Shown here: positions 1 through 64,000 of the stretch, piece after piece
How positions within the stretch are numbered: position 1 is the first letter of the stretch
Layout: the number at the start of each line of letters is the position of its first letter
From: Ciceribacter sichuanensis
GTDB lineage: Bacteria; Pseudomonadota; Alphaproteobacteria; Rhizobiales; Rhizobiaceae
DNA length: 64,000 nucleotides
NCBI RefSeq assembly: GCF_024055605.1
Contig: NZ_JAMXLX010000010.1
Span: forward strand, 1-64,000
Reading direction: 5' to 3'
Notes under the pieces: model-generated
What the model was told of the DNA's origin: nothing
The model's input: only the letters and a program-made list of their open reading frames with translations
Databases searched by the model: none
Translations under genes and position numbers: made by a program

Positions 1-60
1 CCGCCTCGTGCTCCTTCAGAATGCCGATAATCTGTTCGTCCGTGAAACGGTTGCGCTTCA
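1..60 (-). mobile_element. IS3-family transposase OrfA, 5' end only
   Basis: On the minus strand the first 20 codons read MKRNRFTDEQIIGILKEHE.., the usual N-terminus of an IS3-family OrfA (helix-turn-helix DNA-binding subunit). The start codon is ATG at 58-60, preceded by a purine-rich GGACCAGGGA stretch. The rest of the gene lies outside the window, so it cannot be told whether the element is intact. It points away from the fabF-like gene. Confidence 0.8.
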
Positions 61-125
61 TTCCCTGGTCCTCTCAATGGGCCAGAGCTTACTTCAAAAT
101 GGATTATGTCAACGGGGCAAGGTCA
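61..125 (-). repeat. Probable terminal end of the IS3-type element
   Basis: Downstream of the OrfA start, the minus strand ends in TGACCTTGCCCCGTTGAC.., a TG-initiated terminus of the kind seen at IS3-family ends. The element boundary is therefore placed near 125. The partner inverted repeat is outside the window, so the exact end is inferred. Confidence 0.5.
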
Positions 126-227
126 TCTCGGCAATCTGACGGAAGCAAACTCGTAGGTGGCCGTTCGCCTGCGAGTCATGCATGGCCGCTTTCTCGATGA
201 TTACCTTTGAAACCGGTTTGCTTCAGT

Positions 228-1526
228 TCAGCTAGTGGAAGGTGAGCGTCCCGAACTGCCACCCGGCCAACGCTTGAAAATGGCGCTGGCATTAACCCCG
301 CCGAAGCCAAAACCATTCGTTATCGCGTACCCGGTATCAAGGCTGCGCTTCTGGTTGGCCACGATATCGATGCCCTCGGTTTCAGGATCGGGATCGTTCA
401 GGTTCAGGGTCGGCGGCGCGGTCTGGTTCTGAAGCGCCAGGATCGCGAAGATAGCTTCCAGTCCTCCGGCCGCGCCTAGCAAATGTCCCGTCGCCGATTT
501 GGTCCCGCTGACTACAACCGATCTGTCGGAACCGAACACACTCTTGATGGCCCTGATTTCCCCAAGGTCCCCGACCGGAGTGGACGTTGCGTGCGCGTTC
601 AGATGGCCTATCTCACGCGCGGAAATGCCGGCCTGCGCGATGGCGATTTCCATGGCTCGGCGCGCACCGTTTCCGTCCTCCGGCCCGGAGGTGATGTGAT
701 GGGCATCGGCTGTCGTTCCGTATCCGACGAGTTCGGCTAGTGGCGTGGCACCTCGCGCCAGCGCATGGCTCAGGGCTTCAATGACCAGAATCCCGGCTCC
801 TTCTCCCATGACGAAGCCATCACGCCTCGCGTCGAAGGGGCGGGATGCCTGACCCGGCGTTTCGTTGAAGCCAGTCGAAAGAGATCGGGCGGCAGCAAAA
901 CCCCCAAGACTGACGATGTTCATGCAGGCCTCTGTCCCGCCGCAAATCGCGATGTCGGCCTCGTTTGCGCGGATCAGCCTTGCAGCATCGCCGATTGCCT
1001 GGACACCGGCAGCGCACGCGGTGACAGGCGCACCGAGCGGGCCTTTGAAGCCATGGCGGATCGACACCTGGCCGGCTGCGAGGTTGACGAGAAACGACGG
1101 TATCGTAAACGGCGAAAGACGACGGACGCCGCGTTGGTCGACGGTGCGAACCGCATCGGTGATGGCAGGAAAGCCGCCGATGCCTGACGCGATAATTGTC
1201 GCGGTTCGCAGCCGGTCTTCATTCGAGTTCGGCTTCCAGTTCGCCTGTGCGAGAGCCTCGTCTGCGGCAGACAACGCAAAAAATATGAACCTGTCCACCT
1301 TGCGTTGGTCCTTCGGAGCCATGACCTTGTCTGGATCAAAACCGCCTTTCGGATCTTCGGCGATCGAGGGCACGACCCCTCCAACTTTCGCAGGAAGATC
1401 CCCAACGATCTCATCTCCCAGTCGACGAATTCCACTTTGACCCGCAAGAAGCCGCGTCCAGGAAATCCCGACATTTGCACCAAGGGGGCTCACAGCACCC
1501 ATTCCTGTGACAACAATACGACGCAT
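228..1526 (-). CDS. Beta-ketoacyl-ACP synthase II-like protein (FabF family)
   Basis: A 432-residue condensing enzyme expected to join malonyl-ACP to an acyl-ACP in the cytoplasm. The triad is visible: Cys171 in TACAAG, His312 in NAHATSTPVGD and His348 in GHLLGAAGG, with Lys343 in GTKSATGH. The length is normal for FabF (about 410-430). The ATG at 1526 follows AGGTGG at good spacing, so it is preferred over the GTG nine bases upstream. The gene stands alone between an IS end and a TetR gene, with no acpP, fabG or fabD beside it. It is therefore probably an accessory paralogue (modified lipid or specialised acyl chain) rather than the housekeeping enzyme. The acyl substrate cannot be read from the sequence. 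Confidence 0.88.
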   Translation of the reverse strand: MRRIVVTGMGAVSPLGANVGISWTRLLAGQSGIRRLGDEIVGDLPAKVGGVVPSIAEDPKGGFDPDKVMAPKDQRKVDRFIFFALSAADEALAQANWKPNSNEDRLRTATIIASGIGGFPAITDAVRTVDQRGVRRLSPFTIPSFLVNLAAGQVSIRHGFKGPLGAPVTACAAGVQAIGDAARLIRANEADIAICGGTEACMNIVSLGGFAAARSLSTGFNETPGQASRPFDARRDGFVMGEGAGILVIEALSHALARGATPLAELVGYGTTADAHHITSGPEDGNGARRAMEIAIAQAGISAREIGHLNAHATSTPVGDLGEIRAIKSVFGSDRSVVVSGTKSATGHLLGAAGGLEAIFAILALQNQTAPPTLNLNDPDPETEGIDIVANQKRSLDTGYAITNGFGFGGVNASAIFKRWPGGSSGRSPSTS

Positions 1527-1693
1527 ACTTTCCACCTGTCTTCAATTAAAAAATGGCATGCCTTCGGTATCCTGACCGACTATGGGGTCAGCGCCTGTTG
1601 TCGGACATGCAGTTTATCCAGTACCTTCGGAGCTTCGCAGATAACCCAGTGACCGAACTCCGCTCAATTCAAGCCAGTTCGTCGGATCCGGCT

Positions 1694-2278
1694 TCAGGCA
1701 ACGCTGTCGCTGCGCGCAATGCGCCTGACCTCGCCTGCTACGGCATCAAGGATGCCTTGCGAAATGGTCTCGTCCTCCATGATCCGTGACAGCGTCACCG
1801 CGCCCACCATCAGCGACAGTATCGCCATAGCCCTGCTGCTTGGTTCGGAGGTCTTGTTGTCGCCCAGCAACTCATCCAATACCTCGAAGTGTGCAAGGAT
1901 ACCGTCTTCAAATGGCCGCCTGACGTCCAAGCTCTGGCGGGCCGCGTCGGATCCCAGTGCGACCAGGGGGCAGCCTTCTGCTTTTTCTCCCCTGTGATCC
2001 TTCGAGAGATAGAACGCCATCACAGCTTCGAGAGGATCGGAGTCGTCCGCCGCTGCTGACCATCGCCTCGTGGCGCTTTCCATTGCACGTCTCGACGCAA
2101 GTTCGGCGAGATGGTCTTTCGACGCGAACTGCTTGTAGAACCCGCCCTGCGTCAAGCCGGCACCCTTCATCAAATCCTTCAGGCCAATCCCGTCAAAACC
2201 ATACTCGCGAAACAGACGGCTTGCGACGTTGATAACGGTTTCCCGATTTTCTTCAGCCTGTGCCCTGCTCACTCTCAT
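1694..2278 (-). CDS. TetR/AcrR-family transcriptional repressor
   Basis: A 194-residue regulator with an N-terminal TetR helix-turn-helix (about residues 8-55, including LFREYGFDGIGLKDLMKGAGLTQGGFYKQF) and a ligand-binding C-terminal domain. ATG at 2278 has GGAG six bases upstream, while a longer reading would need a TTG at 2290. It is divergent from the RND efflux genes, with about 100 bp between start codons containing symmetric sites. The natural inference is that it represses the pump and itself, and is released by a pump substrate. Confidence 0.9.
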   Translation of the reverse strand: MRVSRAQAEENRETVINVASRLFREYGFDGIGLKDLMKGAGLTQGGFYKQFASKDHLAELASRRAMESATRRWSAAADDSDPLEAVMAFYLSKDHRGEKAEGCPLVALGSDAARQSLDVRRPFEDGILAHFEVLDELLGDNKTSEPSSRAMAILSLMVGAVTLSRIMEDETISQGILDAVAGEVRRIARSDSVA

Positions 2279-2290
2279 ATCGATCTCCAA

Positions 2291-2341
2291 TTAGATTTCT
2301 ATTGACATCTATAACAGCAATAGAGTTAGATCGCAATCTAA
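2291..2341. promoter_or_regulatory. Divergent promoter/operator between tetR and RND genes
   Basis: The gap holds a perfect 6-4-6 palindrome TTAGAT-CGCA-ATCTAA (2326-2341), a second TTAGAT copy at 2291-2296, and an inverted pair CTATTG...CAATAG. A plus-strand promoter can be drawn as TTGACA (2302-2307), 18 bp, TTAGAT (2326-2331). A minus-strand one is TTGCGA, 17 bp, TATAGA (2336-2308). Both overlap the palindrome, as expected for a TetR-type operator. Promoter strength and binding are inferred. Confidence 0.6.
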
Positions 2342-2375
2342 TTCGTTGAGGCTGCTGGTCAAGAGAGAACTGAAA

Positions 2376-3488
2376 ATGAAACGCAAACATGTCCTGGCCC
2401 TAACCGGTCTTGTCGCAGTGGCTGGCACAGCCGGTGCCTTTTTCCTGATGGTCGAGCCCCAGAAACAAACAGCCGTGGCGGTGGACCCCAGGACAACCTC
2501 CCCCTTGGTGAGAGTGGCGCAGGCGACCGCGACCAGCACGGCGGAGCGCTCATTTACGGGAACGGTTGCCTCACGCGTCCAGAGCAATCTGGGCTTTCGT
2601 GTGCCGGGCAAGATTGTTGAGCGAATGGTCGATGTGGGCCAGTCGGTGGTCCAAGGTCAGGCACTGATGCGAATCGACGAAACCGACCTGCAGCTGGCGC
2701 TCACGGCCAGGCGAAATGCGGTCACGGCAGCACGCGCTGTGCTGGTCCAGGCGCAGGCGGACGAGAAACGCTATGCTGTTCTGGTGAAGAACGGCCTGGC
2801 TGCCACTCCGCAGCGATACGAACAGGCAAAGGCGGCTCTCGATACGGCCGGCGCCCAACTGGCTGCCGCTGAAGCGGACGCCGAGGTGGCTGAGAACGCG
2901 GCAACCTACACAATTCTGCGGGCAGATTCGGACGGAACGGTCGTCGCCACGTTCGGGGACCCGGGGCAAGTGGTGACTGCGGGCCAGACAGTGGTTGAAC
3001 TGGCAAAGGCAGGTCCGCGAGAAGCGGTTGTCTGGTTGCCTGAGACCTTGCGTCCCGAAGTCGGATCAGAGGCGCAGGCAAGTGTCTACGGTAACAATGG
3101 CCTCAGCGGGAAAGCCAGGTTGCGTCAGATCTCCGATTCTGCCGACGCGCAGACCCGAACCTACGAGGCACGATATGTCCTGGAAGGTCCTGCTGCCTCT
3201 GCTCCGCTTGGCGCGACGGTCACGGTCAGTATTCTGGATGCGGATCGCCAGTCAGAGGTTGCCGTCCCGGTGGGTTCTATCCTCAATGACGGCACCCGGA
3301 CAGGTGTGTGGGTCATCAACGGATCCTCGGCTGTCACGTTCACACCGATTGAAGTGAAGCGGATCGGCGAAGAGACCGCGTTTGTCACGGGGATCGAGGT
3401 TGGCCAGCAGGTCGTCGCTCTCGGCGCGCATCTCCTTGAGGATGGCGCGACGGTCAGGACCGGCGTGCAGCGGGAGGTGGCCAACTGA
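2376..3488 (+). CDS. RND efflux periplasmic adaptor (HlyD/MFP family)
   Basis: A 370-residue membrane fusion protein linking an inner-membrane RND pump to an outer-membrane channel. It has an N-terminal signal/anchor segment (about 5-25), then biotinyl-lipoyl-like and beta-barrel parts, with a coiled-coil hairpin rich in Ala, Arg and Gln around 110-165. ATG at 2376 has AAGAGAGA upstream. The in-frame TTG at 2346 lies in the promoter region and is less likely. It overlaps the pump gene by one base (TGATG), indicating translational coupling. No outer-membrane factor gene is present nearby, so a TolC-type channel encoded elsewhere must be used. Confidence 0.9.
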   Translation: MKRKHVLALTGLVAVAGTAGAFFLMVEPQKQTAVAVDPRTTSPLVRVAQATATSTAERSFTGTVASRVQSNLGFRVPGKIVERMVDVGQSVVQGQALMRIDETDLQLALTARRNAVTAARAVLVQAQADEKRYAVLVKNGLAATPQRYEQAKAALDTAGAQLAAAEADAEVAENAATYTILRADSDGTVVATFGDPGQVVTAGQTVVELAKAGPREAVVWLPETLRPEVGSEAQASVYGNNGLSGKARLRQISDSADAQTRTYEARYVLEGPAASAPLGATVTVSILDADRQSEVAVPVGSILNDGTRTGVWVINGSSAVTFTPIEVKRIGEETAFVTGIEVGQQVVALGAHLLEDGATVRTGVQREVAN

Positions 3489-6400
3489 TGAGCTTCAATC
3501 TCTCCGCCATTGCCGTTCGCGAACGTGCCATTACCTTGTTCTTCATCGTCCTGCTTGCCGCTGCGGGCGTCTACGCCTTCGTCAAGCTGGGGCGAGCCGA
3601 GGATCCATCCTTCACCATCAAAACCATGACCGTTACGTCGGTTTGGCCAGGTGCCACTGCCCGCGAAATGCAGGACCTCGTTGCCGAGCCGCTTGAGAAG
3701 CGTATCCAGGAACTCACCTGGTATGATCGTGTCGAGACGACAACGCGGCCGGGTTACGCGTTCCTTACGGTCACGCTGAAGGACAATACGCCGGCCTCTG
3801 CCGTTGACGAGGAGTTCTATCAAGCTCGCAAAAAGCTCGGTGACGAAGCCCGGAATCTCCCCCCAGGCGTGATGGGTCCGTTCGTGAACGACGAGTATTC
3901 CGATGTGAGCTTCGGTCTCTATGCTCTCAAGGCAAAGGGCCTGCCGATGCGCGACCTCGTGCGTCAGGCCGAAGTCATTCGCCAGGATCTGTTGCACGTT
4001 CCCGGTATCAAGAAGATCAACATCATCGGCGAGCGCCCCGAACAGATCTTCGTCGAGTTCTCCTTCGCCAAGCTTGCAACGCTTGGCATATCCGCTCAGG
4101 ATATCGCCGCAGCCTTGCAAAGACAGAATACCGTCACGCCCGCGGGTGCAATCGACACAAGAGGGCCTCAGGTCTTCATCCGGTTTGATGGCGCTTATAA
4201 CAGTGTACAGGCGATTGCCGACACCCCGATCGCTGTTGGTGGACGAACGCTCAAACTCTCCGATCTGGCGGAGGTACGGCGCGGCTATCAGGATCCTGCG
4301 ACCTATATTATTCGCCACGAAGGCGAGCCGACAATCATGCTGGGTGCCGTGATGCAGGCTGGCTGGAACGGTCTTGATCTCGGCAAGGCACTTGAAGCGC
4401 GCTCGAATGCGATCTCGCAGACATTGCCGCTGGGCATGTCGCTTACCAAAGTCAGCGATCAGGCCGTCAACATCGACGAGGCCGTCGGCGAATTCATGCT
4501 CAAGTTCGCGATGGCGCTGGGTGTGGTTCTGTTCGTAAGCCTGATTGCACTCGGCTGGCGTGTCGGCATCGTCGTGGCGCTTACCGTGCCGCTCACCCTT
4601 GCGGTCGTCTTTCTGATCATGCTGGAAACTGGTCGCTTTTTTGACCGCATCACACTCGGCGCTCTTATTCTGGCGCTCGGGCTGCTCGTTGACGACGCCA
4701 TCATCGCCATTGAGGTGATGGTCGTAAAAATGGAAGAGGGCATGGACCGCATCAAGGCGGCCGCCTATGCTTGGAGCCACACGGCTGCACCGATGCTGTC
4801 TGGCACCCTGGTAACGATTATCGGACTGATGCCTGTGGGTTTCGCCAAGTCGACCGCTGGCGAGTACGCCGGCAATATCTTCTGGGTCGTGGGTTTTGCT
4901 CTGATCGTTTCCTGGATCGTCGCCGTGACGTTTACGCCTTATCTGGGTGTTAAAATGTTGCCCGAAATCAAGCCCGTCGAGGGCGGACACCACGCCATCT
5001 ACGATACACCCAACTACCGCCGCCTGCGCTCACTCATCGAGTTTGCGGTCCGCCACAAGTTTCTAACCTGTGCAGTGGTCGGTGTCACTATGGCCGTGTC
5101 GGTCGTCGGCATGGGAAGTGTCAAGCAGCAGTTCTTCCCGACCTCTGATCGACCTGAGGTACTGGTCGAAGTGCGCATGCCCGAAGGCACGAGCATTGAA
5201 GCGACGACATCAGCGGTGAAGAAAGTCGAAGACTGGCTGCAGACACAGCCGGAAACAAAAATCGTTACCAGCTACATGGGGCAGGGCGCCCCTCGGTTCT
5301 TCTTTGCCATGGCACCGGAATTGCCTGACCCCGCCTTCGCCAAGATCGTCGTGCTGACCCCCGATGCCCATGCACGAGAAGATCTGAAGCACCGTCTTCG
5401 AGGCGTAATTGCGGAGGGTCTCGTTCCGGAGGCTTCCGTGCGTGTGACCCAACTCGTCTTCGGTCCCTACACGCCATTTCCCGTGGAGTTCCGGATCATG
5501 GGACCGGATCAGGATGAGCTCTACAGGATCTCCGAAAAGGCTCTGGCCCTCATGAAGACCGTTCCCGATGTCCGGCAGGCGAACCGCGATTGGGGCAACC
5601 GAACACCTGTTCTACGATTTGTTCCCGACCAGGAAAGGCTCAATCTGATTGGCCTTTCACCTTCGGAAGCAGCCCAGCAGATGCAGATGCTGCTCAGCGG
5701 CATTCCTGTTACGCAGGTGCGTGACAACATCCGCAACGTCCCTGTCGTTGCGCGAAGCGCGGGCGAGAACCGCCTCGACCCTTCGCGGCTTGCCGACTTC
5801 TCGCTGATGAGCAGGGATGGTCGCCCGGTTCCGCTGGATCAACTCGGCCATTCCGAGATTCGGTTCGAGGAGCCGATCCTGAAACGTCGCGACCGTATCC
5901 CGGTCATCACGATCCGCTCGGACATCAATGAGGCGACGCAACCACCGGAGGTTTCGAAGCAGGTGTTGAAGGCTCTGCAGCCGCTGATAGCATCGCTTCC
6001 GGTCGGATACCGTATCGAGATGGGCGGCAACATCGAGGAATCACTTAAGGCGAATGTCGCCCTTGTTCAGGTCTTTCCGCTGATGATTGCCGCAACATTG
6101 ATCGTCATCATCCTGCAGGTTCGTAGTCTGTCGACCATGACGATGGTGATGTTGACGGCGCCGCTTGGTCTTGCCGGCGTTGTCCCGACCTTGCTCCTGT
6201 TCAATCAACCCTTCGGATTTAACGCAATCCTGGGGCTGATCGGACTGGCAGGGATCCTAATGCGTAACACGCTGATCTTGACCGAGCAGATCAAGGAGAA
6301 CCAGGCGGCTGGTCTCGATGACTACCATGCTGTCATCGAAGCGACCGTCCAGCGGACACGCCCCGTCATTCTGACGGCACTCGCGGCAATCCTGGCGTTC

Positions 6401-6607
6401 ATTCCGCTGACCCATTCGGTGTTTTGGGGATCGATGGCCTACACGCTGATCGGGGGAACTGCTGCAGGAACGGCAATGATCCTGCTCTTCCTCCCCGCCC
6501 TCTATGCTGTGTGGTTTCGGATAAGACCGCGGAAAACTGGAGGCCATCAGCAAAAAACGGATGAGGAGAGCGAACCGGGGTACGCACCGGCGATGGCTGC
6601 GGAATAG
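3488..6607 (+). CDS. RND multidrug-type efflux pump, inner-membrane permease
   Basis: A 1039-residue AcrB/MdtB-class proton-driven pump with the expected twelve membrane segments and two large periplasmic loops. TM4 carries the paired acidic residues in GLLVDDAIIAIE, the proton-relay Asp pair of RND transporters. Early motifs (WPGATAREMQDLVAEPLEKRIQ) match the porter domain. Length is standard for HAE-1 pumps. It forms a two-gene operon with the adaptor, probably controlled by the divergent TetR. Substrate is unknown. Confidence 0.93.
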   Translation: MSFNLSAIAVRERAITLFFIVLLAAAGVYAFVKLGRAEDPSFTIKTMTVTSVWPGATAREMQDLVAEPLEKRIQELTWYDRVETTTRPGYAFLTVTLKDNTPASAVDEEFYQARKKLGDEARNLPPGVMGPFVNDEYSDVSFGLYALKAKGLPMRDLVRQAEVIRQDLLHVPGIKKINIIGERPEQIFVEFSFAKLATLGISAQDIAAALQRQNTVTPAGAIDTRGPQVFIRFDGAYNSVQAIADTPIAVGGRTLKLSDLAEVRRGYQDPATYIIRHEGEPTIMLGAVMQAGWNGLDLGKALEARSNAISQTLPLGMSLTKVSDQAVNIDEAVGEFMLKFAMALGVVLFVSLIALGWRVGIVVALTVPLTLAVVFLIMLETGRFFDRITLGALILALGLLVDDAIIAIEVMVVKMEEGMDRIKAAAYAWSHTAAPMLSGTLVTIIGLMPVGFAKSTAGEYAGNIFWVVGFALIVSWIVAVTFTPYLGVKMLPEIKPVEGGHHAIYDTPNYRRLRSLIEFAVRHKFLTCAVVGVTMAVSVVGMGSVKQQFFPTSDRPEVLVEVRMPEGTSIEATTSAVKKVEDWLQTQPETKIVTSYMGQGAPRFFFAMAPELPDPAFAKIVVLTPDAHAREDLKHRLRGVIAEGLVPEASVRVTQLVFGPYTPFPVEFRIMGPDQDELYRISEKALALMKTVPDVRQANRDWGNRTPVLRFVPDQERLNLIGLSPSEAAQQMQMLLSGIPVTQVRDNIRNVPVVARSAGENRLDPSRLADFSLMSRDGRPVPLDQLGHSEIRFEEPILKRRDRIPVITIRSDINEATQPPEVSKQVLKALQPLIASLPVGYRIEMGGNIEESLKANVALVQVFPLMIAATLIVIILQVRSLSTMTMVMLTAPLGLAGVVPTLLLFNQPFGFNAILGLIGLAGILMRNTLILTEQIKENQAAGLDDYHAVIEATVQRTRPVILTALAAILAFIPLTHSVFWGSMAYTLIGGTAAGTAMILLFLPALYAVWFRIRPRKTGGHQQKTDEESEPGYAPAMAAE

Positions 6608-6774
6608 GACATGCTCGCGACAACGATTGGTCCCTCTCTTTGCCTCAGCGTATCTAGACACGCTTCGTGCCGGTATTCGTCGCCCATTGGACGTGCTTCG
6701 GAACCATGGATCACAAGAGGCACCGGGATCTCGGCGGCAGAGGGGCTATGCCTCCAACGAAACTGACATTGCCG

Positions 6775-6873
6775 TTATGCAAGAAAGGATTCTGGAGGTG
6801 GCGGAAAAACACTCTCGCCATCTCGAATACCGGGTAATGCTCCAGTAATGATGACGACCTTATCCTTCATCAT
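6775..6873 (-). pseudogene. Remnant of a short-chain dehydrogenase/reductase 5' end
   Basis: After an AGGAGA ribosome site, the minus strand starts MMKDKVVIITGA.., the classical beta1-Rossmann start of an SDR enzyme. The sequence breaks down at once: the nucleotide-binding TGxxxGxG reads TGALPGIRDG and the frame ends after 33 codons. No SDR continuation was found in the next 170 bases in any frame. It lies just downstream of the broken cyclophilin-like gene on the same strand, so it was probably the next gene of the same operon. Confidence 0.55.
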
Positions 6874-6895
6874 AATGATCTCCTGAGTTCCTGAA

Positions 6896-7377
6896 TTAGC
6901 GGATGCGCTCGATGCGGACGGGTTGGCGTGTAAGCCGTTCAAGCTCGGCCGCCGATGCTCTGTATTTTCCGATGTGAATGGTCTGGTTCGAAAAGCTGAT
7001 TCCGGAGGCGTTGTAGTAAAAGCCGAGATTGCCCCATGGTGCGAAGTAAATGAGATCGCATCTTCGGGATCGGAACCGGGCGAACCGTCAGTGGTCAGCT
7101 TGCGCTCGGAATAGCCAATCTTCTCGCGGCCGGCATATTCCTCTAGCCTGATCGTGACCGGCAGGAGGGAGAGCAAGTCGCGCACGGTGGGATTGTCTTT
7201 ACCGATCGTGACATCCACGCTGGTCGGGCCGGAGGTAAAGCGCACCACGGTGCCCGCGACCTCTTCGGTTTGTCCAGCCTCGGCATTCGAGTTTTGCGAA
7301 TAGGAAACTGCGACACCGGAGGCCATAACGAGGATTGCCAGAAGAAGCGCAGTCATGCGGCGATAGATCTTGGTCAT
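6896..7377 (-). pseudogene. Frameshifted exported cyclophilin-like fold protein
   Basis: ATG at 7377 follows AGGAG and opens a signal peptide (MTKIYRRMTALLLAILVMAS..). A domain resembling the cyclophilin-like fold family follows: VRDLLSLLP, then EEYAGREKIGYSERKL. The family's next block is APWGNLGFYYN. It is present but in a different frame, so a one-base change near 7056-7060 separates the halves. After the shift, the frame runs through IHIGKYRASAAELERL to a stop at 6896-6898. An intact product would need frameshift correction, so this is called a broken gene. A sequencing error is the main alternative. Confidence 0.7.
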
Positions 7378-7405
7378 TTCTCCTCTTCCATGGGAGGAAG
7401 AATGC

Positions 7406-7705
7406 CTGCATGCTCCTCTCTGCATACATCTTCTTCAGCCGACGGTTCTTATCCTCCAGAGCCTTCATCTGGCTGATCATCGACGCGTCAATGCCGCCGT
7501 ATTTGGATCGGCATTTGTATAAGGACGCCGTGCTCATTCCACGTTCCCGGCAAAGCTCGGGGACTGGGACACCACCTTCCGCCTGGTGAAGGATGGCAAG
7601 GATTTGTGCTTCGCTGAATCTGCTCGTCTTCATCAAAAACTCATCGACCATAAAGCGCGAGAAAATTCCACTTTTGAAGCCCGTTAATTGCCGGGGGGAT
7701 TACCA
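7406..7705 (-). mobile_element. Truncated IS3-family element (orfA fragment and one terminus)
   Basis: ATG at 7633 opens MKTSRFSEAQILAILHQAEG.., an IS3-family OrfA. The similarity continues through MKALEDKNRRLKKMYAERSMQ and then stops abruptly near 7406. OrfB is absent, and the W of the common YKWR motif is C (YKCRSK). The other side has the IS terminus (minus strand TGGTAATCCCCCCGGC.., ending about 7705). The element is therefore a dead remnant joined at one side to the cyclophilin-like gene and at the other to a LysR stub. Confidence 0.75.
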
Positions 7706-7708
7706 CGG

Positions 7709-7873
7709 GACGAGCTTAATGCCGGGCGGCTTGTTCACGTTCTGCCGGAATGGGATCTCGGCGCAATCGATCTCCACGCGGTTTTTGCTGCGGCGCGCGC
7801 GGCAAGGCCGGCGGCACGCGCGTTTGCAACATTTCTGGCTGAAGCCTTCAGGCGGGATTACGGGCGCATCTGA
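7709..7873 (+). pseudogene. LysR-family regulator, C-terminal stub
   Basis: Immediately beyond the IS terminus the plus strand reads DELNAGRLVHVLPEW, then HAVFAAARAARPAARAFATFLAE, and stops at 7871-7873. This pattern (residues of the effector domain followed by the last helix) is the usual C-terminus of LysR regulators. The upstream 80 percent of the gene is missing, apparently replaced by the IS element. No function is expected. Confidence 0.65.
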
Positions 7874-7898
7874 TACACGAAGGAAAAGTGGCCATGCG

Positions 7899-8534
7899 CT
7901 ATTCCGTGTCCGTCTTGCGCGCCCGATGGCTTTTGACCTTGTGGCGGTTGCCGCAGACCTCCATGGAGCACCACCGTCGCGATCCATTGCGTGAGCTGTC
8001 ATAGAAGACAAGGGTACAGGCATCGCCGGAGCAATGTCTGAGTCTTGCCGGCTCGAAGCCATCGGCGATGAAATTCGCAAAGTCGACGGTGATCTTGCCG
8101 ACCGCTGACAAAGGCTCGACGGGTGTCTGCCGGAAAGCGAGATGGCTCTCATGCGCGGACAACTCAGGAAATGTTGCGGCCTGACGCAAATGAGCATTGA
8201 TAACGCCGATCGCATCGGCCGGCAGCCGGTTTCCTTCGATCAGGGGATCGAACAGTCTGGTAAGTGCACTGCGCAATTCCCTCGCTTCCTCCGCCTCGGA
8301 AGTGGCGTCGGCCGCAGGCTCCAGCTCTGCTGCGACCGCCCATCTCTGCCAGCCCTCGGAGGAGGAGACGAGGTCTCCCAAGGCGTCGGATCTTGTGTTG
8401 ACGAGATCGATCCACAGCCTGCCGCCGAGAAACGGCATGCCTTCACGAAAATCGCCCGGGGGATGCTGGGTCACGATCAGAAACCTCTGTAACTCGGTTT
8501 GACGGTTACCGGCAACGTAGTCCTTCACGGCCAT
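7899..8534 (-). CDS. CGNR zinc-finger / ABATE-domain protein
   Basis: A 211-residue protein with an ABATE-type N-terminal region (starting FLGGRLWIDLVNTRSD) and a C-terminal zinc-finger segment: CSGDACTLVFYDSSRN..RRWCSMEVCGNRHK, containing the CGNR signature and Cys residues suited to metal binding. These proteins are thought to be stress-linked transcription regulators, but ligands are unknown. ATG at 8534 is chosen because a strong hairpin at 8571-8597 lies just upstream, which argues against the longer reading from 8591. It follows the hydrolase gene on the same strand and may regulate it. Confidence 0.82.
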   Translation of the reverse strand: MAVKDYVAGNRQTELQRFLIVTQHPPGDFREGMPFLGGRLWIDLVNTRSDALGDLVSSSEGWQRWAVAAELEPAADATSEAEEARELRSALTRLFDPLIEGNRLPADAIGVINAHLRQAATFPELSAHESHLAFRQTPVEPLSAVGKITVDFANFIADGFEPARLRHCSGDACTLVFYDSSRNGSRRWCSMEVCGNRHKVKSHRARKTDTE

Positions 8535-8570
8535 GTTAGAAAGCCGATAATACGATTTCCGACAGGCAGA

Positions 8571-8597
8571 CGGGAGGTGGGGCAGGGCCACCTCCCG
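8571..8597 (-). terminator. Hairpin between hydrolase and CGNR genes
   Basis: A perfect 10-bp stem (CGGGAGGTGG / CCACCTCCCG) with a 7-base loop lies directly after the hydrolase stop. There is no U-tract, so it may act as a processing or stabilising hairpin rather than a full rho-independent terminator. Confidence 0.6.
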
Positions 8598-8604
8598 AAG
8601 AGCA

Positions 8605-9552
8605 TCACCTGCGAGGGAGTGCGTCGAGGAAATTCAGGGTTTCCGCGGCAATCTCGTCGCCATAGGTTTCCAGTGCGAAATGTCCGGCATCGTAATCATG
8701 CACCACGGCCTGTGGCAGGAGGTTGCGGAAATATTCGACGCCTTTCATGGTGAAGAAGGGGTCGTTCCTGCCCCAGACGATCAGCGTCGGCGGCTGCTGT
8801 TTCTTCAGGAGTTCGCCCCAGGCCGGATAGGCGGCGACGTTGTTCTGGTAATCAAAGAGGTAACCGAGCTGGATCGCATCGTTGCCGGGCCGGTCGAGGC
8901 CGGCTTGATCCATTGTCCAGGCGTCGGGAGAGAGGTTCTGCGGTCTTGTCGTGCCGTGTTCATACTGGAACCGGGTCGTATCGGCCGTCAGGAGCGCCCG
9001 GATCGGCTTCTCGGTTTCCGCGTTGCGCTCTTTCCAGAAGGGGGCGAACTGCTTGACGGCATCGGGGTTCCACCCTTTGACATTGGCAACGGCATTCTGG
9101 ATTACGAGCCCCTGCAGACGTTCCGGATGCTTCACGGCAAGTCGGAAGCCGACGGGACCGCCATAGTCCTGCACGAACAGCGTATACTGTTTGACGCCAA
9201 TCGTCTGCGTAAACGTGTCGATGAGATTCGCGACGGAAGCGAAGGTATAGGAGAAATTTGCGGGCGCCACGGTATGGCCAAAACCCGGATAATCCGGCGC
9301 AATGACATGATAGCGCTCCGAAAGCTGCGGAATGAGATTGCGAAACATGTGGGACGACGACGGGAAACCGTGCAGCAGGAGCACCGTGGGTGCGTTGGAC
9401 GGCCCGGCTTCGCGGTAGAAGAGCTCAACTCCGTTGATCTTCACCGTCTTGGATTGGACGGTCTGGCTTGCGACCGCCGGCTCGGCGGCCGCAATCGCAG
9501 CAACGACAGCCGCAATCGCCAGAACCGGCAACTGGGATGGGGAATGGTACAT
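8605..9552 (-). CDS. Exported alpha/beta-fold hydrolase (epoxide hydrolase/dehalogenase-like)
   Basis: A 315-residue protein with a Sec-type signal (hydrophobic LAIAAVVAAIAAAEPAVA, cleavage near 29). The fold motifs are clear: HGFP oxyanion segment (61-64), nucleophile elbow VQDYGG with Asp129, a second acid in GRNDPFF and the base in AGHFALE. An Asp nucleophile is typical of epoxide hydrolases and haloalkane dehalogenases rather than esterases (Ser). It is unusual for this class to be periplasmic. The substrate is not known. Repeated GTTAC/GTAAC boxes upstream suggest dedicated regulation. Confidence 0.85.
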   Translation of the reverse strand: MYHSPSQLPVLAIAAVVAAIAAAEPAVASQTVQSKTVKINGVELFYREAGPSNAPTVLLLHGFPSSSHMFRNLIPQLSERYHVIAPDYPGFGHTVAPANFSYTFASVANLIDTFTQTIGVKQYTLFVQDYGGPVGFRLAVKHPERLQGLVIQNAVANVKGWNPDAVKQFAPFWKERNAETEKPIRALLTADTTRFQYEHGTTRPQNLSPDAWTMDQAGLDRPGNDAIQLGYLFDYQNNVAAYPAWGELLKKQQPPTLIVWGRNDPFFTMKGVEYFRNLLPQAVVHDYDAGHFALETYGDEIAAETLNFLDALPRR

Positions 9553-9587
9553 GGAAATCTCCGTAACTTCTGTTTTCAACAATTGAC

Positions 9588-9633
9588 GGTTACATATATT
9601 TCGTAACTGTTAAATAATTATTTTACAGGTTAC
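9588..9633 (-). promoter_or_regulatory. Symmetric GTAAC/GTTAC operator upstream of the hydrolase
   Basis: GTTAC (9589-9593) and GTAAC (9603-9607) form an inverted pair spaced by 9. The 31-base block 9603-9633 is a near-perfect palindrome, from GTAACTGTTAAAT to ATTTTACAGGTTAC. It lies 35-80 bases upstream of the hydrolase start in an AT-rich stretch, where a promoter is expected. The regulator is unknown; the downstream CGNR protein is one candidate. Confidence 0.5.
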
Positions 9634-9890
9634 ATTCACGAAGCCGTGAAGCCGGGGATGGACGTCTGGCGGCATTCATGCCGGGCAGACCGATGCAGAA
9701 GAGCGCGGACGGCAAAAGACAGGACCGCAAGCCGTGTTGACCGAAGAGGAATGGTGATGGAACGGGGCTGACGATCGACCGCGCTTGCCGAGACCCGCAG
9801 CAGGTGCCGGACGGGGCACGGGATGCCAGCCTTCAGCCAGAGGCAGCGATTGTGTTCTCAGGGAATGTTCGGGAACGGAAAGCCGGTGGC

Positions 9891-10526
9891 TTACCAGCGC
9901 AACAGGGAGCGGCCCGCCAGACCGCCGCACAGCGTCACAAAGGCGACGGCGATGGTGTACCAACTCGCTATGAACAGTGGACTGTCGTCCGGGCAGTGCC
10001 AGGCATAGATGGCCGCACCAATCGCCCCGGCCGCAAGGCCCGCAGCGGCGCCTGCCATGACGGGATTTTCCGGCGCTCCGCCCTTCAGCGCCCGAAGGAA
10101 TGCCGCAAGCGGCACGAACGAAAGCAGCGGAATGTAGACGAGGCAAAACGCGGAATAGCGACCGACGAGTGCCGTTTTCCATTCGCCGGCGGGCGTCACG
10201 AAAAGCTCCGCGATGACACCAGCTCCCAGAAACACGAGAGGCAGGAACAACAGGACGACGGATGGCCTCAACGCGACGCCGGGCTTGCCGATCCTGAAAA
10301 CCAGATTGCAGGCGGTTGCGGCCAAAACGAACGTCAGCCCGATCTTGAAAATCACCCGCAACGTTTGCACCGCTTCGGCGATATCCGACCTGATCCCGAT
10401 GGTGGCCAGCAGGAAGAGGCCAGACAGCAGCGCACCCGACACGAGAGCGATGGCAAGGCCGCGCGTCAGGCTGCGAGATACGGGAGCATCCTCGGCAAGA
10501 AGATTGATCAGGTCGTCGGTCTTCAT
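9891..10526 (-). CDS. NrsF/DUF1109 membrane anti-sigma factor, second copy
   Basis: A 211-residue protein with about six membrane helices, homologous to the preceding gene and to NrsF, which inhibits the ECF factor SigF. It retains the two Cys residues of the family: Cys128 before IPLLSF and Cys178 in HCPDDSPLF. The ATG at 10526 (MKTDDLINLLAED) aligns with the start of the first copy; a longer reading is not supported. It lies 52 bp after the first copy. It ends GRSLLRW, nearly the same as the first copy (GRFMLRW), showing tandem duplication followed by divergence. Confidence 0.88.
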   Translation of the reverse strand: MKTDDLINLLAEDAPVSRSLTRGLAIALVSGALLSGLFLLATIGIRSDIAEAVQTLRVIFKIGLTFVLAATACNLVFRIGKPGVALRPSVVLLFLPLVFLGAGVIAELFVTPAGEWKTALVGRYSAFCLVYIPLLSFVPLAAFLRALKGGAPENPVMAGAAAGLAAGAIGAAIYAWHCPDDSPLFIASWYTIAVAFVTLCGGLAGRSLLRW

Positions 10527-10578
10527 CTTCACTCCATGCCGGTCGGTCGAACTGACGCCGACCGGCTGCAATCATCGC

Positions 10579-11214
10579 TTACCATCGCAACATGAACCGG
10601 CCGGCCAAGTAGCCGCACAGTGCGACGGAGGCGATGGAAACAGAATACCACAACAGAACGAATAGCGGGCTGTCGTCATCGCAATTCGATGCGTAGAAGG
10701 TGGCGGCGATACCGGCGGAGACAAGTCCCGCCACAAGTCCGGCCAGTCCCGGGTTCTGCGGGGCGCCGTGCCGCAATCCGTAAAGAAAGCAGGCAAGCGG
10801 CGCAGCCGACAGCAGGGGGATCAACGTCAGGCAATTCAGCGCGTTGTGGCCGATGGCCCGCACCAGCCATGTATCAGCGGGCATCACCCACAATTCCGCA
10901 ACCGCTGAAACCAGCGCCAGCGCAAGCGGCGAAAGGAGGAACACGGCTACCCCACCGAGCGGCACTCCGGGCTTGCCAATCCGGATAAGCACTGCGCAGG
11001 ACGACAGAACCAGCGCCAGGGTTATGGCAAATTTGAAGAGAAAACGGCCGCTTTGGATCGCCAGGCCGATATCGGTGCGAAAGCCGATCATCATGAAGAA
11101 CAGGATTGCTGCCATCAGCACGGCCGCACAGCCCGCATTGATCAGGATCTGGTTCAGCGGTACGACCGGACCCGGGTCCCTTGCCAGAATTCCGATAAGT
11201 TCATTCGTCTCCAT
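10579..11214 (-). CDS. nrsF: NrsF/DUF1109 membrane anti-sigma factor, first copy
   Basis: A 211-residue inner-membrane protein with six predicted helices. The N-terminus is cytoplasmic-type (METNELIGILARD), as expected for binding the sigma factor. Two family cysteines, Cys128 (LNCLTLIPLLS) and Cys178 (SNCDDDSPLF) from this start, match the pair recalled as essential in Caulobacter NrsF. The start ATG at 11214 lies inside the sigma gene's last codons (14-bp overlap), so the two are translationally coupled. Expected role: hold SigF at the membrane until metal or oxidative stress releases it. Confidence 0.9.
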   Translation of the reverse strand: METNELIGILARDPGPVVPLNQILINAGCAAVLMAAILFFMMIGFRTDIGLAIQSGRFLFKFAITLALVLSSCAVLIRIGKPGVPLGGVAVFLLSPLALALVSAVAELWVMPADTWLVRAIGHNALNCLTLIPLLSAAPLACFLYGLRHGAPQNPGLAGLVAGLVSAGIAATFYASNCDDDSPLFVLLWYSVSIASVALCGYLAGRFMLRW

Positions 11215-11767
11215 TGGCACCCCCTCGAAAATGCGCGGACAACGCCTTGAGAGCGCGGTGCAAGGAAACCCGAACCGCGACTTCGGTCATGTTCAGCCGC
11301 GTCGCGGTCTCGCGAACGCTTGCTCCTTCCACCGAAATCGAGCGGACGATCGTTTTTTGAGGATCGCGAAGCGTCTGCAGCATCCGTTCGACATCCAGCC
11401 GGTTCCCGATGTTCGCTCCGTCGTCAACGCCGAGGGTCGCGGCTACGTCTTCGATCGGAATGCTCACATGCCGGCCGCGACGGCGCAGGCCATCGATCAG
11501 CTTGTTGCGGACGATCACAGCAAGCCAGGGGCCGAGCGGCCGGTCGGCATCCCAGCTGCCGCGTTTGAGATGGATGGTTAGCAAGACCTCCTGCAACACG
11601 TCCTCAGCCTCGCTTACTGGCACACCGAACTGGTCGCAGCGCCTTCGCGCTATCGAGCGGATGTGCGGCGTGATCGTGACAAGCAGATCACGATAGGCGC
11701 GAGCGTCGCCGCCGATGGCGGCGCGCATCATGTTCGCCCATTCCATTTCCCGTTCCGAATTGGTCAT
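11201..11767 (-). CDS. sigF: ECF RNA polymerase sigma factor, SigF type
   Basis: A 188-residue sigma-70 family protein. Region 2 spans roughly residues 15-85 (RDLL..., EAEDVLQEVLLTIH, RPLGPWLAVIVRNKLIDGLRR). Region 4 lies near the C-terminus (RETATRLNMTEVAVRVSLHRALKAL). It heads an operon with two nrsF copies, the arrangement of alphaproteobacterial SigF, which responds to heavy-metal and oxidative stress in Caulobacter. A GTAACA-N16-CGTA promoter ends only about 13 bases before ATG 11767. Either the leader is very short or the true start is the in-frame ATG at 11746 (MEWANMMRAA). Confidence 0.9.
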   Translation of the reverse strand: MTNSEREMEWANMMRAAIGGDARAYRDLLVTITPHIRSIARRRCDQFGVPVSEAEDVLQEVLLTIHLKRGSWDADRPLGPWLAVIVRNKLIDGLRRRGRHVSIPIEDVAATLGVDDGANIGNRLDVERMLQTLRDPQKTIVRSISVEGASVRETATRLNMTEVAVRVSLHRALKALSAHFRGGANGDE

Positions 11768-11779
11768 CCTGCGGTTCCT

Positions 11780-11805
11780 TACGGATAGGGAGAGGCTTTT
11801 GTTAC
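11780..11805 (-). promoter_or_regulatory. Candidate SigF-type ECF promoter, autoregulatory
   Basis: Minus strand: GTAACA (11805-11800), 16-base spacer, CGTA (11783-11780). This fits the recalled SigF consensus GTAACC-N16-CGAA with changes at one -35 and one -10 position. It is directly upstream of sigF, as expected for an autoregulated ECF factor. Confidence 0.6.
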
Positions 11806-11884
11806 CGGCCTTCATCAATCTTGTGGCGAATGAGGTATTCCACCTCGATCACCGGATCGGCGCTGCCGGCCGGATCGGGCCTTT

Positions 11885-12616
11885 TCAGCGGCTATTGTCT
11901 GCGGTTCGCCCGCCGGGTTGTGCCGTATTAGCGGCGTTCTGGCCGAACAGGATCTTCTTTCCGTCCTTCGTCACGGCCGGCCGGGCGGCGTAGGGTTCGC
12001 CCCGGGCATAGGCTCGATGCGTCGCGTCCCGCTCGGCGATCGCCTTGAACCAGCGCTCGACATTCGGGAACGTGGACAGATCCTGCTGCTGGCGCTTCCA
12101 CGGAACGATCCATGGATAGCAGGCCATGTCGGCAATCGAAAGCTCGTCACCCGCAATAAAGGAGCGGCCCTCCAGACGCCGATCCAGAACGCCGTAGAGA
12201 CGATTGGTTTCGTTGACATAGCGGCTGATCGCATAAGGCAGTTTTTCCGGTGCATAGAGACCGAAGTGATGGTTCTGGCCGGCCATCGGCCCGAGGCCTC
12301 CGACCTGCCAGAAGAGCCATTCCAGAACAGTTTTTCGCCCGCGAATATCCCGTGGCAGGAATTTGCCCGTCTTCTCCGCGAGATAGACGAGGATCGCGCC
12401 GGACTCGAATACCGTAATCGGCTCACCGCCGTCAGCAGGTTCTCGATCGATAATTGCCGGCATGCGATTGTTGGGCGAAAAAGCGAGGAAGTCCGGCTTG
12501 AACTGATCGCCGGCGCTGATGTCCACGGGATGGATCTCATAAGGTAGTCCGGCTTCTTCGAGAAACATCGTGATCTTGTGCCCGTTTGGCGTTGGCCAGT
12601 AGTAGAGTTCAATCAT
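11885..12616 (-). CDS. Glutathione S-transferase, Nu/YghU-YfcG type
   Basis: A 243-residue GST. The N-terminal thioredoxin-like domain starts MIELYYWPTPNGHKITMFLEEAGLPYE and includes the cis-Pro segment NNRMPAI and ESGAILVYLAEKTG. The helical C-terminal domain includes the SIADMACYPWIVPW motif. The TPNG(H)K motif and the PMAGQNHHF block are typical of the Nu class, which shows disulfide-bond reductase and peroxidase activity rather than classical conjugation. The start codon overlaps the stop of the upstream TetR gene (ATGA), so both form an operon likely controlled by that repressor. Confidence 0.92.
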   Translation of the reverse strand: MIELYYWPTPNGHKITMFLEEAGLPYEIHPVDISAGDQFKPDFLAFSPNNRMPAIIDREPADGGEPITVFESGAILVYLAEKTGKFLPRDIRGRKTVLEWLFWQVGGLGPMAGQNHHFGLYAPEKLPYAISRYVNETNRLYGVLDRRLEGRSFIAGDELSIADMACYPWIVPWKRQQQDLSTFPNVERWFKAIAERDATHRAYARGEPYAARPAVTKDGKKILFGQNAANTAQPGGRTADNSR

Positions 12617-13230
12617 GACGGCAAAAGCTCCTTCGCTGGTGGTATGGTGGGATCGAGCATCGCAAGAAGTGGTCTCACAATGCCCTCGAAAAGTTCGCGC
12701 TCCGGGCGCACGCGGGCAAGGACACGAATGCCGAGCAGCCCGGCGAGCAGCATCCTTGCCAGATCGGCGGACGGCTGGGCGGTGGAAATTGTGCCGTCGG
12801 CCTGACCCGACTCTACGCAGCGTTGGAAAAAGGCCTCTACCCGAACAAGCACCTGCGCGATCATTCGTTGGAACTCAGGATCATGGGGGGCGAGTTCGAG
12901 CGCCGAATTGACCAGCATGCATCCCTTGCGTTTCGGGTCGGCCAGCGACCGATCCACGATTTCCGCAAAGAAGGCCTCGACCGCATCACGCGGTGGCAGG
13001 CTTGCCTCGAACCGGTTCACCCGATCCGCGAAGCTGTGTTCGACATAAAAATTCAGCGACTGGCGGTAGAGGGATCGCTTATCGCCAAATGAATTGTAGA
13101 GGCTTGCCGTGGTCAGGCCCATGCTGGCGGCAAGGTCGCGGATCGACGTCGCTTCGTAGCCATGTTCCCAGAATTGCTCGACAGCAAGGTCGAGCGCGGC
13201 TTCCTCGTCAAATTGTCTGGGACGTCCCAC
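12613..13230 (-). CDS. TetR-family transcriptional regulator
   Basis: A 205-residue repressor. The HTH is at 1-50 (MGRPRQFDEEAALDLAVEQFWEHGYEATSIRDLAASMG..TTASLYNSFGDKRSLY). The C-terminal domain contains RKGCMLVNSALEL, a short motif with a Cys seen in TetR regulators of electrophile-response genes. It is translationally coupled to the GST gene and probably autoregulates the pair. An electrophile or quinone inducer is an inference from the partner enzyme. Confidence 0.9.
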   Translation of the reverse strand: MGRPRQFDEEAALDLAVEQFWEHGYEATSIRDLAASMGLTTASLYNSFGDKRSLYRQSLNFYVEHSFADRVNRFEASLPPRDAVEAFFAEIVDRSLADPKRKGCMLVNSALELAPHDPEFQRMIAQVLVRVEAFFQRCVESGQADGTISTAQPSADLARMLLAGLLGIRVLARVRPERELFEGIVRPLLAMLDPTIPPAKELLPS

Positions 13231-13384
13231 TGATATCTCCGGGAAGAACGGCCGAGTGATTGCTCGATTAAGCTCTCTCGGTATGTTTTAGAACGACTGA
13301 TATAAAATACAATCCACGCCTTCCCGTAAAGTCGACCAATCGGAGCGCGACCTGGCAGACGAGCCCTCACGTTTGAGTGAAGGC

Positions 13385-13410
13385 GTAACAGGACCCGTTG
13401 TCGGGGCGAA
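13385..13410 (+). promoter_or_regulatory. Candidate SigF-type promoter for the DUF1223 gene
   Basis: GTAACA (13385-13390), a 16-base spacer and CGAA (13407-13410) match the SigF consensus in all but one base. It is about 60 bases upstream of the DUF1223 start at 13469, leaving a normal leader. Confidence 0.65.
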
Positions 13411-13468
13411 TGAAAGACGCCGGGCCGATGGGGCCTGGCGACCTTGCAACAGGAAGGGAAATGCTCTC

Positions 13469-14173
13469 ATGCGGATTTCAAGAACCATCGCTATGCAGAT
13501 CCTGGCGGCGGGCTTCGCGCTCTCACAGGGGGCGGCAGTTCGCGCAGCCGAACAGCCGCTGACCGTCGTGGAACTCTTCACCAGTCAGGGCTGCTCGTCC
13601 TGCCCTCCTGCCAATGCCAATCTCATTGAACTTGCCCGCGGCAGGAAGATTCTCGTCCTCAGCTTTTCGGTGACGTATTGGGATTATCTCGGCTGGAAGG
13701 ACACCAATGGGCGGGAGGAGTTCACCGCACGGCAGGTGGTCTACGAACCTGCGCTTGGCTTGCGCGGCCCCTTTACTCCGCAGATGGTTTTCAACGGCCG
13801 GACGAGCGCCGTTGGCAACAATTTGCCGGAAGCCCGGGAACTCATATCGAGAGCGAAACCGCTTGATGGCCCGGCCATCGCGGTCAACCGCTCCTCCGTG
13901 GAGATCGGGCGCGAACATGGTTTTCGACAGACAGCCGACATCTGGCTCGTCCGTTACGATCCCGCAGTCGAGAACGTTCCCGTATCGCGCGGTGAAAACC
14001 GTGGGAGTACGCTTGCCCATACGCATGTGGTGCACGCGCTTCGGCATCTTGGAACCTATCGGGGGGAGGCAGTCAGGTTGAAATTTCCTCAGGCCGGGCA
14101 GAACCTGCGCACTGCGGTTCTGCTGCAACTGCCGCATGGAGGTGCTCTCCTTTCGGCCGGAACCGATCGCTAG
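13469..14173 (+). CDS. DUF1223 exported thioredoxin-like protein
   Basis: A 234-residue protein with a signal peptide (MRISRTIAMQILAAGFALS, cleavage near Ala27). A DUF1223 domain follows, starting VELFTSQGCSSCPPANANL. Cys42-x-x-Cys45 sits at the thioredoxin active-site position, so a periplasmic thiol redox role is plausible but unproven. The ATG at 13469 has AGGAAGGGA upstream; the longer open frame would start before the promoter. It has its own SigF-type promoter, consistent with an oxidative or metal stress role. Confidence 0.85.
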   Translation: MRISRTIAMQILAAGFALSQGAAVRAAEQPLTVVELFTSQGCSSCPPANANLIELARGRKILVLSFSVTYWDYLGWKDTNGREEFTARQVVYEPALGLRGPFTPQMVFNGRTSAVGNNLPEARELISRAKPLDGPAIAVNRSSVEIGREHGFRQTADIWLVRYDPAVENVPVSRGENRGSTLAHTHVVHALRHLGTYRGEAVRLKFPQAGQNLRTAVLLQLPHGGALLSAGTDR

Positions 14174-14178
14174 AGGAG

Positions 14179-14217
14179 CATGTCGCGCCGGTCCGCGTAA
14201 GCCATCCGGCGCGATGC
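14179..14217. terminator. Convergent-gene hairpin
   Basis: Stem TCGCGCCGG (14183-14191) pairs with CCGGCGCGA (14206-14214), extended by GCAT/ATGC with a small bulge. It lies between the convergent DUF1223 and CopD genes, so it may serve both strands. No long U-tract is present. Confidence 0.6.
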
Positions 14218-14236
14218 CCGAAGATGGTCCGAGCAC

Positions 14237-14662
14237 TCAGAAGGGTTTGACGACAGCAAGAAAAACGATCGGGGCGAAGGCCAGAAGAACGACTGCCGGC
14301 ATATAACTTCGAATGGACCGATAGTCCCTTCCGCCGAGAGCAAGCTTCTCCAGCATCGCGCCGGAAAACAGCTGCAGTCCGGTCAGAAGCGCAACAGGTA
14401 TCAGCTTGAGCAGCATCCAGCCGGTATAGAACCAGCCGGCATCGGCAGCCATCGAAAACCCCGCTGCCCAGGCCACGAAGAGGGCAGGGGTCGAAATCCG
14501 GCTGTCCCACCATATCGCCCTGCGCACCAGACATTGCATATCGGGCGATTGCTCCTTGCCGGAAGTCAGACGCAACAGGATGGCGACGAACAGCATGCCG
14601 CCGATCAGTGTTCCGACCGCGAAAACGTGGATCGCCTTGGCGTATATGTACATGTCCTGCAC
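14237..14662 (-). CDS. CopD-family small integral membrane protein
   Basis: A 141-residue protein with four hydrophobic segments: about 8-30, 50-70, 75-95 and 115-138. It resembles the CopD/HemJ-like superfamily, with a His in the first helix (AKAIHVFAVGTLIGGMLFVAILLR) and a Trp-rich second segment (RRAIWWDSRISTPALFVAWAAGFSM). Relatives take part in copper transport or haem/protoporphyrin chemistry; the exact role is open. It begins 28 bp after the preceding hypothetical gene, sharing its SigF-type promoter. Confidence 0.75.
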   Translation of the reverse strand: MQDMYIYAKAIHVFAVGTLIGGMLFVAILLRLTSGKEQSPDMQCLVRRAIWWDSRISTPALFVAWAAGFSMAADAGWFYTGWMLLKLIPVALLTGLQLFSGAMLEKLALGGRDYRSIRSYMPAVVLLAFAPIVFLAVVKPF

Positions 14663-14690
14663 CTTCGGCTGGTCCCGCTCGGGAGCGTCG

Positions 14691-15194
14691 TTATTGCTGC
14701 GCGTGGTTCAGTGAGACTTCCAGCCGGAGCCAGTCGACAGTCTCCTGCAATTGCCTGATCCGTCGCTTCAGCAGCGCCGGCAGGTCGGGTTGGGTCGCAG
14801 TGATCTGCCAGAGAACGAGTTCGAAACGGGCGCCCTTGGATTCCACCAGACTCAGGCGTCCCCATAACTGAAAGACGAAGACGTCCGTCACGCTGTGCAG
14901 GACAACGATCTCCTTCGGATCGACCACTGCCAGCGGACCGAAGCCTCTCTGATCGAGCGCTAGGAAACGCTCTCCCGCACCTGACCGCACCGTGAACTCC
15001 CAGTTTTCCGTTTCATGGAGATGCGGCCACCACATCGAGGGAGCAACCGTCAGCACGATCCCGCTCCGGAGAAGATCGAGAAGCTCCGGTGTCACGATAT
15101 CGCCGCATCTCGTGTCGGTTCCCTCTCCAGCGATATCGGTGAGATCCTCTATGGCGATCCCGAGCTTGTCTGTTGCCGTTTCCGGGCGGGGCAT
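14691..15194 (-). CDS. Hypothetical protein in the SigF-type regulon
   Basis: A 167-residue soluble protein without a signal or membrane segment and not recognised. It begins MPRPETATDKLGIAIEDL and has a central GERFLALDQRGFGPLAVVDPKE block. A helical, basic C-terminus follows (LKRRIRQLQETVDWLRLEVSLNHAQQ). ATG at 15194 follows AAAGGAG at ideal spacing; a longer frame upstream would run into the promoter. It lies directly downstream of a GTAACG-N16-CGAA promoter and in front of the CopD gene, so it probably acts in the same stress response. Confidence 0.7.
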   Translation of the reverse strand: MPRPETATDKLGIAIEDLTDIAGEGTDTRCGDIVTPELLDLLRSGIVLTVAPSMWWPHLHETENWEFTVRSGAGERFLALDQRGFGPLAVVDPKEIVVLHSVTDVFVFQLWGRLSLVESKGARFELVLWQITATQPDLPALLKRRIRQLQETVDWLRLEVSLNHAQQ

Positions 15195-15231
15195 AGTTCG
15201 CTCCTTTGTCTTTGCGCTCTTCCGGATCGGG

Positions 15232-15257
15232 TTCGTTGGCCGAGGCCGGTTCGTTAC
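15232..15257 (-). promoter_or_regulatory. Candidate SigF-type promoter for the hypothetical-copD operon
   Basis: Minus strand: GTAACG (15257-15252), 16 bases, CGAA (15235-15232). The downstream start codon is at 15194, giving a leader of about 30 bases. One mismatch to GTAACC-N16-CGAA. Confidence 0.65.
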
Positions 15258-15326
15258 GCCAGCACGAAGATTTCTTGATATCACTCGCCCGAAAACGATG
15301 CGGCGCCGGAAAAAAGGCGCTCCGCT

Positions 15327-15352
15327 GTAACGATCCCCGGGCCGCGTTCGTA
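15327..15352 (+). promoter_or_regulatory. Candidate SigF-type promoter for the TPR-membrane protein operon
   Basis: GTAACG (15327-15332), a 16-base spacer and CGTA (15349-15352). It lies 75 bases before the TPR gene start and is divergent from the one at 15232-15257, so one intergenic gap carries two promoters of the same class. Confidence 0.6.
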
Positions 15353-15427
15353 AACGCCAAAGTCGGCCCCTCGACCGACGATGCCCGGATCACCTCCCTG
15401 TCCGTTGGCCCACTCAAGGAGACTGAA

Positions 15428-16756
15428 ATGAACCGTGATGCCTATGATCTGCATACCAGCACCGAAAGCCTCGAGGCACGACGCGCGTTCGAACATGCGG
15501 TCCATGGTCTTGCAACGCACCGGCCAAATACGGGGGCTGCACTGCAGTCCGCCCTGCGTGCCGACCCCGATCACGTCGGTGCTCATGCGCTGAAAGGTTT
15601 TGCCAATCTCATTCTCGCGCGCTCGGAATTGAATACCGTCGCCGGCGAGGCTCTTGCCGACGCCCGACGCTCGCTTGCGGCACGCTCCGGGGGATCCCGC
15701 GACGAGCGCGTTCTGGTCGAGGCGCTGGCTGCTGCCGAAGGTGGCTCCTTCACCCAGGCGATCAATCTTCTCGACAGCGGCTTTTCTGAACGGCCTGCGA
15801 CATTTCTTCCCTTCAAGCTCTCCCACGCGCTGCGGTTCATGATGGGTGACGGGCCGGGTATGCTCAATGCGGCGCGGCGGGCGATCGATGCCCTTGATCC
15901 CGCAAACGCCGCCGCCGGCTTCATCCATGGTTGCCATGCCTTCTCGCTGGAGGAGGCCGGGTATTACGAGGAGGCCCTGAAGGCTGGGCAGAAGGCGGTC
16001 GCGTTGCAGCCCGACGATTCCTGGGGACTGCATGCCGTCTCCCACGTATACGAAATGCGCGGACAAACCGCGGAAGGCATAGACTGGCTGGAAGACAGCC
16101 GGAGCGCCTGGTCGCGCTGCAACAACTTTTCCTTTCATATGGCCTGGCATCTGGCGCTGCTTCATCTGGAGCGCGGCGATCACGACCGTGTGCTGGAGCT
16201 TTATGACGACGAGGTCCGTCCGCAGCCGACCGATGATTTCCGCGACATGGCCAATGCCGTCTCGCTTCTCTGGAGGCTGAACCAGATGGGCGTCCATACG
16301 GGCGCGCGCTGGCATGATCTCGCCGAAGTGGCCCGCGGCCGCCAGACGGACACCACGCTCGTCTTTGCCGCCCTTCACAACCTTGCAGCTCTCGTCGCCA
16401 TAGGCGACCGCAACGCCGCCGCAACGCTGGTCGCGGAGATCGAGGCCAGGGCTCTCGGCCCGGGAGATCAGGGCAGGGTGGCCGCCGAGGTCGGTGTGCC
16501 GCTTGCGCGCATGCTCGCCGGTCTTGGCGCTCCTGCGGATCGGCAGATGCTCGACCGCATGATGGTCAACCTGCCCAAGATCGGCGGCAGCAACGCGCAG
16601 AGGGATTTCTTCGTTCTGGCCCTTGCCCGAGCGCTGGGTAGCAATGGCGATATCGCCGGCGTTTCCCGGGTAAGCGATGTGCGCCGGCACCTGAAGACCG
16701 AGGACCGGCTCCTTCGTTCGATAGAGATAGCCGTCGGATCGGGACTATCCGCCTGA
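15428..16756 (+). CDS. TPR-repeat protein (TTC38-like)
   Basis: A 442-residue soluble helical repeat protein resembling the tetratricopeptide repeat protein 38 family. Repeats are visible from about residue 30 (HVGAHALKGFANLILAR) to beyond 300, with the conserved block HGCHAFSLEEAGYYEEALKAGQKAVALQPDDSWGLHAVSHV at 165-205. That block is characteristic of TTC38 relatives. ATG at 15428 has AAGGAG upstream. Preceded by a SigF-type promoter and followed closely by a membrane protein gene. Biochemical role unknown; probably a scaffold or adaptor. Confidence 0.8.
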   Translation: MNRDAYDLHTSTESLEARRAFEHAVHGLATHRPNTGAALQSALRADPDHVGAHALKGFANLILARSELNTVAGEALADARRSLAARSGGSRDERVLVEALAAAEGGSFTQAINLLDSGFSERPATFLPFKLSHALRFMMGDGPGMLNAARRAIDALDPANAAAGFIHGCHAFSLEEAGYYEEALKAGQKAVALQPDDSWGLHAVSHVYEMRGQTAEGIDWLEDSRSAWSRCNNFSFHMAWHLALLHLERGDHDRVLELYDDEVRPQPTDDFRDMANAVSLLWRLNQMGVHTGARWHDLAEVARGRQTDTTLVFAALHNLAALVAIGDRNAAATLVAEIEARALGPGDQGRVAAEVGVPLARMLAGLGAPADRQMLDRMMVNLPKIGGSNAQRDFFVLALARALGSNGDIAGVSRVSDVRRHLKTEDRLLRSIEIAVGSGLSA

Positions 16757-16784
16757 ACCCATCTGAACCCGGAGGAAAACCACC

Positions 16785-17270
16785 ATGACCATGATCAATG
16801 ATATGCATAAACCGTCCATCTTTCCCGTCATCGAACCCGGCTTGATTCGGACGATCATCGCGGCAGGTCTTGCTGCCGATATTTCCTGGGAAATATGGGC
16901 CCGGCTCGTCACGCCCTTCCTCGTCGGCGGGCCGCTTGAGCCGGCGGCCCTGGTGCAGTCGGTATTCGGCTTCAGCAACTTGCTCGTGGCCGAGGCTATC
17001 CATGCTACCGTCGGCATCATTTTCTACCCGATCGGCTACCTCTTCATTGCTCGCCCGTTGCAGAGGATAGCCCTTCCGAATTTGCCCCTGCTGCTCACAG
17101 GTATCGGCTTTGGTACAGGGCTCTGGGTGTTTGCGCTCTATGTGATGGCACATCTGTTCGCGGGGTTTCCGCCCTTTCTCGGCTTCATTCCGCTGACCTG
17201 GGCATCGCTCTTCGGTCACATCATCTTCGGCGTCGTCGTCGCCTATGTTGTGCGCGCCTTCGGTCGCTGA
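16785..17270 (+). CDS. Four-helix inner-membrane protein, unknown
   Basis: A 161-residue protein with four likely membrane helices (about 20-40, 60-85, 97-120, 130-155). Ends VVAYVVRAFGR. It begins 28 bp after the TPR gene and ends before a good terminator, so it is the last gene of that operon. No family recognised with confidence. An in-frame ATG at 16803 is an alternative start. Confidence 0.75.
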   Translation: MTMINDMHKPSIFPVIEPGLIRTIIAAGLAADISWEIWARLVTPFLVGGPLEPAALVQSVFGFSNLLVAEAIHATVGIIFYPIGYLFIARPLQRIALPNLPLLLTGIGFGTGLWVFALYVMAHLFAGFPPFLGFIPLTWASLFGHIIFGVVVAYVVRAFGR

Positions 17271-17278
17271 ACCCGATT

Positions 17279-17308
17279 GCCGTCCGTATTCATGCGGGCG
17301 GCATTTTT
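17279..17308 (+). terminator. Rho-independent terminator after the TPR-membrane operon
   Basis: GCCGTCCG (17279-17286) pairs with CGGGCGGC (17295-17302), with one G-U pair and an 8-base loop, followed by ATTTTT. Its position right after the stop at 17270 and the U-tract make this the clearest intrinsic terminator in the window. Confidence 0.75.
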
Positions 17309-18120
17309 CATTCCGGGAAGCCGACTTCCCGCAAACCGGCATCGAGAAGGTTCGCACGCGCCTCATGTCCGCCATCGTGAATACACAAGACACTGTTGCC
17401 GCGCTGGCATCCGGGGACGTCGTCGCATTCGATGCCGTCGATCACGATCTTGCGCCCTGCCGTGATATCGCATTTCGCCGCCTCGCGAAGAACCGCCACG
17501 CTTCTGAACGCGCCGCCCTGATGATACGATTTTCCGATCGCCCTGCCGTTCAGTGGAAAGGTCCTGTCAGCGCGGCCGTGAAAATGGATGGCCTTCGGCT
17601 GCCCGGAAACGCATTCGGAAGGCACTGGCAGCGGATCCCAGAAGACACCGGAAAACGTTACCATGGCGCTGACCCGGTTACCCATGCGGCATGTCGCATA
17701 GTAGGCCATAGAAGCCCCGAGCGAAAATCCGCCGATTACGGTGTTTTGGGCTCCAAAGCCATAGCGTGTTTTCAGGTCATCGAGCACGTTCGACACGAAA
17801 CGGAACTCATCGCGGTCCTGGCTGGGAGCGTTTGGAACCGACCAGCTTCCATCAATGCCGTCCACGGCCACGAAGGCGAGGTGATGAGCAAACGCGGTTT
17901 CCACGAGGTCACGGTGCTGGCGCATCTGCAGTTCCGCAGACCCCTTGTATCCATGGAAGAAGACATAGGCGCCGCGAACGTCGCTATTCCCCGGCATCTC
18001 GATCCGATAGTCGCCGCCTTCCACCACGCAGGCGGTGTCGCCGCCACACGGCATTCCCGCCGCCGTTGCGGGCAGGGACAGTCCGACACAAAACAGGATG
18101 GCTGGAATGCGTACAAGCAT
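17308..18120 (-). CDS. Exported esterase/PHB-depolymerase-like hydrolase
   Basis: A 270-residue alpha/beta hydrolase with a signal peptide (MLVRIPAILFCVGLSLPATAAG). It carries the GFSLGAS serine elbow, an N-terminal Cys-rich start (MPCGGDTACVVEGGDYRI) and FFHGYKGS as an oxyanion segment. CIHDGGHEA supplies the likely catalytic His. The architecture fits LpqC/PHB-depolymerase-like esterases. ATG at 18120 is chosen because it starts a proper signal peptide; the longer frame does not. Substrate not determinable. It is divergent from the ThDP operon. Confidence 0.8.
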   Translation of the reverse strand: MLVRIPAILFCVGLSLPATAAGMPCGGDTACVVEGGDYRIEMPGNSDVRGAYVFFHGYKGSAELQMRQHRDLVETAFAHHLAFVAVDGIDGSWSVPNAPSQDRDEFRFVSNVLDDLKTRYGFGAQNTVIGGFSLGASMAYYATCRMGNRVSAMVTFSGVFWDPLPVPSECVSGQPKAIHFHGRADRTFPLNGRAIGKSYHQGGAFRSVAVLREAAKCDITAGRKIVIDGIECDDVPGCQRGNSVLCIHDGGHEARANLLDAGLREVGFPE

Positions 18121-18215
18121 TGGGCAGGCTCCGAAAACAGGCTGATAGGCAAAGGCGTACAGGCTTTGTCCAACGGCGGCAATTTCCCCAGCATTCACGT
18201 TGACGAGAGGACTTA

Positions 18216-19853
18216 ATGACACCCCGCAACATCTTGCCCGCCGTCGTGCGGGTGGCCGACAGCGTCGCTGAAACCCTGGCCGCTCATGGTGTGACTGATG
18301 CGTTCGGAATGCCCGGAGGCGAGGTTGTGACTTTGGTGGATGGCCTCGAAAAGGCCGGCGTTACCTTTCATCTCGCCCGTCACGAAACCGCTGCGGCCAT
18401 CATGGCTGCCGGGGCTGCCGTTGTCTCGGGCAGGCCGCAGCTGCTCGTCACCACGGTCGGTCCCGGACTGGCGAATGCGGTCAATGGTATTGCCGACGCC
18501 CTGCAGGAGCGCGTACCGCTGATCGTGATTTCCGGCATCGTCGATCGCTCTACAAGAGGAAGATACACCCATCAGGTTATCGATCACGCAAGGCTGCTCG
18601 CCCCGATCGTCAAGGCGTCGTTCGAGATCGAGGCGGAAAGTGCGGCCTCCACTGTCGCCCGCGCCATCGCCATCGCGACGACCGCACCAATGGGGCCGGT
18701 GCACCTCGATCTTTCTCCGACCGTCGCGGCGATGACTGGCCCGGAGCGACATCTTGTTCCACCTCCTGCCATATTGCGTCCGGCAATACGATTTGACGAT
18801 CCGGCCGTAGTCACGGTTCTGGAACGGATCAGCCATGCGGAGCGCCCGCTTATTCTTGCTGGCTTCGAGGCAAGCCGCGCCGCAGCAGGGACCTCCCTGC
18901 TGTCTCTTGCCGAAGCGCTGGGAGCGCCCGTTCTCACGACTTACAAAGGCAAGGGCGTCATCCCGGAAAGCCACCCGCTTGCGCTTGGAGGGGTGGGTCT
19001 TTCACCCCGCGCCGATGACATCCTGCTGCCGCTTTGCCAACTCGCCGATCTGATCCTTGCTATTGGTTACGATCCAATCGAGATGCGGCTCGGTTGGCTG
19101 GACTTCGCCGGAGACGGCACGAAGCTCATCGAGATCACCGAAGCGGCAGTCGACCATGGCATGCACCATGCCGGCATGCAGGTTGTTGCGCCGCTGAAGC
19201 CCTTCATCGACGCGCTCGTGATAAAAGGGAACAGTATCCCTGGCTGGGCGGATGGAGAGCCGGTGGCGGCTCGGGCGGCGCTTGCCGGCGTCTTTTCTTC
19301 GGCACCGGCTTGGGGCCCTCATGCCATCGTCGAGGCTTTGCAGGAAGAAGCCGGCGATGCCGCGACCGTGACCGTAGACAGCGGTGCGCACCGCATATTG
19401 CTGTCCCAGAAATGGGTCGCGCAGAGGCCGCTTGTCCTACTGCAATCGGCGGGCTTCTGCACCATGGCTGCGGCGCTTCCCCTTGCCATCGGCGCCGCCA
19501 TCGCCGCGCCGGAAAGACGCGTTTTTGCCGTCATGGGCGATGGCGGCCTCGAGATGGGGATCGGAGAACTCGCCACTGTGCGAGACCAGAAATTGCCTCT
19601 GACGATCGTCGTCTTTCAGGACCGGAGCCTCGCCCTGATCGCGTTGAAGCAGGCTTCTGCGGGTCTGCAGCCGATCGGTGTCGAGCTCGGTCTGACGGAT
19701 TTTGCCGCCGTGGCGCATGGCTTCGGCGGATACGGTATCAATGTGGAGACCCTCGATGATTTCCGTAACGAACTTGCGGCCGCGCGAGAACGCCGGTGCT
19801 TCAGTCTTATCTGCTGCCGGTTCGATGCCGCAGCCTATGCAGGCGCTTTCTAG
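18216..19853 (+). CDS. Thiamine diphosphate-dependent enzyme, acetolactate synthase-like
   Basis: A 545-residue ThDP enzyme with the usual three-domain order. The N-terminal domain has the cofactor-activating Glu57 (ARHETAAAIMAAG), and the C-terminal domain has the GDG metal motif (VMGDGGLEMGIGELA). The second half of the ThDP motif normally has Asn as a metal ligand (for example VVFND..). Here it reads VVFQDRSLALI, with Gln at that place. It overlaps the next gene by 29 bp. Not housekeeping IlvB: no small subunit, and its neighbours are an acyltransferase and a CoA-transferase. Substrate unknown (2-oxoacid or acyl-CoA). Confidence 0.85.
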   Translation: MTPRNILPAVVRVADSVAETLAAHGVTDAFGMPGGEVVTLVDGLEKAGVTFHLARHETAAAIMAAGAAVVSGRPQLLVTTVGPGLANAVNGIADALQERVPLIVISGIVDRSTRGRYTHQVIDHARLLAPIVKASFEIEAESAASTVARAIAIATTAPMGPVHLDLSPTVAAMTGPERHLVPPPAILRPAIRFDDPAVVTVLERISHAERPLILAGFEASRAAAGTSLLSLAEALGAPVLTTYKGKGVIPESHPLALGGVGLSPRADDILLPLCQLADLILAIGYDPIEMRLGWLDFAGDGTKLIEITEAAVDHGMHHAGMQVVAPLKPFIDALVIKGNSIPGWADGEPVAARAALAGVFSSAPAWGPHAIVEALQEEAGDAATVTVDSGAHRILLSQKWVAQRPLVLLQSAGFCTMAAALPLAIGAAIAAPERRVFAVMGDGGLEMGIGELATVRDQKLPLTIVVFQDRSLALIALKQASAGLQPIGVELGLTDFAAVAHGFGGYGINVETLDDFRNELAAARERRCFSLICCRFDAAAYAGAF

Positions 19854-20970
19854 CGCGGCGGCAGTCAAAACCGCGGCTGGCGGAGTCCGCGACCCGCGTC
19901 TCGATTTCTTTCGTGGGGTCGGTATGCTCATCATTCTGATCGCGCATATTCCCTATGACGGCTGGGCGCTGTGGATTCCCGCTCGCTTCGGATTTTCCGA
20001 TGCCACGGAAATGTTCGTCTTTCAGTCCGGAATGGCTTCCGCCATCGCATTCGGGTCGACGTTCGACAGGGCCGGGATGCTGGCGCTCGTCGCACGGGTC
20101 GCACAGCGTATCTGGCAGATTTTCTGGGCCCATATTGCGGTCTTCGTTGTGCTGGTTGCAATCATGGCTGCGGCCGGCACCCGCCCTGACGGTGTCTCCT
20201 ATCTCGAAGGCCTCAATCTTCTTCCCTTCATGCGTGATCCCGGATCGCTGATGGGCTCACTCCTGACGCTGCGCTATGTGCCGAACTATTTCGATATCCT
20301 GCCGATGTATATCGTCGTGCTGGCGCTCATGCCGGTGATGCTGCTGGCGGAGCGTTCTCACCGGGTGCTGCCTTTCCTACTGATGAACGGTCTCTGGCTG
20401 GCCGAACAATTCGGGTTCTTCGGTTTTTCGGCCGAACCCTGGTCCGAACGAACATGGTTCTTCGGCCCTATCGGCTGGCAACTGCTATTCTTCACCGGTT
20501 TTTTCCTGATGCGCGGAAGCCTGCCCCATCCCGGTTTCGACCGCCGGCTGATGCTTCTCGCCGTTGCCTTGGTTTTCCTCTCTGTCCCTTTTGCCTGGGT
20601 GCGGTTCTTTGAAATGCACCCTTTCTTCGAGACCGCGGCTCACGAGATCGCGTTTCTCACAGACAAGAGCCATTTCGGAGCGTTGCGCTTCGTCCATTTT
20701 CTCGCGCTCTGCTACATTGCCGTCCATGTCGTCGGCGAGAAAGGCTCTCGTCTGCGCGGCCGGACCGTCAGGGTCCTGACCGTTGTCGGGCAGCAATCGC
20801 TGGCTGTCTTCATCACCGGCATGGTGGTCGCCCAACTCATCGGCATCGCGCTGGATCAGGCGGGGCGCAACCTCTTGACCGAAGCGGCAGCCAATCTCGC
20901 AGGTTTCGGCATTCTCATCGCTACCGCCTATCTCGTTCGCTGGTTCAAGAGCTCTCCGTGGAAAGTGTGA
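19825..20970 (+). CDS. OpgC-family membrane acyltransferase
   Basis: A 381-residue polytopic protein with about ten membrane helices. It starts (after a short leader) RDPRLDFFRGVGMLIILIAHIPYDGW, where the RxDFFRG and His resemble the acyltransferase-3/OpgC family. OpgC succinylates periplasmic glucans. The start at 19825 (MPQPMQALSS) lies inside the ThDP gene, indicating coupling; 19837 is an alternative. Genuine OpgC is normally near opgGH, which are absent here. Its placement between a ThDP enzyme and a CoA-transferase suggests it uses the acyl group these make. Confidence 0.8.
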   Translation: MPQPMQALSSAAAVKTAAGGVRDPRLDFFRGVGMLIILIAHIPYDGWALWIPARFGFSDATEMFVFQSGMASAIAFGSTFDRAGMLALVARVAQRIWQIFWAHIAVFVVLVAIMAAAGTRPDGVSYLEGLNLLPFMRDPGSLMGSLLTLRYVPNYFDILPMYIVVLALMPVMLLAERSHRVLPFLLMNGLWLAEQFGFFGFSAEPWSERTWFFGPIGWQLLFFTGFFLMRGSLPHPGFDRRLMLLAVALVFLSVPFAWVRFFEMHPFFETAAHEIAFLTDKSHFGALRFVHFLALCYIAVHVVGEKGSRLRGRTVRVLTVVGQQSLAVFITGMVVAQLIGIALDQAGRNLLTEAAANLAGFGILIATAYLVRWFKSSPWKV

Positions 20971-20976
20971 GGTTTC

Positions 20977-22212
20977 ATGTCTGAAAAGGTTTTTCCCCGC
21001 AGTCTCGATGGACTGCGTATTCTTGACCTGTCACGCATACTCGCCGGCCCGACCGCAACGCAGTTGCTGGCCGATCTCGGCGCGGAGGTCATCAAGGTCG
21101 AGCGGCCAGGGGTGGGCGATGATACGCGCGGATGGGGGCCGCCCTTCATCCCGGATGAGGACGGCGAGGATAGCGATCTCAGCGCATATTTCCTTTGTGC
21201 CAACCGTAACAAGCGTTCGATCGCCATCGACCTTGCCACGGATGAGGGAGCGGCGCTTGTGAGGCGATTGGCTGCCATTTCCGATGTCGTCATCGAAAAC
21301 TACAAGCCGGGGGATCTCGCTCGGCGTGGCCTTGGATACGACGATATCAGGATGACAAAGCCGGATATCGTCTGGTGCTCCATCTCCGGCTTCGGCCAGA
21401 CCGGACCTTATTCCCGTCGGACAGGCTATGATTTTCTGGTGCAGGCGATGGGCGGTATCATGAGCATTACCGGCGAGCCTGACGCAGTGGGCGGACGCCC
21501 GCTCAAGGTGGGGCTCGGTATCGCCGATGTGATGTGCGGCATGTATGCGACAGTGGGCATCCTGGCAGCGCTGAGGCACCGCGACCGGACTGGTGAAGGT
21601 CAGTTCATCGATCTCGCCCTCTACGATGCGCAGGTCGCCTGGCTGATTAATGCCGCAACCGGTCACCTCGCTTCCGGCAGGGTTCCCGGGCGCATCGGCA
21701 ATCGTCATCCCAATATCGCGCCCTACCAGACGTTCCCCACTGCCGCAGGTGAGTTGGCCGTTGCCGTCGGCAATGACCGGCAGTTCACAAGGTTCTGCGC
21801 TGTCATCGGCTCTCCCGGGCTTGCGGATGATCCGCGCTTCCACCGCAATCGCGACCGCGTGGTCAACGTCGAGGTTCTGGACCAGTTGATATCGCAGGCG
21901 CTAGCAAAGGAAAGCGCGGAGCGATGGGAGGAACGCCTGACGGAGGTCGGGGTACCTGCCGGTTGCGTTGCCACGCTCGATCAGGTGTTCAACCATCCTC
22001 ACACTCTGGCGCGTGAAATGGTCGTGACGATGAAGAGCGATCAGGGGCCGGATATTCGTCTTCTCGGCAATCCCCTGAAGATGTCGGCCACACCCGTTCG
22101 CTTCGATCTTGCGCCGCCGCATGTCGATCAGGACCGCGACCATGTCATTCGACTGCTTGAAGAGGCGGAGCGGGCTGCTCTGCTGCCTGTTGGTCAGTCC
22201 GCATCGGGATAG
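20977..22212 (+). CDS. CaiB/BaiF-family CoA-transferase
   Basis: A 411-residue class III CoA-transferase. N-terminal block GLRILDLSRILAGPTATQLLADLGAEVIKVE and the catalytic Asp184 (LGIADVMCGMYA) are typical. The family moves CoA between carboxylic acids through an Asp-linked anhydride/thioester. It starts 6 bp after the OpgC gene. In oxalate metabolism a CaiB enzyme (formyl-CoA transferase) pairs with a ThDP enzyme. This operon has the same two families, but the ThDP protein does not clearly look like oxalyl-CoA decarboxylase. Confidence 0.9.
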   Translation: MSEKVFPRSLDGLRILDLSRILAGPTATQLLADLGAEVIKVERPGVGDDTRGWGPPFIPDEDGEDSDLSAYFLCANRNKRSIAIDLATDEGAALVRRLAAISDVVIENYKPGDLARRGLGYDDIRMTKPDIVWCSISGFGQTGPYSRRTGYDFLVQAMGGIMSITGEPDAVGGRPLKVGLGIADVMCGMYATVGILAALRHRDRTGEGQFIDLALYDAQVAWLINAATGHLASGRVPGRIGNRHPNIAPYQTFPTAAGELAVAVGNDRQFTRFCAVIGSPGLADDPRFHRNRDRVVNVEVLDQLISQALAKESAERWEERLTEVGVPAGCVATLDQVFNHPHTLAREMVVTMKSDQGPDIRLLGNPLKMSATPVRFDLAPPHVDQDRDHVIRLLEEAERAALLPVGQSASG

Positions 22213-22296
22213 ACCGCAGCGTCCGGCAAGCTCATCAAGGCACCCAGCCGGCAGGATGAAGTGCATGCCGACGGCTGGGTACCATGGTCATGCAGT

Positions 22297-22758
22297 TCAG
22301 GGGGCGGCTTGTGTCTTCACCTTGTCCCAGTTTTCATCAGCCCGTTTGATGAAGGCCTGCCTGTCGCTCCTCCAGGTCTTGGCCACCTCGTCGTCGTAGT
22401 TCAGGTAGAGCTTGCCATCGACGATCGAAAAGGCTTGCGGCTCCGTTGTCGCCTTGTATCCCCGGGCCGTTCCATAAGCGCAGAAGCCGCCATATTGTGG
22501 GGAGTAATGCTCGGGGTCGGCCGCAAAGAGGTCACGGTGGGCCCTGGAGACAAATCGGAACGTCGCACCCTTGTAGATCGTGGTGAAGGCGGCGGAACCC
22601 CTAACGGGTTTTCCATCGGTAAAATAGCTCACCGGATCATAGCCATGGATGGCAACGCCATCGGGCGTGAACATTTCGCCGGCTCGGGCTGGTTCAGAGT
22701 AGGCGAGGCTGGAGGCAACGATCGTCAGATGAATGAGATTTCGGCCGTACGACAACAT
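22297..22758 (-). CDS. Exported YHS-domain protein
   Basis: A 153-residue protein with an N-terminal signal (MLSYGRNLIHLTIVASSLAYSEPARA). A YHS-type domain follows: HGYDPVSYFTDGKPVRG, then FVSRAHRDLFAADPEHYSPQYGGFCAYG. The domain is named for a short Tyr-His-Ser-type pattern linked to metal (often copper) binding. It is single and monocistronic. A periplasmic metal-related role is inferred only. Confidence 0.85.
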   Translation of the reverse strand: MLSYGRNLIHLTIVASSLAYSEPARAGEMFTPDGVAIHGYDPVSYFTDGKPVRGSAAFTTIYKGATFRFVSRAHRDLFAADPEHYSPQYGGFCAYGTARGYKATTEPQAFSIVDGKLYLNYDDEVAKTWRSDRQAFIKRADENWDKVKTQAAP

Positions 22759-22822
22759 GAGGTCTCCTTTTCATAGGCTCAACCTCCACTATTCGTCGGG
22801 TGACATGGTTTTGTTTCCCCAA

Positions 22823-23107
22823 ACCGGTCACGAATACGTGCAGGGGGCATTCGTTCAGTTTATCAATCCAAAGCTATTGATCATGGTGGGTGGTGCTGTC
22901 GTCACTTACGGCACAATGGGACAGATTAGGCACTTTCAGCGTGCAGTCTTTTTTGCGGTCGTATTCGGCGGGATGACTTTCATAAGCGTTGTCGCGTGGG
23001 CCGCGCTTGGCGTTTCCTTTTGGCGTTTCTTGCCCTCCCGCCGTGCCGTATTGACATTCAACGGGGCGGTGGCGTCTCTACTTCTTACCTCTCTGATCCC
23101 GATCCTA
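22823..23107 (+). pseudogene. LysE-family exporter, C-terminal half only
   Basis: The plus strand encodes GAFVQFINPKLLIMVGGAVVTY.., then AVVFGGMTFISVVAWAALGVSFWRFL and SLLLTSLIPIL. This is the second half of a LysE/RhtB amino-acid exporter. The N-terminal half and start are missing. Its end coincides with the Tn3 fragment at about 23108, so it looks like a deletion junction. Confidence 0.65.
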
Positions 23108-23413
23108 ACGATCACGGATTTCGCCCCGCTCGTGGAAAAAGACGGCGCGTTTCAGCTTGCGCTTGGCATCGCCCTTGTTGAGGCCGGCCTGACAACGCCG
23201 GCGAAGTGCCGGCGTCGAATACCATTCGGTCATGAATAGGGTTCGCTCAATGCGGCCGAGTTCTCGCAATGCCCTGGCCAGTTCGCTCGATCTCGATGAG
23301 GCGGCAAGGCGCGGGAGTTCGTCCCAATGTTCCATGATAAGCGCGGTGTTGATTGGTGCACCGTACCGGGTAATGATGAGAACTACATCTACGCCATAGC
23401 CCTCCTTTAATCG
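23105..23413 (-). mobile_element. Tn3-family transposase (TnpA) internal fragment
   Basis: Minus-strand frame reads RYGAPINTALIMEHWDEL, then ALRELGRIERTLFMTEW, LRRRCQAGLNKGDAKR and RAVFFHERGEIRDR. These are consecutive conserved blocks of the Tn3 TnpA mid-to-C region. The surrounding parts are absent and no terminal repeats were found. It is a remnant; the C-terminal part of a TnpA is found separately at 50.2 kb on the other strand. Confidence 0.75.
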
Positions 23414-23529
23414 GCGTTCTAATCCCAGGGTGTGCTGTCACCTTGGTCAAAACGGCCAATTCTACGAACGATTTACCGCCAGAAACCGCCGTTTTCTCTC
23501 CTCTCCTCCCGGCTGAGGAGCCCTTCGCC

Positions 23530-23832
23530 TTATCCCTCCATGAGGGGCCGCTCGTTGCTGGCATCGTATTTGCGAATGTCTGCTCTCATGCGACCCTGCC
23601 ATCGCATCACGAATTCACGAGTATCGGGCTCGTGAAGATGAGCGGTAAGGGAAGCCTGATCCCGCCATCGTTCAACGACGAGCAGCCGTCCGGCTCCGCG
23701 ATCATCCACTGCAACGGCATAGAAAAGGTTCCCGTCACGCTGCCCGCTGCTGCGTGCAAGCGCCTGAATATCGGCGGTGAACTCGTCCCTGTCGGACGGT
23801 TCGACGTGTATGTGTCCTGTTACGATCAGCAT
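23530..23832 (-). CDS. Antibiotic biosynthesis monooxygenase (ABM)-domain protein
   Basis: A 100-residue single-domain protein, MLIVTGHIHVEPSDRDEFTADIQ.. ending with a basic helix. The pattern (beta strand start, RDGNLFYAVAVDD, VVERWRDQASLTAHLHEPDTREFV) matches dimeric ferredoxin-like ABM proteins such as quinol monooxygenase YgiN. It is separated from the upstream quinone oxidoreductase gene by a strong hairpin. A shared role in quinone metabolism is plausible. Confidence 0.85.
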   Translation of the reverse strand: MLIVTGHIHVEPSDRDEFTADIQALARSSGQRDGNLFYAVAVDDRGAGRLLVVERWRDQASLTAHLHEPDTREFVMRWQGRMRADIRKYDASNERPLMEG

Positions 23833-23857
23833 TGTTGTATCCTTTGTGTTCTCAGAT

Positions 23858-23890
23858 CCTCCGTTCGTCAGCTTCGGGGACGAACGGAGG
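23858..23890 (-). terminator. Hairpin between oxidoreductase and ABM genes
   Basis: Perfect 12-bp stem CCTCCGTTCGTC / GACGAACGGAGG with a 9-base loop, directly after the oxidoreductase stop codon. No U-tract follows on the minus strand, so partial termination or mRNA stabilisation is possible. Confidence 0.6.
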
Positions 23891-23903
23891 CGTTGTGTTC
23901 GCA

Positions 23904-24920
23904 TCACGCCACAGTGAGAACGATCTTGCCCTGAATGTTGCCGCGAGCGGCTCGCTCATGTGCTCGTGCAGCCTCTGCCAGGGCAAACGTACTGTCGATG
24001 ATAATGCGGATGGTGCCATCGTCGAGCAGGCGGGCGGCCTCGGTCAATTGTGCGCCGCTGGAACGGACCTGGGTTGTCGAAACCGTGATTCCCAGCCTTT
24101 CGGCTTCCTCGTGGCCGGTAAAACCCAGCGGGTAAACCGGGAACAGGGCGCCACCCCGCTTCAGGGTGTGAATGAAACGGCCTGTGCCCGGACCGCCCAC
24201 TGAATCGAGAACGAGGTCGACATCGCGCGCAATCTCATCTGCCGCCATTCGCGTGTAGTCGATGAACTGGTCGGCGCCCAAGTCGTGCATCAATCCTTCA
24301 TGCTTGCCCGATGCAACGGCGATGACGCGCGCGCCCTTCCACTTGGCGAGTTGCACGGCCAGATGCCCGACGCCGCCCCCGGCGCCGTTCACCAGAACGG
24401 TCTTGCCTTCCAGCCGGGGTGGAGCATGCCTGTACGATTGGAACGGATTGGGTTCGTCGTGACCCAACTCGATCAGGAACTGCCAGGCGGTGAGCAGCGA
24501 CATGGGAGCGCCCGCCGCATGAATATGATCGATGCCTAATGGTTTGCGCGCCAGTTCCGATGCGGGCACGCTGACATATTCGGCATAGGCCTTGCTGCCC
24601 TCCATCACATTGGCCGGGAATCGCACCATTGCGTAGACTTCATCGCCGATATTGAAATCCTCCACGCCGTCGGCGACCGCCTCGACAACGCCAGATACGT
24701 CCGATCCGAGTATGAGCGGAAAGGTGGGATTAGGCCGCCATTCGGGCGGAAGCGATCGATAGCCGTCCCGGAGATACCAGTCCGGCGGGTTCAGGCCGAC
24801 CGCGCAAACCCGGACCAGCACCTCGCCCGAACCTAGAACAGGCCGGGGAGCATCCTCATACCGCAGCACTTCGGGACCGCCGAACGCATACAGCCGAACG
24901 GCTTTCATAGTATCGATCAT
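23904..24920 (-). CDS. Zinc-free MDR-family NADPH:quinone oxidoreductase
   Basis: A 338-residue medium-chain reductase. N-terminal GroES-like domain (MKAVRLYAFGGPEVLRYEDAPRP), then a Rossmann domain with VLVNGAGGGVGHLAVQLAKWKGARVIA. The structural zinc cysteines of alcohol dehydrogenases are absent. It is divergent from a LysR regulator, a typical activator-target pair. ATG at 24908 is an alternative start; neither has a strong ribosome site. Confidence 0.9.
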   Translation of the reverse strand: MIDTMKAVRLYAFGGPEVLRYEDAPRPVLGSGEVLVRVCAVGLNPPDWYLRDGYRSLPPEWRPNPTFPLILGSDVSGVVEAVADGVEDFNIGDEVYAMVRFPANVMEGSKAYAEYVSVPASELARKPLGIDHIHAAGAPMSLLTAWQFLIELGHDEPNPFQSYRHAPPRLEGKTVLVNGAGGGVGHLAVQLAKWKGARVIAVASGKHEGLMHDLGADQFIDYTRMAADEIARDVDLVLDSVGGPGTGRFIHTLKRGGALFPVYPLGFTGHEEAERLGITVSTTQVRSSGAQLTEAARLLDDGTIRIIIDSTFALAEAARAHERAARGNIQGKIVLTVA

Positions 24921-25010
24921 CGCTTACTCCATCAGTTTCATTTCGTTTGAGGAGATATGACGAAGGACGCCTAGCTTGATAATGTCGTCAAAAATCGCTT
25001 TAGTAATGCC

Positions 25011-25958
25011 ATGAAGGAACAAATAGCGCTCGATCGACTGACGGGCCTGATCGCCTTTGCCCGTGCTGGGTCAATGGGGAGTTACACTGCCGCCGCCCGG
25101 TCGTTGGCGATTTCCCCCTCGGCCGTCAGCAAGAGCATCCAGCGGCTGGAGCAGAACCTGGGTGTCTCCCTCTTCACCCGTACAACCCGTTCGCTGAGGT
25201 TCACTCCTGAAGGTCGCGATCTGCATGAACGTGCCCTGCGATTGTTGAGCGCGGCGGAGGAAATCGAGCAGGCGGCAAAGTCCGCGCGCTCGGAACCATC
25301 GGGCACCCTGCGGGTCGCTGCATCGCTGCCCATCGGCATCCATATGATCGCTCCCACCCTCCCGGCATTTCGAGAGCGCTACCCCGAGGTCGTGGTCGAT
25401 CTGCGTCTGAGCGACCGGTTCATCGACATCATCGAGGAAGGGATGGACGTCGCCGTACGGATCGGCGACCTCGCTGACTCGCGACTTCTGTCACGCAAAT
25501 TGGCACCCCACATCTTCTGCTGTTTCGCGTCGCCGGACTATCTGACTGCGCGTGGCACTCCCTCGCATCCGAATGAACTGGAGGAACACGATACCGTAAG
25601 CCTCCGATATCAAAGCACCGGTCTTGTGATGCTCTGGCCTTTTCGCGCCGGTGACCGCGATATCGAGTTGGCACCGCAGTCCGGCATTATCGTGGACGCC
25701 AGTGAGGCGCACATTGCCGCGCTTGTCGCCGGCGGCGGCATCGGCATCAGTGCGGATTTCGTCGCGGCGCCCTATGTGGCGAGTGGAGAATTGGTGCCGG
25801 TGTTGTCCGACTATGCGGTCAAGCGGGACAATATCACAGCGGTCTGGCCGGAAAGCCGCCGCTCCAATCCGGCGGTACGCGCCTTTCTCACCCATTTGCA
25901 GCAGGCTTTTCAGGCGCGGATGCCCGCAACGGGACAGCCGTACATACCTACGGGATGA
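25011..25958 (+). CDS. LysR-family transcriptional regulator
   Basis: A 315-residue LysR protein. The HTH is at about 10-70 ([50 protein letters not shown]), followed by a periplasmic-binding-like effector domain. It is divergent from the quinone oxidoreductase gene, with 90 bp between the starts, and probably controls it in response to a quinone or aromatic compound. Confidence 0.92.
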
Positions 25959-26192
25959 AGGATGTTGTTCAGCGGTTGGGCGATGGCCGGAGCGCCATAA
26001 TTTCCGGCCATGGAGACGATGGCGAGGTCGAGGGCATTTACCAAGAAAAGCCGTTGTTCGCCTGTCGATCGCCGCGTTGACCGGCATGTCCCGGTCCTGC
26101 CAGCGGACGGTAAGGGCAAAGATTGGTGAGAGTGGGTCTTGGAATGAATCCGGGTCAGTGAGCCACGAGTTCGTAGAGCTGATTTTACACTA

Positions 26193-27244
26193 GAGCGCGT
26201 CCACTTTACTCGGGATCGTATCCGCAGGATATGAAGTAATTGGCGCATTCTTTCGGTTCGAACATGGTGACGACTTGGCCGACCGCATCCCAAAGAGCAT
26301 CGACGGTCCGCTCGGCCTTTGCGTGTAAGACCGCCTTCAGTTTTGCGAATGCCTTTTCGATAGGATTGAAGTCTGGGCTGTATGGCGGGAGGTAGAGCAG
26401 TCGGCATCCCACCGCTTCGACTGCACGGCGCGCACCTTCGGCTTTGTGCGCAGGCAGGTTGTCCATGACGACGATGTCGCCCGGTGCCAAGGTTGGAACG
26501 AGAACCTGCTCAAAATAGGCCAGAAACGCGATCCCGTTCATCGCGCCGTCGAGGACCATGGGTGCGGTCATGCCCGAAAGCCTGAGTGCTCCGGTGAATG
26601 TCGTCGTTTTCCAGTGTCCGTGCGGGATCGGGGAACGGCACCGCTCTCCGCAAATAGCCCGTCCGCGAAGCCGGGACATTTTTGTGCTCAGGCCTGTTTC
26701 ATCGATAAAGACGAGACGTGCCGGATTGAGATCGAGTTGTCCCTCGAACCAGTCCCGACGGCGCTTTAGAAGGTCGGGGCGCTCCTGCTCCAATGCATGT
26801 GCGGTCTTTTTTTGAATGTCCAGCCACGCTTTCGCAGCCAGACATCAAGCCCGCTGCGGCCAATGGAGACCGCCCGCTCTTCGGCCAGCCGCAGGACCAT
26901 CTCATTGAGCGTGACGTCCTTTGCCTCCTCTATCATACCGACGATGTAATCCTCGTGGGCATCAATCCGCGTGCCGCCACGTCGTCCCTGTTTCGCTGGC
27001 GTCATCTGCCCCTGCCGCGCACTGGCAATCCAGGCGATGGCTGTCGAAATGCCGATCCCAAATCGAGCCGCCGCCGAGCGCGCCGCCATACCATCACGGG
27101 ATGCAGCCAAGACGCGGCTACGAAGATCGTCGCTGAAAGCTCGAGTCATGTTCCCTCCGACCATATCAACAGTCGGAGCAAGCGAATCAAGTTTTCGTCA
27201 GCAAAGGAATCCTCAAAACGATTCCGCGTTCAATGGATGTGCTC
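26193..27244 (-). mobile_element. IS630-family insertion sequence
   Basis: About 1052 bp bounded by imperfect inverted repeats. The left end is GAGCGCGTCCACTTTACTCG.. (26193 onward). The reverse complement of the right end is GAGCACATCCATTGAACGCG.. (27244 inward). They share GAGC.C.TCCA.T..AC.CGG.ATCG. The left flank has the TA dinucleotide expected for IS630 targets at 26191-26192, but the right flank has CA, so the target duplication is imperfect. It lies between the LysR gene and the IS3 fragment. Confidence 0.75.
26206..27149 (-). CDS. IS630 transposase, two frames joined by -1 slippage
   Basis: The first frame (ATG 27149, GGAGGGA upstream) encodes the HTH part, [20 protein letters not shown].., up to RKRGWTFKK. 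The second frame carries a complete DDE catalytic core: [18 protein letters not shown] and FNPIEKAF. The frames meet at a run of seven A (minus strand; plus-strand T7 at 26807-26813). A -1 slip there gives [14 protein letters not shown], restoring the family sequence. Programmed frameshifting at A-runs is known in IS elements. Without slippage, translation stops at 26766. The element could be active. Confidence 0.85.
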
Positions 27245-27354
27245 CAGCGGTATCATAGGGATTGCCTCTGCGGCCCATTGACCTAACCAGATCACCGCCG
27301 GCCAGCGCATCCCGACAAAGCTGGGCAGAGCATATTGTGAGCCGCGGTATACTT

Positions 27355-27500
27355 GTGCGCCCAAATTCGGATCAGGTTGCGCGACACGTCGTGGCGTTTG
27401 GCCGGACCATGCAGCGTCTCGCCCGCGATAAACTCCTGCGCGACCTCCCGTTTGAACTCGATACCGTGACGACGATGTCTTGCTACGGGCTCCACTTTCG
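27355..27500 (-). mobile_element. IS3-type transposase OrfA fragment
   Basis: Minus strand encodes VEPVARHRRHGIEFKREVAQ, then EFIAGETLHGPAKRHDVSRNLIRIW, the conserved N-terminal part of an IS3-type OrfA. Similarity is lost on both sides and no OrfB is present. It differs in sequence from the IS3 fragments at 1-60 and 7406-7633, so it is a third element type. It lies just 3' of the carbohydrate ABC ATPase gene, which is intact. Confidence 0.65.
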
Positions 27501-27620
27501 GAAACCCGACAAACCTGGTCAATTCATCAAGCCTGTCTGTCCACCCTCGGGGACGCAGTCCATATCGGCGCACAATATTTGCATGCCGAAACACACCGCC
27601 AAATCCGGTTCGATCCAGGT

Positions 27621-28712
27621 TCAGGACGGTCGATGTGCCATGGTGCGGCCTGTGGCTGCGTCAAAAACATGCAAGGCGTCGACATCGAGTGAAAATACGC
27701 ATTGGCTTTCGGGTTGGACAGAGGCGTTGGCCGGCAGGCAGGCGGTAATGGAACGGTTTGCCACCTGTGCCGTGACCACCTTTTCGGGCCCGGTAAGTTC
27801 AACCACGGAAACTCGCGTAGGTAGAGAAACTAGGCCTGGCGCGTCGGAAGAGACCTTCAGGGCTTCCGGACGAATTCCGAGCCTCACGGCGTGACCTTCG
27901 CTAATAGCGCTCCCGAAGCGGGCGGGAAGCGGGATTATCTCCTCGAGGCCTTCGATCCGCAGACCGCCGTTTACAGCGATCGCATCGAGTATGTTCATTG
28001 GCGGCGAACCGACGAACCCCGCGACGTAGAGCGTTTCTGGCTGGTTGTAGATTTCTTCCGGGGTACCGAGTTGTTCGATGCGCCCGTCCTTCATGACGGC
28101 GATCCGCGTGGCGAGCGTCATAGCTTCGATCTGATCGTGTGTGACGTAAACGACCGTGGTTTTCAGCATCTGGTGCAGACGCTTGATCTCCGTGCGCATT
28201 TCCATGCGCAGTTTCGCATCGAGATTGGACAGGGGTTCATCGAAGAGGAATACGCGGGGATTGCGCACCAGCGCTCGACCGATGGCCACACGCTGACGCT
28301 GGCCTCCGGAAAGCTGCGCCGGTTTGCGGTCGAGAAGATTCTCGATCTGCAGAAGTTTCGCTGTTTCCAGCACCGCCTTTTCGCGCTCGCTTGCCGGCGT
28401 CTTGCGCATTTCCAGCCCAAATCCGATGTTACGCGCGACGCTCATGTTCGGATAGAGCGCGTAGGACTGGAACACCATGGCAATGTCGCGGTCCTTGGGG
28501 TGGGCCGACAGGATGGAGCGTCCATCGATCGTCACGTCTCCGGCTGTGGGTTCGGCAAGGCCGGCGATGATGCTGAGAAGTGTGGACTTGCCGCAGCCAG
28601 ACGATCCCAGGAGAACGAGGAATTCCCCGCTCTCAAGCGCGATGTCTATACCCTTCAATGTCTGCAAGTCGCCGTACTGCTTGCGAATTCCCCGGATTTC
28701 GAGTGCACTCAT
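27621..28712 (-). CDS. Carbohydrate ABC importer ATP-binding protein (UgpC/MalK type)
   Basis: A 363-residue ATPase. Walker A GSSGCGKST, Q-loop MVFQSYALYPNMSV, signature LSGGQRQRVAIGRAL, Walker B RVFLFDEPLSNLDAKLR and H-loop YVTHDQIEAMTL are all present. A C-terminal regulatory TOBE-like domain follows (residues 240-363). It overlaps the PfkB gene by four bases (ATGA) as the last gene of the operon. It energises the two permeases encoded upstream. Confidence 0.93.
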   Translation of the reverse strand: MSALEIRGIRKQYGDLQTLKGIDIALESGEFLVLLGSSGCGKSTLLSIIAGLAEPTAGDVTIDGRSILSAHPKDRDIAMVFQSYALYPNMSVARNIGFGLEMRKTPASEREKAVLETAKLLQIENLLDRKPAQLSGGQRQRVAIGRALVRNPRVFLFDEPLSNLDAKLRMEMRTEIKRLHQMLKTTVVYVTHDQIEAMTLATRIAVMKDGRIEQLGTPEEIYNQPETLYVAGFVGSPPMNILDAIAVNGGLRIEGLEEIIPLPARFGSAISEGHAVRLGIRPEALKVSSDAPGLVSLPTRVSVVELTGPEKVVTAQVANRSITACLPANASVQPESQCVFSLDVDALHVFDAATGRTMAHRPS

Positions 28713-29644
28713 GGTCTGTTATCCTGAAGTATGGCTGACGGAAGATCGCCGTAACTGCGAGGCAAGGTTGAGATTGCCTCTGTAGCGACGGCAACGCCGG
28801 TCGAAAGACAGGTTTTGAGTGGCAGGCCAGCTGCCAGCGCCGCAAGAAAGGCAGCGTTGAAGACGTCACCGGCACCGATCGTGTCAACGACCGTAACCGC
28901 CCGCGCTTCCGCGCCAATGACAGTGCCGGATGGATCGAGAACCGTTGCCCCATCGGCGCCGCGCTTCACGATAACGATGGCATCGTCAGGCATGATGGTT
29001 TTCAGCTTCCGCCCGGCTTCGACCGGGTCCGAAATACCGGTGAGCGTTGTGGTCTCGATTTCGTTGAAGAGCGCAAGGCGGCAGCGCCGCAGCCAGTTCG
29101 TTGTCCGGCGCTTGTTGTCCTCATTCCAGCCTTCCATGGGCCAGCCCGTATCGAGAGCGACAGCGATATCGTGGGCATCCGCCCAGTCGAAAAGACGGTC
29201 GTATTCTTCCGCGAGCGCATCCATCAGGAATGCGCCCGACAACAGCATATATCCGCCCCGCAAGGACTCTCCGTCGAGTATGTCGAATACGGAAGCGAGG
29301 CGAAACACCGGCAGATGCCCGCGAGTGGTGAAGAAGGTCCGCTCTCCGTCAGGATGCGTGATGCCGATTGAGAGGGTCGTTCCGGTCTGTTCGACCGGCC
29401 ATGCCTTCGCCTTTTCGCCAAAGCTCTGCAGCAACCATGTTCCGAACTGATCATTTCCGACGCTTGCGGCGACGCAATAGTCCACGCCGAGCGCGTCCCA
29501 TACGAGCGCATTGTTGCCGGCGCAGCCACCAACCCGGAGTTCGTAATGATCCACGATGATTTCCGTGCCCACTTTGGGCCAAGGGGCTGCGGGACCGAGA
29601 ATGAGATCGACATTGACGTTGCCGATGGCGGCAAGTGGACGCAT
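28709..29644 (-). CDS. PfkB-family sugar kinase
   Basis: A 311-residue ribokinase-fold kinase. N-terminal MRPLAAIGNVNVDLILG.. and the C-terminal signature TVVDTIGAGDVFNAAFLAALAAG (catalytic Asp in GAGD) are clear. It begins 5 bp downstream of the SIS gene. With an SIS partner and a MalFG-type importer, the set resembles fructosamine (Frl) or amino-sugar catabolic operons, in which the kinase phosphorylates the imported sugar at C6. The exact substrate is an inference. Confidence 0.9.
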   Translation of the reverse strand: MRPLAAIGNVNVDLILGPAAPWPKVGTEIIVDHYELRVGGCAGNNALVWDALGVDYCVAASVGNDQFGTWLLQSFGEKAKAWPVEQTGTTLSIGITHPDGERTFFTTRGHLPVFRLASVFDILDGESLRGGYMLLSGAFLMDALAEEYDRLFDWADAHDIAVALDTGWPMEGWNEDNKRRTTNWLRRCRLALFNEIETTTLTGISDPVEAGRKLKTIMPDDAIVIVKRGADGATVLDPSGTVIGAEARAVTVVDTIGAGDVFNAAFLAALAAGLPLKTCLSTGVAVATEAISTLPRSYGDLPSAILQDNRP

Positions 29645-29649
29645 TCGGT

Positions 29650-30666
29650 TTACTCGCTGCGGGTGATTTTGGAGGAACGCAAGGGGGTTCCTGCATTCGG
29701 GGTGCGCGCGTCGGCGAAAGCCACCATGAAGCTCTGCGCGACCGGCAGCATCGCGAGGATCGCCGTCATCCCGTTGGCTGGTGGGAATGCGACGGTCTTG
29801 ACGCCTTCAATCGGGGGAAGGCCCGATGCGTCGAAGACGATGACGGGCGAGCCCGCCTCGGCGGCGGAGGTTGCCATGGCTGCGACGAGTGGCGCTGTAG
29901 CGTCATCCGCGCGGAAGAGGACCACGCCAACTTTCGGGCCGAGCATTTCCATGGGGCCGTGACGAAGCTGTCCGCCTTCGAGAGAGAAGCAGGGCATTCG
30001 CGACAACTCGGTCAGGCCAAGCGCGATCGCTTCGGCAAGCCCCTGCAACCGCCGCCCCGATGTGACGATCACGTCGATATCGGCGAAGCTTGCCAGAGCC
30101 GCATCGATGTCCGGTGTCTGCGGTGTCTTGAGCGCCTGCAGTGCCGAGGAAGGATCGAGGCCGAGCCCAGCAAGAATGGCGAGATGCAGGGCGAAGGTAA
30201 TCGTCAGGCTGCGGGTCGCGGCGAAGGCCAGTTCGGTTCCCCCGAGCCCTACCAGGGATGTGGTGGAACGGGCGAGGGAGGAACTGCCTTCCATCGTGAG
30301 GCCGAAGGTGTCCGGTGTCCCGCCGGTCTCAGAAAACCAGCGTATGACTTCGGCGCTTTCGCCGGATTGGGACGTGACGAGAATGGTCCTGCCGGCGAGC
30401 GGCAACGGTTGGCCAAGCTGCTCAGATAATGGCAGTGCCACGGCTTCAATGCCGAGCGACCGGTAAAGCGGCTCCACGGCGCGGCTGACGGCATGGGAGC
30501 CGCCCATGCCAAGAAGCAAGAGGCGCCCGGTGGCCTTCAACGAGGCCGCGATCTTTCGGCCTGCTTCCGCATTCGCCTCGAATGAGGCAAGAGCGTCGGC
30601 ATGCTGTCGAGCCATCTCGCGGTCGATTGCAACAAGCCCCGCCGGCCGATTGGAAATATCTGTCAT
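29650..30666 (-). CDS. SIS-domain sugar isomerase/deglycase
   Basis: A 338-residue protein with two SIS domains. The first has GRLLLLGMGGSHAVSRAVEPLYRSL and the phosphosugar-binding Ser cluster SQSGESAEVIRW; the second has TSGRRLQGLAEAIALGLTELSRM and EGGQLRHGPMEML. The second block resembles the GlmS isomerase half (fructose-6-phosphate-type binding), without a glutaminase domain. Candidates: fructosamine-6-phosphate deglycase (FrlB-like) or an AgaS-like deaminase/isomerase. ATG 30666 is preferred over the TTG at 30672. It starts two bases after the permease stop. Confidence 0.85.
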   Translation of the reverse strand: MTDISNRPAGLVAIDREMARQHADALASFEANAEAGRKIAASLKATGRLLLLGMGGSHAVSRAVEPLYRSLGIEAVALPLSEQLGQPLPLAGRTILVTSQSGESAEVIRWFSETGGTPDTFGLTMEGSSSLARSTTSLVGLGGTELAFAATRSLTITFALHLAILAGLGLDPSSALQALKTPQTPDIDAALASFADIDVIVTSGRRLQGLAEAIALGLTELSRMPCFSLEGGQLRHGPMEMLGPKVGVVLFRADDATAPLVAAMATSAAEAGSPVIVFDASGLPPIEGVKTVAFPPANGMTAILAMLPVAQSFMVAFADARTPNAGTPLRSSKITRSE

Positions 30667-30668
30667 GT

Positions 30669-31514
30669 TCAACCTTTAACGCCGCCACTGGTAAGCCCCG
30701 AAATCAGGGCTCGTTGCATGAGAAGGCCGATCAGCACGGGCGGTAGGGCGGCAATGACACCGGCCGTTGCGATCAATCCGTAGTCGGAGACACGGCCGCC
30801 GGCGAGATCCGCGATGGCGACGGTGAGGGTTTTGGCGCGCATGTCGGAGGTGAAGAGCAGCGCGTAGAAGAATTCGTCCCAGGCCAGCAGAAAGGCGAAA
30901 AGAGCGGATGTGGCGAGAACCGGGGCAGCAAGGGGCAACGTGATGAGCCGCAGTATCTGGTCAAGACGCGCGCCATCCATCATCGCTGCGCTTTCGATCT
31001 CACGCGGGATGGAATCGAAGCCCGACTTCAGAAGCCATGTGGTGAAGGGCGCAAGAATCGTCAGATAGATCAACGCCAACCCGAACACGGAGTTCAGCAG
31101 GCCCAGGGCCGCCAAGGCCATGTAGAGCGGGACCGACAGCGCGACCGGCGGCAACATGTAGGTGGCGATGACCGCGTGCAGCGACCAGGACACGGAAGGC
31201 GTACGCGATACCGCCCAGGCGGCGGGAACCGCAATCGCCATGGCCGCGATCGTGGCAAGGCCAGATACCATCAGACTGTTGACAAGCGCTGCCGTGAAGG
31301 CTGCACCTGCGCTGTTCGTTACAGGCGTCAGGAGTGTGGCATAACGCGACAGGTCGATCGTATCAGGCCACCAGTGCAACGGCCGTGCGGAAAGGTCGGC
31401 CGAAGAGGAAATGCTCATGATGAAGAGCCAGGCGATCGGTGCCAGAATCACGGCAGCAAGCAGCAAGGCCGCACAATGGACAAAGATCGAGAAGGCGCGG
31501 CTTTGTCTTTCCAT
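30669..31514 (-). CDS. Carbohydrate ABC importer permease (MalG type)
   Basis: A 281-residue permease with six membrane helices and the EAA loop (PREIESAAMMDGARLDQILRLITLPLAAP). The start ATG at 31514 overlaps the previous permease stop (ATGA). The longer open frame is a read-through of that gene and is not used. Confidence 0.92.
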   Translation of the reverse strand: MERQSRAFSIFVHCAALLLAAVILAPIAWLFIMSISSSADLSARPLHWWPDTIDLSRYATLLTPVTNSAGAAFTAALVNSLMVSGLATIAAMAIAVPAAWAVSRTPSVSWSLHAVIATYMLPPVALSVPLYMALAALGLLNSVFGLALIYLTILAPFTTWLLKSGFDSIPREIESAAMMDGARLDQILRLITLPLAAPVLATSALFAFLLAWDEFFYALLFTSDMRAKTLTVAIADLAGGRVSDYGLIATAGVIAALPPVLIGLLMQRALISGLTSGGVKG

Positions 31515-32398
31515 CACGCCGCTCCCGCAGTTTTGCGCACCAGGGTGCCATAGACGATGGCGAGCAATGTCACGATCAGGGTGACGATGAGCGCCAGCGA
31601 TGCACCTGATCCTGCTCTTTGGAATGAAAAGGCTTCCTGATAGACGAGGATGGACAGCGTCCGGGTGCTGTTGGCCGGCCCGCCGCGTGTCATGATCCAT
31701 ATGATGTCGAAGACCTTGAAAGCTTCTATGGTTCGCAGAACCAGAGCCACCAGAAGCGGGCCGACGAGATAGGGAAGTGTTACGTGGCGGAAACGGTTGA
31801 ATGCGCCGGCACCGTCGACAAGCGCCGCTGCAGTGATATCGCGCGGTACAGCCTGCAAGGCGGCAAGTGCGATGAGCGCCACAAGCGGAAAATTCTTCCA
31901 GCAGTCAGCGACAATGAGCGCGGCAAGCGCCAGCCCGGGTTCGCCCAGCCAGGAACGATAGGCGTCAAGCAGGCCGATCTGGGTCAGTGCTGCGTTGAGC
32001 GCACCGTATTCCGGATTGTAGATGAGGCGCCATAACGTGGCGTTGACCACCGTTGGTAGCGCCCAGGGCAGAATGAGAAGGGCGCGCAGGACAGTTCGTC
32101 CATGGAATGGCTGATTGAGTAACAGGGCCGTCAGCACGCCAAGAACCATCTCCACGGCTACAGATATGACGGCAAAGAATGTCGTGGTAACAAGTGCCCG
32201 TTGGAAACCGGCGTTCCCGATCAACTTGGCATAGTTGGCGAAGCCTACAAATGTTCCCTCGGTGCCGACCAGCTTGGCGTCGGTAAGAGACAACCGAACG
32301 GTATCGAACAGAGGCCAGCCGATCACGGCGGTCATTACTACAAGCAATGGCAGCATGAGCAGCCATGCCCGAGTTGTCATCCATGTGCCCGGCATCAT
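31514..32398 (-). CDS. Carbohydrate ABC importer permease (MalF type)
   Basis: A 294-residue permease with six helices and the EAA motif (PRDITAAALVDGAGAFNRFRHVTLPYL). The N-terminus is short, as in MalF homologues without the extra periplasmic loop. It starts 65 bp after the binding-protein stop, with a strong hairpin between them. Alternative starts at 32395 and 32380 are in frame. Confidence 0.92.
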   Translation of the reverse strand: MMPGTWMTTRAWLLMLPLLVVMTAVIGWPLFDTVRLSLTDAKLVGTEGTFVGFANYAKLIGNAGFQRALVTTTFFAVISVAVEMVLGVLTALLLNQPFHGRTVLRALLILPWALPTVVNATLWRLIYNPEYGALNAALTQIGLLDAYRSWLGEPGLALAALIVADCWKNFPLVALIALAALQAVPRDITAAALVDGAGAFNRFRHVTLPYLVGPLLVALVLRTIEAFKVFDIIWIMTRGGPANSTRTLSILVYQEAFSFQRAGSGASLALIVTLIVTLLAIVYGTLVRKTAGAA

Positions 32399-32421
32399 GC
32401 AGTTCCTTGATCAGGGAGGAG

Positions 32422-32454
32422 TTTCCGTCACCATCCCTGGGATGGTGACGGAAA
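32422..32454 (-). terminator. Intra-operon hairpin after the binding-protein gene
   Basis: A perfect 14-bp stem, TTTCCGTCACCATC / GATGGTGACGGAAA, with a five-base loop. It lies between the solute-binding protein and the first permease. Such hairpins commonly stabilise the abundant binding-protein message or attenuate the distal genes. Confidence 0.7.
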
Positions 32455-32463
32455 GCGGTCGGA

Positions 32464-33702
32464 TCAGAGGCCGCTGTTTTCCGCGGCAGTCTTCAGCGCA
32501 TCCTCTGCCGAGGATTGTCCCAGAAGCGCTTCCTGTATGGCCTGTTGCAGGGCCGTCGACAGTTCCTGATACTTCGGAGTGGTGGGGCGAGGATACATGG
32601 CGGCAAGGCCGAGCTTGGCAGCGGCGATAAGCTCTTCCTGACCCTTCGTCACGGCCGGATCATCATACGATGAAGCCCATATGGGCAGGCTGAGTTTCGC
32701 ATATTCATTCTGCACGGGCTGGGAAGTCATGTGGACGATGTACTTCCAGGCTTCCTCAGGATGCTTGCTGGTGGTCGTGACGCCGAGTCCCATTGAACCG
32801 TTGACTGCGGACACCTCGCTCTTGCCGGTGACGCCCGGTGCGGGAACAATGCCCACTTTCCCCGCTACCTTGCTTTCCTTGGGATCGTTGGCCATGTTGT
32901 ACATATAGGTCCAGTTGAGGGCAAAAGCGGCTTCGCCATTCTGGAACACCTTGCGGACATCCTCTTCCAGGAATTCCTTGGAGTTCGGATTGGTCAGGCC
33001 GGAATTATAGCTCGTCACCATGTAGTTCAAAGCGTCGAGCCCGCCACCGGTCTGGAAATCAGGCTTTCCGTCCTTGAGGAAGTCTCCGCCATAAGCACTG
33101 ACGAGAGTGGTATAGTCGCAGACTGCCGCTTCCGCCTGAGACCAACTCCAGGCGATCGGTGTTGAAAGCAACCCCTTGTCCTTGATGATCTTGGCTTGCT
33201 CCGCAAGTTCGTCCCATGTGCGGGGCGGCGCCTTGATGCCGGCCTTTTCGAGGATTTCCTTGTTGTAGAACATATACTTCGTATCGAGAATCCAGGGCAT
33301 GCCGTAGCTCTTGCCGCTATATTGGACCGTGGTCCACGCTCCCGGCAGGATGCCTTTCTTCATATCGTCGGTAATGCGGTCGGAAATATCGACGAGAACG
33401 TTGTTGCTTGCGTATTCGGCCGGCCAGATCACGTCGAACAGCACGACGTCGTAACCGCCGCCGGATCCCTGGGCCAGCACTGTCTTGTCATGCAGGCCTT
33501 CGTAAGGGACGAATTCGAGATTCACCTTGATGTCCGGGTTGGCTTTCGTAAAAGCCTCCGTCATGGCGCGGACATCGTCCTCGCTATAGGCCGCCTGCGC
33601 CATAAAAAGCGCGTTCAGCGTCGTCTCTGCGAAAGCACTGCTTGCGAATGACAGCGCGGCGAAGCCGGTTCCGATCAGCAGTTTATGCGTGTTCTTCAAC
33701 AT
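32464..33702 (-). CDS. Carbohydrate ABC solute-binding protein (family 1)
   Basis: A 412-residue periplasmic protein with a Sec signal (MLKNTHKLLIGTGFAALSFASSAFAE). It has MalE/UgpB-like motifs (AMTEAFTKANPDIKVNLEFVPY, GGYDVVLFDVIWPAEYAS). ATG at 33702 follows GGAGGG at proper distance. First gene of the operon SBP-permease-permease-SIS-PfkB-ATPase and divergent from the ROK regulator. Confidence 0.9.
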   Translation of the reverse strand: MLKNTHKLLIGTGFAALSFASSAFAETTLNALFMAQAAYSEDDVRAMTEAFTKANPDIKVNLEFVPYEGLHDKTVLAQGSGGGYDVVLFDVIWPAEYASNNVLVDISDRITDDMKKGILPGAWTTVQYSGKSYGMPWILDTKYMFYNKEILEKAGIKAPPRTWDELAEQAKIIKDKGLLSTPIAWSWSQAEAAVCDYTTLVSAYGGDFLKDGKPDFQTGGGLDALNYMVTSYNSGLTNPNSKEFLEEDVRKVFQNGEAAFALNWTYMYNMANDPKESKVAGKVGIVPAPGVTGKSEVSAVNGSMGLGVTTTSKHPEEAWKYIVHMTSQPVQNEYAKLSLPIWASSYDDPAVTKGQEELIAAAKLGLAAMYPRPTTPKYQELSTALQQAIQEALLGQSSAEDALKTAAENSGL

Positions 33703-33867
33703 CTTGCCCTCCATTGGCGATCAGATTCGATGGCCGGGACGCTTGGCGTCGTCCGGCGCTGAAATTTCCGCCGCTCTTTGCGGCAGCCGTCGACATATCG
33801 ATCGAAACGCGTGGATTCGGCGCTCGCCGTTTTCCGATTTGTTCCCCGGAAGCTTCTTTGGCTTCAT

Positions 33868-33888
33868 TAAGTCAATTGTCTTGACTTA
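33868..33888. promoter_or_regulatory. Palindromic operator in the ROK/ABC divergent region
   Basis: AAGTCAA-TTGTC-TTGACTT is a perfect 7-5-7 inverted repeat, flanked by a further T/A pair on each side. It lies between the ROK gene and the binding-protein gene in an AT-rich stretch and overlaps a TTGACT that could serve as a -35. It is the best candidate binding site for the ROK repressor. Confidence 0.65.
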
Positions 33889-33930
33889 TTTATTGTTCGA
33901 TAATCTAAACGTGTCAAGAGGAAATCTCCG

Positions 33931-35151
33931 ATGAACAATGTCCGCCCCATCCGCGCCAAGCGCGGGACGAATCTGGAAGGTGCGAGCGCGCATAACCGGC
34001 GCGTGATCGTGGAAGCACTTCGGTTGAACGGGCAATTGTCACGTGCCGACCTGGCGCGCGCGACGGCATTGACGAAACAGACGGTGTCGAACATCGTGGA
34101 TGAACTGGAACGCGACGGTCTTGTCGTGTCGCTGACCGCCGTGCGTAGCGGGCGCGGCCAGCCTTCGACGCCCTACAGGCTTGTGCCGGAGGGCGCCTAT
34201 GCCATCGGCTTGCAGATCGATCGCCATGTCACTCGCTCCATCGCAGTTGATCTTGTCGGAACTGTTTTGGTCCGCTTTGCCGCCAGCCTGCCTCAAGGTG
34301 GCCCGTCGGCCGGCGTAAAAACAGTGCTCGATCTCGTGGAGAAAACGCGCAGGGAACTGGCGAAGATCGCTACCCATTCTGAAGAACGCCTCGTTGGACT
34401 TGGCGTGGCGATGCCCGGGCCTTTCGGTATCGAGACGGTCGATGACGATCCCTGGATGATGAGCGCATGGCAGAATTTTCCACTGCTCGAGACGCTTGCC
34501 GTGGGCACCGGATTAGACGTTGCGCTCCAGAATGACGCAGCAGCGGCAGCCACGGCGGAAAAAATGATCGGCGCAGCCAACGGGATCGACCACGCCATAT
34601 GTCTCTATCTCGGTTATGGCCTTGGCGCCGGTCTTATCCTTGACGGGGATCTTTATCGCGGTGCGAATGGTAATGCGGGCGAAATCGGCATGGTTCTTAC
34701 CACCCGACCCGAGGGAAGGCTTTCCCCGCTTGAGCATCGCACTTCCATCGCCTCGCTCTGCAAGGTTATGGATATAGATCCAGCCATCGACGACCTGTAT
34801 GGCAGGATTACGGATGCCGTAGCGATGAGGAACCCAAGACTGCTCGAATGGGTGGAGGGCGCCGCGGCGGATCTGCGCGCGACGATCCAGATGAGCGAAA
34901 CCATCTTCGATCCGCAAACGATCATCCTCTGCGGGAGTTTGCCGGAAACGCTTGCGCGTCTCCTGATGCAGTCCCTCGATCCTCTGCTTCCGTCCATCGC
35001 GGAACGGCGGGACCGCACGTTTCCCCGGCTTCAACTCGGCTTTACCGATCCCTGGGCCGTGGCGGTTGGCGCCGCCGCCGAGCCGATCGGTCGCACGTTC
35101 GACCCGCGCTTTTCGGCCATTCTGAAGACGCGTGCGGGGTTCGTCGCCTAG
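33931..35151 (+). CDS. ROK-family transcriptional regulator (NagC/XylR type)
   Basis: A 406-residue protein with an N-terminal winged HTH (about 20-75: NRRVIVEALRLNGQLSRADLARATALTKQTVSNIVDEL). A ROK sugar-kinase-like domain follows (GLGVAMPGPFGI, GLGAGLILDGDLYRGANGNAGEIG). It is divergent from the ABC operon and likely represses it, with the imported sugar or its phosphate as inducer. The zinc-binding His/Cys cluster of classic ROK proteins is not obvious after the NAGEIG block. Confidence 0.9.
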   Translation: MNNVRPIRAKRGTNLEGASAHNRRVIVEALRLNGQLSRADLARATALTKQTVSNIVDELERDGLVVSLTAVRSGRGQPSTPYRLVPEGAYAIGLQIDRHVTRSIAVDLVGTVLVRFAASLPQGGPSAGVKTVLDLVEKTRRELAKIATHSEERLVGLGVAMPGPFGIETVDDDPWMMSAWQNFPLLETLAVGTGLDVALQNDAAAAATAEKMIGAANGIDHAICLYLGYGLGAGLILDGDLYRGANGNAGEIGMVLTTRPEGRLSPLEHRTSIASLCKVMDIDPAIDDLYGRITDAVAMRNPRLLEWVEGAAADLRATIQMSETIFDPQTIILCGSLPETLARLLMQSLDPLLPSIAERRDRTFPRLQLGFTDPWAVAVGAAAEPIGRTFDPRFSAILKTRAGFVA

Positions 35152-35186
35152 AGCCGTGTCACTAAGGCGAGCCGATCTGCAACCTG

Positions 35187-35327
35187 ATGCCGATTGCCCA
35201 AGCAGTCTCGGGGGGGCTTGAAGTCGGCTTCGTGCTCGAATGGACGCGCGATCTTCCCAGCCGCGCCTTCGAGTTCAAGTCGATCAGGGGCATGGCGAAT
35301 TACATCCAAGCGCACGGGTCACCCTAG
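35187..35327 (+). CDS. Unrecognised small ORF
   Basis: A 46-codon frame, MPIAQAVSGGLEVGFVLEWT.. ending ANYIQAHGSP, in the 270-bp gap between the ROK gene and the Pxp operon. The frame is open upstream to a stop at about 35163, so it may be the tail of a lost gene. No clear ribosome site. Function unknown; could also be non-coding. Confidence 0.25.
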   Translation: MPIAQAVSGGLEVGFVLEWTRDLPSRAFEFKSIRGMANYIQAHGSP

Positions 35328-35404
35328 ATCCCATAAAACAGCAAGAGCTTAGCGTCCGTCTTAACTGCTGAAAGCCGTCTGTCCTACGCCCCATGCAGCA
35401 ACGC

Positions 35405-35426
35405 GGGTGAGCGTCCTTTCTCACCC
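35405..35426 (-). terminator. Hairpin overlapping the stop of the biotin carboxylase gene
   Basis: GGGTGAG (35405-35411) pairs with CTCACCC (35420-35426) around an 8-base loop, spanning the stop codon. It could end the Pxp operon transcript, though no U-tract follows on the minus strand. Confidence 0.45.
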
Positions 35427-37151
35427 TTCGAAACGTGCGATTTCGTCCCCGGCCTGCAGATAGTCGTTGGCGCTTGCTTTCAGCCGAATCTTGCCGTTGC
35501 GTGTCGCGATGACCTGGGTTTCCATCTTCATCGCTTCCATCACCGCGATCAGGTCTCCGACGGCGACCTCCGCGCCATCCTCGACCCTGAACGCCTGTAG
35601 CGTGCCGGAAATGGGCGCCGTAATGCTCGAGGCGTCTTCCGCATCGGCCACCGGTGTCTGACCGATGCCGGACCCGACCAGGCCGCCGAGACCGGCCAGC
35701 ATGGCGGCCGGAATCCCGAGGGCGTGGCGCTTGCCATCGATCTCGACATAGGTGCGGATCAGCGTGGTGTCGGCGATCGGCTCGGGCCGGGCGGCGGCCT
35801 CCAAAGTCGATGCGAAATCCGTTTCGATCCAGCGCGTATGCACCTTGAAGCCGCCTTCACCGATGAAGTCGTCGTTTTCCACCACGGCGCGATGGAAGGG
35901 AAGAACGGTGGCGACCCCTTCAATCCGGAATTCTCCCAGAGCGCGGCGCGCGCGCGCGAGGGCCTGCTCCCGGGTCGCGCCGACGACGATCAGCTTGGCC
36001 GTCAGGGAATCGAAGGTGCCGGGCACCGTCGAGCCGGACACCACGCCGCTATCGAGGCGGATGCCGGGGCCGGAGGGAGGGGAGAAGGTCGAGATCGTGC
36101 CCGGCGTCGGCAGGAAGCCACGACCCGGATCTTCGGCATTGATGCGAAACTCGATCGCATGACCGCGTGGCGCGGGTGTCTCAGTGACTTGCAGCGGCAA
36201 ACCGTCGGCAATGCGGAACTGTTCGATGACCAGATCGATACCGGTCGTCTCTTCGGTCACCGGATGTTCGACCTGAAGCCGGGTATTGACCTCGAGGAAG
36301 GAGATCGTGCCGTCAATACCGAGCAGAAATTCGACCGTGCCGGCGCCCGAATATCCGGCCGCGGCGCAGATGCGCCTAGCGGCATCATGGATCTGCTGGC
36401 GCTGGGCCTGCGAGAGGAAGGGCGCGGGGGCCTCCTCGACGAGTTTCTGGTTGCGGCGCTGCAGCGAGCAGTCTCGGGTGCCGAGCACCAGGACATTGCC
36501 GTGCTTGTCGGCCAGAACCTGCGCCTCGATATGGCGGGGGCGGTCAAGGAAGCGTTCGAGGAAACATTCGCCGCGACCGAAGGCGGCCTTTGCCTCGCGA
36601 ACGGCGGATTCGTAGAGTTCCGCCACTTCCTCCATCTTCCAGGCAACCTTGAGTCCACGCCCGCCGCCGCCATGGGCCGCCTTGATGGCGACCGGAAGGC
36701 CATGCTGTTCGGCAAAGGCGACCACTTCCGCGGCCGTCTCGACGGGGCCGTCGCTTCCGGCGACGAGCGGTGCTCCGACGCTCAGGGCAATCCGCCGCGC
36801 TTCAACCTTGTCGCCGAGCGCTTCGATGACATGCGGGTCGGGGCCGATCCAGATCAGTCCCGCCTGCTGTACGGCGCGGGCAAACTCGGCCCGTTCGGAC
36901 AGGAATCCGTAGCCCGGATGGACCGCATCGGCCCCGGAACGCTTGGCGATGGCGATCAGCTTTTCGATGTCGAGATAGGTCTCCGCCGGCCGGCTGCCCT
37001 CCAGTCCATAGGCCTCGTCGGCCAGTGTGACGAAGAGTGCATCCATGTCCGTGTCCGCATAGACCGCGACCGATTGCAGGCCATGGTCACGACAGGCGCG
37101 GATGATGCGGACGGCGATTTCGCCGCGGTTGGCGATCAGCACTTTCTTCAT
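35421..37151 (-). CDS. Fused biotin carboxylase-biotin carboxyl carrier protein
   Basis: A 576-residue protein. The biotin carboxylase part (1-445) contains [34 protein letters not shown] and [10 protein letters not shown] linker leads to a BCCP domain (about 505-576) whose EAMKME motif has the biotinyl Lys542. It would charge biotin with carboxyl from bicarbonate at the cost of ATP. It is the last gene of the Pxp operon, so the carboxyl acceptor site is probably on the fused PxpB-PxpC protein. The family is often annotated as acetyl-CoA or methylcrotonyl-CoA carboxylase, but no carboxyltransferase of that kind is nearby. Confidence 0.9.
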
Positions 37152-37194
37152 GGATGTCTCCTCACTGTTCTTGTTGGCCGCGGGTCCGCGCGTC

Positions 37195-38796
37195 TCAAGC
37201 CTTGCTCGGCTGAATATCGGCGAAACCCGTCACGGGCCTGAAACGTATCCGGGCATTGACCGGGATCTGCCCGGCGAGATCGAGATGGTAGTCCGCCACC
37301 GTGCCGATGACGGGATAGCCGCCGGTCAGCGGATGGTCCGCCAGGAACAGAACCGGCTGGCCGCTGTGCGGCACCTGGATGGCGCCGGTGGCCGTGCCTT
37401 CGCTCGGCAGTTCCGCCCTGTCCTTGCGTTCCAGCGAGACCTCGCCGGCAAGGCGGATACCCACGCGGTTCGATTGTGGCGTCACCTGCCAGAGCTGGTC
37501 GGAGAGCGTGGCGATGCCCGTCTGCGTAAACCAGTCGCTGCGCGGCCCCATGATCACGTCGAGCGTTACGATTTCGCTGGGAGCCGGATGATCGAAGGCG
37601 GGCATTTCGGATAGCGAAACACTGGTCAGGTTCGATGTTTCGCTGTCGACTGTCAGCAGCGCTCCCGTGGTGACCGGATCGGGTCCCACCACGGCCAGCG
37701 TATCGGTCGAGGCGCTGCCGAGGACCGGCTTCACGCGAAAGCCGCCGCGGACGGCGAGGTAGCTGCGCATTCCCCGGGGGGCATGGCCAAGGGTAACGAT
37801 GTCGCCTGCTTCGAGCGAGATTGGATGATAGGTCTCGGCCTTGCTGATGCGGCCGGAGGCGTCGCGGATCGAGATCGGGCAGGGGGCGCCGGTAAGCGCC
37901 ATCACGGCGCGGCCGGATACCTCGAAGGAGAAGCCACCCGGGATGATTTCGAGACAGGGTGCGTTGACGGGATTTCCGACGACGCGGTTGGCAGCCTTGA
38001 ACGCGCCCTGGTCGAGCGCGCCGGATGCCGACACGCCCTGACCGGTCTGTCCGAAACGGCCGAGATCCTGGAACAGGGCCGGCACGGGAGCGGTCAAAAC
38101 TTTCAGCGTCGGACCGTCGGCGGCGGCCGCGACCGTTGGAGCGACGGCAACCTTCGTCCCCGTGGCGGAAACGGGAACCGTCCTCTTTTCCAGATCGAAG
38201 AACCTCACCCTGTAGCCGGGCTGAAACAGCGCCGGCGGATCGCGTGACAGGTCCCACATCTTTTCCGGTGTCGTGCCGATGATCTGCCAGCCGCCGGGGC
38301 TGGCTTGCGGATAGACGCCGGAGAACGCGCCGGCCAGGGCGACCGAGCCCGCCGGAATTTTCGTGCGCGGGCTGCTGCGGCGCGGCACGTGAAGTGCAGG
38401 ATCGCCGCCGACGAGATAGCCGAAGCCGGGAGCGAAGCCGCAGAAGGCCACTGTGAAGGTGCTCTCGGTATGGCGGCGGATGACCTCTTCGACCGAAAGA
38501 CCCGTCAGCTCCGCCACGTCGGCCAGGTCTTCGCCATGATAGCTGACCGGGATCTCGACAAGCTTGTCGGAGGTGGCAACGCGGGCCGACAAATCGCGGG
38601 TTGCGATTTCGCCGGCGAGCTCTTCCGCCGACAGCCTTGAGGGCCGGAAGCGAACCATCAGCGTGCGGGCGGCGGGCACCATGTCCTCGATGCCTTCCAC
38701 CGGATCGGCTTCGAGCGAGGCGAACAGCGCCAGCGTCTCGTCGAGATCGGCGAGTTCTACCAGCAGAACTGTCAGGCTGACGGGCAGGAAACGCAT
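37195..38796 (-). CDS. Fused PxpB-PxpC (KipI-KipA) lactam amidolyase subunit
   Basis: A 533-residue fusion. The N-terminal half (about 1-215) is PxpB/KipI-like, with [20 protein letters not shown] and [26 protein letters not shown]. The C-terminal half (about 228-533) is PxpC/KipA-like ([38 protein letters not shown]). PxpABC hydrolyses 5-oxoproline to glutamate with ATP. The KipA family is also called biotin-dependent carboxyltransferase for its similarity to urea carboxylase. Real start is ATG 38796 ([14 protein letters not shown]). In B. subtilis kipI and kipA are separate genes. Confidence 0.9.
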
Positions 38797-38803
38797 CGAA
38801 ACC

Positions 38804-39610
38804 TCAGGCGTGATATGCGGAATCGGGAATGTCGGTAATGAACATATGCCCCGGCGCATGGGTGATTGCGAAGGGCACGCCAGACGCCATAACGGCCGCC
38901 TGAGGGGTGACGCCGCAGGCCCAGAAGACGGGAACCTCACCGGGCTCGATGCGCACCGGATCACCGAATTCCGGCCTGGAAAGATCCCGGATGCCGATCT
39001 CTTCGGGAGCACCGACATGCACGGGCGCGCCATGCACCGACGGGAAACGACCGGAGATCGTGGCCGCATCGGCGACCCGCGACGCCTTGATCGGCCGCAT
39101 CGAGACCACCATGTTCCCGTGCAGGCGACCGGCCGGGCGGCAGGGCTTGTCGGTCAGGTACATCGGCACGTTCGACTTGTCGGTGATGTGACGAATTTCG
39201 ATGCCGGCTTCGACCATGGGGGTTTCGAAGGTGAAACTGCAGCCGATGAGGAAGCTGACGAGATCGGGATGTTCCGCCCAGGCGGCGGTCGCATCGGCGG
39301 TTTCCTCGGCGAGCTTGCCATCGCGCCAGATGCGATAGAGCGGCAGATCCTTGCGCAGGTCCGCGCCCGGCGCCAGAAGCGTCGCGTGCGAGCCCGGATC
39401 GGAGACGTCGAGAACCGGGCAGGCTTTCGGATTGCGTTGCGCATAAAGCAGGAAATCGAAGGCCCAGTCGCGCGGCAGCACGATCATGTTGGCCTGGGTG
39501 AAGCCGGGGGCAACGCCGGAGGTCGGCTCGATCGCGCCTGCGCGATAACGCTCGCGGGCGATACGGGCCGGCTCGGTATTGACGTGACGAAGATGGTCTG
39601 TCGCGATCAT
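38804..39610 (-). CDS. Putative hydro-lyase (DUF1445, YcsI family)
   Basis: A 268-residue protein of the DUF1445/YcsI family, with [33 protein letters not shown] and a C-terminal half containing [13 protein letters not shown] and [15 protein letters not shown]. The AMTHAPGHM-type block is the family hallmark. Relatives act on D-glutamate/5-oxo-D-proline interconversion, which fits its place between PxpA and PxpBC, the same set as ycsFGI-kipIA in B. subtilis. It may convert D-glutamate and 5-oxoproline. Confidence 0.88.
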
Positions 39611-39635
39611 TGTGTTCTTCCTTCGATGATCCTGA

Positions 39636-40400
39636 TCAAGCCGTCAGGAACGAGCGGACGGTGATGCCATCGGCCTCGAATGCGCGCCGGATTTCCCGCG
39701 CGATGGCAACGGCACCGGGGCTGTCGCCGTGGACGCAGATCGACTGCGCGTCGATCCTGATGGTCGAGCCGTCGATCGCTTCGAGCGTACCTTCACGGGC
39801 AAGCTGCAGCATGCGGCGGGCGATCAGTTGTGGGTCATGCAGGACGGAACCTTCTTCGCGACGGGAAACAAGCTGACCGTCCGGCGTGTAGGCGCGGTCG
39901 GCGAAAGCTTCCGCGACCACGTTCAGGCCCGACTTGCGGGCGAGTTCGAGGATTGGAGATCCTGCAAGGCCCATCAGGACGAGCGAGGGGTCGATGGCCT
40001 TGATGCCATCGATCACCGCCTGGCCCTGCTTCGGATCGTATGCGATGCGATTGTAAAGCGCGCCATGCGGCTTGACATATCCGACGCCAACGCCGGCAGC
40101 GGCGGCGATGCCCTTGAGGGCACCGATCTGATAGATGACGTCGGCGATGAGTTCTCCGCCCGTCACGTCCATGTCGCGCCGGCCGAAGCCGACGCGATCC
40201 GGATAGGAGACATGCGCCCCGATGGAAACACCTTTCCCGGCCGCCGCCTTGACGGTCTTCAGAATGCCGGCGGGGTCCCCGGCATGGAAGCCGCAGGCGA
40301 CATTGGCGCTGGACACGATGGCGAGCATTGCCGCGTCATCGCCCATGGCCCAGGCGCCATAGCTTTCACCGAGGTCACTGTTCAGATCGATGGCAGTCAT
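39636..40400 (-). CDS. pxpA: 5-oxoprolinase subunit PxpA (LamB/YcsF family)
   Basis: A 254-residue protein: [17 protein letters not shown].., [30 protein letters not shown] and [11 protein letters not shown] are the conserved YcsF blocks. It works with PxpB and PxpC in ATP-dependent opening of 5-oxoproline. ATG at 40400 starts the conserved N-terminus; the longer frame overlaps the transporter gene and is not real. It begins 11 bp after the transporter stop. Confidence 0.93.
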
Positions 40401-40411
40401 GTCTCTTTTCC

Positions 40412-41671
40412 TCAGGAAGCAGTCAGCAGCGCGAAGATCGGGCCGATCGACTTGTAGCCCATGTACCAGGTGAGCGCGCAGGTCAGCACACCGAGCGCCA
40501 GCAACCAGCGCGGATAGCGATAGCCGCCCATGAGGTCCGAACGAGCCCAGGCCGCATAGATGAAGATCGACAGGCCGATCGGCAGGATCAGACCGTTCAG
40601 ACCGCCGACGAAGACGAGCATCTGGGCCGGTGGCGTGGTGATGACCACGTAGAAGAACAGCGATACGGCGATGAAGATCACGGTGGCGATGTTGCGGGCG
40701 CGTTCGCTGATGTCCTTCTTGAAGACGGTGATGAACGAGACCGAGGTATAGGCGGCACCGATGACCGAGGTGATCGCGGCAAACCACAGCACGGCACCGA
40801 AGATGCGATAGCCGACATCGCCGGCGGCGGCCTGGAAAGCCTGCGCTGCAGGGTTTGCCCCCTTGCCCGAGATGTCGATCACGACACCGCTGGCAACGAC
40901 GCCGAGGATTGCAAGGAAGAGCACATAGCGCATCAGCCCGGTGACGGCGATGCCCGTCAGCGCCGCGCGGTTGACGGCTCCGAGGTTTTCGATGCCGACC
41001 GTCCCCTTGTCGAGCAGGCGATGGGCGCCGGAATAGGTGATGTAGCCGCCGACGGTGCCGCCGACGATGGTGGTGATCGTGGCGAAGTCGATCGTGCTCG
41101 GCAGGAAGGTCTGGAAAAGCGCATCACCGACCGGGGGACCGGAAACGATGGCGACATAAAGCGTCAGGACGATCATCAGGACGCCGGCCACGATGATCAG
41201 CCGGTCGATGGCGACGCCTGCGCGCTTCGACAGGAATATGGCGATGGCGATCAGCGCGCTGACCGCACCGCCCCATTTCGGATCGATGCCGAGCATGGCG
41301 TTGAGGCCGAGGCCGGAGCCGCCGATATTGCCGATGTTGAAGAAAAGGCCGCCGACGATGACGAGAACGGCCAGCACATAACCCGTGCCCGGAACGGCGG
41401 CATTGGCAATATCGGAGGCGCGCATCCTGGTGAGCGTCACGATCCGCCAGATGTTCAACTGCACCACGAAATCGATCAGGATCGACGCCAGAATGGCAAA
41501 GGCAAAGGCAGACCCGAGCTTGGTCGTGAAGGTCGCCGTCTGGGTGATGAAGCCCGGCCCGATGGCCGAGGTTGCCATGAGGAAGATCGCGGCCGTCAAT
41601 GCCGCGCGGCGTGACCTTGCGGACATGCCGCCGGGGCTGGCGCTGCTTTGGGATGTCGAATTCTGATCCAT
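40412..41671 (-). CDS. NRAMP-like transporter lacking the metal-site motifs (YcsG type)
   Basis: A 419-residue inner-membrane protein with eleven or so helices and an NRAMP-like fold. TM1 reads [18 protein letters not shown], whereas true NRAMP metal carriers have DPGN there. TM6 has [16 protein letters not shown] in place of the MPH motif. This fits the YcsG branch found with PxpA genes. Metal transport is therefore doubtful. As first gene of the Pxp operon, it may import the operon's substrate (5-oxoproline or another lactam); that is inference. Confidence 0.82.
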
Positions 41672-42066
41672 GTTACCCTCTCCGTTGATCGATCGATTGT
41701 TCGAAACTCGTGGCGGAATTGACTATCGATAAAGGCAAGGTCGTCTGGTTTCACAATTCTGTCAATATTGTTCAACAATTTTATTGCATCGTTCTACCAT
41801 TGTGGACAAATGTTGAGCGATTTGCTTTCCTCTTGGGCACTTATCTCCTCGATTTGCGTAGATATGCACCATCCCGGATCGGTTGTCGGCACTGGCCTTC
41901 ACAAGTCTGGAGGGTTGCCGTCAGGCGCGATGCACGGATGCAGCTGGGCAAACATCGCTGACCATAAAGCTCTCCTGCGAGGGAGAAGCAGTTTCGTTTC
42001 CGTGCAAAGCACGTTAACGATGCGCTGGGGCCAATTACTTGCATTTGGAATGTTCAAGGGACATTG
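41672..42066. promoter_or_regulatory. Divergent regulatory region of Pxp operon and GntR gene
   Basis: A 395-bp gap without an obvious gene. It contains the perfect palindrome ATTGTT-C-AACAAT (41767-41779), a related site ATTGTGGACAAAT about 30 bp away (41799-41811), and ATTGTTCGAAAC near 41697. These TTGT/ACAA boxes resemble operators of FCD-type GntR regulators. The rest of the gap holds nothing I recognise. Confidence 0.55.
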
Positions 42067-42729
42067 ATGGCTGAGCAGGAAACCACATCGGCGCTTGCGC
42101 CTCGCCTGGCGGAAGAGATCCGCGACAAGCTCATTGCCGGGGAACTGAAGCCCGGTCAGCGCCTGTCAGAAGCGGCCTTGAGCGGTGATCTCGCGGTTTC
42201 GCGCAATTCGCTGAGGGAAGCTTTCCGCCTGCTCACCAAGGAAGGATTGCTGCACCACGAACCCCATCGAGGCGTTTTCGTCGCCACTCCCAGCATGGCC
42301 TCGATCATCGACATCTACCGGGTGCGCCGAATGATCGAATGCCAGGCGATCGCCAGAGCCTATCCCAATCACCCCGCCGTCGCGCGCATGCGCAGCGCGG
42401 TGGAATGCGCAAGGAGCGCCCGCGATGAGAAGGATTGGGGCACGGTCGGCAGCCAGAACATGGTGTTCCATGCCGCGATCGTGGACCTCGCCGACAGTCA
42501 GCGTCTCAATGCCTTCTACGCGCAAATCGCCGCCGAGCTTCGCTTGAGCTTCGGCCTGCTCGCCAGCCCTGAGCTTCTGCACGGCCCGTATGTGGACCTC
42601 AACGCCGCGCTGGTCGAGATGCTGGTGGCCGGAAGGACCAAGGAGGCGGCCGAGGCACTGGAGAGCTATCTTCTGCAGTCCGAACGCACGGTGCTGGCAG
42701 CGTTTTCGCGAATTGACGTCAATACATGA
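42067..42729 (+). CDS. GntR-family regulator (FCD domain)
   Basis: A 220-residue protein. Winged HTH at about 5-70 (LAEEIRDKLIAGELKPGQRLSEAALSGDLAVSRNSLREAFRLLTKEGLL), followed by an all-helical FCD ligand-binding domain (80-215). ATG at 42067 has AAGGG upstream; TTG at 42064 is less likely. It is divergent from the Pxp operon and is its probable repressor, with an organic acid or lactam ligand (and a metal ion, as in many FCD domains). It takes the place of the IclR-type KipR of B. subtilis. Confidence 0.92.
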   Translation: MAEQETTSALAPRLAEEIRDKLIAGELKPGQRLSEAALSGDLAVSRNSLREAFRLLTKEGLLHHEPHRGVFVATPSMASIIDIYRVRRMIECQAIARAYPNHPAVARMRSAVECARSARDEKDWGTVGSQNMVFHAAIVDLADSQRLNAFYAQIAAELRLSFGLLASPELLHGPYVDLNAALVEMLVAGRTKEAAEALESYLLQSERTVLAAFSRIDVNT

Positions 42730-42965
42730 CGTTGTGTGGCCAGCCGCAAGTATTCGCGCTGAACCGTAAAAATGGCCATCGGAAGAGAAATTGACGCTCC
42801 AAAATCCTGTCCGGTTCAGACGGTTGGAGAGATATTGTTCCGTACCGGCTTTGCGCTTGCGCCCATCCGCAGAACTCATGGCCATGACGATTGCCGCGAG
42901 GCGGTTCTCCGGAACGATCTCATCGCTTCCTCGTTTGGCTTGGATAGCAACGTGGAGGAACGACT

Positions 42966-43211
42966 ATGTCGACGAACACCTGGCTTCACATCATCTGCGC
43001 CATGCAGATCAACGCAGTGCTCTTTGGCTTGGGAGCAGTCATTGTACTGGTCAGTCCCGTCATGGCCGCAGACGCCAAGATATGGATCCCGCTCGTGGTC
43101 GTGCTGAGCTTCGTTCTCGCTCTGATTCTCGCCAGGTTCATCGCACCCAGGCTCCGATTGAGATACTGGCGAAAACGCGGTCAGCGCGGCGATGCCATTT
43201 CCGGCTATTGA
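42966..43211 (+). CDS. Small two-helix membrane protein
   Basis: An 81-residue protein with two hydrophobic segments (about 5-34 and 40-60) and a basic C-terminus (RLRLRYWRKRGQRGD). A GGAGG ribosome site precedes ATG 42966 at good distance, which supports translation. Not recognised. It lies alone between the GntR gene and a broken gene. Confidence 0.6.
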   Translation: MSTNTWLHIICAMQINAVLFGLGAVIVLVSPVMAADAKIWIPLVVVLSFVLALILARFIAPRLRLRYWRKRGQRGDAISGY

Positions 43212-43413
43212 CGAGCAGGAGATCTTCTTAACCCTGAAATTCGCAGCGCCTTTGGGCGTCGGTGATCGTGCGTTATGCTGTGTGTGATGCGCCTGGCCCG
43301 CTGCCTTCGGATGCCCTCTTCCGGCACTATCGTTTTGGGAATATTTGCGGAACAATTGGGCGCTGACGCCGGGTGATCACTGTATGTCTTCGGGTTTCTG
43401 AGCGGAGAAATCC

Positions 43414-43602
43414 ATGAAAAGATTTCTGTCAGTCATGACCGTGGAGAGCGCTGAGCGCCCGTAGCATTGCCGCACTTGCCCAGACCACGATCACTCCGCC
43501 GGCCAAAGATGGTCATGCGCCCGCTATCACCACGCCCACGGCAATAATCCGACCGCTCCCGTGGAAGGCACCAACAGCTTCACCGGGGAGCAGGATCGAT
43601 AA
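43414..43602 (+). pseudogene. Broken small secreted protein gene
   Basis: GGAGAAATCC leads to ATG 43414 and MKRFLSVMT.., the start of a signal peptide, but the frame stops within 17 codons. A second frame continues SIAALAQTTITPPAKDGHAPAITTP. A third resumes NNPTAPVEGTNSFTGEQDR and stops at 43600-43602. Read together these give a Thr/Pro-rich exported protein of a type I recall from rhizobia, broken by at least two frameshifts. It overlaps the 3' end of the apbE gene by 23 bases on the opposite strand. Confidence 0.6.
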
Positions 43603-44491
43603 ACAAGACAGAGAGCCCGAGGGAGCGGGCGAGCTGCTGACCCCGTTCACGGCCCAGTACCATCATTGCGGTGGCCCAGGCATCTGCCATCATGCACGTT
43701 TCGGCAAGGACGGTGACGGAGGCGGGGGCGTTCAGAAGCGGCATGCCACGCCGGGGATCCATGGTGTGGCTGAGACGGCGTCCACCGACCTCCACCCAAT
43801 GACGGTAGTCGCCGGAGGTCGCGACTGCAATGTCGGTGAGTTCGAGGATCGAGTGCGCGGCACGACGCTCGCTGTCCGGTGCCTCCACGGCGACGGTCCA
43901 GGCAGAGCCGTCCGGCTGGGTGCCGATGGCACGCAATTCCCCATCAATGGACAGAAGCGCACCGTCGATACCAAAGGCCTGTGCCGTGGCGGCGAGACGG
44001 TCGACAGCATAGCCTTTGGCGATACCGTTCAAATCGAAGGCCATCGCCTGCGACTTTCGGGCGCTTCCTTGCGCCTGATCGAGTTCGAGAACCTCATGGG
44101 CCGGGCTGCGAGATTTGGCCCGCGCAGCCCGGATGCGATACTCGTCGGCTCGGTTGGGGCCGAAGCCCCAGGCGACCACGGCGTCGGCCATGCCGATGTC
44201 GAAGGCCCCGCCCGATACGCGCCCGATCTTGAGGCCGGCGGCGAGGACTTCCATCAGCGCCGGAGGCAGCAAGACCGGCTCGCCGGGGTCGGCCGCGCTC
44301 AGGCGGTTGAGGTCGCTGTCCGGCTTCCACGTTGACATCTGCGCATCCACCTCCGCTACGGACTTGGCCATTGCGATCCTGACAGGCTCGGGGTCGAAGC
44401 CGGCAGGCGCATGGAAGAGGGCGGACCAGCGGGTTCCCATGGTCGGCCCGTTCAGAGCGTGGCGAACAAGGTCAGTAAACGTCTTCCGCAT
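43580..44491 (-). CDS. apbE: FAD:protein FMN transferase (ApbE)
   Basis: A 303-residue ApbE. Conserved motifs: NGPTMGTRWSALF near the N-terminus, MSTWKPDSDLNRL, GGAFDIGMADAVVAWGFGP, FDLNGIAKGYAVDRLA and AVATSGDYRHWVEVGGRRLSHTMDPRRG. It moves FMN from FAD onto a Thr or Ser of target proteins, with Mg2+. The N-terminus lacks an obvious signal peptide or lipobox, so its compartment is not certain. It overlaps the reductase gene by 20 bases as last gene of the redox operon. Its likely target is the DUF2271 protein, two genes upstream. Confidence 0.92.
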   Translation of the reverse strand: MRKTFTDLVRHALNGPTMGTRWSALFHAPAGFDPEPVRIAMAKSVAEVDAQMSTWKPDSDLNRLSAADPGEPVLLPPALMEVLAAGLKIGRVSGGAFDIGMADAVVAWGFGPNRADEYRIRAARAKSRSPAHEVLELDQAQGSARKSQAMAFDLNGIAKGYAVDRLAATAQAFGIDGALLSIDGELRAIGTQPDGSAWTVAVEAPDSERRAAHSILELTDIAVATSGDYRHWVEVGGRRLSHTMDPRRGMPLLNAPASVTVLAETCMMADAWATAMMVLGRERGQQLARSLGLSVLFIDPAPR

Positions 44492-46670
44492 AGCGTCCTT
44501 CCGCCTTCAATGTCGCAGGGCTCATGCCCTGGGTCGCAAGAATCTCGCCGATTGCCGCAGCGACACCGGCCGCCATGTCACGCCCGCCGCAGACCATGAC
44601 CTGTGCCCCGTCCCGGAGCAGACGCGCCACGCGTTCGCCATCCCGGCGAAGGGCGTCCTGAACGTAGATCGGTGCCGGGCCGCGGGAATAGGCGTTGGTG
44701 ATGGAGGCAAGCCTGCCGTCTTCTCGCCACGCCGCCAGTTCCTCGGCATAGAGAGCATCGCTTGAGGGATGCCGGGCACCAAAGAACAGATGCATCGGCC
44801 GACCCTTCGAGTTGTTTCTCGCAAAGCCGGCGAGGGGGCCGATGCCGGTGCCGGCGCCGATGAGCAGGACAGGCATATTGCCGCGCTTCGGCTTGAACAC
44901 GGGGTTGGGGCGCAGGAAGGCCTGCACACGATCGCCGGGTTCCATCAGCGTCAGTTGGGTCGAGCACAGTCCGCCCGGTTGTTTGCGCACGCAGATCTCG
45001 ATGAAGCCGTCGCGACTGCCCGAGGCGAGGGAGTAGAAGCGGGGTACGACCGAGCCTTCCGGCACGACGCCGATGAGGTCGCCGGGCTCGAAGGTTGGGA
45101 AGGTTCGTCCGGTCAGGCGCTGCCAGATCGAGGCATGCGGCAATGCAAAGCGCAGGATGGCCGTCGGTGCCTGAACCTCGGCACCATAATCGCGCCGCGA
45201 CACGAGAACCAGTTCGCGCGTCTGGAGCTTTTTCGGCTGGTGATTGAGATCGAATTCGGTTCCGAGCACGGCGGAGAGGGCGCGGCCCCAGCGGGCGAAA
45301 TCCTGCGGCGACTGGCGATCGACGGTGTCCATGGGCAGCAGTTGCTGCCAGCCCTTGGCCTCGGCCGCACGCGCGACTTCGGCGGCATAGCCGCAAAAGG
45401 CGGGGAAGCTGCGATCACCGAAGCCCAGGATCGCAACCGGTGCGGTGGGTGCTCCGGGCAGGCCGCCCAGGCGTTCGAGGAAGCCCTTCGCTGAAGCCGG
45501 TGCTTCACCCTCGCCATAGGTGGCGGCGAGCAGAATGATGCGGCGAGCCTTCGGCCATTGATCCGGGGCAAAGGTGGACATCGCTGCGGTGTGAACCTGC
45601 GCACCGATCGAAGTCAGTGAATCCTGAAGTGTGTCGGCAAAGGCCCAGGTGCTGCCGCCCTCGCTGCCGACGAGGATGATGGTGTCGGCCTTGCCTGCGG
45701 GCACGCTGGCCTGTCTTCGGCTGCGCCGACCGGAGAACCAGAGCCGGATGCCGGACCAGCCCATGATCGGAACGCCAAGCGCCGAGAGCCCGAGAAGAAG
45801 TCCCAGTACCGACGCGCCACGACCGGTATGCAGAAGAGTTACCACGTCGCCGATGCGTTGCCATGCGCCTGCGTCGTTCCAGGCGAGAAGCGCGCCGTTT
45901 CCCTGGTCGACGTAGCCCTCGCCGGACGCGGTCTTCAGCGTATAGACGTCGGTCTTGTCGCCGGCGGCGGGGAAGGTAAGCGAGCGAAGTTCATCAACGG
46001 GAACCTGCTGAAGAGCCGCGATCTCTGCCGGCAGAAGTCCGCTCTTGCCGCTCGTCGCCGCCGGAAACGCGGGAGCGCCGGCGCCCTCCGGCACAAGGCC
46101 GAAGGTTGCCGCCGTCATCCACAGCGCCGTTGCCGAGGAGAGGGTCAATCCCCAGACCGACAGCCGGGCGATCGCCGCATGACGGCGCCCCTCGCCCTGG
46201 CCGCGCATGGGAGAGAACAGATGCCGCCAGCCGCCGGAGCGGCGGGCAAGGAGCAGCAGCCCGGAGAGGCTGAGCAACAGCATGGCGGCGGCGCCCGATG
46301 CGACCACGATGCGCCCGCCGTCACCGAGAAACAGGGAACGATGGAGGTTGGTCAGCCAGCGTTGCAATGCCGGGGTGTCCGCGCTGCCGATCCTCGCGCC
46401 GGTCCCTGGATCGATGGTAGCGGCGGCGGGCTGGTCTCCTTCGTAAAAATAGACAGTGATCTTGCCGGAGGGCGCCCGCCGGATCTGTTCCACCCTTGGT
46501 TCCTGAGCCTGAACTCGGCTTGCCAGTTCAGCCACGCTCATCCCGGATGAGCGTGGTGCGTTCAAGACCTCCATGGCGGGATAGATCGACAGGACCGCTC
46601 CGCTCAAGGCGATGACGCCCAGGAGAATCGCGGCGATGAGGCCTGGCCAACGATGAAGCGTCCGGATCAT
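44472..46670 (-). CDS. PepSY-transmembrane / flavodoxin / ferredoxin-NADP reductase fusion
   Basis: A 732-residue inner-membrane flavoprotein. Residues 1-330 are a PepSY-TM module with four helices (first MIRTLHRWPGLIAAILLGVIALSGAVL). Residues about 335-470 are a flavodoxin-like FMN domain (IILVGSEGGSTWAFADTL, AATYGEGEAPASA). The C-terminal part is an FNR-type FAD/NADPH domain (RFYSLASGS, GGLCSTQL, LIGAGTGIGPLAGFARNN, MVCGGRDMA). It resembles sulfite-reductase flavoproteins joined to a PepSY membrane part. Expected role: move electrons from NADPH through FAD and FMN across the membrane. ATG 46670 has AAAGGG upstream and is preferred over GTG 46679. Confidence 0.9.
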   Translation of the reverse strand: MIRTLHRWPGLIAAILLGVIALSGAVLSIYPAMEVLNAPRSSGMSVAELASRVQAQEPRVEQIRRAPSGKITVYFYEGDQPAAATIDPGTGARIGSADTPALQRWLTNLHRSLFLGDGGRIVVASGAAAMLLLSLSGLLLLARRSGGWRHLFSPMRGQGEGRRHAAIARLSVWGLTLSSATALWMTAATFGLVPEGAGAPAFPAATSGKSGLLPAEIAALQQVPVDELRSLTFPAAGDKTDVYTLKTASGEGYVDQGNGALLAWNDAGAWQRIGDVVTLLHTGRGASVLGLLLGLSALGVPIMGWSGIRLWFSGRRSRRQASVPAGKADTIILVGSEGGSTWAFADTLQDSLTSIGAQVHTAAMSTFAPDQWPKARRIILLAATYGEGEAPASAKGFLERLGGLPGAPTAPVAILGFGDRSFPAFCGYAAEVARAAEAKGWQQLLPMDTVDRQSPQDFARWGRALSAVLGTEFDLNHQPKKLQTRELVLVSRRDYGAEVQAPTAILRFALPHASIWQRLTGRTFPTFEPGDLIGVVPEGSVVPRFYSLASGSRDGFIEICVRKQPGGLCSTQLTLMEPGDRVQAFLRPNPVFKPKRGNMPVLLIGAGTGIGPLAGFARNNSKGRPMHLFFGARHPSSDALYAEELAAWREDGRLASITNAYSRGPAPIYVQDALRRDGERVARLLRDGAQVMVCGGRDMAAGVAAAIGEILATQGMSPATLKAEGRYAEDVY

Positions 46671-46688
46671 GGCGTGCACCCTTTCTGC

Positions 46689-47159
46689 TCAAAGACCGTA
46701 AGTGAAGTCGGCGATGTAGCGGCTGCCGGCAACCGGTTTGGCGGCGCCGTTCGTGGTGAGTGGAACCACGATCTCCGACGGGCTGTCGCGCATGTCTTCG
46801 ACGGCAGCATCGACATGCAACTCGTAGCCCGCGTCGAACAGTGTGTCGGCCAGGTCGAGCGTCACGGAGAGCGTGCGGCCGGCACCGACGCTCGCGCCGG
46901 TGATGCCGCTGATCTCGGCGGTGTTCCCGCCGGAGGCCCGGTACCAGCCGCTCAGGTGCTCGTAGTATTTGGCCTTGCCGCCCGCCATCCACAGGCTGCC
47001 GGCATAGGTGCCGTCGGCGGCCGTGACGTAATAGGCGAGATAGGCGCCATCGCCACCGTAGTTCTTGAGGTTGGTGGTGAGCGTAACCTCACGGGCGAGG
47101 GCCATGCCGGGGAGAACGAGCGCGGTGGTGAGGCCAAGGGCTGCAACAAGGGATTTCAT
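46689..47159 (-). CDS. DUF2271 exported protein, candidate flavinylated electron carrier
   Basis: A 156-residue protein with a signal peptide (MKSLVAALGLTTALVLPGMALA) and a DUF2271 domain (VTLTTNLKNYGGDGAYLAYYVT, SLWMAGGKAKYYEHLSGW). Residues 84-90 read SGITGAS, close to the ApbE acceptor pattern (D-x-x-S/T-G-A-T/S), so Ser90 is a possible FMN attachment site; the usual leading Asp is Ser here. It lies in one operon with the reductase and ApbE, 18 bp upstream of the reductase. Confidence 0.85.
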   Translation of the reverse strand: MKSLVAALGLTTALVLPGMALAREVTLTTNLKNYGGDGAYLAYYVTAADGTYAGSLWMAGGKAKYYEHLSGWYRASGGNTAEISGITGASVGAGRTLSVTLDLADTLFDAGYELHVDAAVEDMRDSPSEIVVPLTTNGAAKPVAGSRYIADFTYGL

Positions 47160-47189
47160 CGTCTGTTTCCTTTGATCAGAGGGAGGGGA

Positions 47190-47531
47190 TCAGTTGACCT
47201 GAACCTTCGGGGTCGATCCCCTGAGGATCAGACCGTTGTTCGGCGGCGTTGTCGGGCCGGCGGGGAGCGGCGAGGGCTGTGAGCGACCGTTCCGTTCGTT
47301 GTCGTCGTCATCATCGTCTTCACCGTCTTCACCGTCGTCACCGTGGCGCTGCTGGCCCGTCAGCCAAACGTCGTCATCGTCGGTGTCGACGGGGTGGATC
47401 ATCGAGCGGGATGCGGCCTCGCCTGGGACGGCAGAACTGAAGAAGGGCAGGGGGACTGCAAAGGCGTCGAAAGCCGCAAGAACAGTTCCGGATATGAGGG
47501 TTGCGAGGAGAAGTCTGCGATGTTCTTTCAT
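47190..47531 (-). CDS. Acidic exported protein of the redox locus
   Basis: A 113-residue protein with a signal peptide (MKEHRRLLLATLISGTVLAAFDAFA). The mature part is low-complexity: two acidic runs (DTDDDD, and GDDGEDGEDDDDDDNE), then a Pro-rich tail. The acidic runs would bind multivalent cations. The sensor kinase of this locus has a similar acidic run in its periplasmic loop. First gene of the operon with DUF2271, reductase and ApbE. No family recognised. Confidence 0.7.
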   Translation of the reverse strand: MKEHRRLLLATLISGTVLAAFDAFAVPLPFFSSAVPGEAASRSMIHPVDTDDDDVWLTGQQRHGDDGEDGEDDDDDDNERNGRSQPSPLPAGPTTPPNNGLILRGSTPKVQVN

Positions 47532-47607
47532 GGATGGGCTCCTGGTCGTGTGATGATTGCTGGATGTGCTGTCCGGCTGATCGCTTCCTGACGGCTCGCA
47601 GCGATCT

Positions 47608-47626
47608 GCTTCAGCTTCCCGTCAGC
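47608..47626. promoter_or_regulatory. Candidate response-regulator box, operon copy
   Basis: GCTTCAGCTTCCCGTCAGC contains two TCAGC half-sites 11 bp apart, the helical spacing of OmpR/PhoB-type sites. It starts 77 bp upstream of the acidic-protein gene. The first 15 bases recur exactly at 48001-48015. Confidence 0.55.
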
Positions 47627-47644
47627 GTCGATGCGCGAGGCCAA

Positions 47645-47926
47645 CTAGCGACGGTTGTGGTGCTCTTCGTCGATCTCGATGACGGTGAGTGTCTGCGGAT
47701 CGATTTTCGCCTCGAAGGCCCGACCGTTGCCGTCGATGGCATGGATCTCGTAGCAGCCGTCATCCATCTTGATGTGCCTCAGCTGCCAGCCGCGCGCCTC
47801 TGCCATCGCACGCACGGCCTCGCGTGGCTGCCAGTTCGCCATGGGTATGTTGCAGTCGTCCTCGGCCAGTGCCGTGCCGGTCGCAAGTGCGATCAATGCC
47901 GTTGTGAGAACCGTTCGAGATGTCAT
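47645..47926 (-). CDS. Small exported PepSY-domain protein
   Basis: A 93-residue protein with a signal peptide (MTSRTVLTTALIALATGTALA). One PepSY domain follows (WQPREAVRAMAEARGWQLRHIKMDDGCYEIHAIDGNGRAFEAKIDPQTLTVIEID). Two Cys residues flank the domain and could form a disulfide. It is divergent from the two-component genes. Such small PepSY proteins commonly accompany PmrAB/QseBC-like systems and may modulate the sensor or bind the same ligand. Confidence 0.85.
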   Translation of the reverse strand: MTSRTVLTTALIALATGTALAEDDCNIPMANWQPREAVRAMAEARGWQLRHIKMDDGCYEIHAIDGNGRAFEAKIDPQTLTVIEIDEEHHNRR

Positions 47927-48000
47927 GTCATTCCTCCACTTCGGACGGGAGGAGAATGGCCTTCCGAAGCTGACCGGTCGCTGACAGAGGGTGCGACCTG

Positions 48001-48019
48001 GCTTCAGCTTCCCGTAAGG
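48001..48019. promoter_or_regulatory. Candidate response-regulator box, divergent copy
   Basis: GCTTCAGCTTCCCGTAAGG repeats the 47608 box exactly for 15 bases. It lies 75 bp upstream of the PepSY gene and 49 bp upstream of the response regulator, so it could serve both directions and autoregulation. The second half-site is weaker than in the other copy. Confidence 0.55.
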
Positions 48020-48063
48020 CGGGTGATGGACTAAAGCTGATGACGCAAAGACGAGGAAGGTCG

Positions 48064-48723
48064 ATGAGGGTACTGCTGGTCGAAGACGATACCGTGCTGG
48101 GAGCGGCCGTGCGCGACCAGATCGCTTCGGATGGGCATTCGATAGATTGGGTCACACGGCTCGACCGGGCGGGCGACGCGCTGGCGAGCGCCGTCTACGA
48201 CTTGGTTCTACTTGACCTGATGCTGCCCGATGGGCGCGGCATTCCCTTCCTCAAGGTTCTTCGCGGGCGCGGTGATGTCACCCCCGTCATCATCCTCACG
48301 GCGCTCGATCAGGTGTCCGACCGGATCGAAGGACTGAACGCCGGGGCGGACGACTATATGGTCAAACCCTTCGACCTCGCCGAACTCTCGGCGCGTATCG
48401 GTTCGGTGGCCCGGCGTTATGTCGGCAATCCCAATCCGCTGATCACACTCGGCTCGCTGGAAATCGATTTAGCCGCGCGTAGCGTTCTCAAGGACGGTCG
48501 ACCGGTGGTTCTGACCGCGAGAGAATGGGTGCTGTTCGAGGCCTTCCTGCAGCGCCCCGGTCAATTGCTGTCCAAGGGACAGCTTGAGGAGAGGCTCTAC
48601 TCCTTCGACACGGAAATCGACAGCAATGCGATCGAGGTGCATGTCAGCCGCTTGCGCAAGAAGCTCGGGGCACATGTGATCGAAACGGAACGCGGTCTCG
48701 GTTATCGCCTGGGGCGGTCATGA
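48064..48723 (+). CDS. OmpR-family response regulator (QseB/PmrA-like)
   Basis: A 219-residue regulator. Receiver domain with phospho-acceptor Asp51 (YDLVLLDLMLPDGRGIP), acidic pocket VEDD and switch Lys in VKPFDLAEL. The C-terminal winged helix ends with IEVHVSRLRKKLGAHVIETERGLGYRL. ATG 48064 (MRVLLVEDD) is the natural start; an in-frame upstream ATG at 48040 is less likely. Its stop overlaps the kinase start. It probably controls the two 15-bp boxes of this locus. Confidence 0.93.
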   Translation: MRVLLVEDDTVLGAAVRDQIASDGHSIDWVTRLDRAGDALASAVYDLVLLDLMLPDGRGIPFLKVLRGRGDVTPVIILTALDQVSDRIEGLNAGADDYMVKPFDLAELSARIGSVARRYVGNPNPLITLGSLEIDLAARSVLKDGRPVVLTAREWVLFEAFLQRPGQLLSKGQLEERLYSFDTEIDSNAIEVHVSRLRKKLGAHVIETERGLGYRLGRS

Positions 48724-50090
48724 AGCCCCCTCGCTCGCTTCAGGCGCGTCTGGCGCTGGCGGTCGGGTTGTCGGTGACGGTCCTGTGGCTCGCTGCCGCC
48801 TCCGTCACGGCGAATCGGCTCGGGCGAGAAATGGAGCAAGTCTTCGACAGGGACCTCGAAGCGACGGCGCAACGGATATTGCCCCTTGCCCTTCATGACC
48901 TTCGGAAACGCAATAACGACAACGACAACGGCGACGAAGACGACGACGAGGGCGACCGGCATATTGAGCGGCTGGACGAACGCGAGGAGCCGGTGACCTA
49001 TGTCGTAAGGGACTTGAGCGGCACGGTTCTGCTGCAATCCCACGGATCGAAAGGCCTCCAATTCCCGCCCTTCGAGAAGGCAGGTTTCAGCAAGACGGAG
49101 ACCCATAGGATCTATTCAGATGCGGCACGCGACGGACGAATCACGATCGCCGTGGCCGAACCGCTCGATCACCGGACCAAGGTCTGGCGCAGCATGTTGC
49201 TTAGCCTCGCGTTGCCGCTGATCGTGGTGATCCCGCTTAGTCTTGCAGCCATCGCATTTGCCACGCGTGGGGGGTTGCGCCCGGTTCGAAAGCTGAAAGG
49301 TGCCCTCGAGACACGTGGCGTGCAGGATCTTTCGCCTTTACCCGATACGGGGCTTCCGACGGAGTTGGAACCTATCACCGGGGCCATAAACCAGTTGCTC
49401 GCCCGCCTGAGGGCTGCCTTCGAGGCCGAGCGCAATTTCGCGGCCAATGCTGCTCACGAACTGCGCACCCCGGTTGCCGGTGCCATCGCTCAGGCGCAGC
49501 GCATAAGGGCGGAAACGCGGGATGACAATGCCGCCCAACGCGCAACCGAGATCGAAGCGACCTTGAAACGGCTGATGCGTATGTCAGAAAAACTGATGCA
49601 GCTTGCCAGGGCCGAGGGAGGTCGCCTCAGGCTGGAAGTCCCGTCCGACCTGCGGCCTGTTCTGCGACTGGTCACCGCGGATTTTGCCCGCTGCGGTGCT
49701 GGCCAGAGGATTACACTTTCCCTGCCCCCCGATCCTGTGATTTCGGATCTCGATCCCGACGCCTTCGGCATTCTCTGTCGCAACCTCATCGAGAACGCGC
49801 TGCGTCACGGTCCTGCCGATCAACCTGTCGAGGTAGCCCTCGACTCGGCAGGGGAACTTCGTGTGCGGAACGAGGGTGCGCCCCTCTCGCCGGATATCAT
49901 TGGCAAACTGGTTCAGCGCTTCGAGCGTGGCGCCACGGGCTCCGAGGGTAGCGGCCTCGGCCTTGCCATCGTCAAGGCGATTACCGAGCGTGCCGGCGGG
50001 CATCTCTCCGTGACCTCGCCGATTCCCGGAAGAGAGGCCGGGGTTCAGGTGGCTGTTCTATTGCCAGTCAGTCGACCCGAAAGAACCTGA
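48720..50090 (+). CDS. Sensor histidine kinase with an acidic periplasmic loop
   Basis: A 456-residue kinase. TM1 is about 10-30, a periplasmic sensor 31-155, TM2 156-182, then a HAMP-like linker. The dimerisation domain has His246 (NAAHELRTPVAGAI) and the ATPase domain includes ENALRHG and GSGLGLAIVKAI. The sensor has a striking run of acidic and Asn residues at 65-80 (NNDNDNGDEDDDEGD), suited to binding metal cations, as with the acidic iron-sensing motifs of PmrB. It overlaps the regulator gene by four bases. Confidence 0.93.
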   Translation: MKPPRSLQARLALAVGLSVTVLWLAAASVTANRLGREMEQVFDRDLEATAQRILPLALHDLRKRNNDNDNGDEDDDEGDRHIERLDEREEPVTYVVRDLSGTVLLQSHGSKGLQFPPFEKAGFSKTETHRIYSDAARDGRITIAVAEPLDHRTKVWRSMLLSLALPLIVVIPLSLAAIAFATRGGLRPVRKLKGALETRGVQDLSPLPDTGLPTELEPITGAINQLLARLRAAFEAERNFAANAAHELRTPVAGAIAQAQRIRAETRDDNAAQRATEIEATLKRLMRMSEKLMQLARAEGGRLRLEVPSDLRPVLRLVTADFARCGAGQRITLSLPPDPVISDLDPDAFGILCRNLIENALRHGPADQPVEVALDSAGELRVRNEGAPLSPDIIGKLVQRFERGATGSEGSGLGLAIVKAITERAGGHLSVTSPIPGREAGVQVAVLLPVSRPERT

Positions 50091-50394
50091 AAACAGGCTG
50101 TTGAGCCGCAAATGGTAGCGCGAGGGTCGCAGGCGCCCAACTCGCCGGGTCCGTTTTGGGAAGGGCGGGCCATCCTATAACCAACATCTGCGCCAGCACG
50201 GCAGGAACATTGCCGACGAACTGCTCAAGCACGTCTCGCCGCACAGTCGGGAGCAATCAACCTCACTGGCATCTATTCCTGGGATGCCGAGCAGCGAATG
50301 CCCGAAGGCTTCAGACCCTTGCGACTTCCCGGCCGTCTTCTCCGGGTGACGGACCCTGCCAAAATCTGGAGGAAGATCAGGCTCCAAGATCAGG
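50091..50394 (+). mobile_element. Tn3-family transposase C-terminal remnant
   Basis: This gap has no intact gene. From about 50176 the plus strand reads YNQHLRQHGRNIADELLKHVSPHSRE. After a one-base shift near 50255 it continues INLTGIYSWD and MPEGFRPLRLP. These are the last conserved blocks of Tn3 TnpA (the LSP..HINL..Y..RPLR region). The frameshift and missing upstream part show a decayed remnant. The opposite-strand fragment at 23.1-23.4 kb is from the middle of a TnpA. Confidence 0.7.
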
Positions 50395-51114
50395 TTACTT
50401 CGCCACTGTCACCTTATGAAAGATATAGTCGTTGCCCACGAAGTCGATGAGTTCATAACCGCAGGCGAACGCGTCCAAGAGGGCCTTTCTGAGGTTAATC
50501 CGGCATTCGAGATCGTCTGGCGGAGATGGGTTCGTGGATTTCTGCACGCCGTCCGATAGCGGGATGCGTAGCAGGTTTCCGAGAGCTGGCGCTTCGGAAT
50601 AGCCGGCAAGTCGCTTTTTCACGCACGGATCGTCAAGATACCAATCCACCAGAAGGCGATCTGAAGGGAGCCCGTGGTTTATGCCGCCCATCTCGCCGTA
50701 GTAGTCGACATAATATGTGTTCGAACGGGCGCCGAGTTGACGGAGGTTCAGTCTGGCGTTCGTTGATCTCAACGGATCGAAAGTCCAGCGGACATGATGG
50801 ATGCCGCGTTCGAGGCACCATCGGCGCTGATACCACTTCAGCTCTGCGCCGAGACCACGCCCGCGCATTTCCGGCAGTACGGCCAGTCGATGGGAGTGTT
50901 GAATGCCGTGAGTGCCGGTCGGGAATCCGAAGATATAACCGACGAGCCGGCCTTCGGCGAATGCCCCGCCGACGAGGCCTCCTTCGACCTGGATGACCAT
51001 CATCAGGTCGGCGGGATCCGGCGTGTCTCCGGCGCCCCAGACCGAAACCTGAAGAGCTTCCGCCGCACGAAACTCCGTAATGCCCGAGAGGTCGCGAAAT
51101 TCGACTTCGGTCAT
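50395..51114 (-). CDS. GNAT acyltransferase paired with the racemase
   Basis: A 239-residue GNAT-superfamily protein. The acetyl-CoA-type motif is HRLAVLPEMRGRGLGAELKWYQRRWCLERGI (R/Q-x-x-G-x-G/A form), followed by WTFDPLRSTNARLNLRQLGA. In Geobacillus, a GNAT next to the N-succinylamino acid racemase is a succinyl-CoA:D-amino acid N-succinyltransferase, and this protein resembles that COG3375-type enzyme. The racemase gene stop overlaps its start (ATGA), supporting a shared pathway. Acyl donor and amino acid are inferred. Confidence 0.8.
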   Translation of the reverse strand: MTEVEFRDLSGITEFRAAEALQVSVWGAGDTPDPADLMMVIQVEGGLVGGAFAEGRLVGYIFGFPTGTHGIQHSHRLAVLPEMRGRGLGAELKWYQRRWCLERGIHHVRWTFDPLRSTNARLNLRQLGARSNTYYVDYYGEMGGINHGLPSDRLLVDWYLDDPCVKKRLAGYSEAPALGNLLRIPLSDGVQKSTNPSPPDDLECRINLRKALLDAFACGYELIDFVGNDYIFHKVTVAK

Positions 51115-52256
51115 GCCGCAAGGCTCTCGCTGAAGGTCGTTACATGCGCGAGGAAGTCGTGGTCGAGCGTGACGCCGATCCCGGCACCCGCCGTTGGCAC
51201 GGCCATGCGGCCCGACACGGCCTCAAGCTTCTGCTCGACGATATCTCGATGGAAATAGCGGCTCGACGATGAGGTGTCGCCTGGCTTGGAAAAGTTCGGC
51301 AGGGTCGACAGATGGATGTTATGGGCGCGGCCAATCCCGCTCTCCAGCATCCCGCCGCACCAGACGGGGACGGAAAAGGCGGCCGAGAGATCGTGAATCT
51401 GCAGCGAGTTCAAATAGCCACCGGCGCGGCCGACCTTGATGTTGATGACCCTTGCGGCATCCGTCTGCAGAGCCTTTCGGGCATCCTCCGGACCGCGGAT
51501 GCTTTCGTCGAGGCAAATGGAAGTCCGCATTCTGGTCTGTAGGATTGCGTGGTCATGGATGTCATTCCACGCCAGCGGCTGCTCGACATAGTCGAGATTG
51601 TAGTCGTCCAACCGCGCAAGAAGCATGCTGTCCGCCAGGCTGTAGGCACTGTTCGCATCGGCTGTCAGGTGAATGTCGGGATAGACGGCGCGGACGGCAG
51701 AAACCAGCTGAAGGTCGTGGCCCGGTTTGATCTTGAGCTTGATCCGCTTGTAGCCTTGCTCATGGTGGATGCCGACCCGCTCCAGGGTCTCCGCGATGGG
51801 GCCGAGACCAAGGGAAACACCCACATCCACCGCATCGCCATTTCCGCCGAGGATGGTCTTGAGGGGGAGCCCCAGCGATTTTGCCCAGAGGTCCCAGAAG
51901 GCCATCTCGACGGTGGCCTTGGCCATGTAATTGGCCCGCCAAGGCTGCAACACGCGGTGAAGCGCCTGCGGGTTTTCAAACTCCTGTCCGATGATCTGCG
52001 GCAGAAAAACCGTGCGGATCAGCTCCAGTGCTCCGGCGACAGTTTCCTCAAGGTAGTCAGGGAGGGGATCCATGACACCTTCGGCATATCCTTCCAGCCC
52101 GCCTGACTTCAATGTGAGCAGGGGGAAGAGCTTCTCGTACATCGTTCCGCTCGAGATGGTGAAGGGTGTGAGCAGGGGCAGGCGAACCAGCCGGATATCG
52201 GCGCCATCGATCCGCAGCGGCGCACGAAGCTCTGCGCGAGGTGTGGGGCTGGTCAT
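51111..52256 (-). CDS. N-acyl (N-succinyl) amino acid racemase / MenC-like enolase-superfamily enzyme
   Basis: A 381-residue enolase-superfamily enzyme. The catalytic set of the MenC/NAAAR group is visible: KxK pair Lys173 and Lys175 (RIKLKIKPG), metal ligands Asp200 (TADANSA), Glu225 (YVEQPLAW) and Asp250 (CLDESI), and opposite base Lys274 (INIKVGRAGG). There are no other men genes nearby, so o-succinylbenzoate synthase activity is unlikely to be its main role. With the overlapping GNAT it fits D- to L-amino acid conversion through N-acyl intermediates. Divergent from an RpiR regulator. Confidence 0.88.
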   Translation of the reverse strand: MTSPTPRAELRAPLRIDGADIRLVRLPLLTPFTISSGTMYEKLFPLLTLKSGGLEGYAEGVMDPLPDYLEETVAGALELIRTVFLPQIIGQEFENPQALHRVLQPWRANYMAKATVEMAFWDLWAKSLGLPLKTILGGNGDAVDVGVSLGLGPIAETLERVGIHHEQGYKRIKLKIKPGHDLQLVSAVRAVYPDIHLTADANSAYSLADSMLLARLDDYNLDYVEQPLAWNDIHDHAILQTRMRTSICLDESIRGPEDARKALQTDAARVINIKVGRAGGYLNSLQIHDLSAAFSVPVWCGGMLESGIGRAHNIHLSTLPNFSKPGDTSSSSRYFHRDIVEQKLEAVSGRMAVPTAGAGIGVTLDHDFLAHVTTFSESLAA

Positions 52257-52313
52257 CTTGATTGCTTCTCCACTTCAATCGAAATCGGGATGAAGCTATG
52301 TTGATTTTAGTTT

Positions 52314-52323
52314 TCTTGCAAGA
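52314..52323. promoter_or_regulatory. Palindrome in the racemase/RpiR divergent promoter region
   Basis: TCTTGCAAGA is a perfect 10-bp palindrome in the 75-bp AT-rich gap between the racemase start and the RpiR-type gene. It may be the operator of that regulator; short palindromes arise by chance, so this is tentative. Confidence 0.35.
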
Positions 52324-52376
52324 TTGACGTTATGAAAGTCTTCTGTCAATCTTTGCCGAAACCAAGGGAATGGCCG

Positions 52377-53321
52377 GTGTCAGACAGCGATCTTGATCAA
52401 GAGAAAGACGGGCAGGGAAGCGAGCGAAAGGCGCCGGCAGGCGATCTTCGCCAGAAGTTATTGCAACAAGTTGCCGCGGGCACTCCGGCCGAACGGGCGA
52501 TTGCCGGCTATCTTCTCAGCAATCTTCAGTCGATCCCCTTCGAGACCGCCGCAACCGTTGCGGTGAAGATCGGAGTGTCGGAAGCATCGATCGGGCGTTT
52601 TTGCCGTTCGATCGGCTATCGCAGCTTGAAGGACCTCAAGGGAGGGCTCCAGTCCGATCTTGGCGATCAGGCGTGGTTGATCGGCGATCGGCTGCAGGAT
52701 TTTCACCTTCGCAGCCAGTCCGGCAAGGACGAGTTGGCGCAGGCGCTCGAAAAGGAAATGGCGGCGCTGGTCGCCGTCTACGAGATCGCTGCGACGGCTG
52801 GGTTCGATGACGCGGTGAAGCGCCTTGCCCGGCGAACGAACGTCTTCGTGGCTGGCTTCCAGACGGAGCGCGGGCACGCCGCCGAACTCGTGCATAATCT
52901 CCAGTACCTGCGTGCCGGTGTGCAGCTGGCCGATGTCGCCGGCGGTCACTTTGGTGAAATCCTGCTGTCGCCGCCGGAGACCTCGACGCTGGTTCTCATC
53001 GACGGCCGGCGCTATTCGCGATTGACCCGGGATCTTGCCTTTGCGGCTCATGATGCCGGCATCCCCGTCTCCCTGATCACTGACCCCTATTGCGACTGGG
53101 CGCATGACGCGGTTAGCGAGCTTTTCGCCGTACCCACTGACCTCAACCATTTCTGGGACACGACCTCGGCGATGTCTTCGTTGATCGGCCTGCTGGTCAA
53201 CGGCGTCTTCAAGGAACTGGGTACCGAGGTTGAGGAGCGAATGGCCCGGATCTCCACCTACTACGACAATTTCATCGGTCACACGGGGCAGTTCCGCCGT
53301 CAACCCCGCTCCGAAAGCTGA
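52377..53321 (+). CDS. RpiR/MurR-family transcriptional regulator
   Basis: A 314-residue regulator. N-terminal RpiR HTH (about 25-95 from this start: ERAIAGYLLSNLQSIPFETAATVAVKIGVSEASIGRFCRSIGYRSLKDLK), C-terminal SIS ligand domain (about 130-280). GTG at 52377 follows AAGGGAAT; ATG at 52332 is an in-frame alternative with a less convincing leader. It lies between the racemase genes and the peptide ABC operon and may control both. SIS domains normally bind phosphosugars; here a cell-wall-derived amino sugar is one idea. Confidence 0.88.
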   Translation: MSDSDLDQEKDGQGSERKAPAGDLRQKLLQQVAAGTPAERAIAGYLLSNLQSIPFETAATVAVKIGVSEASIGRFCRSIGYRSLKDLKGGLQSDLGDQAWLIGDRLQDFHLRSQSGKDELAQALEKEMAALVAVYEIAATAGFDDAVKRLARRTNVFVAGFQTERGHAAELVHNLQYLRAGVQLADVAGGHFGEILLSPPETSTLVLIDGRRYSRLTRDLAFAAHDAGIPVSLITDPYCDWAHDAVSELFAVPTDLNHFWDTTSAMSSLIGLLVNGVFKELGTEVEERMARISTYYDNFIGHTGQFRRQPRSES

Positions 53322-53362
53322 ATCATAAAACAAACGACAAAAAACCTGCAGAGAGGATCGAA

Positions 53363-54946
53363 ATGAATAGCCTTAAACTTCGCAAATCCTTCGCCGCCGC
53401 CGGTATCAGTCTCGCCGCGCTGTTGTCCAGCTACGGCGCTTCACTGGCTCAGGAAGCCGTGTTCGTCATGGCGACCAATGAAGTCGGCGCCCCGACCTAT
53501 AATCCGATCAAGGCCTCGAACCTGAACATAGGTACCACCTTGATATTCGACCGGCTGATCTCGCAGGATGCGGATCTTTCCTTTCATCCCTGGCTCGCCG
53601 AAAGCTGGGAAGAGGCCGCCGATGGCATGTCCTGGATTTTTCACCTGAAAAAGGGAGTCAAATTCCACAACGGCGAACCGTTCAATGCCGAGACGATCGT
53701 GAAATGGCTGGACCTCTTCAAGGCCAGTGAAAACGCCTACATGACCGAAGCGATCCAGAAGGTCGAGGTGGTCGACGATACGACGGTCAAGTTCGTGATG
53801 TCCCGCCCCGAACCGAACCTTCTCTACAATTTCTCATCCAGCTACCTCAGCGTGATCGAGCCGAAATCCTTCGTCGAACTCGGCGACAATTACGGTGTCA
53901 CCGAAGTCTACGGAACCGGACCCTTCAAGCTGGACACCTTCACGGTCGGTCAGGAAACCGTCCTGGTCCGCAATGATGACTATGCGTGGGCGTCACCGCT
54001 CGCCAAGAATCGTGGTCCGGCGAAAATCGCCAAGCTGACGCTTCGCGAGATCGCTGAGGACTCCACCGCATTTCTGGAGCTGAAGTCCGGTGGGGTGGAC
54101 ATGCTTCTCGGGGTTCCGACCGATTTCCTCAGCGAGGTGAAAGCCGGGGGCAATCTTGCCGTCGTCACGCTGCCGGGACAGGACGTCGCCTACATGCCGA
54201 TCAACGTGACGAAGGAGCCCTTCACCGACGTCCGCGTGCGCGAGGCCGCGGCCAAGGCGATCAACCAGAAGGAAATTCTCGATTCCATCTATGGCGGTGT
54301 CGGTGAGGTTGCGAACACTTTCCTGATCTCGGCGCTGCCGGAATCGAAGGTGGAAGACAAGTACAGGATTTCCTACGATCCGGAACGGTCCAACAGCCTG
54401 CTCGATGAAGCCGGCTGGGCGAAAGGTGCAGACGGCATCCGCAGCAAGGACGGCAAGCCGCTCAAGGTTTCTCTCTGGACGCAGAGCGATTCCAGCTTCC
54501 GGCGCCTGACCGAGGTCATCCAGGCCGAGCTGAAGGCTGTCGGCATTGACAGCGAAATTACCACCTTCGACAGTTCCGCGATCCGCGACCAGTACAAGAG
54601 CGGCACCCAGCAACTCGCTGTCCGTTCCTACAACTGGGACAATGCCGATATCATCGACTGGTTCTTCGGCGGCGACCGCCTCGGATACCCGAACGTCTCG
54701 ATGTTCAATGACCCGAAGGCCGAGGAACTGCGCAAGAAGGCGATGACCGGTTCGAAGAACATGGCCGAGCGCATCAGCAGCTTCAAGGCCTATCACGAAT
54801 ATGTCCTGTCGCAGTTTCCGATGGCGCCGATCTACCAGCCGGTGACATCGGTCGGCTACAACAAGGACCGCCTGGTGTTGCCGGCTGAAATCCATGCGCC
54901 TTCGGTCGGCGCCACCGCCATCATGGATATTGAGGTGAAGGAGTAA
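53363..54946 (+). CDS. Dipeptide/oligopeptide ABC solute-binding protein (family 5)
   Basis: A 527-residue periplasmic protein with a signal peptide (MNSLKLRKSFAAAGISLAALLSSYGASLAQ). Family 5 motifs include DADLSFHPWLAESWEEAADGMSWIFHLKKGVKFHNGEPFNAE. Length is typical of DppA/OppA. It is the first gene of a compact five-gene ABC operon and follows the regulator closely. Substrate is probably a peptide or a similar amino-acid conjugate, given the racemase and peptidase neighbours. Confidence 0.92.
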   Translation: MNSLKLRKSFAAAGISLAALLSSYGASLAQEAVFVMATNEVGAPTYNPIKASNLNIGTTLIFDRLISQDADLSFHPWLAESWEEAADGMSWIFHLKKGVKFHNGEPFNAETIVKWLDLFKASENAYMTEAIQKVEVVDDTTVKFVMSRPEPNLLYNFSSSYLSVIEPKSFVELGDNYGVTEVYGTGPFKLDTFTVGQETVLVRNDDYAWASPLAKNRGPAKIAKLTLREIAEDSTAFLELKSGGVDMLLGVPTDFLSEVKAGGNLAVVTLPGQDVAYMPINVTKEPFTDVRVREAAAKAINQKEILDSIYGGVGEVANTFLISALPESKVEDKYRISYDPERSNSLLDEAGWAKGADGIRSKDGKPLKVSLWTQSDSSFRRLTEVIQAELKAVGIDSEITTFDSSAIRDQYKSGTQQLAVRSYNWDNADIIDWFFGGDRLGYPNVSMFNDPKAEELRKKAMTGSKNMAERISSFKAYHEYVLSQFPMAPIYQPVTSVGYNKDRLVLPAEIHAPSVGATAIMDIEVKE

Positions 54947-54974
54947 TTACGGCAGACGCCGCGAGGATCCACCC

Positions 54975-55901
54975 ATGATAATCTATGCCATTCGACGCAT
55001 AATGATGCTCGTGCCGGTATTCCTCGCGGTGTCCGTCATCATCTTCCTGATCTTGCATTTCCTACCGGGAGACCCGATCGACAACCTTCTGAAGGTCGGG
55101 GCTCCCCCGGAGCAGCGCACGGAGATGATGGCCCGTTATGGTCTGGATCGGTCGTTGCCGGTCCAGTACGCCATCTGGTTGGGAAAGCTCATCACCGGAG
55201 ACCTCGGGACAGCCATTGTCGCCCGTCGCCCGGTCCTCGATCTGATCGCCCAGGCCTTGCCGCATTCCCTGGCGCTCGGGGGCCTCGCCCTCGCATTTTC
55301 CACCATCGTCGGCGTTGGTCTGGGGGTGGTTGCCGCGCTGAACCGTGATCGCATCATCGACCGCGTTGTTATGGGAGGTGTCCTGCTCGGGTCCACATTG
55401 CCGAGTTTCTGGCTCGGCCTGCTTCTCATCCTTGCCTTTTCCGTGGGGTTGGGCTGGTTTCCAGTCTCCGGCGCCCGAGGATGGAACTCGCTTGTCCTGC
55501 CGGTTCTCACCATCGGCCTTGGTGGAACCGCCCTGGTTGCCCGCATTACCCGTGTTTCGATGCTCGATGCTGCCGCGCGCGATTTTGTCATGCTTCTTCA
55601 TGCAAAGGGCCTGTCGCCCGCAGCCATCTACCTCCGTCATGTGCTGCGGCACGCATTGATACCGGTCGTCACGATCCTTGCCTTGCGTATCGGCTGGATC
55701 CTCGGCGGCGCGGTGACTGTCGAAGTCGTGTTCGCCCGTCCGGGCCTCGGTACTCTGCTTATCAAGGCGCTGAACCAGCACGATTACCCGGTCGTGCAGG
55801 CAAGCCTGCTGATGCTCGCCATGGCGGTCATGCTGGGCACGCTGCTTGGAGACCTGCTGCAGGCGGCAATGGACCCACGCGTAAGGGGAGCGCTTCTGTG
55901 A
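54975..55901 (+). CDS. Peptide ABC permease (DppB type)
   Basis: A 308-residue permease: MIIYAIRRIMMLVPVFLAVSVIIFL.. with the N-terminal single helix, FLPGDPIDNLL, and the EAA-type loop (AAARDFVMLLHAKGLSPAAIYLRHVLRHALIPVV). Six helices. Its stop overlaps the GTG start of the partner permease. Confidence 0.93.
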   Translation: MIIYAIRRIMMLVPVFLAVSVIIFLILHFLPGDPIDNLLKVGAPPEQRTEMMARYGLDRSLPVQYAIWLGKLITGDLGTAIVARRPVLDLIAQALPHSLALGGLALAFSTIVGVGLGVVAALNRDRIIDRVVMGGVLLGSTLPSFWLGLLLILAFSVGLGWFPVSGARGWNSLVLPVLTIGLGGTALVARITRVSMLDAAARDFVMLLHAKGLSPAAIYLRHVLRHALIPVVTILALRIGWILGGAVTVEVVFARPGLGTLLIKALNQHDYPVVQASLLMLAMAVMLGTLLGDLLQAAMDPRVRGALL

Positions 55902-56779
55902 GCGGTTCCCTATCCATATCCGTCTCGTCCTCCCGGCATCTCAAGCTTCTGCGCGACGTCTTCAGGCGGCCGGCCGGAGCAATCGGCGGAGCCTGGCTGG
56001 TCATCGTCATTTTCGCTGCGGTGTTTGCACCGTTCCTGACGGGATACGCCTATGACGCCCAGGTGCTGAAAGAGGCTTTCCAGCCCCCGTCGGCAACTCA
56101 CCTGCTCGGGACAGACGAGTTCGGGCGGGATCTGTTGACGCGACTGATGTTCGGGGCCCGCACCTCCCTTTCCGTGAGCAGCATATCCATCCTGATCTCG
56201 GTTCTGTGCGGCATGACGCTCGGTGCCGCAGCCGGCTATTTCGGCGGCGCTTTCGACCGTATGGTCACAACTGTCGTCGACCTGAGCTGGTCCTTTCCGG
56301 AAATCCTCATCGCGCTCATTCTGGTCGCGATCATCGGTCCGGGAGTGGGCGGCACGATGGCGGCAATCGCGGTTGCCTATGTCGCGCAGTTTGCCCGTCT
56401 GACGCGAACGCAGATCATGACGCTTAAGGAGGAAACCTATATCGAGGCGGCTCGCAGTCTGGGCGCCAGCCACCGTCATATATTGTTCGCTCACCTCATC
56501 CCCAATGCGCTGGCACCCGTTCTCGTGAGCGCCATGCTCGCAACCGGCGATGCGATTATCCTCGAAGCGACCCTTGGCTTCTTCGGCCTCGGAGCCCAGC
56601 CGCCCCTTCCGAGCTGGGGATCGATGATGTCCTCCGGATCGGCACTGCTGTTCAAGGCGCCGTGGATCATCCTGTTTCCCGGTCTCGCCGTCGCCGTCAC
56701 CGTTATCGCGATCAATCTGTTCGGCGATGCATTGATTGCGGCGCTTGACGTCAAGAGCCAGTTGAGGAGAGCTGAGTGA
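55898..56779 (+). CDS. Peptide ABC permease (DppC type)
   Basis: A 293-residue permease with the DppC N-terminal motif (LGTDEFGRDLLTRLMFGARTSL) and the EAA loop (ETYIEAARSLGASHRHILFAHLIPN). GTG at 55898 overlaps the previous stop (GTGA). The longer open frame upstream is a shadow of dppB. Six helices. Confidence 0.92.
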   Translation: MSGSLSISVSSSRHLKLLRDVFRRPAGAIGGAWLVIVIFAAVFAPFLTGYAYDAQVLKEAFQPPSATHLLGTDEFGRDLLTRLMFGARTSLSVSSISILISVLCGMTLGAAAGYFGGAFDRMVTTVVDLSWSFPEILIALILVAIIGPGVGGTMAAIAVAYVAQFARLTRTQIMTLKEETYIEAARSLGASHRHILFAHLIPNALAPVLVSAMLATGDAIILEATLGFFGLGAQPPLPSWGSMMSSGSALLFKAPWIILFPGLAVAVTVIAINLFGDALIAALDVKSQLRRAE

Positions 56780-57741
56780 CTTCACTTCTCTCTTTGTCCC
56801 AGCTGTCTGTCAAAGTCGGACGGACACGCCTGCTCGATGGTGTCGGTTTCAGTCTCGAACGCGGCGAGATTCTCGGCCTCGTAGGCGAGAGCGGCTCGGG
56901 AAAATCCCTGACTGCGCTGGCAATCACCGGACTTCTTCCGCTGATTGGCGCCAGTGTGGCCGAGGGGGCGATCCGTTTCGACGGAGCGGACCTGACCCGG
57001 ATGACGGACCGTGAGCTGCGCAGGCTGCGAGGGGGGCGGATCGGGTTTGTGATGCAAAATCCTATGACCGCACTCGATCCGGTGCAGCGGGTAGGGGGCC
57101 AGATCGACGTCGTCTCGCGCTTGCATCTCGGGCTGTCGGCATCGGCGGCGCGATCCCGCACGCTGGATCTCATGACCCAGTTGCGCATACCGGATGCCGG
57201 CGCCGTGGCCGATGCTTATCCGCACCAGTTGTCCGGTGGCATGAAGCAGCGTGTCGTGATTGCCATGGCGCTCGCGGGCGATCCGGACCTCATCATCGCG
57301 GACGAACCGACAACGGCGCTCGATGTGACCGTTCAGGCGCAGATCATCCAGATCCTGACAACACTTGTACGCGAGCGGGGGCTGGCGCTTCTGCTCATCA
57401 CTCATGACATGGGGGTCGTCGCTCAGGTCTGCGATCGCGTGGCCGTTCTCTATGCCGGACGTATTGCGGAAGAACGGTCGGTCGCAGGTATCTTCTCCAA
57501 CCCCGCCCATCCCTACACCAGGGCGCTGATCGGCTGCATTCCGCAGGAGGCAATGGAGGCCGGCGGTTTGCGGGGTATCCCCGGTTCCGTTCCGACCGCG
57601 GCAACCTATCCGGCCGGCTGTCGGTTTCATCCTCGCTGCGTCTCCGCGATATCGCAATGCGCCATCGACAGACCGAAGGAACGCCCGTTGCCGGATGGCG
57701 GTACGGTCGCCTGTCACCTTGCTTCCGTGGAGGCCTTATGA
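56776..57741 (+). CDS. Peptide ABC ATPase (DppD type)
   Basis: A 321-residue ATPase: Walker A GESGSGKS, signature [17 protein letters not shown], Walker [17 protein letters not shown]-loop [10 protein letters not shown]-terminal oligopeptide-transporter domain with [23 protein letters not shown] (Cys-rich, Fe-S-like cluster site in this family). GTG start overlaps the upstream stop (GTGA). Confidence 0.93.
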
Positions 57742-58685
57742 GCGAGAGGTTGCTGCAGATCGACGGGTTGAGCAAACATTTCTCCACAGGCGGCGGCGTG
57801 TTCAAGCCGGCACGCAGCATGACAGCGGTGAGGGATGTTTCCCTGTCCCTTACACGCGGTGAAGTGGTTGGCGTGGTCGGCGAATCCGGGTGCGGAAAGT
57901 CGACACTTGCGCGTCTGATCTTGCGCCTGATCGAGCCGAGCGCCGGCAGCGTCTTGCTCGACGGTGTGAATGTCACCAGCCTGCCGGCGCGGGAACTGAG
58001 GTCGATCCGTCGACGCATGGGCATGGTCTTTCAGGACCCATACTCCTCGCTCGATCCCCGTTACACGATCGCCGAACTCCTTGCCGAGCCGTTCGTCGTG
58101 CAGGGACGTCCGATGCCGAAGGCGGCCGTCGGGGAAATGCTCGATGCTGTCGGCCTGCCGAGCGCCATGGCGGGCCAGTATGCGCATCAGCTTTCCGGCG
58201 GTCAGCGACAGCGCATCGGCATTGCGCGCGCCCTGATGCTGAAGCCCGAACTGCTGCTGCTCGACGAGCCGACGGCCTCGCTCGATGTTTCGATTCAGGC
58301 GCAGATCATTGAACTGCTCTCCGGGCTGCGGGGCAGCTTCGGGCTGACCTATCTGTTCATATCCCATGATCTGGGACTGGTTCGCTATTTCTGCGATCGT
58401 GTCGTGGTGATGTATCTCGGCGCCGTGGTCGAAGTCATGCCCAGTGGCAAATCGATGCCACGGCATCCCTACACCCGGGCATTGCTGGATTCGAGCTTCA
58501 CGCCCGACCCGGCCGCCCGACGATCGATCGTACCGCTTTCGGGCGAAATCCCGTCTCCATTCAATCTTCCCGCCGGCTGCGCGTTTGCGGGCCGTTGTCC
58601 GCGCGCCAGCGAAATCTGCCGTACGGAGCGCCCGCCTCTCCTGCAGGACGGCGCTTCGGCGATCGCCTGTTTTTCACCCCTCTGA
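57738..58685 (+). CDS. Peptide ABC ATPase (DppF type)
   Basis: A 315-residue ATPase: GESGCGKSTLARLI (Walker A), FQDPYSSLDPR (Q-loop), LSGGQRQRIGIARAL, LLLLDEPTASLDVS, YLFISHDLG. C-terminal domain has PAGCAFAGRCPRASEIC. The ATG at 57738 overlaps the dppD stop; upstream extension is not real. It completes the importer. Confidence 0.93.
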   Translation: MSERLLQIDGLSKHFSTGGGVFKPARSMTAVRDVSLSLTRGEVVGVVGESGCGKSTLARLILRLIEPSAGSVLLDGVNVTSLPARELRSIRRRMGMVFQDPYSSLDPRYTIAELLAEPFVVQGRPMPKAAVGEMLDAVGLPSAMAGQYAHQLSGGQRQRIGIARALMLKPELLLLDEPTASLDVSIQAQIIELLSGLRGSFGLTYLFISHDLGLVRYFCDRVVVMYLGAVVEVMPSGKSMPRHPYTRALLDSSFTPDPAARRSIVPLSGEIPSPFNLPAGCAFAGRCPRASEICRTERPPLLQDGASAIACFSPL

Positions 58686-58710
58686 CGTTTCAAATCCTAG
58701 GATGTAACCT

Positions 58711-60204
58711 ATGCCTTTTCGCGTCCTGACTGCCGAATTCGTTCATGAAAGCAACACCTTCAAGAAAGGACGCACGGAGCTGGCCACCTTTTGCGCGGAA
58801 ACGCTCGACATCGGGCAGGACGCGGTTGACAGGTTTGGCGATGTGAATGCCGAGATTGCGGGATTTCTCGACGCGGGACGCGAGGCTGGCTGGAGCGTCC
58901 GTCACGTCTTGTCGGCTCACGCTACCCCCGGAGCCCGGGTTTCACGCGAGGCGTTCGATTACATCGCCGGCCTGATCTGCGAGGCAGCCATCGAGGAGCG
59001 CGACAATCTCGACGGCATCCTGCTCGGTCTTCACGGCGCCATGGTGCCGGATTTCTGCGAGGACGGGGAAGGGGAATTGCTGCGTCGCCTCCGCGAGATC
59101 GTCGGCCCGGACCTTCCTATCGCCGTATCGCTCGACCTGCACGCCATCGCCACGCCCCTGATGATGCGCCACGCCCAGATATTCGTGTCCTTCAAGACGT
59201 ATCCGCATGTCGACATGCGCGAGACCGGGTTGCATGCCGGTCGTCTTCTCGATCAGGCCATGCGTGGTTTGACGAGACCTTCGACATTGCGGGTGCATGT
59301 TCCCATGCTTGACGAGGCAAACGCCGGTCGCACCGACGTTCCCGAAACCAAGGCGTTGTATGACCGCGCCAGCATCCATGAAAATGAGCCGGGCATTCTG
59401 GCGGTATCGATTAACGCGGCCTTTGCCGAAGCGGATGTCGAGGAAGCTGGGACAACGGTACTGGTAACCCATGACACTGGCGTCGATGGGGCCGCGGCAA
59501 GGGCAGAAACAATCGCGCGTGCGCTTGCCGACACGATCTGGTCCCAGCGGGGGCAGGTATCGAACACCTTCCTTTCGCCGGAAGAAGCCGCGGAACTTGC
59601 ACGCGGTTTCGATGCCTCCGGCGGGCCGCTGGTGATTGCGGATTACGCTGATAATCCGGGTGCCGGCGCCTATGGCGACGCCACAGCTTTGCTGGCGGCG
59701 CTGCTGGCGGTCGGGTCTGCCGACGGAGCTTTTGCCCCTGTGATAGACCCCGAGGCGGCTGCCTTCCTGCATCGCTATCGCGAAGGCGATGTGGCCACGC
59801 TCGAACTGGGCGGGAAGATCGATCCCACCTTTGGCGGTGGTCCGCTGACGTTGACCGGCGAAATCATAAAGCTCTCGGACGGTGTCTATACCGGTGACGG
59901 CCCCATCCTTGGCGGCATCACGCATACGTTCGGCCCCACGGCCGTTTTCCGGGTCGGCGGGATCGACATTCTCGTTGTCACTCTGCCAGGCCAGATGCTC
60001 GATCTGCAGCAGCTCAGAGCCTTCGGCATAGAACCCACGAAGCTCCGCTTCCTTGTCGTCAAATCCATGCAGCATTTCCGCGCGGCCTTCGAACCGGTTG
60101 CCGGAAAAGTGGTCGTCTGCGACAGTGGCGCCCTCGCGACGCCGCGGGCGGAGCTTCGGCCATATACGCGTGTGAAGAGGCCGATCTGGCCGCTTGATCG
60201 ATGA
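58711..60204 (+). CDS. M81-family metallopeptidase (MlrC-like)
   Basis: A 497-residue protein related to MlrC, a metal-dependent peptidase first described for linearised microcystin. N-terminal domain: FRVLTAEFVHESNTF and LLGLHGAMVPD, then SLDLHAIATPLMM and FKTYPHVDMRETG, with the conserved His/Asp residues likely to hold zinc. C-terminal MlrC_C part: IADYADNPGAGAYGDATALL. It lies 25 bp after the ABC operon and probably cleaves the imported peptide. Family substrates remain poorly defined, especially in rhizobia. Confidence 0.88.
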   Translation: MPFRVLTAEFVHESNTFKKGRTELATFCAETLDIGQDAVDRFGDVNAEIAGFLDAGREAGWSVRHVLSAHATPGARVSREAFDYIAGLICEAAIEERDNLDGILLGLHGAMVPDFCEDGEGELLRRLREIVGPDLPIAVSLDLHAIATPLMMRHAQIFVSFKTYPHVDMRETGLHAGRLLDQAMRGLTRPSTLRVHVPMLDEANAGRTDVPETKALYDRASIHENEPGILAVSINAAFAEADVEEAGTTVLVTHDTGVDGAAARAETIARALADTIWSQRGQVSNTFLSPEEAAELARGFDASGGPLVIADYADNPGAGAYGDATALLAALLAVGSADGAFAPVIDPEAAAFLHRYREGDVATLELGGKIDPTFGGGPLTLTGEIIKLSDGVYTGDGPILGGITHTFGPTAVFRVGGIDILVVTLPGQMLDLQQLRAFGIEPTKLRFLVVKSMQHFRAAFEPVAGKVVVCDSGALATPRAELRPYTRVKRPIWPLDR

Positions 60205-60304
60205 TCCCATCGCACAGTGAAGCGCGAACCTGCCGGCCGCTTTGTTTCGTGTGTTTGACACGGATATGAAGCATGCATCAGCGGTGTGAAGTCGCTGGCT
60301 GTCG

Positions 60305-61438
60305 TCAGGTCCCGGTCAGAACCTCAACGGCTTCATCAATGGCGGCGGTGCGTGTTGTTGCGTGCAAGCTCACGCGAACACGATTGGTATCGTGCACCGT
60401 TACGGTGAAGCCTGCATGGAGGAGCCGGTTCACCGCTCGGGGATCGGCGGCCTCGATGACGGCGATCCCGGCTCTTTGTTCGGCGGGCCACCCGGGAAGC
60501 AGTCTCAGTCCTCGCCGTGACGCTGCTTCGGCCAGGTATTCGTATCGGGACTGGATTCTTGATGTGATCCAGTGGAGGCCAACACCTTCGACAAGCTCCA
60601 GCGCTTGCGCAAGGCATGCCGCGAGAACCGGTGAGGGGCGTGTCGAATCGAAGCGGCCGGCGCCGGGAAGCGGGCTCTGGTCATCGCGACGAATGTCCAG
60701 ACTGTCCGCAATACCACCCCAGTTTGCCGCGAGTGGCCGGATTCGATCGAGCGCCCTGTCCGATAGCGCCATGAAGCCGGTCCCCTGACCGGCACGCATC
60801 CATTTCTGTCCTCCGGCGATCACAACGTCAGCCAATGTCCAGTCTTCCTCGACTGCGCCGAATGCCTGAATGGCATCGACGATCAAGAGTCGGTTGCCGA
60901 TGGCCTCGCGGATGCGAGCGAGATCGGCCCGATAGCCGGTGCGAAAATCCACGTGGCTGATCGCCACTGCATCGCATGACGCGTCGAGATGCGCGCGCAG
61001 CAATTCAGGCGTCACCGGCTCGTCGAGTGCGCCTGCAAGCCGCAGCGAGATGCGGCCGGTCTCAGCCGCGTTCCGCCACGGCAAGACATTGGCCGGAAAC
61101 TGGTAACGGCCGCTGAAAACACCTGTCCCGGACGGCAGGCCGAGCGCGACCTGCACCAGCGCAGACGAGGTGTTCGAAACCAGCGTGATGTTGCTTTCGG
61201 GAAAACCCGAGAGCCGGGAGAGCACGGCGAGTGCTCTCGGCACTTGCGCGGAGAGCATGGCCGCATCGCCGGGTCGCGCCGTTGCCGTTGCCCGCAACAG
61301 GCGTTCTCCCGTCGCCACCACGGGCTCGCTGATCGGGCCGAGGCTGGCGAAATTGAGATAGCGCTCGTCCTCAATGAAGGCACGTTCGTATTCTTCCGGT
61401 GAGAGCGTCATCGCCGCGACTGGCGGGAGGGCGCTCAT
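60305..61438 (-). CDS. Class V aminotransferase-fold PLP enzyme
   Basis: A 377-residue fold-type I PLP enzyme. The PLP-binding Lys212 lies in DVVIAGGQKWMRAGQGTGF, with Asp188 in LIVDAIQAFGA and Ser/Thr phosphate contacts in SNTSSALVQ. The class includes cysteine desulfurases, isopenicillin N epimerase-like racemases and kynureninase. No desulfurase Cys loop is clear. ATG 61438 is chosen; ATG 61468 is an alternative, and neither has a strong ribosome site. It is divergent from the second peptide-binding protein gene and may act on the same substrates, possibly as an epimerase. Confidence 0.82.
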   Translation of the reverse strand: MSALPPVAAMTLSPEEYERAFIEDERYLNFASLGPISEPVVATGERLLRATATARPGDAAMLSAQVPRALAVLSRLSGFPESNITLVSNTSSALVQVALGLPSGTGVFSGRYQFPANVLPWRNAAETGRISLRLAGALDEPVTPELLRAHLDASCDAVAISHVDFRTGYRADLARIREAIGNRLLIVDAIQAFGAVEEDWTLADVVIAGGQKWMRAGQGTGFMALSDRALDRIRPLAANWGGIADSLDIRRDDQSPLPGAGRFDSTRPSPVLAACLAQALELVEGVGLHWITSRIQSRYEYLAEAASRRGLRLLPGWPAEQRAGIAVIEAADPRAVNRLLHAGFTVTVHDTNRVRVSLHATTRTAAIDEAVEVLTGT

Positions 61439-61522
61439 GCGCACGGTTTTCCGGTGTCGGAAATGCATGAAACGGCGGTCGCGTAACGGTCCATCGCGGG
61501 TTCTTTCTTGATGCTTGCAACT

Positions 61523-61568
61523 TGTGTCGACAATAAAAATATATTCTTGTGCTCACTTTGTCGACATA
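61523..61568. promoter_or_regulatory. Repeated TGTCGACA boxes upstream of the second peptide ABC operon
   Basis: The 8-bp palindrome TGTCGACA occurs at 61525-61532 and again at 61559-61566, 34 bp apart (about three helical turns), within an AT-rich promoter-like region. It lies between the aminotransferase and binding-protein genes. A dimeric or looping regulator is implied; its gene is not identified. Confidence 0.5.
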
Positions 61569-61659
61569 TGAGTTGACAGATGTCGCTCGAGAGGCGAGTT
61601 TTGTCGCAGTCACGCTGCGACCGGCATCGGTCGGATCGCTTAAAACAAGGGGAATAAAG

Positions 61660-63402
61660 ATGGCCTTCGATCGCATACGCTTTACCAAGCGCATGATGGT
61701 GTCCTTTCTTGCCGCTACATGCTCGACGCTTGCCTTTGCCGCCGACCCGCAGACTGGTGGTGTTCTCAGGATCGTCGGCACGGCCGATATCGACCATTTC
61801 GATCCCACCTCCGCCGCGCTCGTGACGAGCAACAACTTCATGCGTGCCGTCGGCCGTCAGCTCATCAGCTATGAATCTTCGACGGATGAAAACCTCCGGA
61901 TCGAGCCCAAGGGTGACCTCGTGACCGAGGTGCCGCAGCCTTCCGATGACGGCCTGACCTACACCTTCACCCTGCGTGATGGCGTGACCTGGAACACGCC
62001 GTCCGGCCCGCGCGCCATCGTTGCCGCCGATTTCGAACGTGGCGTGAAGCGCATGTGCAACCCGGCGCTCGGGTCGGCGGCTCTTACGTATTATGTCGAC
62101 CTGATCAAGGGCATGAGCGCCTTCTGCGAGGGTTTCGCGAAGGTCGAGCCGACCGTCGAGGCCATGAAGGCCTATGTCGAAGGCAATGACATCGAGGGTA
62201 TCGAGACGCCTGACGACAAGACCATCGTCATCCACCTGACCGAAACGGCAGGCGATTTTGTCTACATGCTGTCGCTGCCGACAGCCGCTCCTGCGCCGAT
62301 CGAAGTTCTGGACTATCTTCCGGATGGTCCGGACTATCGATCGAACTTCATCTCCAGCGGTCCCTACACAGTTGATGAATACGTTCCGGACGGACGTATT
62401 CATCTCGTGCGCAACCCTGCCTGGAAGGCCGAGTCCGATCCGCTGCGCAAGGCTTACGTCGACGAAATCGACATCACCCTCGGCATTCAGCCGGACGCCG
62501 CCATCCAGCAGTTGCAGGCCGGTGACGCCGACATGACCTACGACATCACCATTCCCCCGGCGACGCTGCACCTGTTGACGGCGGGCGGCGACGACAAGCT
62601 GCTGACCATGTCGGTCGGCCGCACGGCATTCCTTTTCGTCAACACCGTTTCGGACAACAACAACGGTGCGCTGAAGGACATCAGGGTCCGTCAGGCCATT
62701 CAGTATGCCATCGACAAGGCGGCTATCGTCCAGCAGATGGGCGGTTCAACGCTGGCCCAGCCGCAGAACGGCATTTTCGGCCCCGGCGTGCTCGGCTATC
62801 ACGAATTCGATCTCTACCCGTCGGAAGGCGCCAAGGGCGATCCGGAAAAGGCCAAGGCCCTTCTGGCCGAAGCAGGCTTCCCGGACGGCATCAAGCTGAA
62901 GATGCCCTACCGCAACCAGAACGATCTACCGGCCATTGCCCAGACCATCCAGGCAAGCCTGAAGAAGGCCGGCATCGAGATCGAACTGACCCCTGTGGCG
63001 GCGGCGGACTACTATTCCAAGTTCATGACTAACCCGCTGAACACCAAGGAAGGCAACTGGGATATCGCTCCGGTCGGCTGGTCGCCGGACTGGGTTGGCG
63101 GCGCGGCGCGCTCGGTATTCCAGCCGCAGTTCACCTTCAATGGCACGCACCAGACCTATAACTACACGGACTACAACAATCCCGAGGCCAACAAGATTGC
63201 CCAGCAGGCCATCAATGCCACGACCTCGGCAGACGCCGCGCGCCTGTGGGGTGAGGTTGACCAGCTGGTCATGAAGGATGCGCCGGTCGTGCCGTATGTC
63301 GCTGAAAAGATCGTGCTCTATCGCGGTTCCGCCGTGCAGAACTTCCAGCCCTATGCGCTTGGCGCGCAGGGTGACTGGACGAACGTCTGGCTGGACCGCT
63401 GA
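61660..63402 (+). CDS. Peptide ABC solute-binding protein (family 5), second system
   Basis: A 580-residue periplasmic protein. Signal peptide MAFDRIRFTKRMMVSFLAATCSTLAFA. Family 5 features: GGVLRIVGTADIDHFDPTSAALVTSNNFMRAVGRQLISYE and DDGLTYTFTLRDGVTWNTPSGPRAIVAADF. It is longer than the first system (580 against 527) and belongs to the ABC set continued by the ATPase at 63613. ATG 61660 has AAGGGGAA upstream; earlier in-frame sequence is promoter. Confidence 0.9.
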   Translation: MAFDRIRFTKRMMVSFLAATCSTLAFAADPQTGGVLRIVGTADIDHFDPTSAALVTSNNFMRAVGRQLISYESSTDENLRIEPKGDLVTEVPQPSDDGLTYTFTLRDGVTWNTPSGPRAIVAADFERGVKRMCNPALGSAALTYYVDLIKGMSAFCEGFAKVEPTVEAMKAYVEGNDIEGIETPDDKTIVIHLTETAGDFVYMLSLPTAAPAPIEVLDYLPDGPDYRSNFISSGPYTVDEYVPDGRIHLVRNPAWKAESDPLRKAYVDEIDITLGIQPDAAIQQLQAGDADMTYDITIPPATLHLLTAGGDDKLLTMSVGRTAFLFVNTVSDNNNGALKDIRVRQAIQYAIDKAAIVQQMGGSTLAQPQNGIFGPGVLGYHEFDLYPSEGAKGDPEKAKALLAEAGFPDGIKLKMPYRNQNDLPAIAQTIQASLKKAGIEIELTPVAAADYYSKFMTNPLNTKEGNWDIAPVGWSPDWVGGAARSVFQPQFTFNGTHQTYNYTDYNNPEANKIAQQAINATTSADAARLWGEVDQLVMKDAPVVPYVAEKIVLYRGSAVQNFQPYALGAQGDWTNVWLDR

Positions 63403-63416
63403 GTTTCAGGAGCGAT

Positions 63417-63493
63417 CGGTGCGTCGTTTGACCGACGCACCGGCGCACCGTTGGACATCGCAGGCCGGATGCGGATGCGACGCACCCGGCCTG
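63417..63493 (+). terminator. Tandem hairpins after the second binding-protein gene
   Basis: First hairpin: CGGTGCGTCG / CGACGCACCG, 10-bp stem with a 6-base loop (63417-63442). Second: CAGGCCGG / CCGGCCTG (63461-63493). Neither has a U-tract. Position between the binding protein and ATPase genes suggests mRNA stabilisation or attenuation, as with the hairpin at 32422-32454. Confidence 0.65.
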
Positions 63494-63612
63494 TATGCCT
63501 GAACGGACAGCCCCCGACGGGAACCACGGCCGCCGCAATACCTTTTAATCCGCGCATCCGTGCGTCGCCAGGCCGGCAATCCGTTCACCGCGAACATGGA
63601 TGAGGAGGCGTT

Positions 63613-64000
63613 ATGCCTATACTCGAGGCACGAAATATCACTATTCGCATTCCGACCGAGGACGGCGTGGTGCAAGCCGCGCGCAATGTGTCGTTCTCCG
63701 TCGACAAAGGCGAGTTCTTCGGCATCGCCGGCGAATCCGGCTCGGGCAAGAGCGTGCTGACGCAGGCGATCATGGGCATGTTGCCCAATGCCGATATCGA
63801 TGGCGAAGTGCTTTTCGAGGGAAGGGACCTGCTCGGCCTCGGCCCCCGAGAGATGCGCAAGGTGCGCGGTGCGCGGATCGGCATGATCTTTCAGGATCCG
63901 CTTTCCAGCCTGCATCCTTATTACACCATCGGTGCGCAGATCGCCGAAATGATCCATGCCCATGAGCGCATTTCCCGCGATCAGGCCAGAAAGCGCGTCT
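63613..64000 (+). CDS. Peptide ABC ATPase (DppD/OppD type), incomplete
   Basis: The first 129 codons of an ATPase, cut by the window end. ATG 63613 follows GAGGAG. Walker A reads [17 protein letters not shown] and the Q-loop MIFQDPLSSLHPYYTI. The permeases of this system are not between it and the binding protein, so they must follow outside the window. Confidence 0.9.
   Translation, partial: MPILEARNITIRIPTEDGVVQAARNVSFSVDKGEFFGIAGESGSGKSVLTQAIMGMLPNADIDGEVLFEGRDLLGLGPREMRKVRGARIGMIFQDPLSSLHPYYTIGAQIAEMIHAHERISRDQARKRV

Follow-up and report, generated by a model that had tools for sequence, protein, structure and literature searches.

A PepSY/DUF2271/ApbE locus of Ciceribacter sichuanensis with its own two-component system, a putative operator and a predicted electron export chain

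Results

Genes and features of the locus

The window analysed here is a stretch of 64,000 nucleotides of Ciceribacter sichuanensis (contig NZ_JAMXLX010000010.1, positions 1 to 64,000). A preliminary description had proposed one operon for an acidic exported protein, a DUF2271 protein, a PepSY_TM-flavodoxin-FNR fusion (hereafter the reductase) and ApbE, accompanied by a two-component system. Reanalysis confirmed the set of genes, their order and their coordinates; the genes for ApbE, the reductase, DUF2271, the regulator and the kinase gave strong Pfam matches (Table 1). The overlaps were also as described: the reductase and ApbE genes share 20 nt, and those of the regulator and the kinase share 4 nt. 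Besides the four minus-strand genes, the locus includes the divergent regulator/kinase pair and a PepSY_2 gene that was absent from the earlier description.

Table 1. Coordinates of genes and sequence features at the locus (positions in the window)
Feature	Position	Strand	Evidence
ApbE (FAD:protein FMN transferase), 303 aa, without recognisable export signal	43580..44491	-	PF02424 2.8e-75
PepSY_TM-flavodoxin-FNR fusion, 735 aa	44472..46679	-	PepSY_TM PF03929 7.9e-32, Flavodoxin_1, NAD_binding_1
DUF2271 exported protein, 156 aa, predicted flavinylation substrate	46689..47159	-	PF10029 8.4e-34, hydrophobic N-terminus
SGITGAS codons, DUF2271 residues 84-90, predicted acceptor Ser90	46890..46910	-	G88, A89, S90 invariant in 28/28 aligned
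Acidic exported protein, 113 aa	47190..47531	-	Calculated pI 4.06 (assumed 88-aa mature part)
C-terminal tail codons of the acidic protein, PPNNGLILRGSTPKVQVN	47193..47246	-	Tail profile
Putative operator TTCAGCTTCCCGTCAG, before the acidic-DUF2271-reductase-ApbE genes	47610..47625	+	Exact pattern match
PepSY_2 small exported protein, 93 aa	47645..47926	-	PF13670 3.9e-27 (over cut-off); PF03413 below cut-off
Putative operator TTCAGCTTCCCGTAAG, divergent promoter PepSY_2/regulator	48003..48018	+	Exact pattern match
OmpR-family response regulator (PmrA/QseB-like)	48040..48723	+	PF00072 2e-23, PF00486
Sensor histidine kinase, 456 aa, D/E-rich periplasmic loop	48720..50090	+	HisKA, HATPase_c 1.1e-16, 2CSK_N over cut-off

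Related loci

We surveyed 125 loci, 120 of them picked by similarity to DUF2271 and 5 by similarity to the reductase. One similarity search contributed the best 80 of at least 557 relatives, and the loci chosen in this way therefore favour this subclass; the loci are related to each other, and the counts below ignore kinship. One DUF2271 genome scan contributed 40 regions from 39 genomes (set aside were G292, three more matches of G199, three genomes whose matches fell below the cut-off, and the second match in each of G149, G175, G239 and G273). Another contributed 60 regions (set aside were at least G488, G500, G581 and second matches of G405, G563 and G654, as well as sub-cut-off matches and the already included G000 and G077). 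Five of 216 plasmid records were sampled. In the window's own genome, three contigs carry repC matches, and the window's contig is not one of them. We also examined 50 loci with the higher-scoring form of DUF2271 (class A), to which the Caulobacter form is assumed to belong.

DUF2271, the reductase and ApbE occurred together in 118 of the 125 loci, which goes beyond chance. Within these core loci, relatives of the PepSY_2 protein, the regulator and the kinase were found in 102, 113 and 114, respectively. The locus is also present in Rhizobium johnstonii 3841 (L079); at the level of search results, our literature search found no phenotype data on these genes.

A diflavin reductase with four invariant histidines

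The predicted layout of the reductase consists of four transmembrane helices, two PepSY regions and cytosolic FMN, FAD and NADPH domains, the NADPH domain being like that of CysJ and P450 reductase. Its assignment as an NADPH-type diflavin reductase is supported. The 50 Foldseek rows listed for its AF2 model (pLDDT 84.9, pTM 0.52) were all diflavin-reductase proteins, and FoxB was not among these rows. His9, His113, His167 and His284 are invariant in 118 of 118 sequences and sit at or near the ends of transmembrane helices in the model. A set of four such residues points to two hemes in the membrane; a PepSY protein of known structure holds two hemes with two conserved histidines each (PMC11334425). 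These residues are probable heme ligands, and electrons very probably cross by way of two hemes. Of the path proposed earlier, from NADPH through flavins to DUF2271, the NADPH end is upheld, but passage of the membrane very probably does not rely on flavins alone.

The acceptor motif of DUF2271

The translation places SGITGAS in DUF2271 where the preliminary description had read it. The tetrapeptide [ST]GAS is common to all 123 related DUF2271 proteins. The first position of the motif, Ser in the window, is Asn in 80 and Asp in 43 of these relatives and Ser in none. In another ApbE substrate, replacement of the motif Asp with Ala had minor effects only (PMC12052999). Profile searches found one ApbE and one DUF2271 in the window's genome and no matches to FMN_bind, NqrB/RnfD or DUF3570, three other substrate families. 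The invariant tetrapeptide and the single copies support DUF2271 as the likely target of ApbE. Flavinylation of DUF2271 by its own ApbE was demonstrated experimentally in another species in 2021 (PMC8238504), so this part of the proposal is not new.

The AF2 model of DUF2271 (pLDDT 86.5) consists mostly of beta strands. Foldseek gave no match in the PDB at E <=0.001. The best VIA-align score (Z 8.2, 94 residues, rmsd 2.6) was for a C2 domain, with many C2-like rows close behind; we do not claim kinship with C2 domains.

The two-component system and a putative operator

The best NCBIfam matches of the regulator were PmrA and QseB, each under its own cut-off, and its conserved first residues, MRVLLVEDD, point to a translation start at 48064. 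The HAMP match of the kinase falls just under the cut-off.

Exact matches to the direct repeat TTCAG-N6-GTCAG number two in the whole window, both in the locus. With up to 2 mismatches, the window held 24 matches versus 15.9 expected (3 of 100 shuffles reached 24), of which the locus holds the exact two only. Among related loci, the repeat was present in the regulator promoter of 108/114, and in 77/114 a second box lay upstream of DUF2271 at a distance of 900 bp or less; elsewhere, the background was 27 sites in 1.9 Mb, or 0.014 per kb. When the spacer was varied from 3 to 9, only 6 occurred, and 3-5 and 7-9 never did. The 50 class A loci, with 6 boxes over 714 kb, showed no excess of the operator, nor did they have a regulator of >35% identity. 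A regulator of this family was found in 34 of 41 genomes with DUF2271 versus 14 of 256 others. These counts and the operator statistics support the earlier suggestion that the two-component system is dedicated to the locus. A wider regulon in the window's genome was considered and rejected: there were 6 box matches versus 4 for the reversed pattern, so the sites outside the locus are indistinguishable from chance.

Among 23 sequences inspected of 110 aligned, those with the acidic loop of the kinase were the window's and its relatives in rhizobia, and the consensus of the 110 aligned sensor regions contains no conserved ExxE of the BqsRS type. Iron sensing through the loop or an ExxE motif was rejected, neither being conserved, and the sensor thus lends no support to an iron signal.

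The regulator family also adjoins genes for PepSY_2-cytochrome b561 or DUF4405 in loci devoid of DUF2271 (cytochrome b561 in 11 of these), and one such locus, L159, carries a FecCD-type transporter. It is as if one regulator family, standing beside different partners (DUF2271 relay, cytochrome b561, DUF4405), governed membrane electron export generally.

A family of acidic proteins with a conserved tail

The acidic protein has no Pfam or NCBIfam match. Relatives found upstream of DUF2271 in other loci share with it a C-terminal tail, NGLF...PKVxVN. A profile of this tail, built from the window and 69 loci that were also among those later scanned, matched 97 of 123 DUF2271 loci. It gave no match in the 18 loci that have this two-component family but lack DUF2271, and none in the 50 class A loci. 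The protein probably acts as a partner that holds metal, its tail serving for docking onto either DUF2271 or the reductase.

Neighbouring genes and the probable terminal acceptor

A VIT gene or a heavy-metal P-type ATPase gene (>=45% identity) was found in 45 of 113 loci, adjoining ApbE in 31, and 68 of the 113 had neither in the stretch examined. VIT proteins, which we take to be Fe/Mn transporters, occurred in 41 of 118 loci versus 32 for the ATPase. The ATPase passed the cut-offs of the general heavy-metal and Cd-type subfamilies only, and its TPC motif may hint at its type. Neither gene stands beside the window's locus; the VIT genes of this genome are on other contigs, and an NRAMP-like gene about 1.9 kb from the locus belongs to a separate oxoprolinase cluster. 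In Caulobacter, DUF2271/PepSY clusters are under Fur control (PMC3751524, PMC12004947). The likely job of the locus is regulated periplasmic metal reduction, the metal probably being iron, and the terminal acceptor is most likely Fe(III).

Two other acceptors were weighed. The chain might serve periplasmic repair or redox stress, with the kinase sensing envelope stress and flavinylated DUF2271 reducing a protein or a small organic oxidant. The occurrence of the regulator family with partners other than DUF2271 would fit, as would the DbfQRS module, which responds to membrane integrity and whose reporter does not respond to iron (PMC12714742). However, VIT and the P-type ATPase head the list of neighbour clusters, and no repair enzyme was recognised by eye among the clusters present in at least 6 loci, which are unannotated and in many cases antisense artefacts. 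We consider this function unlikely. The same relay might instead handle Cu(II) in the periplasm and have the P-type ATPase for a partner. The PepSY_TM protein CrpH has been proposed as a periplasmic copper reductase (PMC13038864), and a neighbouring ATPase scores in the general heavy-metal and Cd-type subfamilies and, below the cut-off, in the copper subfamily. VIT is the more frequent partner, however, the transporter at L159 is of the FecCD type, and the parts of the DUF2271/PepSY literature consulted speak of iron, which makes a copper acceptor distinctly improbable.

A probably cytosolic ApbE

Flavinylation of exported proteins is generally taken as a periplasmic event. The N-terminus of the window's ApbE, MRKTFTDLVRHALN-GPTMGTRW, lacks a hydrophobic stretch; its open frame of 308 aa leaves about 5 more codons upstream of the annotated start. 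No hydrophobic export signal (12-mer >1.6 before the domain) was found on the module's ApbE in any of 116 loci, by a test of hydrophobicity rather than SignalP (112 measured, 4 judged by eye), while DUF2271 had one in 120 of 121. As a control drawn from the 29 best-scoring matches besides the window's, other ApbEs of the same order carried a hydrophobic segment in 16 of 17 cases. By the same crude measure, 25 of 31 class A loci with a nearby ApbE also combined a signal-less ApbE with an exported DUF2271. In L037, the ApbE domain is fused downstream of PepSY_TM and flavodoxin. The module's ApbE thus seems to sit on the cytosolic side of the inner membrane. With an export signal on DUF2271 and none on ApbE, FMN is probably attached in the cytoplasm, before export.

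A signal-less ApbE could alternatively modify another, cytosolic protein and leave DUF2271 of this subclass unflavinylated, as in K. pneumoniae, where an ApbE that lacks a signal peptide acts on a fumarate reductase that is soluble and cytosolic (PMC12052999). A D-x-x-[ST]-G-A-[ST] stretch is indeed present in 9 of 117 reductases, though not in the window's. Against such a target, [ST]GA[ST] occurs in no other protein of the window's locus, GAS is invariant in DUF2271, and co-expression of DUF2271 and ApbE in E. coli used signal-truncated proteins (PMC8238504), so modification works without export; we hold it very unlikely. Entry of ApbE into the periplasm without a recognisable signal, to modify DUF2271 there, would agree with descriptions of ApbE as typically membrane-anchored and periplasmic (PMC12052999), but it is highly improbable given the missing hydrophobic segment, its presence in other ApbEs of the order and the fusion in L037.

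Discussion

A model of the locus

We propose that these genes specify an electron export chain under the control of a signal, and assign the whole model a probability of roughly two in three. Genes, motifs, conservation, operator statistics and the hydrophobicity pattern were seen directly; from these we infer all of the biochemical steps, regulator binding, docking partner, metal and signal. In the cytosolic portion of the PepSY_TM fusion, NADPH would reduce first FAD, then FMN. Electrons would cross the inner membrane via two bis-histidine hemes and arrive at FMN covalently held on Ser90 of periplasmic DUF2271, the FMN having probably been added by signal-less ApbE in the cytoplasm before Sec export. 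The divergent regulator would bind the TTCAG-N6-GTCAG repeats and drive its own/PepSY_2 promoter and the acidic-DUF2271-reductase-ApbE genes, and the PepSY_2 protein would probably tune the kinase as DbfQ does DbfS. The acidic protein would probably hold metal and attach through its tail to DUF2271 or to the reductase, and Fe(III) would most likely be the last acceptor.

A bolder version, to which we give slightly less than even odds, is that cytosolic ApbE loads FMN on the unexported Sec precursor with no need of periplasmic FAD, the prosthetic group crossing Sec covalently bound; that one regulator family controls membrane electron exporters that can stand in for one another; and that the tail-bearing acidic protein hands metal to loaded DUF2271. 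If this holds, a cell can complete covalent flavoproteins internally and then export them by Sec. The operator and the varied partners of the regulator would help to learn when bacteria send electrons to the outside, and the acidic tail protein represents an unnamed family and candidate metal carrier.

Comparison with known systems

The ferrisiderophore reductases FoxB and FsrB (PMC11334425, PMC13038864) have in common with the window's reductase PepSY_TM and conserved histidines for two hemes; two bis-histidine sites of the FoxB type are present in it as a sequence feature. Unlike them, it continues into a cytosolic diflavin reductase and has a predicted flavinylated protein as its partner.

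In the DbfQRS and PA2658/PA2659-BqsRS modules (PMC12714742), as here, a small exported PepSY protein adjoins a two-component system. The BqsR box TTAAG-N6-TTAAG (PMC4682146) equals the window's box in pentamer length and spacing. The window's locus differs in its pentamers (TTCAG and GTCAG), its divergent orientation, its additional, predicted reductase-operon target and its clear Pfam match to PepSY_2 rather than PepSY.

Caulobacter CCNA_03155-03159 (PMC3751524, PMC12004947) shares DUF2271, a PepSY-type membrane protein, ApbE and a flavoprotein reductase, but there the reductase is listed as a gene of its own, DUF4198 accompanies the set and Fur is the regulator. Fur control and a DUF4198 partner are frequent, non-obligatory traits of PepSY-like flavinylation systems; the window's locus has its own two-component system.

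Clusters of PepSY, DUF2271 and ApbE are already a named system, the PepSY-like flavinylation systems (Meheust et al. 2021, PMC8238504), with a PepSY_TM protein, DUF2271 bearing [ST]GA[ST] and ApbE. The window's locus belongs here, with PepSY_TM (PF03929) and ApbE (PF02424) in adjacent genes. In that survey, 1077 PepSY-like genes contained a NAD-binding domain, and its first step dropped genes without a predicted signal peptide. To this scheme the window's locus adds the two-component system with its operator, PepSY_2, the tail-bearing acidic protein and a signal-less ApbE, additions that do not appear in the passages of the survey consulted. The results of a literature search that covered few subscription journals showed no publication dealing with the operator, with the family of tail proteins or with a cytosolic ApbE that serves DUF2271. 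The core idea is thus published; new here, in silico, are the two-component subclass with its putative operator, the acidic tail family, the signal-less ApbE and the two predicted hemes.

Genes of the locus and their distribution

The genes that the preliminary description had named at this locus were confirmed in the window; the table below lists them together with a PepSY_2 gene that it had not mentioned. A near-identity plasmid search with window positions 30000-54900 matched mainly Sinorhizobium and Rhizobium records, and a plasmid of Rhizobium daejeonense was 97.3% identical to positions 30000-35147. Because DUF2271 was absent from the other same-family genomes sampled (0/12 and 0/16, in overlapping samples), and related loci sit on plasmids (four of the five fetched were typed as conjugative), horizontal spread of the locus is suggested.

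Genes of the predicted flavinylation locus in the window
Gene	Position	Strand	Remark
PepSY_2	47645-47926	-	first in transcription order of the minus-strand genes
Acidic exported protein	47190-47531	-	second
DUF2271	46689-47159	-	third
PepSY_TM-flavodoxin-FNR fusion (reductase)	44472-46679	-	fourth
ApbE	43580-44491	-	last
Response regulator	48040-48723	+	conserved start probably 48064
Kinase	48720-50090	+	

Convergent with apbE, positions 43416-43601 (+) look by eye like what remains of a decayed small exported protein; in the related plasmid locus L075, an EF-hand gene lies downstream of apbE. Positions 35500-42700 hold an oxoprolinase/biotin carboxylase/NRAMP transporter cluster with ~80% DNA identity in rhizobial plasmids and seemingly no relation to the flavin locus.

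The predicted substrate of ApbE and the probable site of its action

Profile searches of the window's own genome found a single ApbE and a single DUF2271, and no match to FMN_bind, NqrB/RnfD or DUF3570. The acceptor motif of DUF2271 reads [ST]GAS in all 123 relatives, and no further product of the window locus contains [ST]GA[ST]. A D-x-x-[ST]-G-A-[ST] stretch does occur in 9 of the 117 related reductases. The first motif residue of the window DUF2271 is Ser, unique against the 123 relatives, which have Asn or Asp. According to a review (PMC12052999), a seven-residue motif is sufficient, and replacing Asp by Ala affected another substrate only slightly.

Export signals were gauged crudely: the open frame was read back, and the 12-residue stretch with the highest mean hydrophobicity ahead of the ApbE domain was scored. 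None of the 116 ApbEs of the module exceeded 1.6 (112 were measured, the highest at 1.05; the other four, read by eye, had no signal), whereas 120 of 121 DUF2271 proteins did. Of 17 other ApbEs from the same order, which served as control, 16 were above 1.6, one barely (1.61); the sole exception also adjoins a DUF2271 gene. Fifty loci with a higher-scoring form of DUF2271 (PF10029 score of roughly 131 bits and upwards), which we call class A, had a detectable ApbE within 5 kb in 31 cases; 25 of these ApbEs scored 1.6 or less, three 1.6-1.9 and three above 1.9, one of the last being an ApbE-DUF2271 fusion. In the remaining 19, the profiles used detected no ApbE or, in one case, no DUF2271. At locus L037, PepSY_TM, flavodoxin and an ApbE domain follow one another in a single protein (7393-9837, -), with DUF2271 encoded by the neighbouring gene; because it is fused behind PepSY_TM and flavodoxin, this ApbE domain would be placed on the cytosolic side by the predicted topology. 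The simplest reading of these sequences is that DUF2271 would be modified by ApbE before export.

At L263, an ApbE-DUF2271 fusion (5854-7347, +) has a signal-like N-terminus; unlike separate ApbEs, its two domains would be exported together.

The acidic tail family

The acidic protein had no match in Pfam or NCBIfam. Common to its relatives are an N-terminus resembling a signal, a middle part rich in D/E or D/H, and PPxNGLFxxGxxPxVxVN at the C-terminus. A profile detected this tail in 97 of 123 DUF2271 loci, and 91 of these have it no more than 500 nt upstream of DUF2271 on the same strand; by pattern, it stands on the PepSY_2 protein in 25 (a few may be start-codon artefacts). Of 10 further class B loci, 5 had the tail; it was missing from all 50 class A loci and from all 18 DUF2271-less loci. 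From this pattern of presence and absence, we infer that the tail may dock on DUF2271 or the reductase.

Regulator and putative operator boxes

In the order sample, a regulator of at least 52% identity lies near 33 of 35 core loci, which combine DUF2271, reductase and ApbE; in the phylum sample it was found (at least 57%) in 8 of the 10 class B loci and in none of the 50 of class A. Across 297 genomes, the regulator (E <=1e-75) occurred in 34 of 41 with DUF2271 over the Pfam cut-off versus 14 of the remaining 256 (p 1.3e-26 by Fisher's test, ignoring kinship).

A pentamer direct repeat, TT[AC]AG-N6-[TG]T[AC]AG, was first spotted by eye in the window and tested afterwards. Among the 220-bp regions upstream of 115 regulators, the window's included, 63 contained it with spacer 6 in one orientation and 86 in the other; spacers of 3-5 or 7-9 never occurred. 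In random 220-bp pieces taken from these loci, its rate was 0.010. With the window left out, this putative operator box was present in the regulator promoter in 108 of 114 loci, at another position no more than 900 bp upstream of DUF2271 in 77, and at either place in 113. The 1.9 Mb outside these places held 27 sites, a part of which fall in the module as well. Class A loci had 6 boxes in 714 kb.

At the DUF2271 loci L265 (7514-7562) and L269 (6807-6855), DUF2271 is directly preceded by a pair of boxes 33 bp from each other. Neither stretch contains a close regulator, which may be encoded at another place in the genome. In L076, a Rhodobacterales version of the cluster, a box at 7371 precedes a gene (7463-7957) whose product has no Pfam match.

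Eighteen stretches around close regulator relatives or second regulators (L159-L176) had no DUF2271 by BLAST. Eleven (L165-L171, L173-L176) carry PepSY_2 and cytochrome b561 (PF01292 tested for one), and three others (L159, L163, L164) a DUF4405 gene, beside members of the same regulator/kinase family; nine of the 18 hold at least one box. The three Rhodobacterales plasmids examined have an FRE-type or b-type cytochrome inside the cluster.

Proposed electron path and likely function

The reductase carries FAD sites (RxYS, GGxCS), flavodoxin and CysJ-like NADPH sites, and is structurally similar to P450 reductases and CysJ. Four His are invariant in 118/118 sequences; an AF2 model (pTM 0.52, domain placement uncertain) puts them at the ends of four long helices or close to these ends. 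If the N-terminus faces the cytoplasm, a heme on the cytosolic side would be bound by H9/H167 and one on the periplasmic side by H113/H284.

At a threshold of at least 45% identity to seeds, VIT or a heavy-metal P-type ATPase was encoded in 45 of 113 loci, immediately beside ApbE in 31, and neither in 68. The window locus has no such neighbour; the VIT genes of its genome sit on other contigs, and an NRAMP-like gene (named by plasmid annotation) ~1.9 kb away belongs to the separate oxoprolinase cluster. The VIT and P-type ATPase neighbours of the related loci, together with the acidic protein and the iron literature, favour metal reduction, probably of iron; copper as the acceptor and a role in redox stress are kept as rival explanations.

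VIT family genes lie near apbE in the Rhizobium plasmid loci L074 and L075, directly downstream of apbE in the R. daejeonense plasmid, and past EF-hand and DUF302 genes on the opposite strand in an R. leguminosarum plasmid.

Comparison with known systems

The preliminary description had proposed electron transfer through a PepSY reductase to FMN attached by ApbE to DUF2271. This was a correct rediscovery, because flavinylation by ApbE, PepSY-like clusters and the iron proposal had already been published. In PMC8238504, a DUF2271 protein was shown to receive flavin from its own ApbE at an [ST]GA[ST] motif, with the acceptor threonine required. The same study describes PepSY-like clusters as widespread (3220, of which 2833 include DUF2271; a NAD-binding domain in 1077 PepSY-like genes) and proposes iron reduction. 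For Caulobacter, regulation by Fur has been documented (PMC3751524, PMC12004947). The predicted two-heme arrangement resembles that described for the PepSY protein FoxB (PMC11334425, PMC13038864), and the pentamer spacing of the repeat is that of the BqsR box (PMC4682146). The locus is a new, regulated version of an already known PepSY-like flavinylation system, in which the site of ApbE action and the role of the tail protein are the two points to be singled out.
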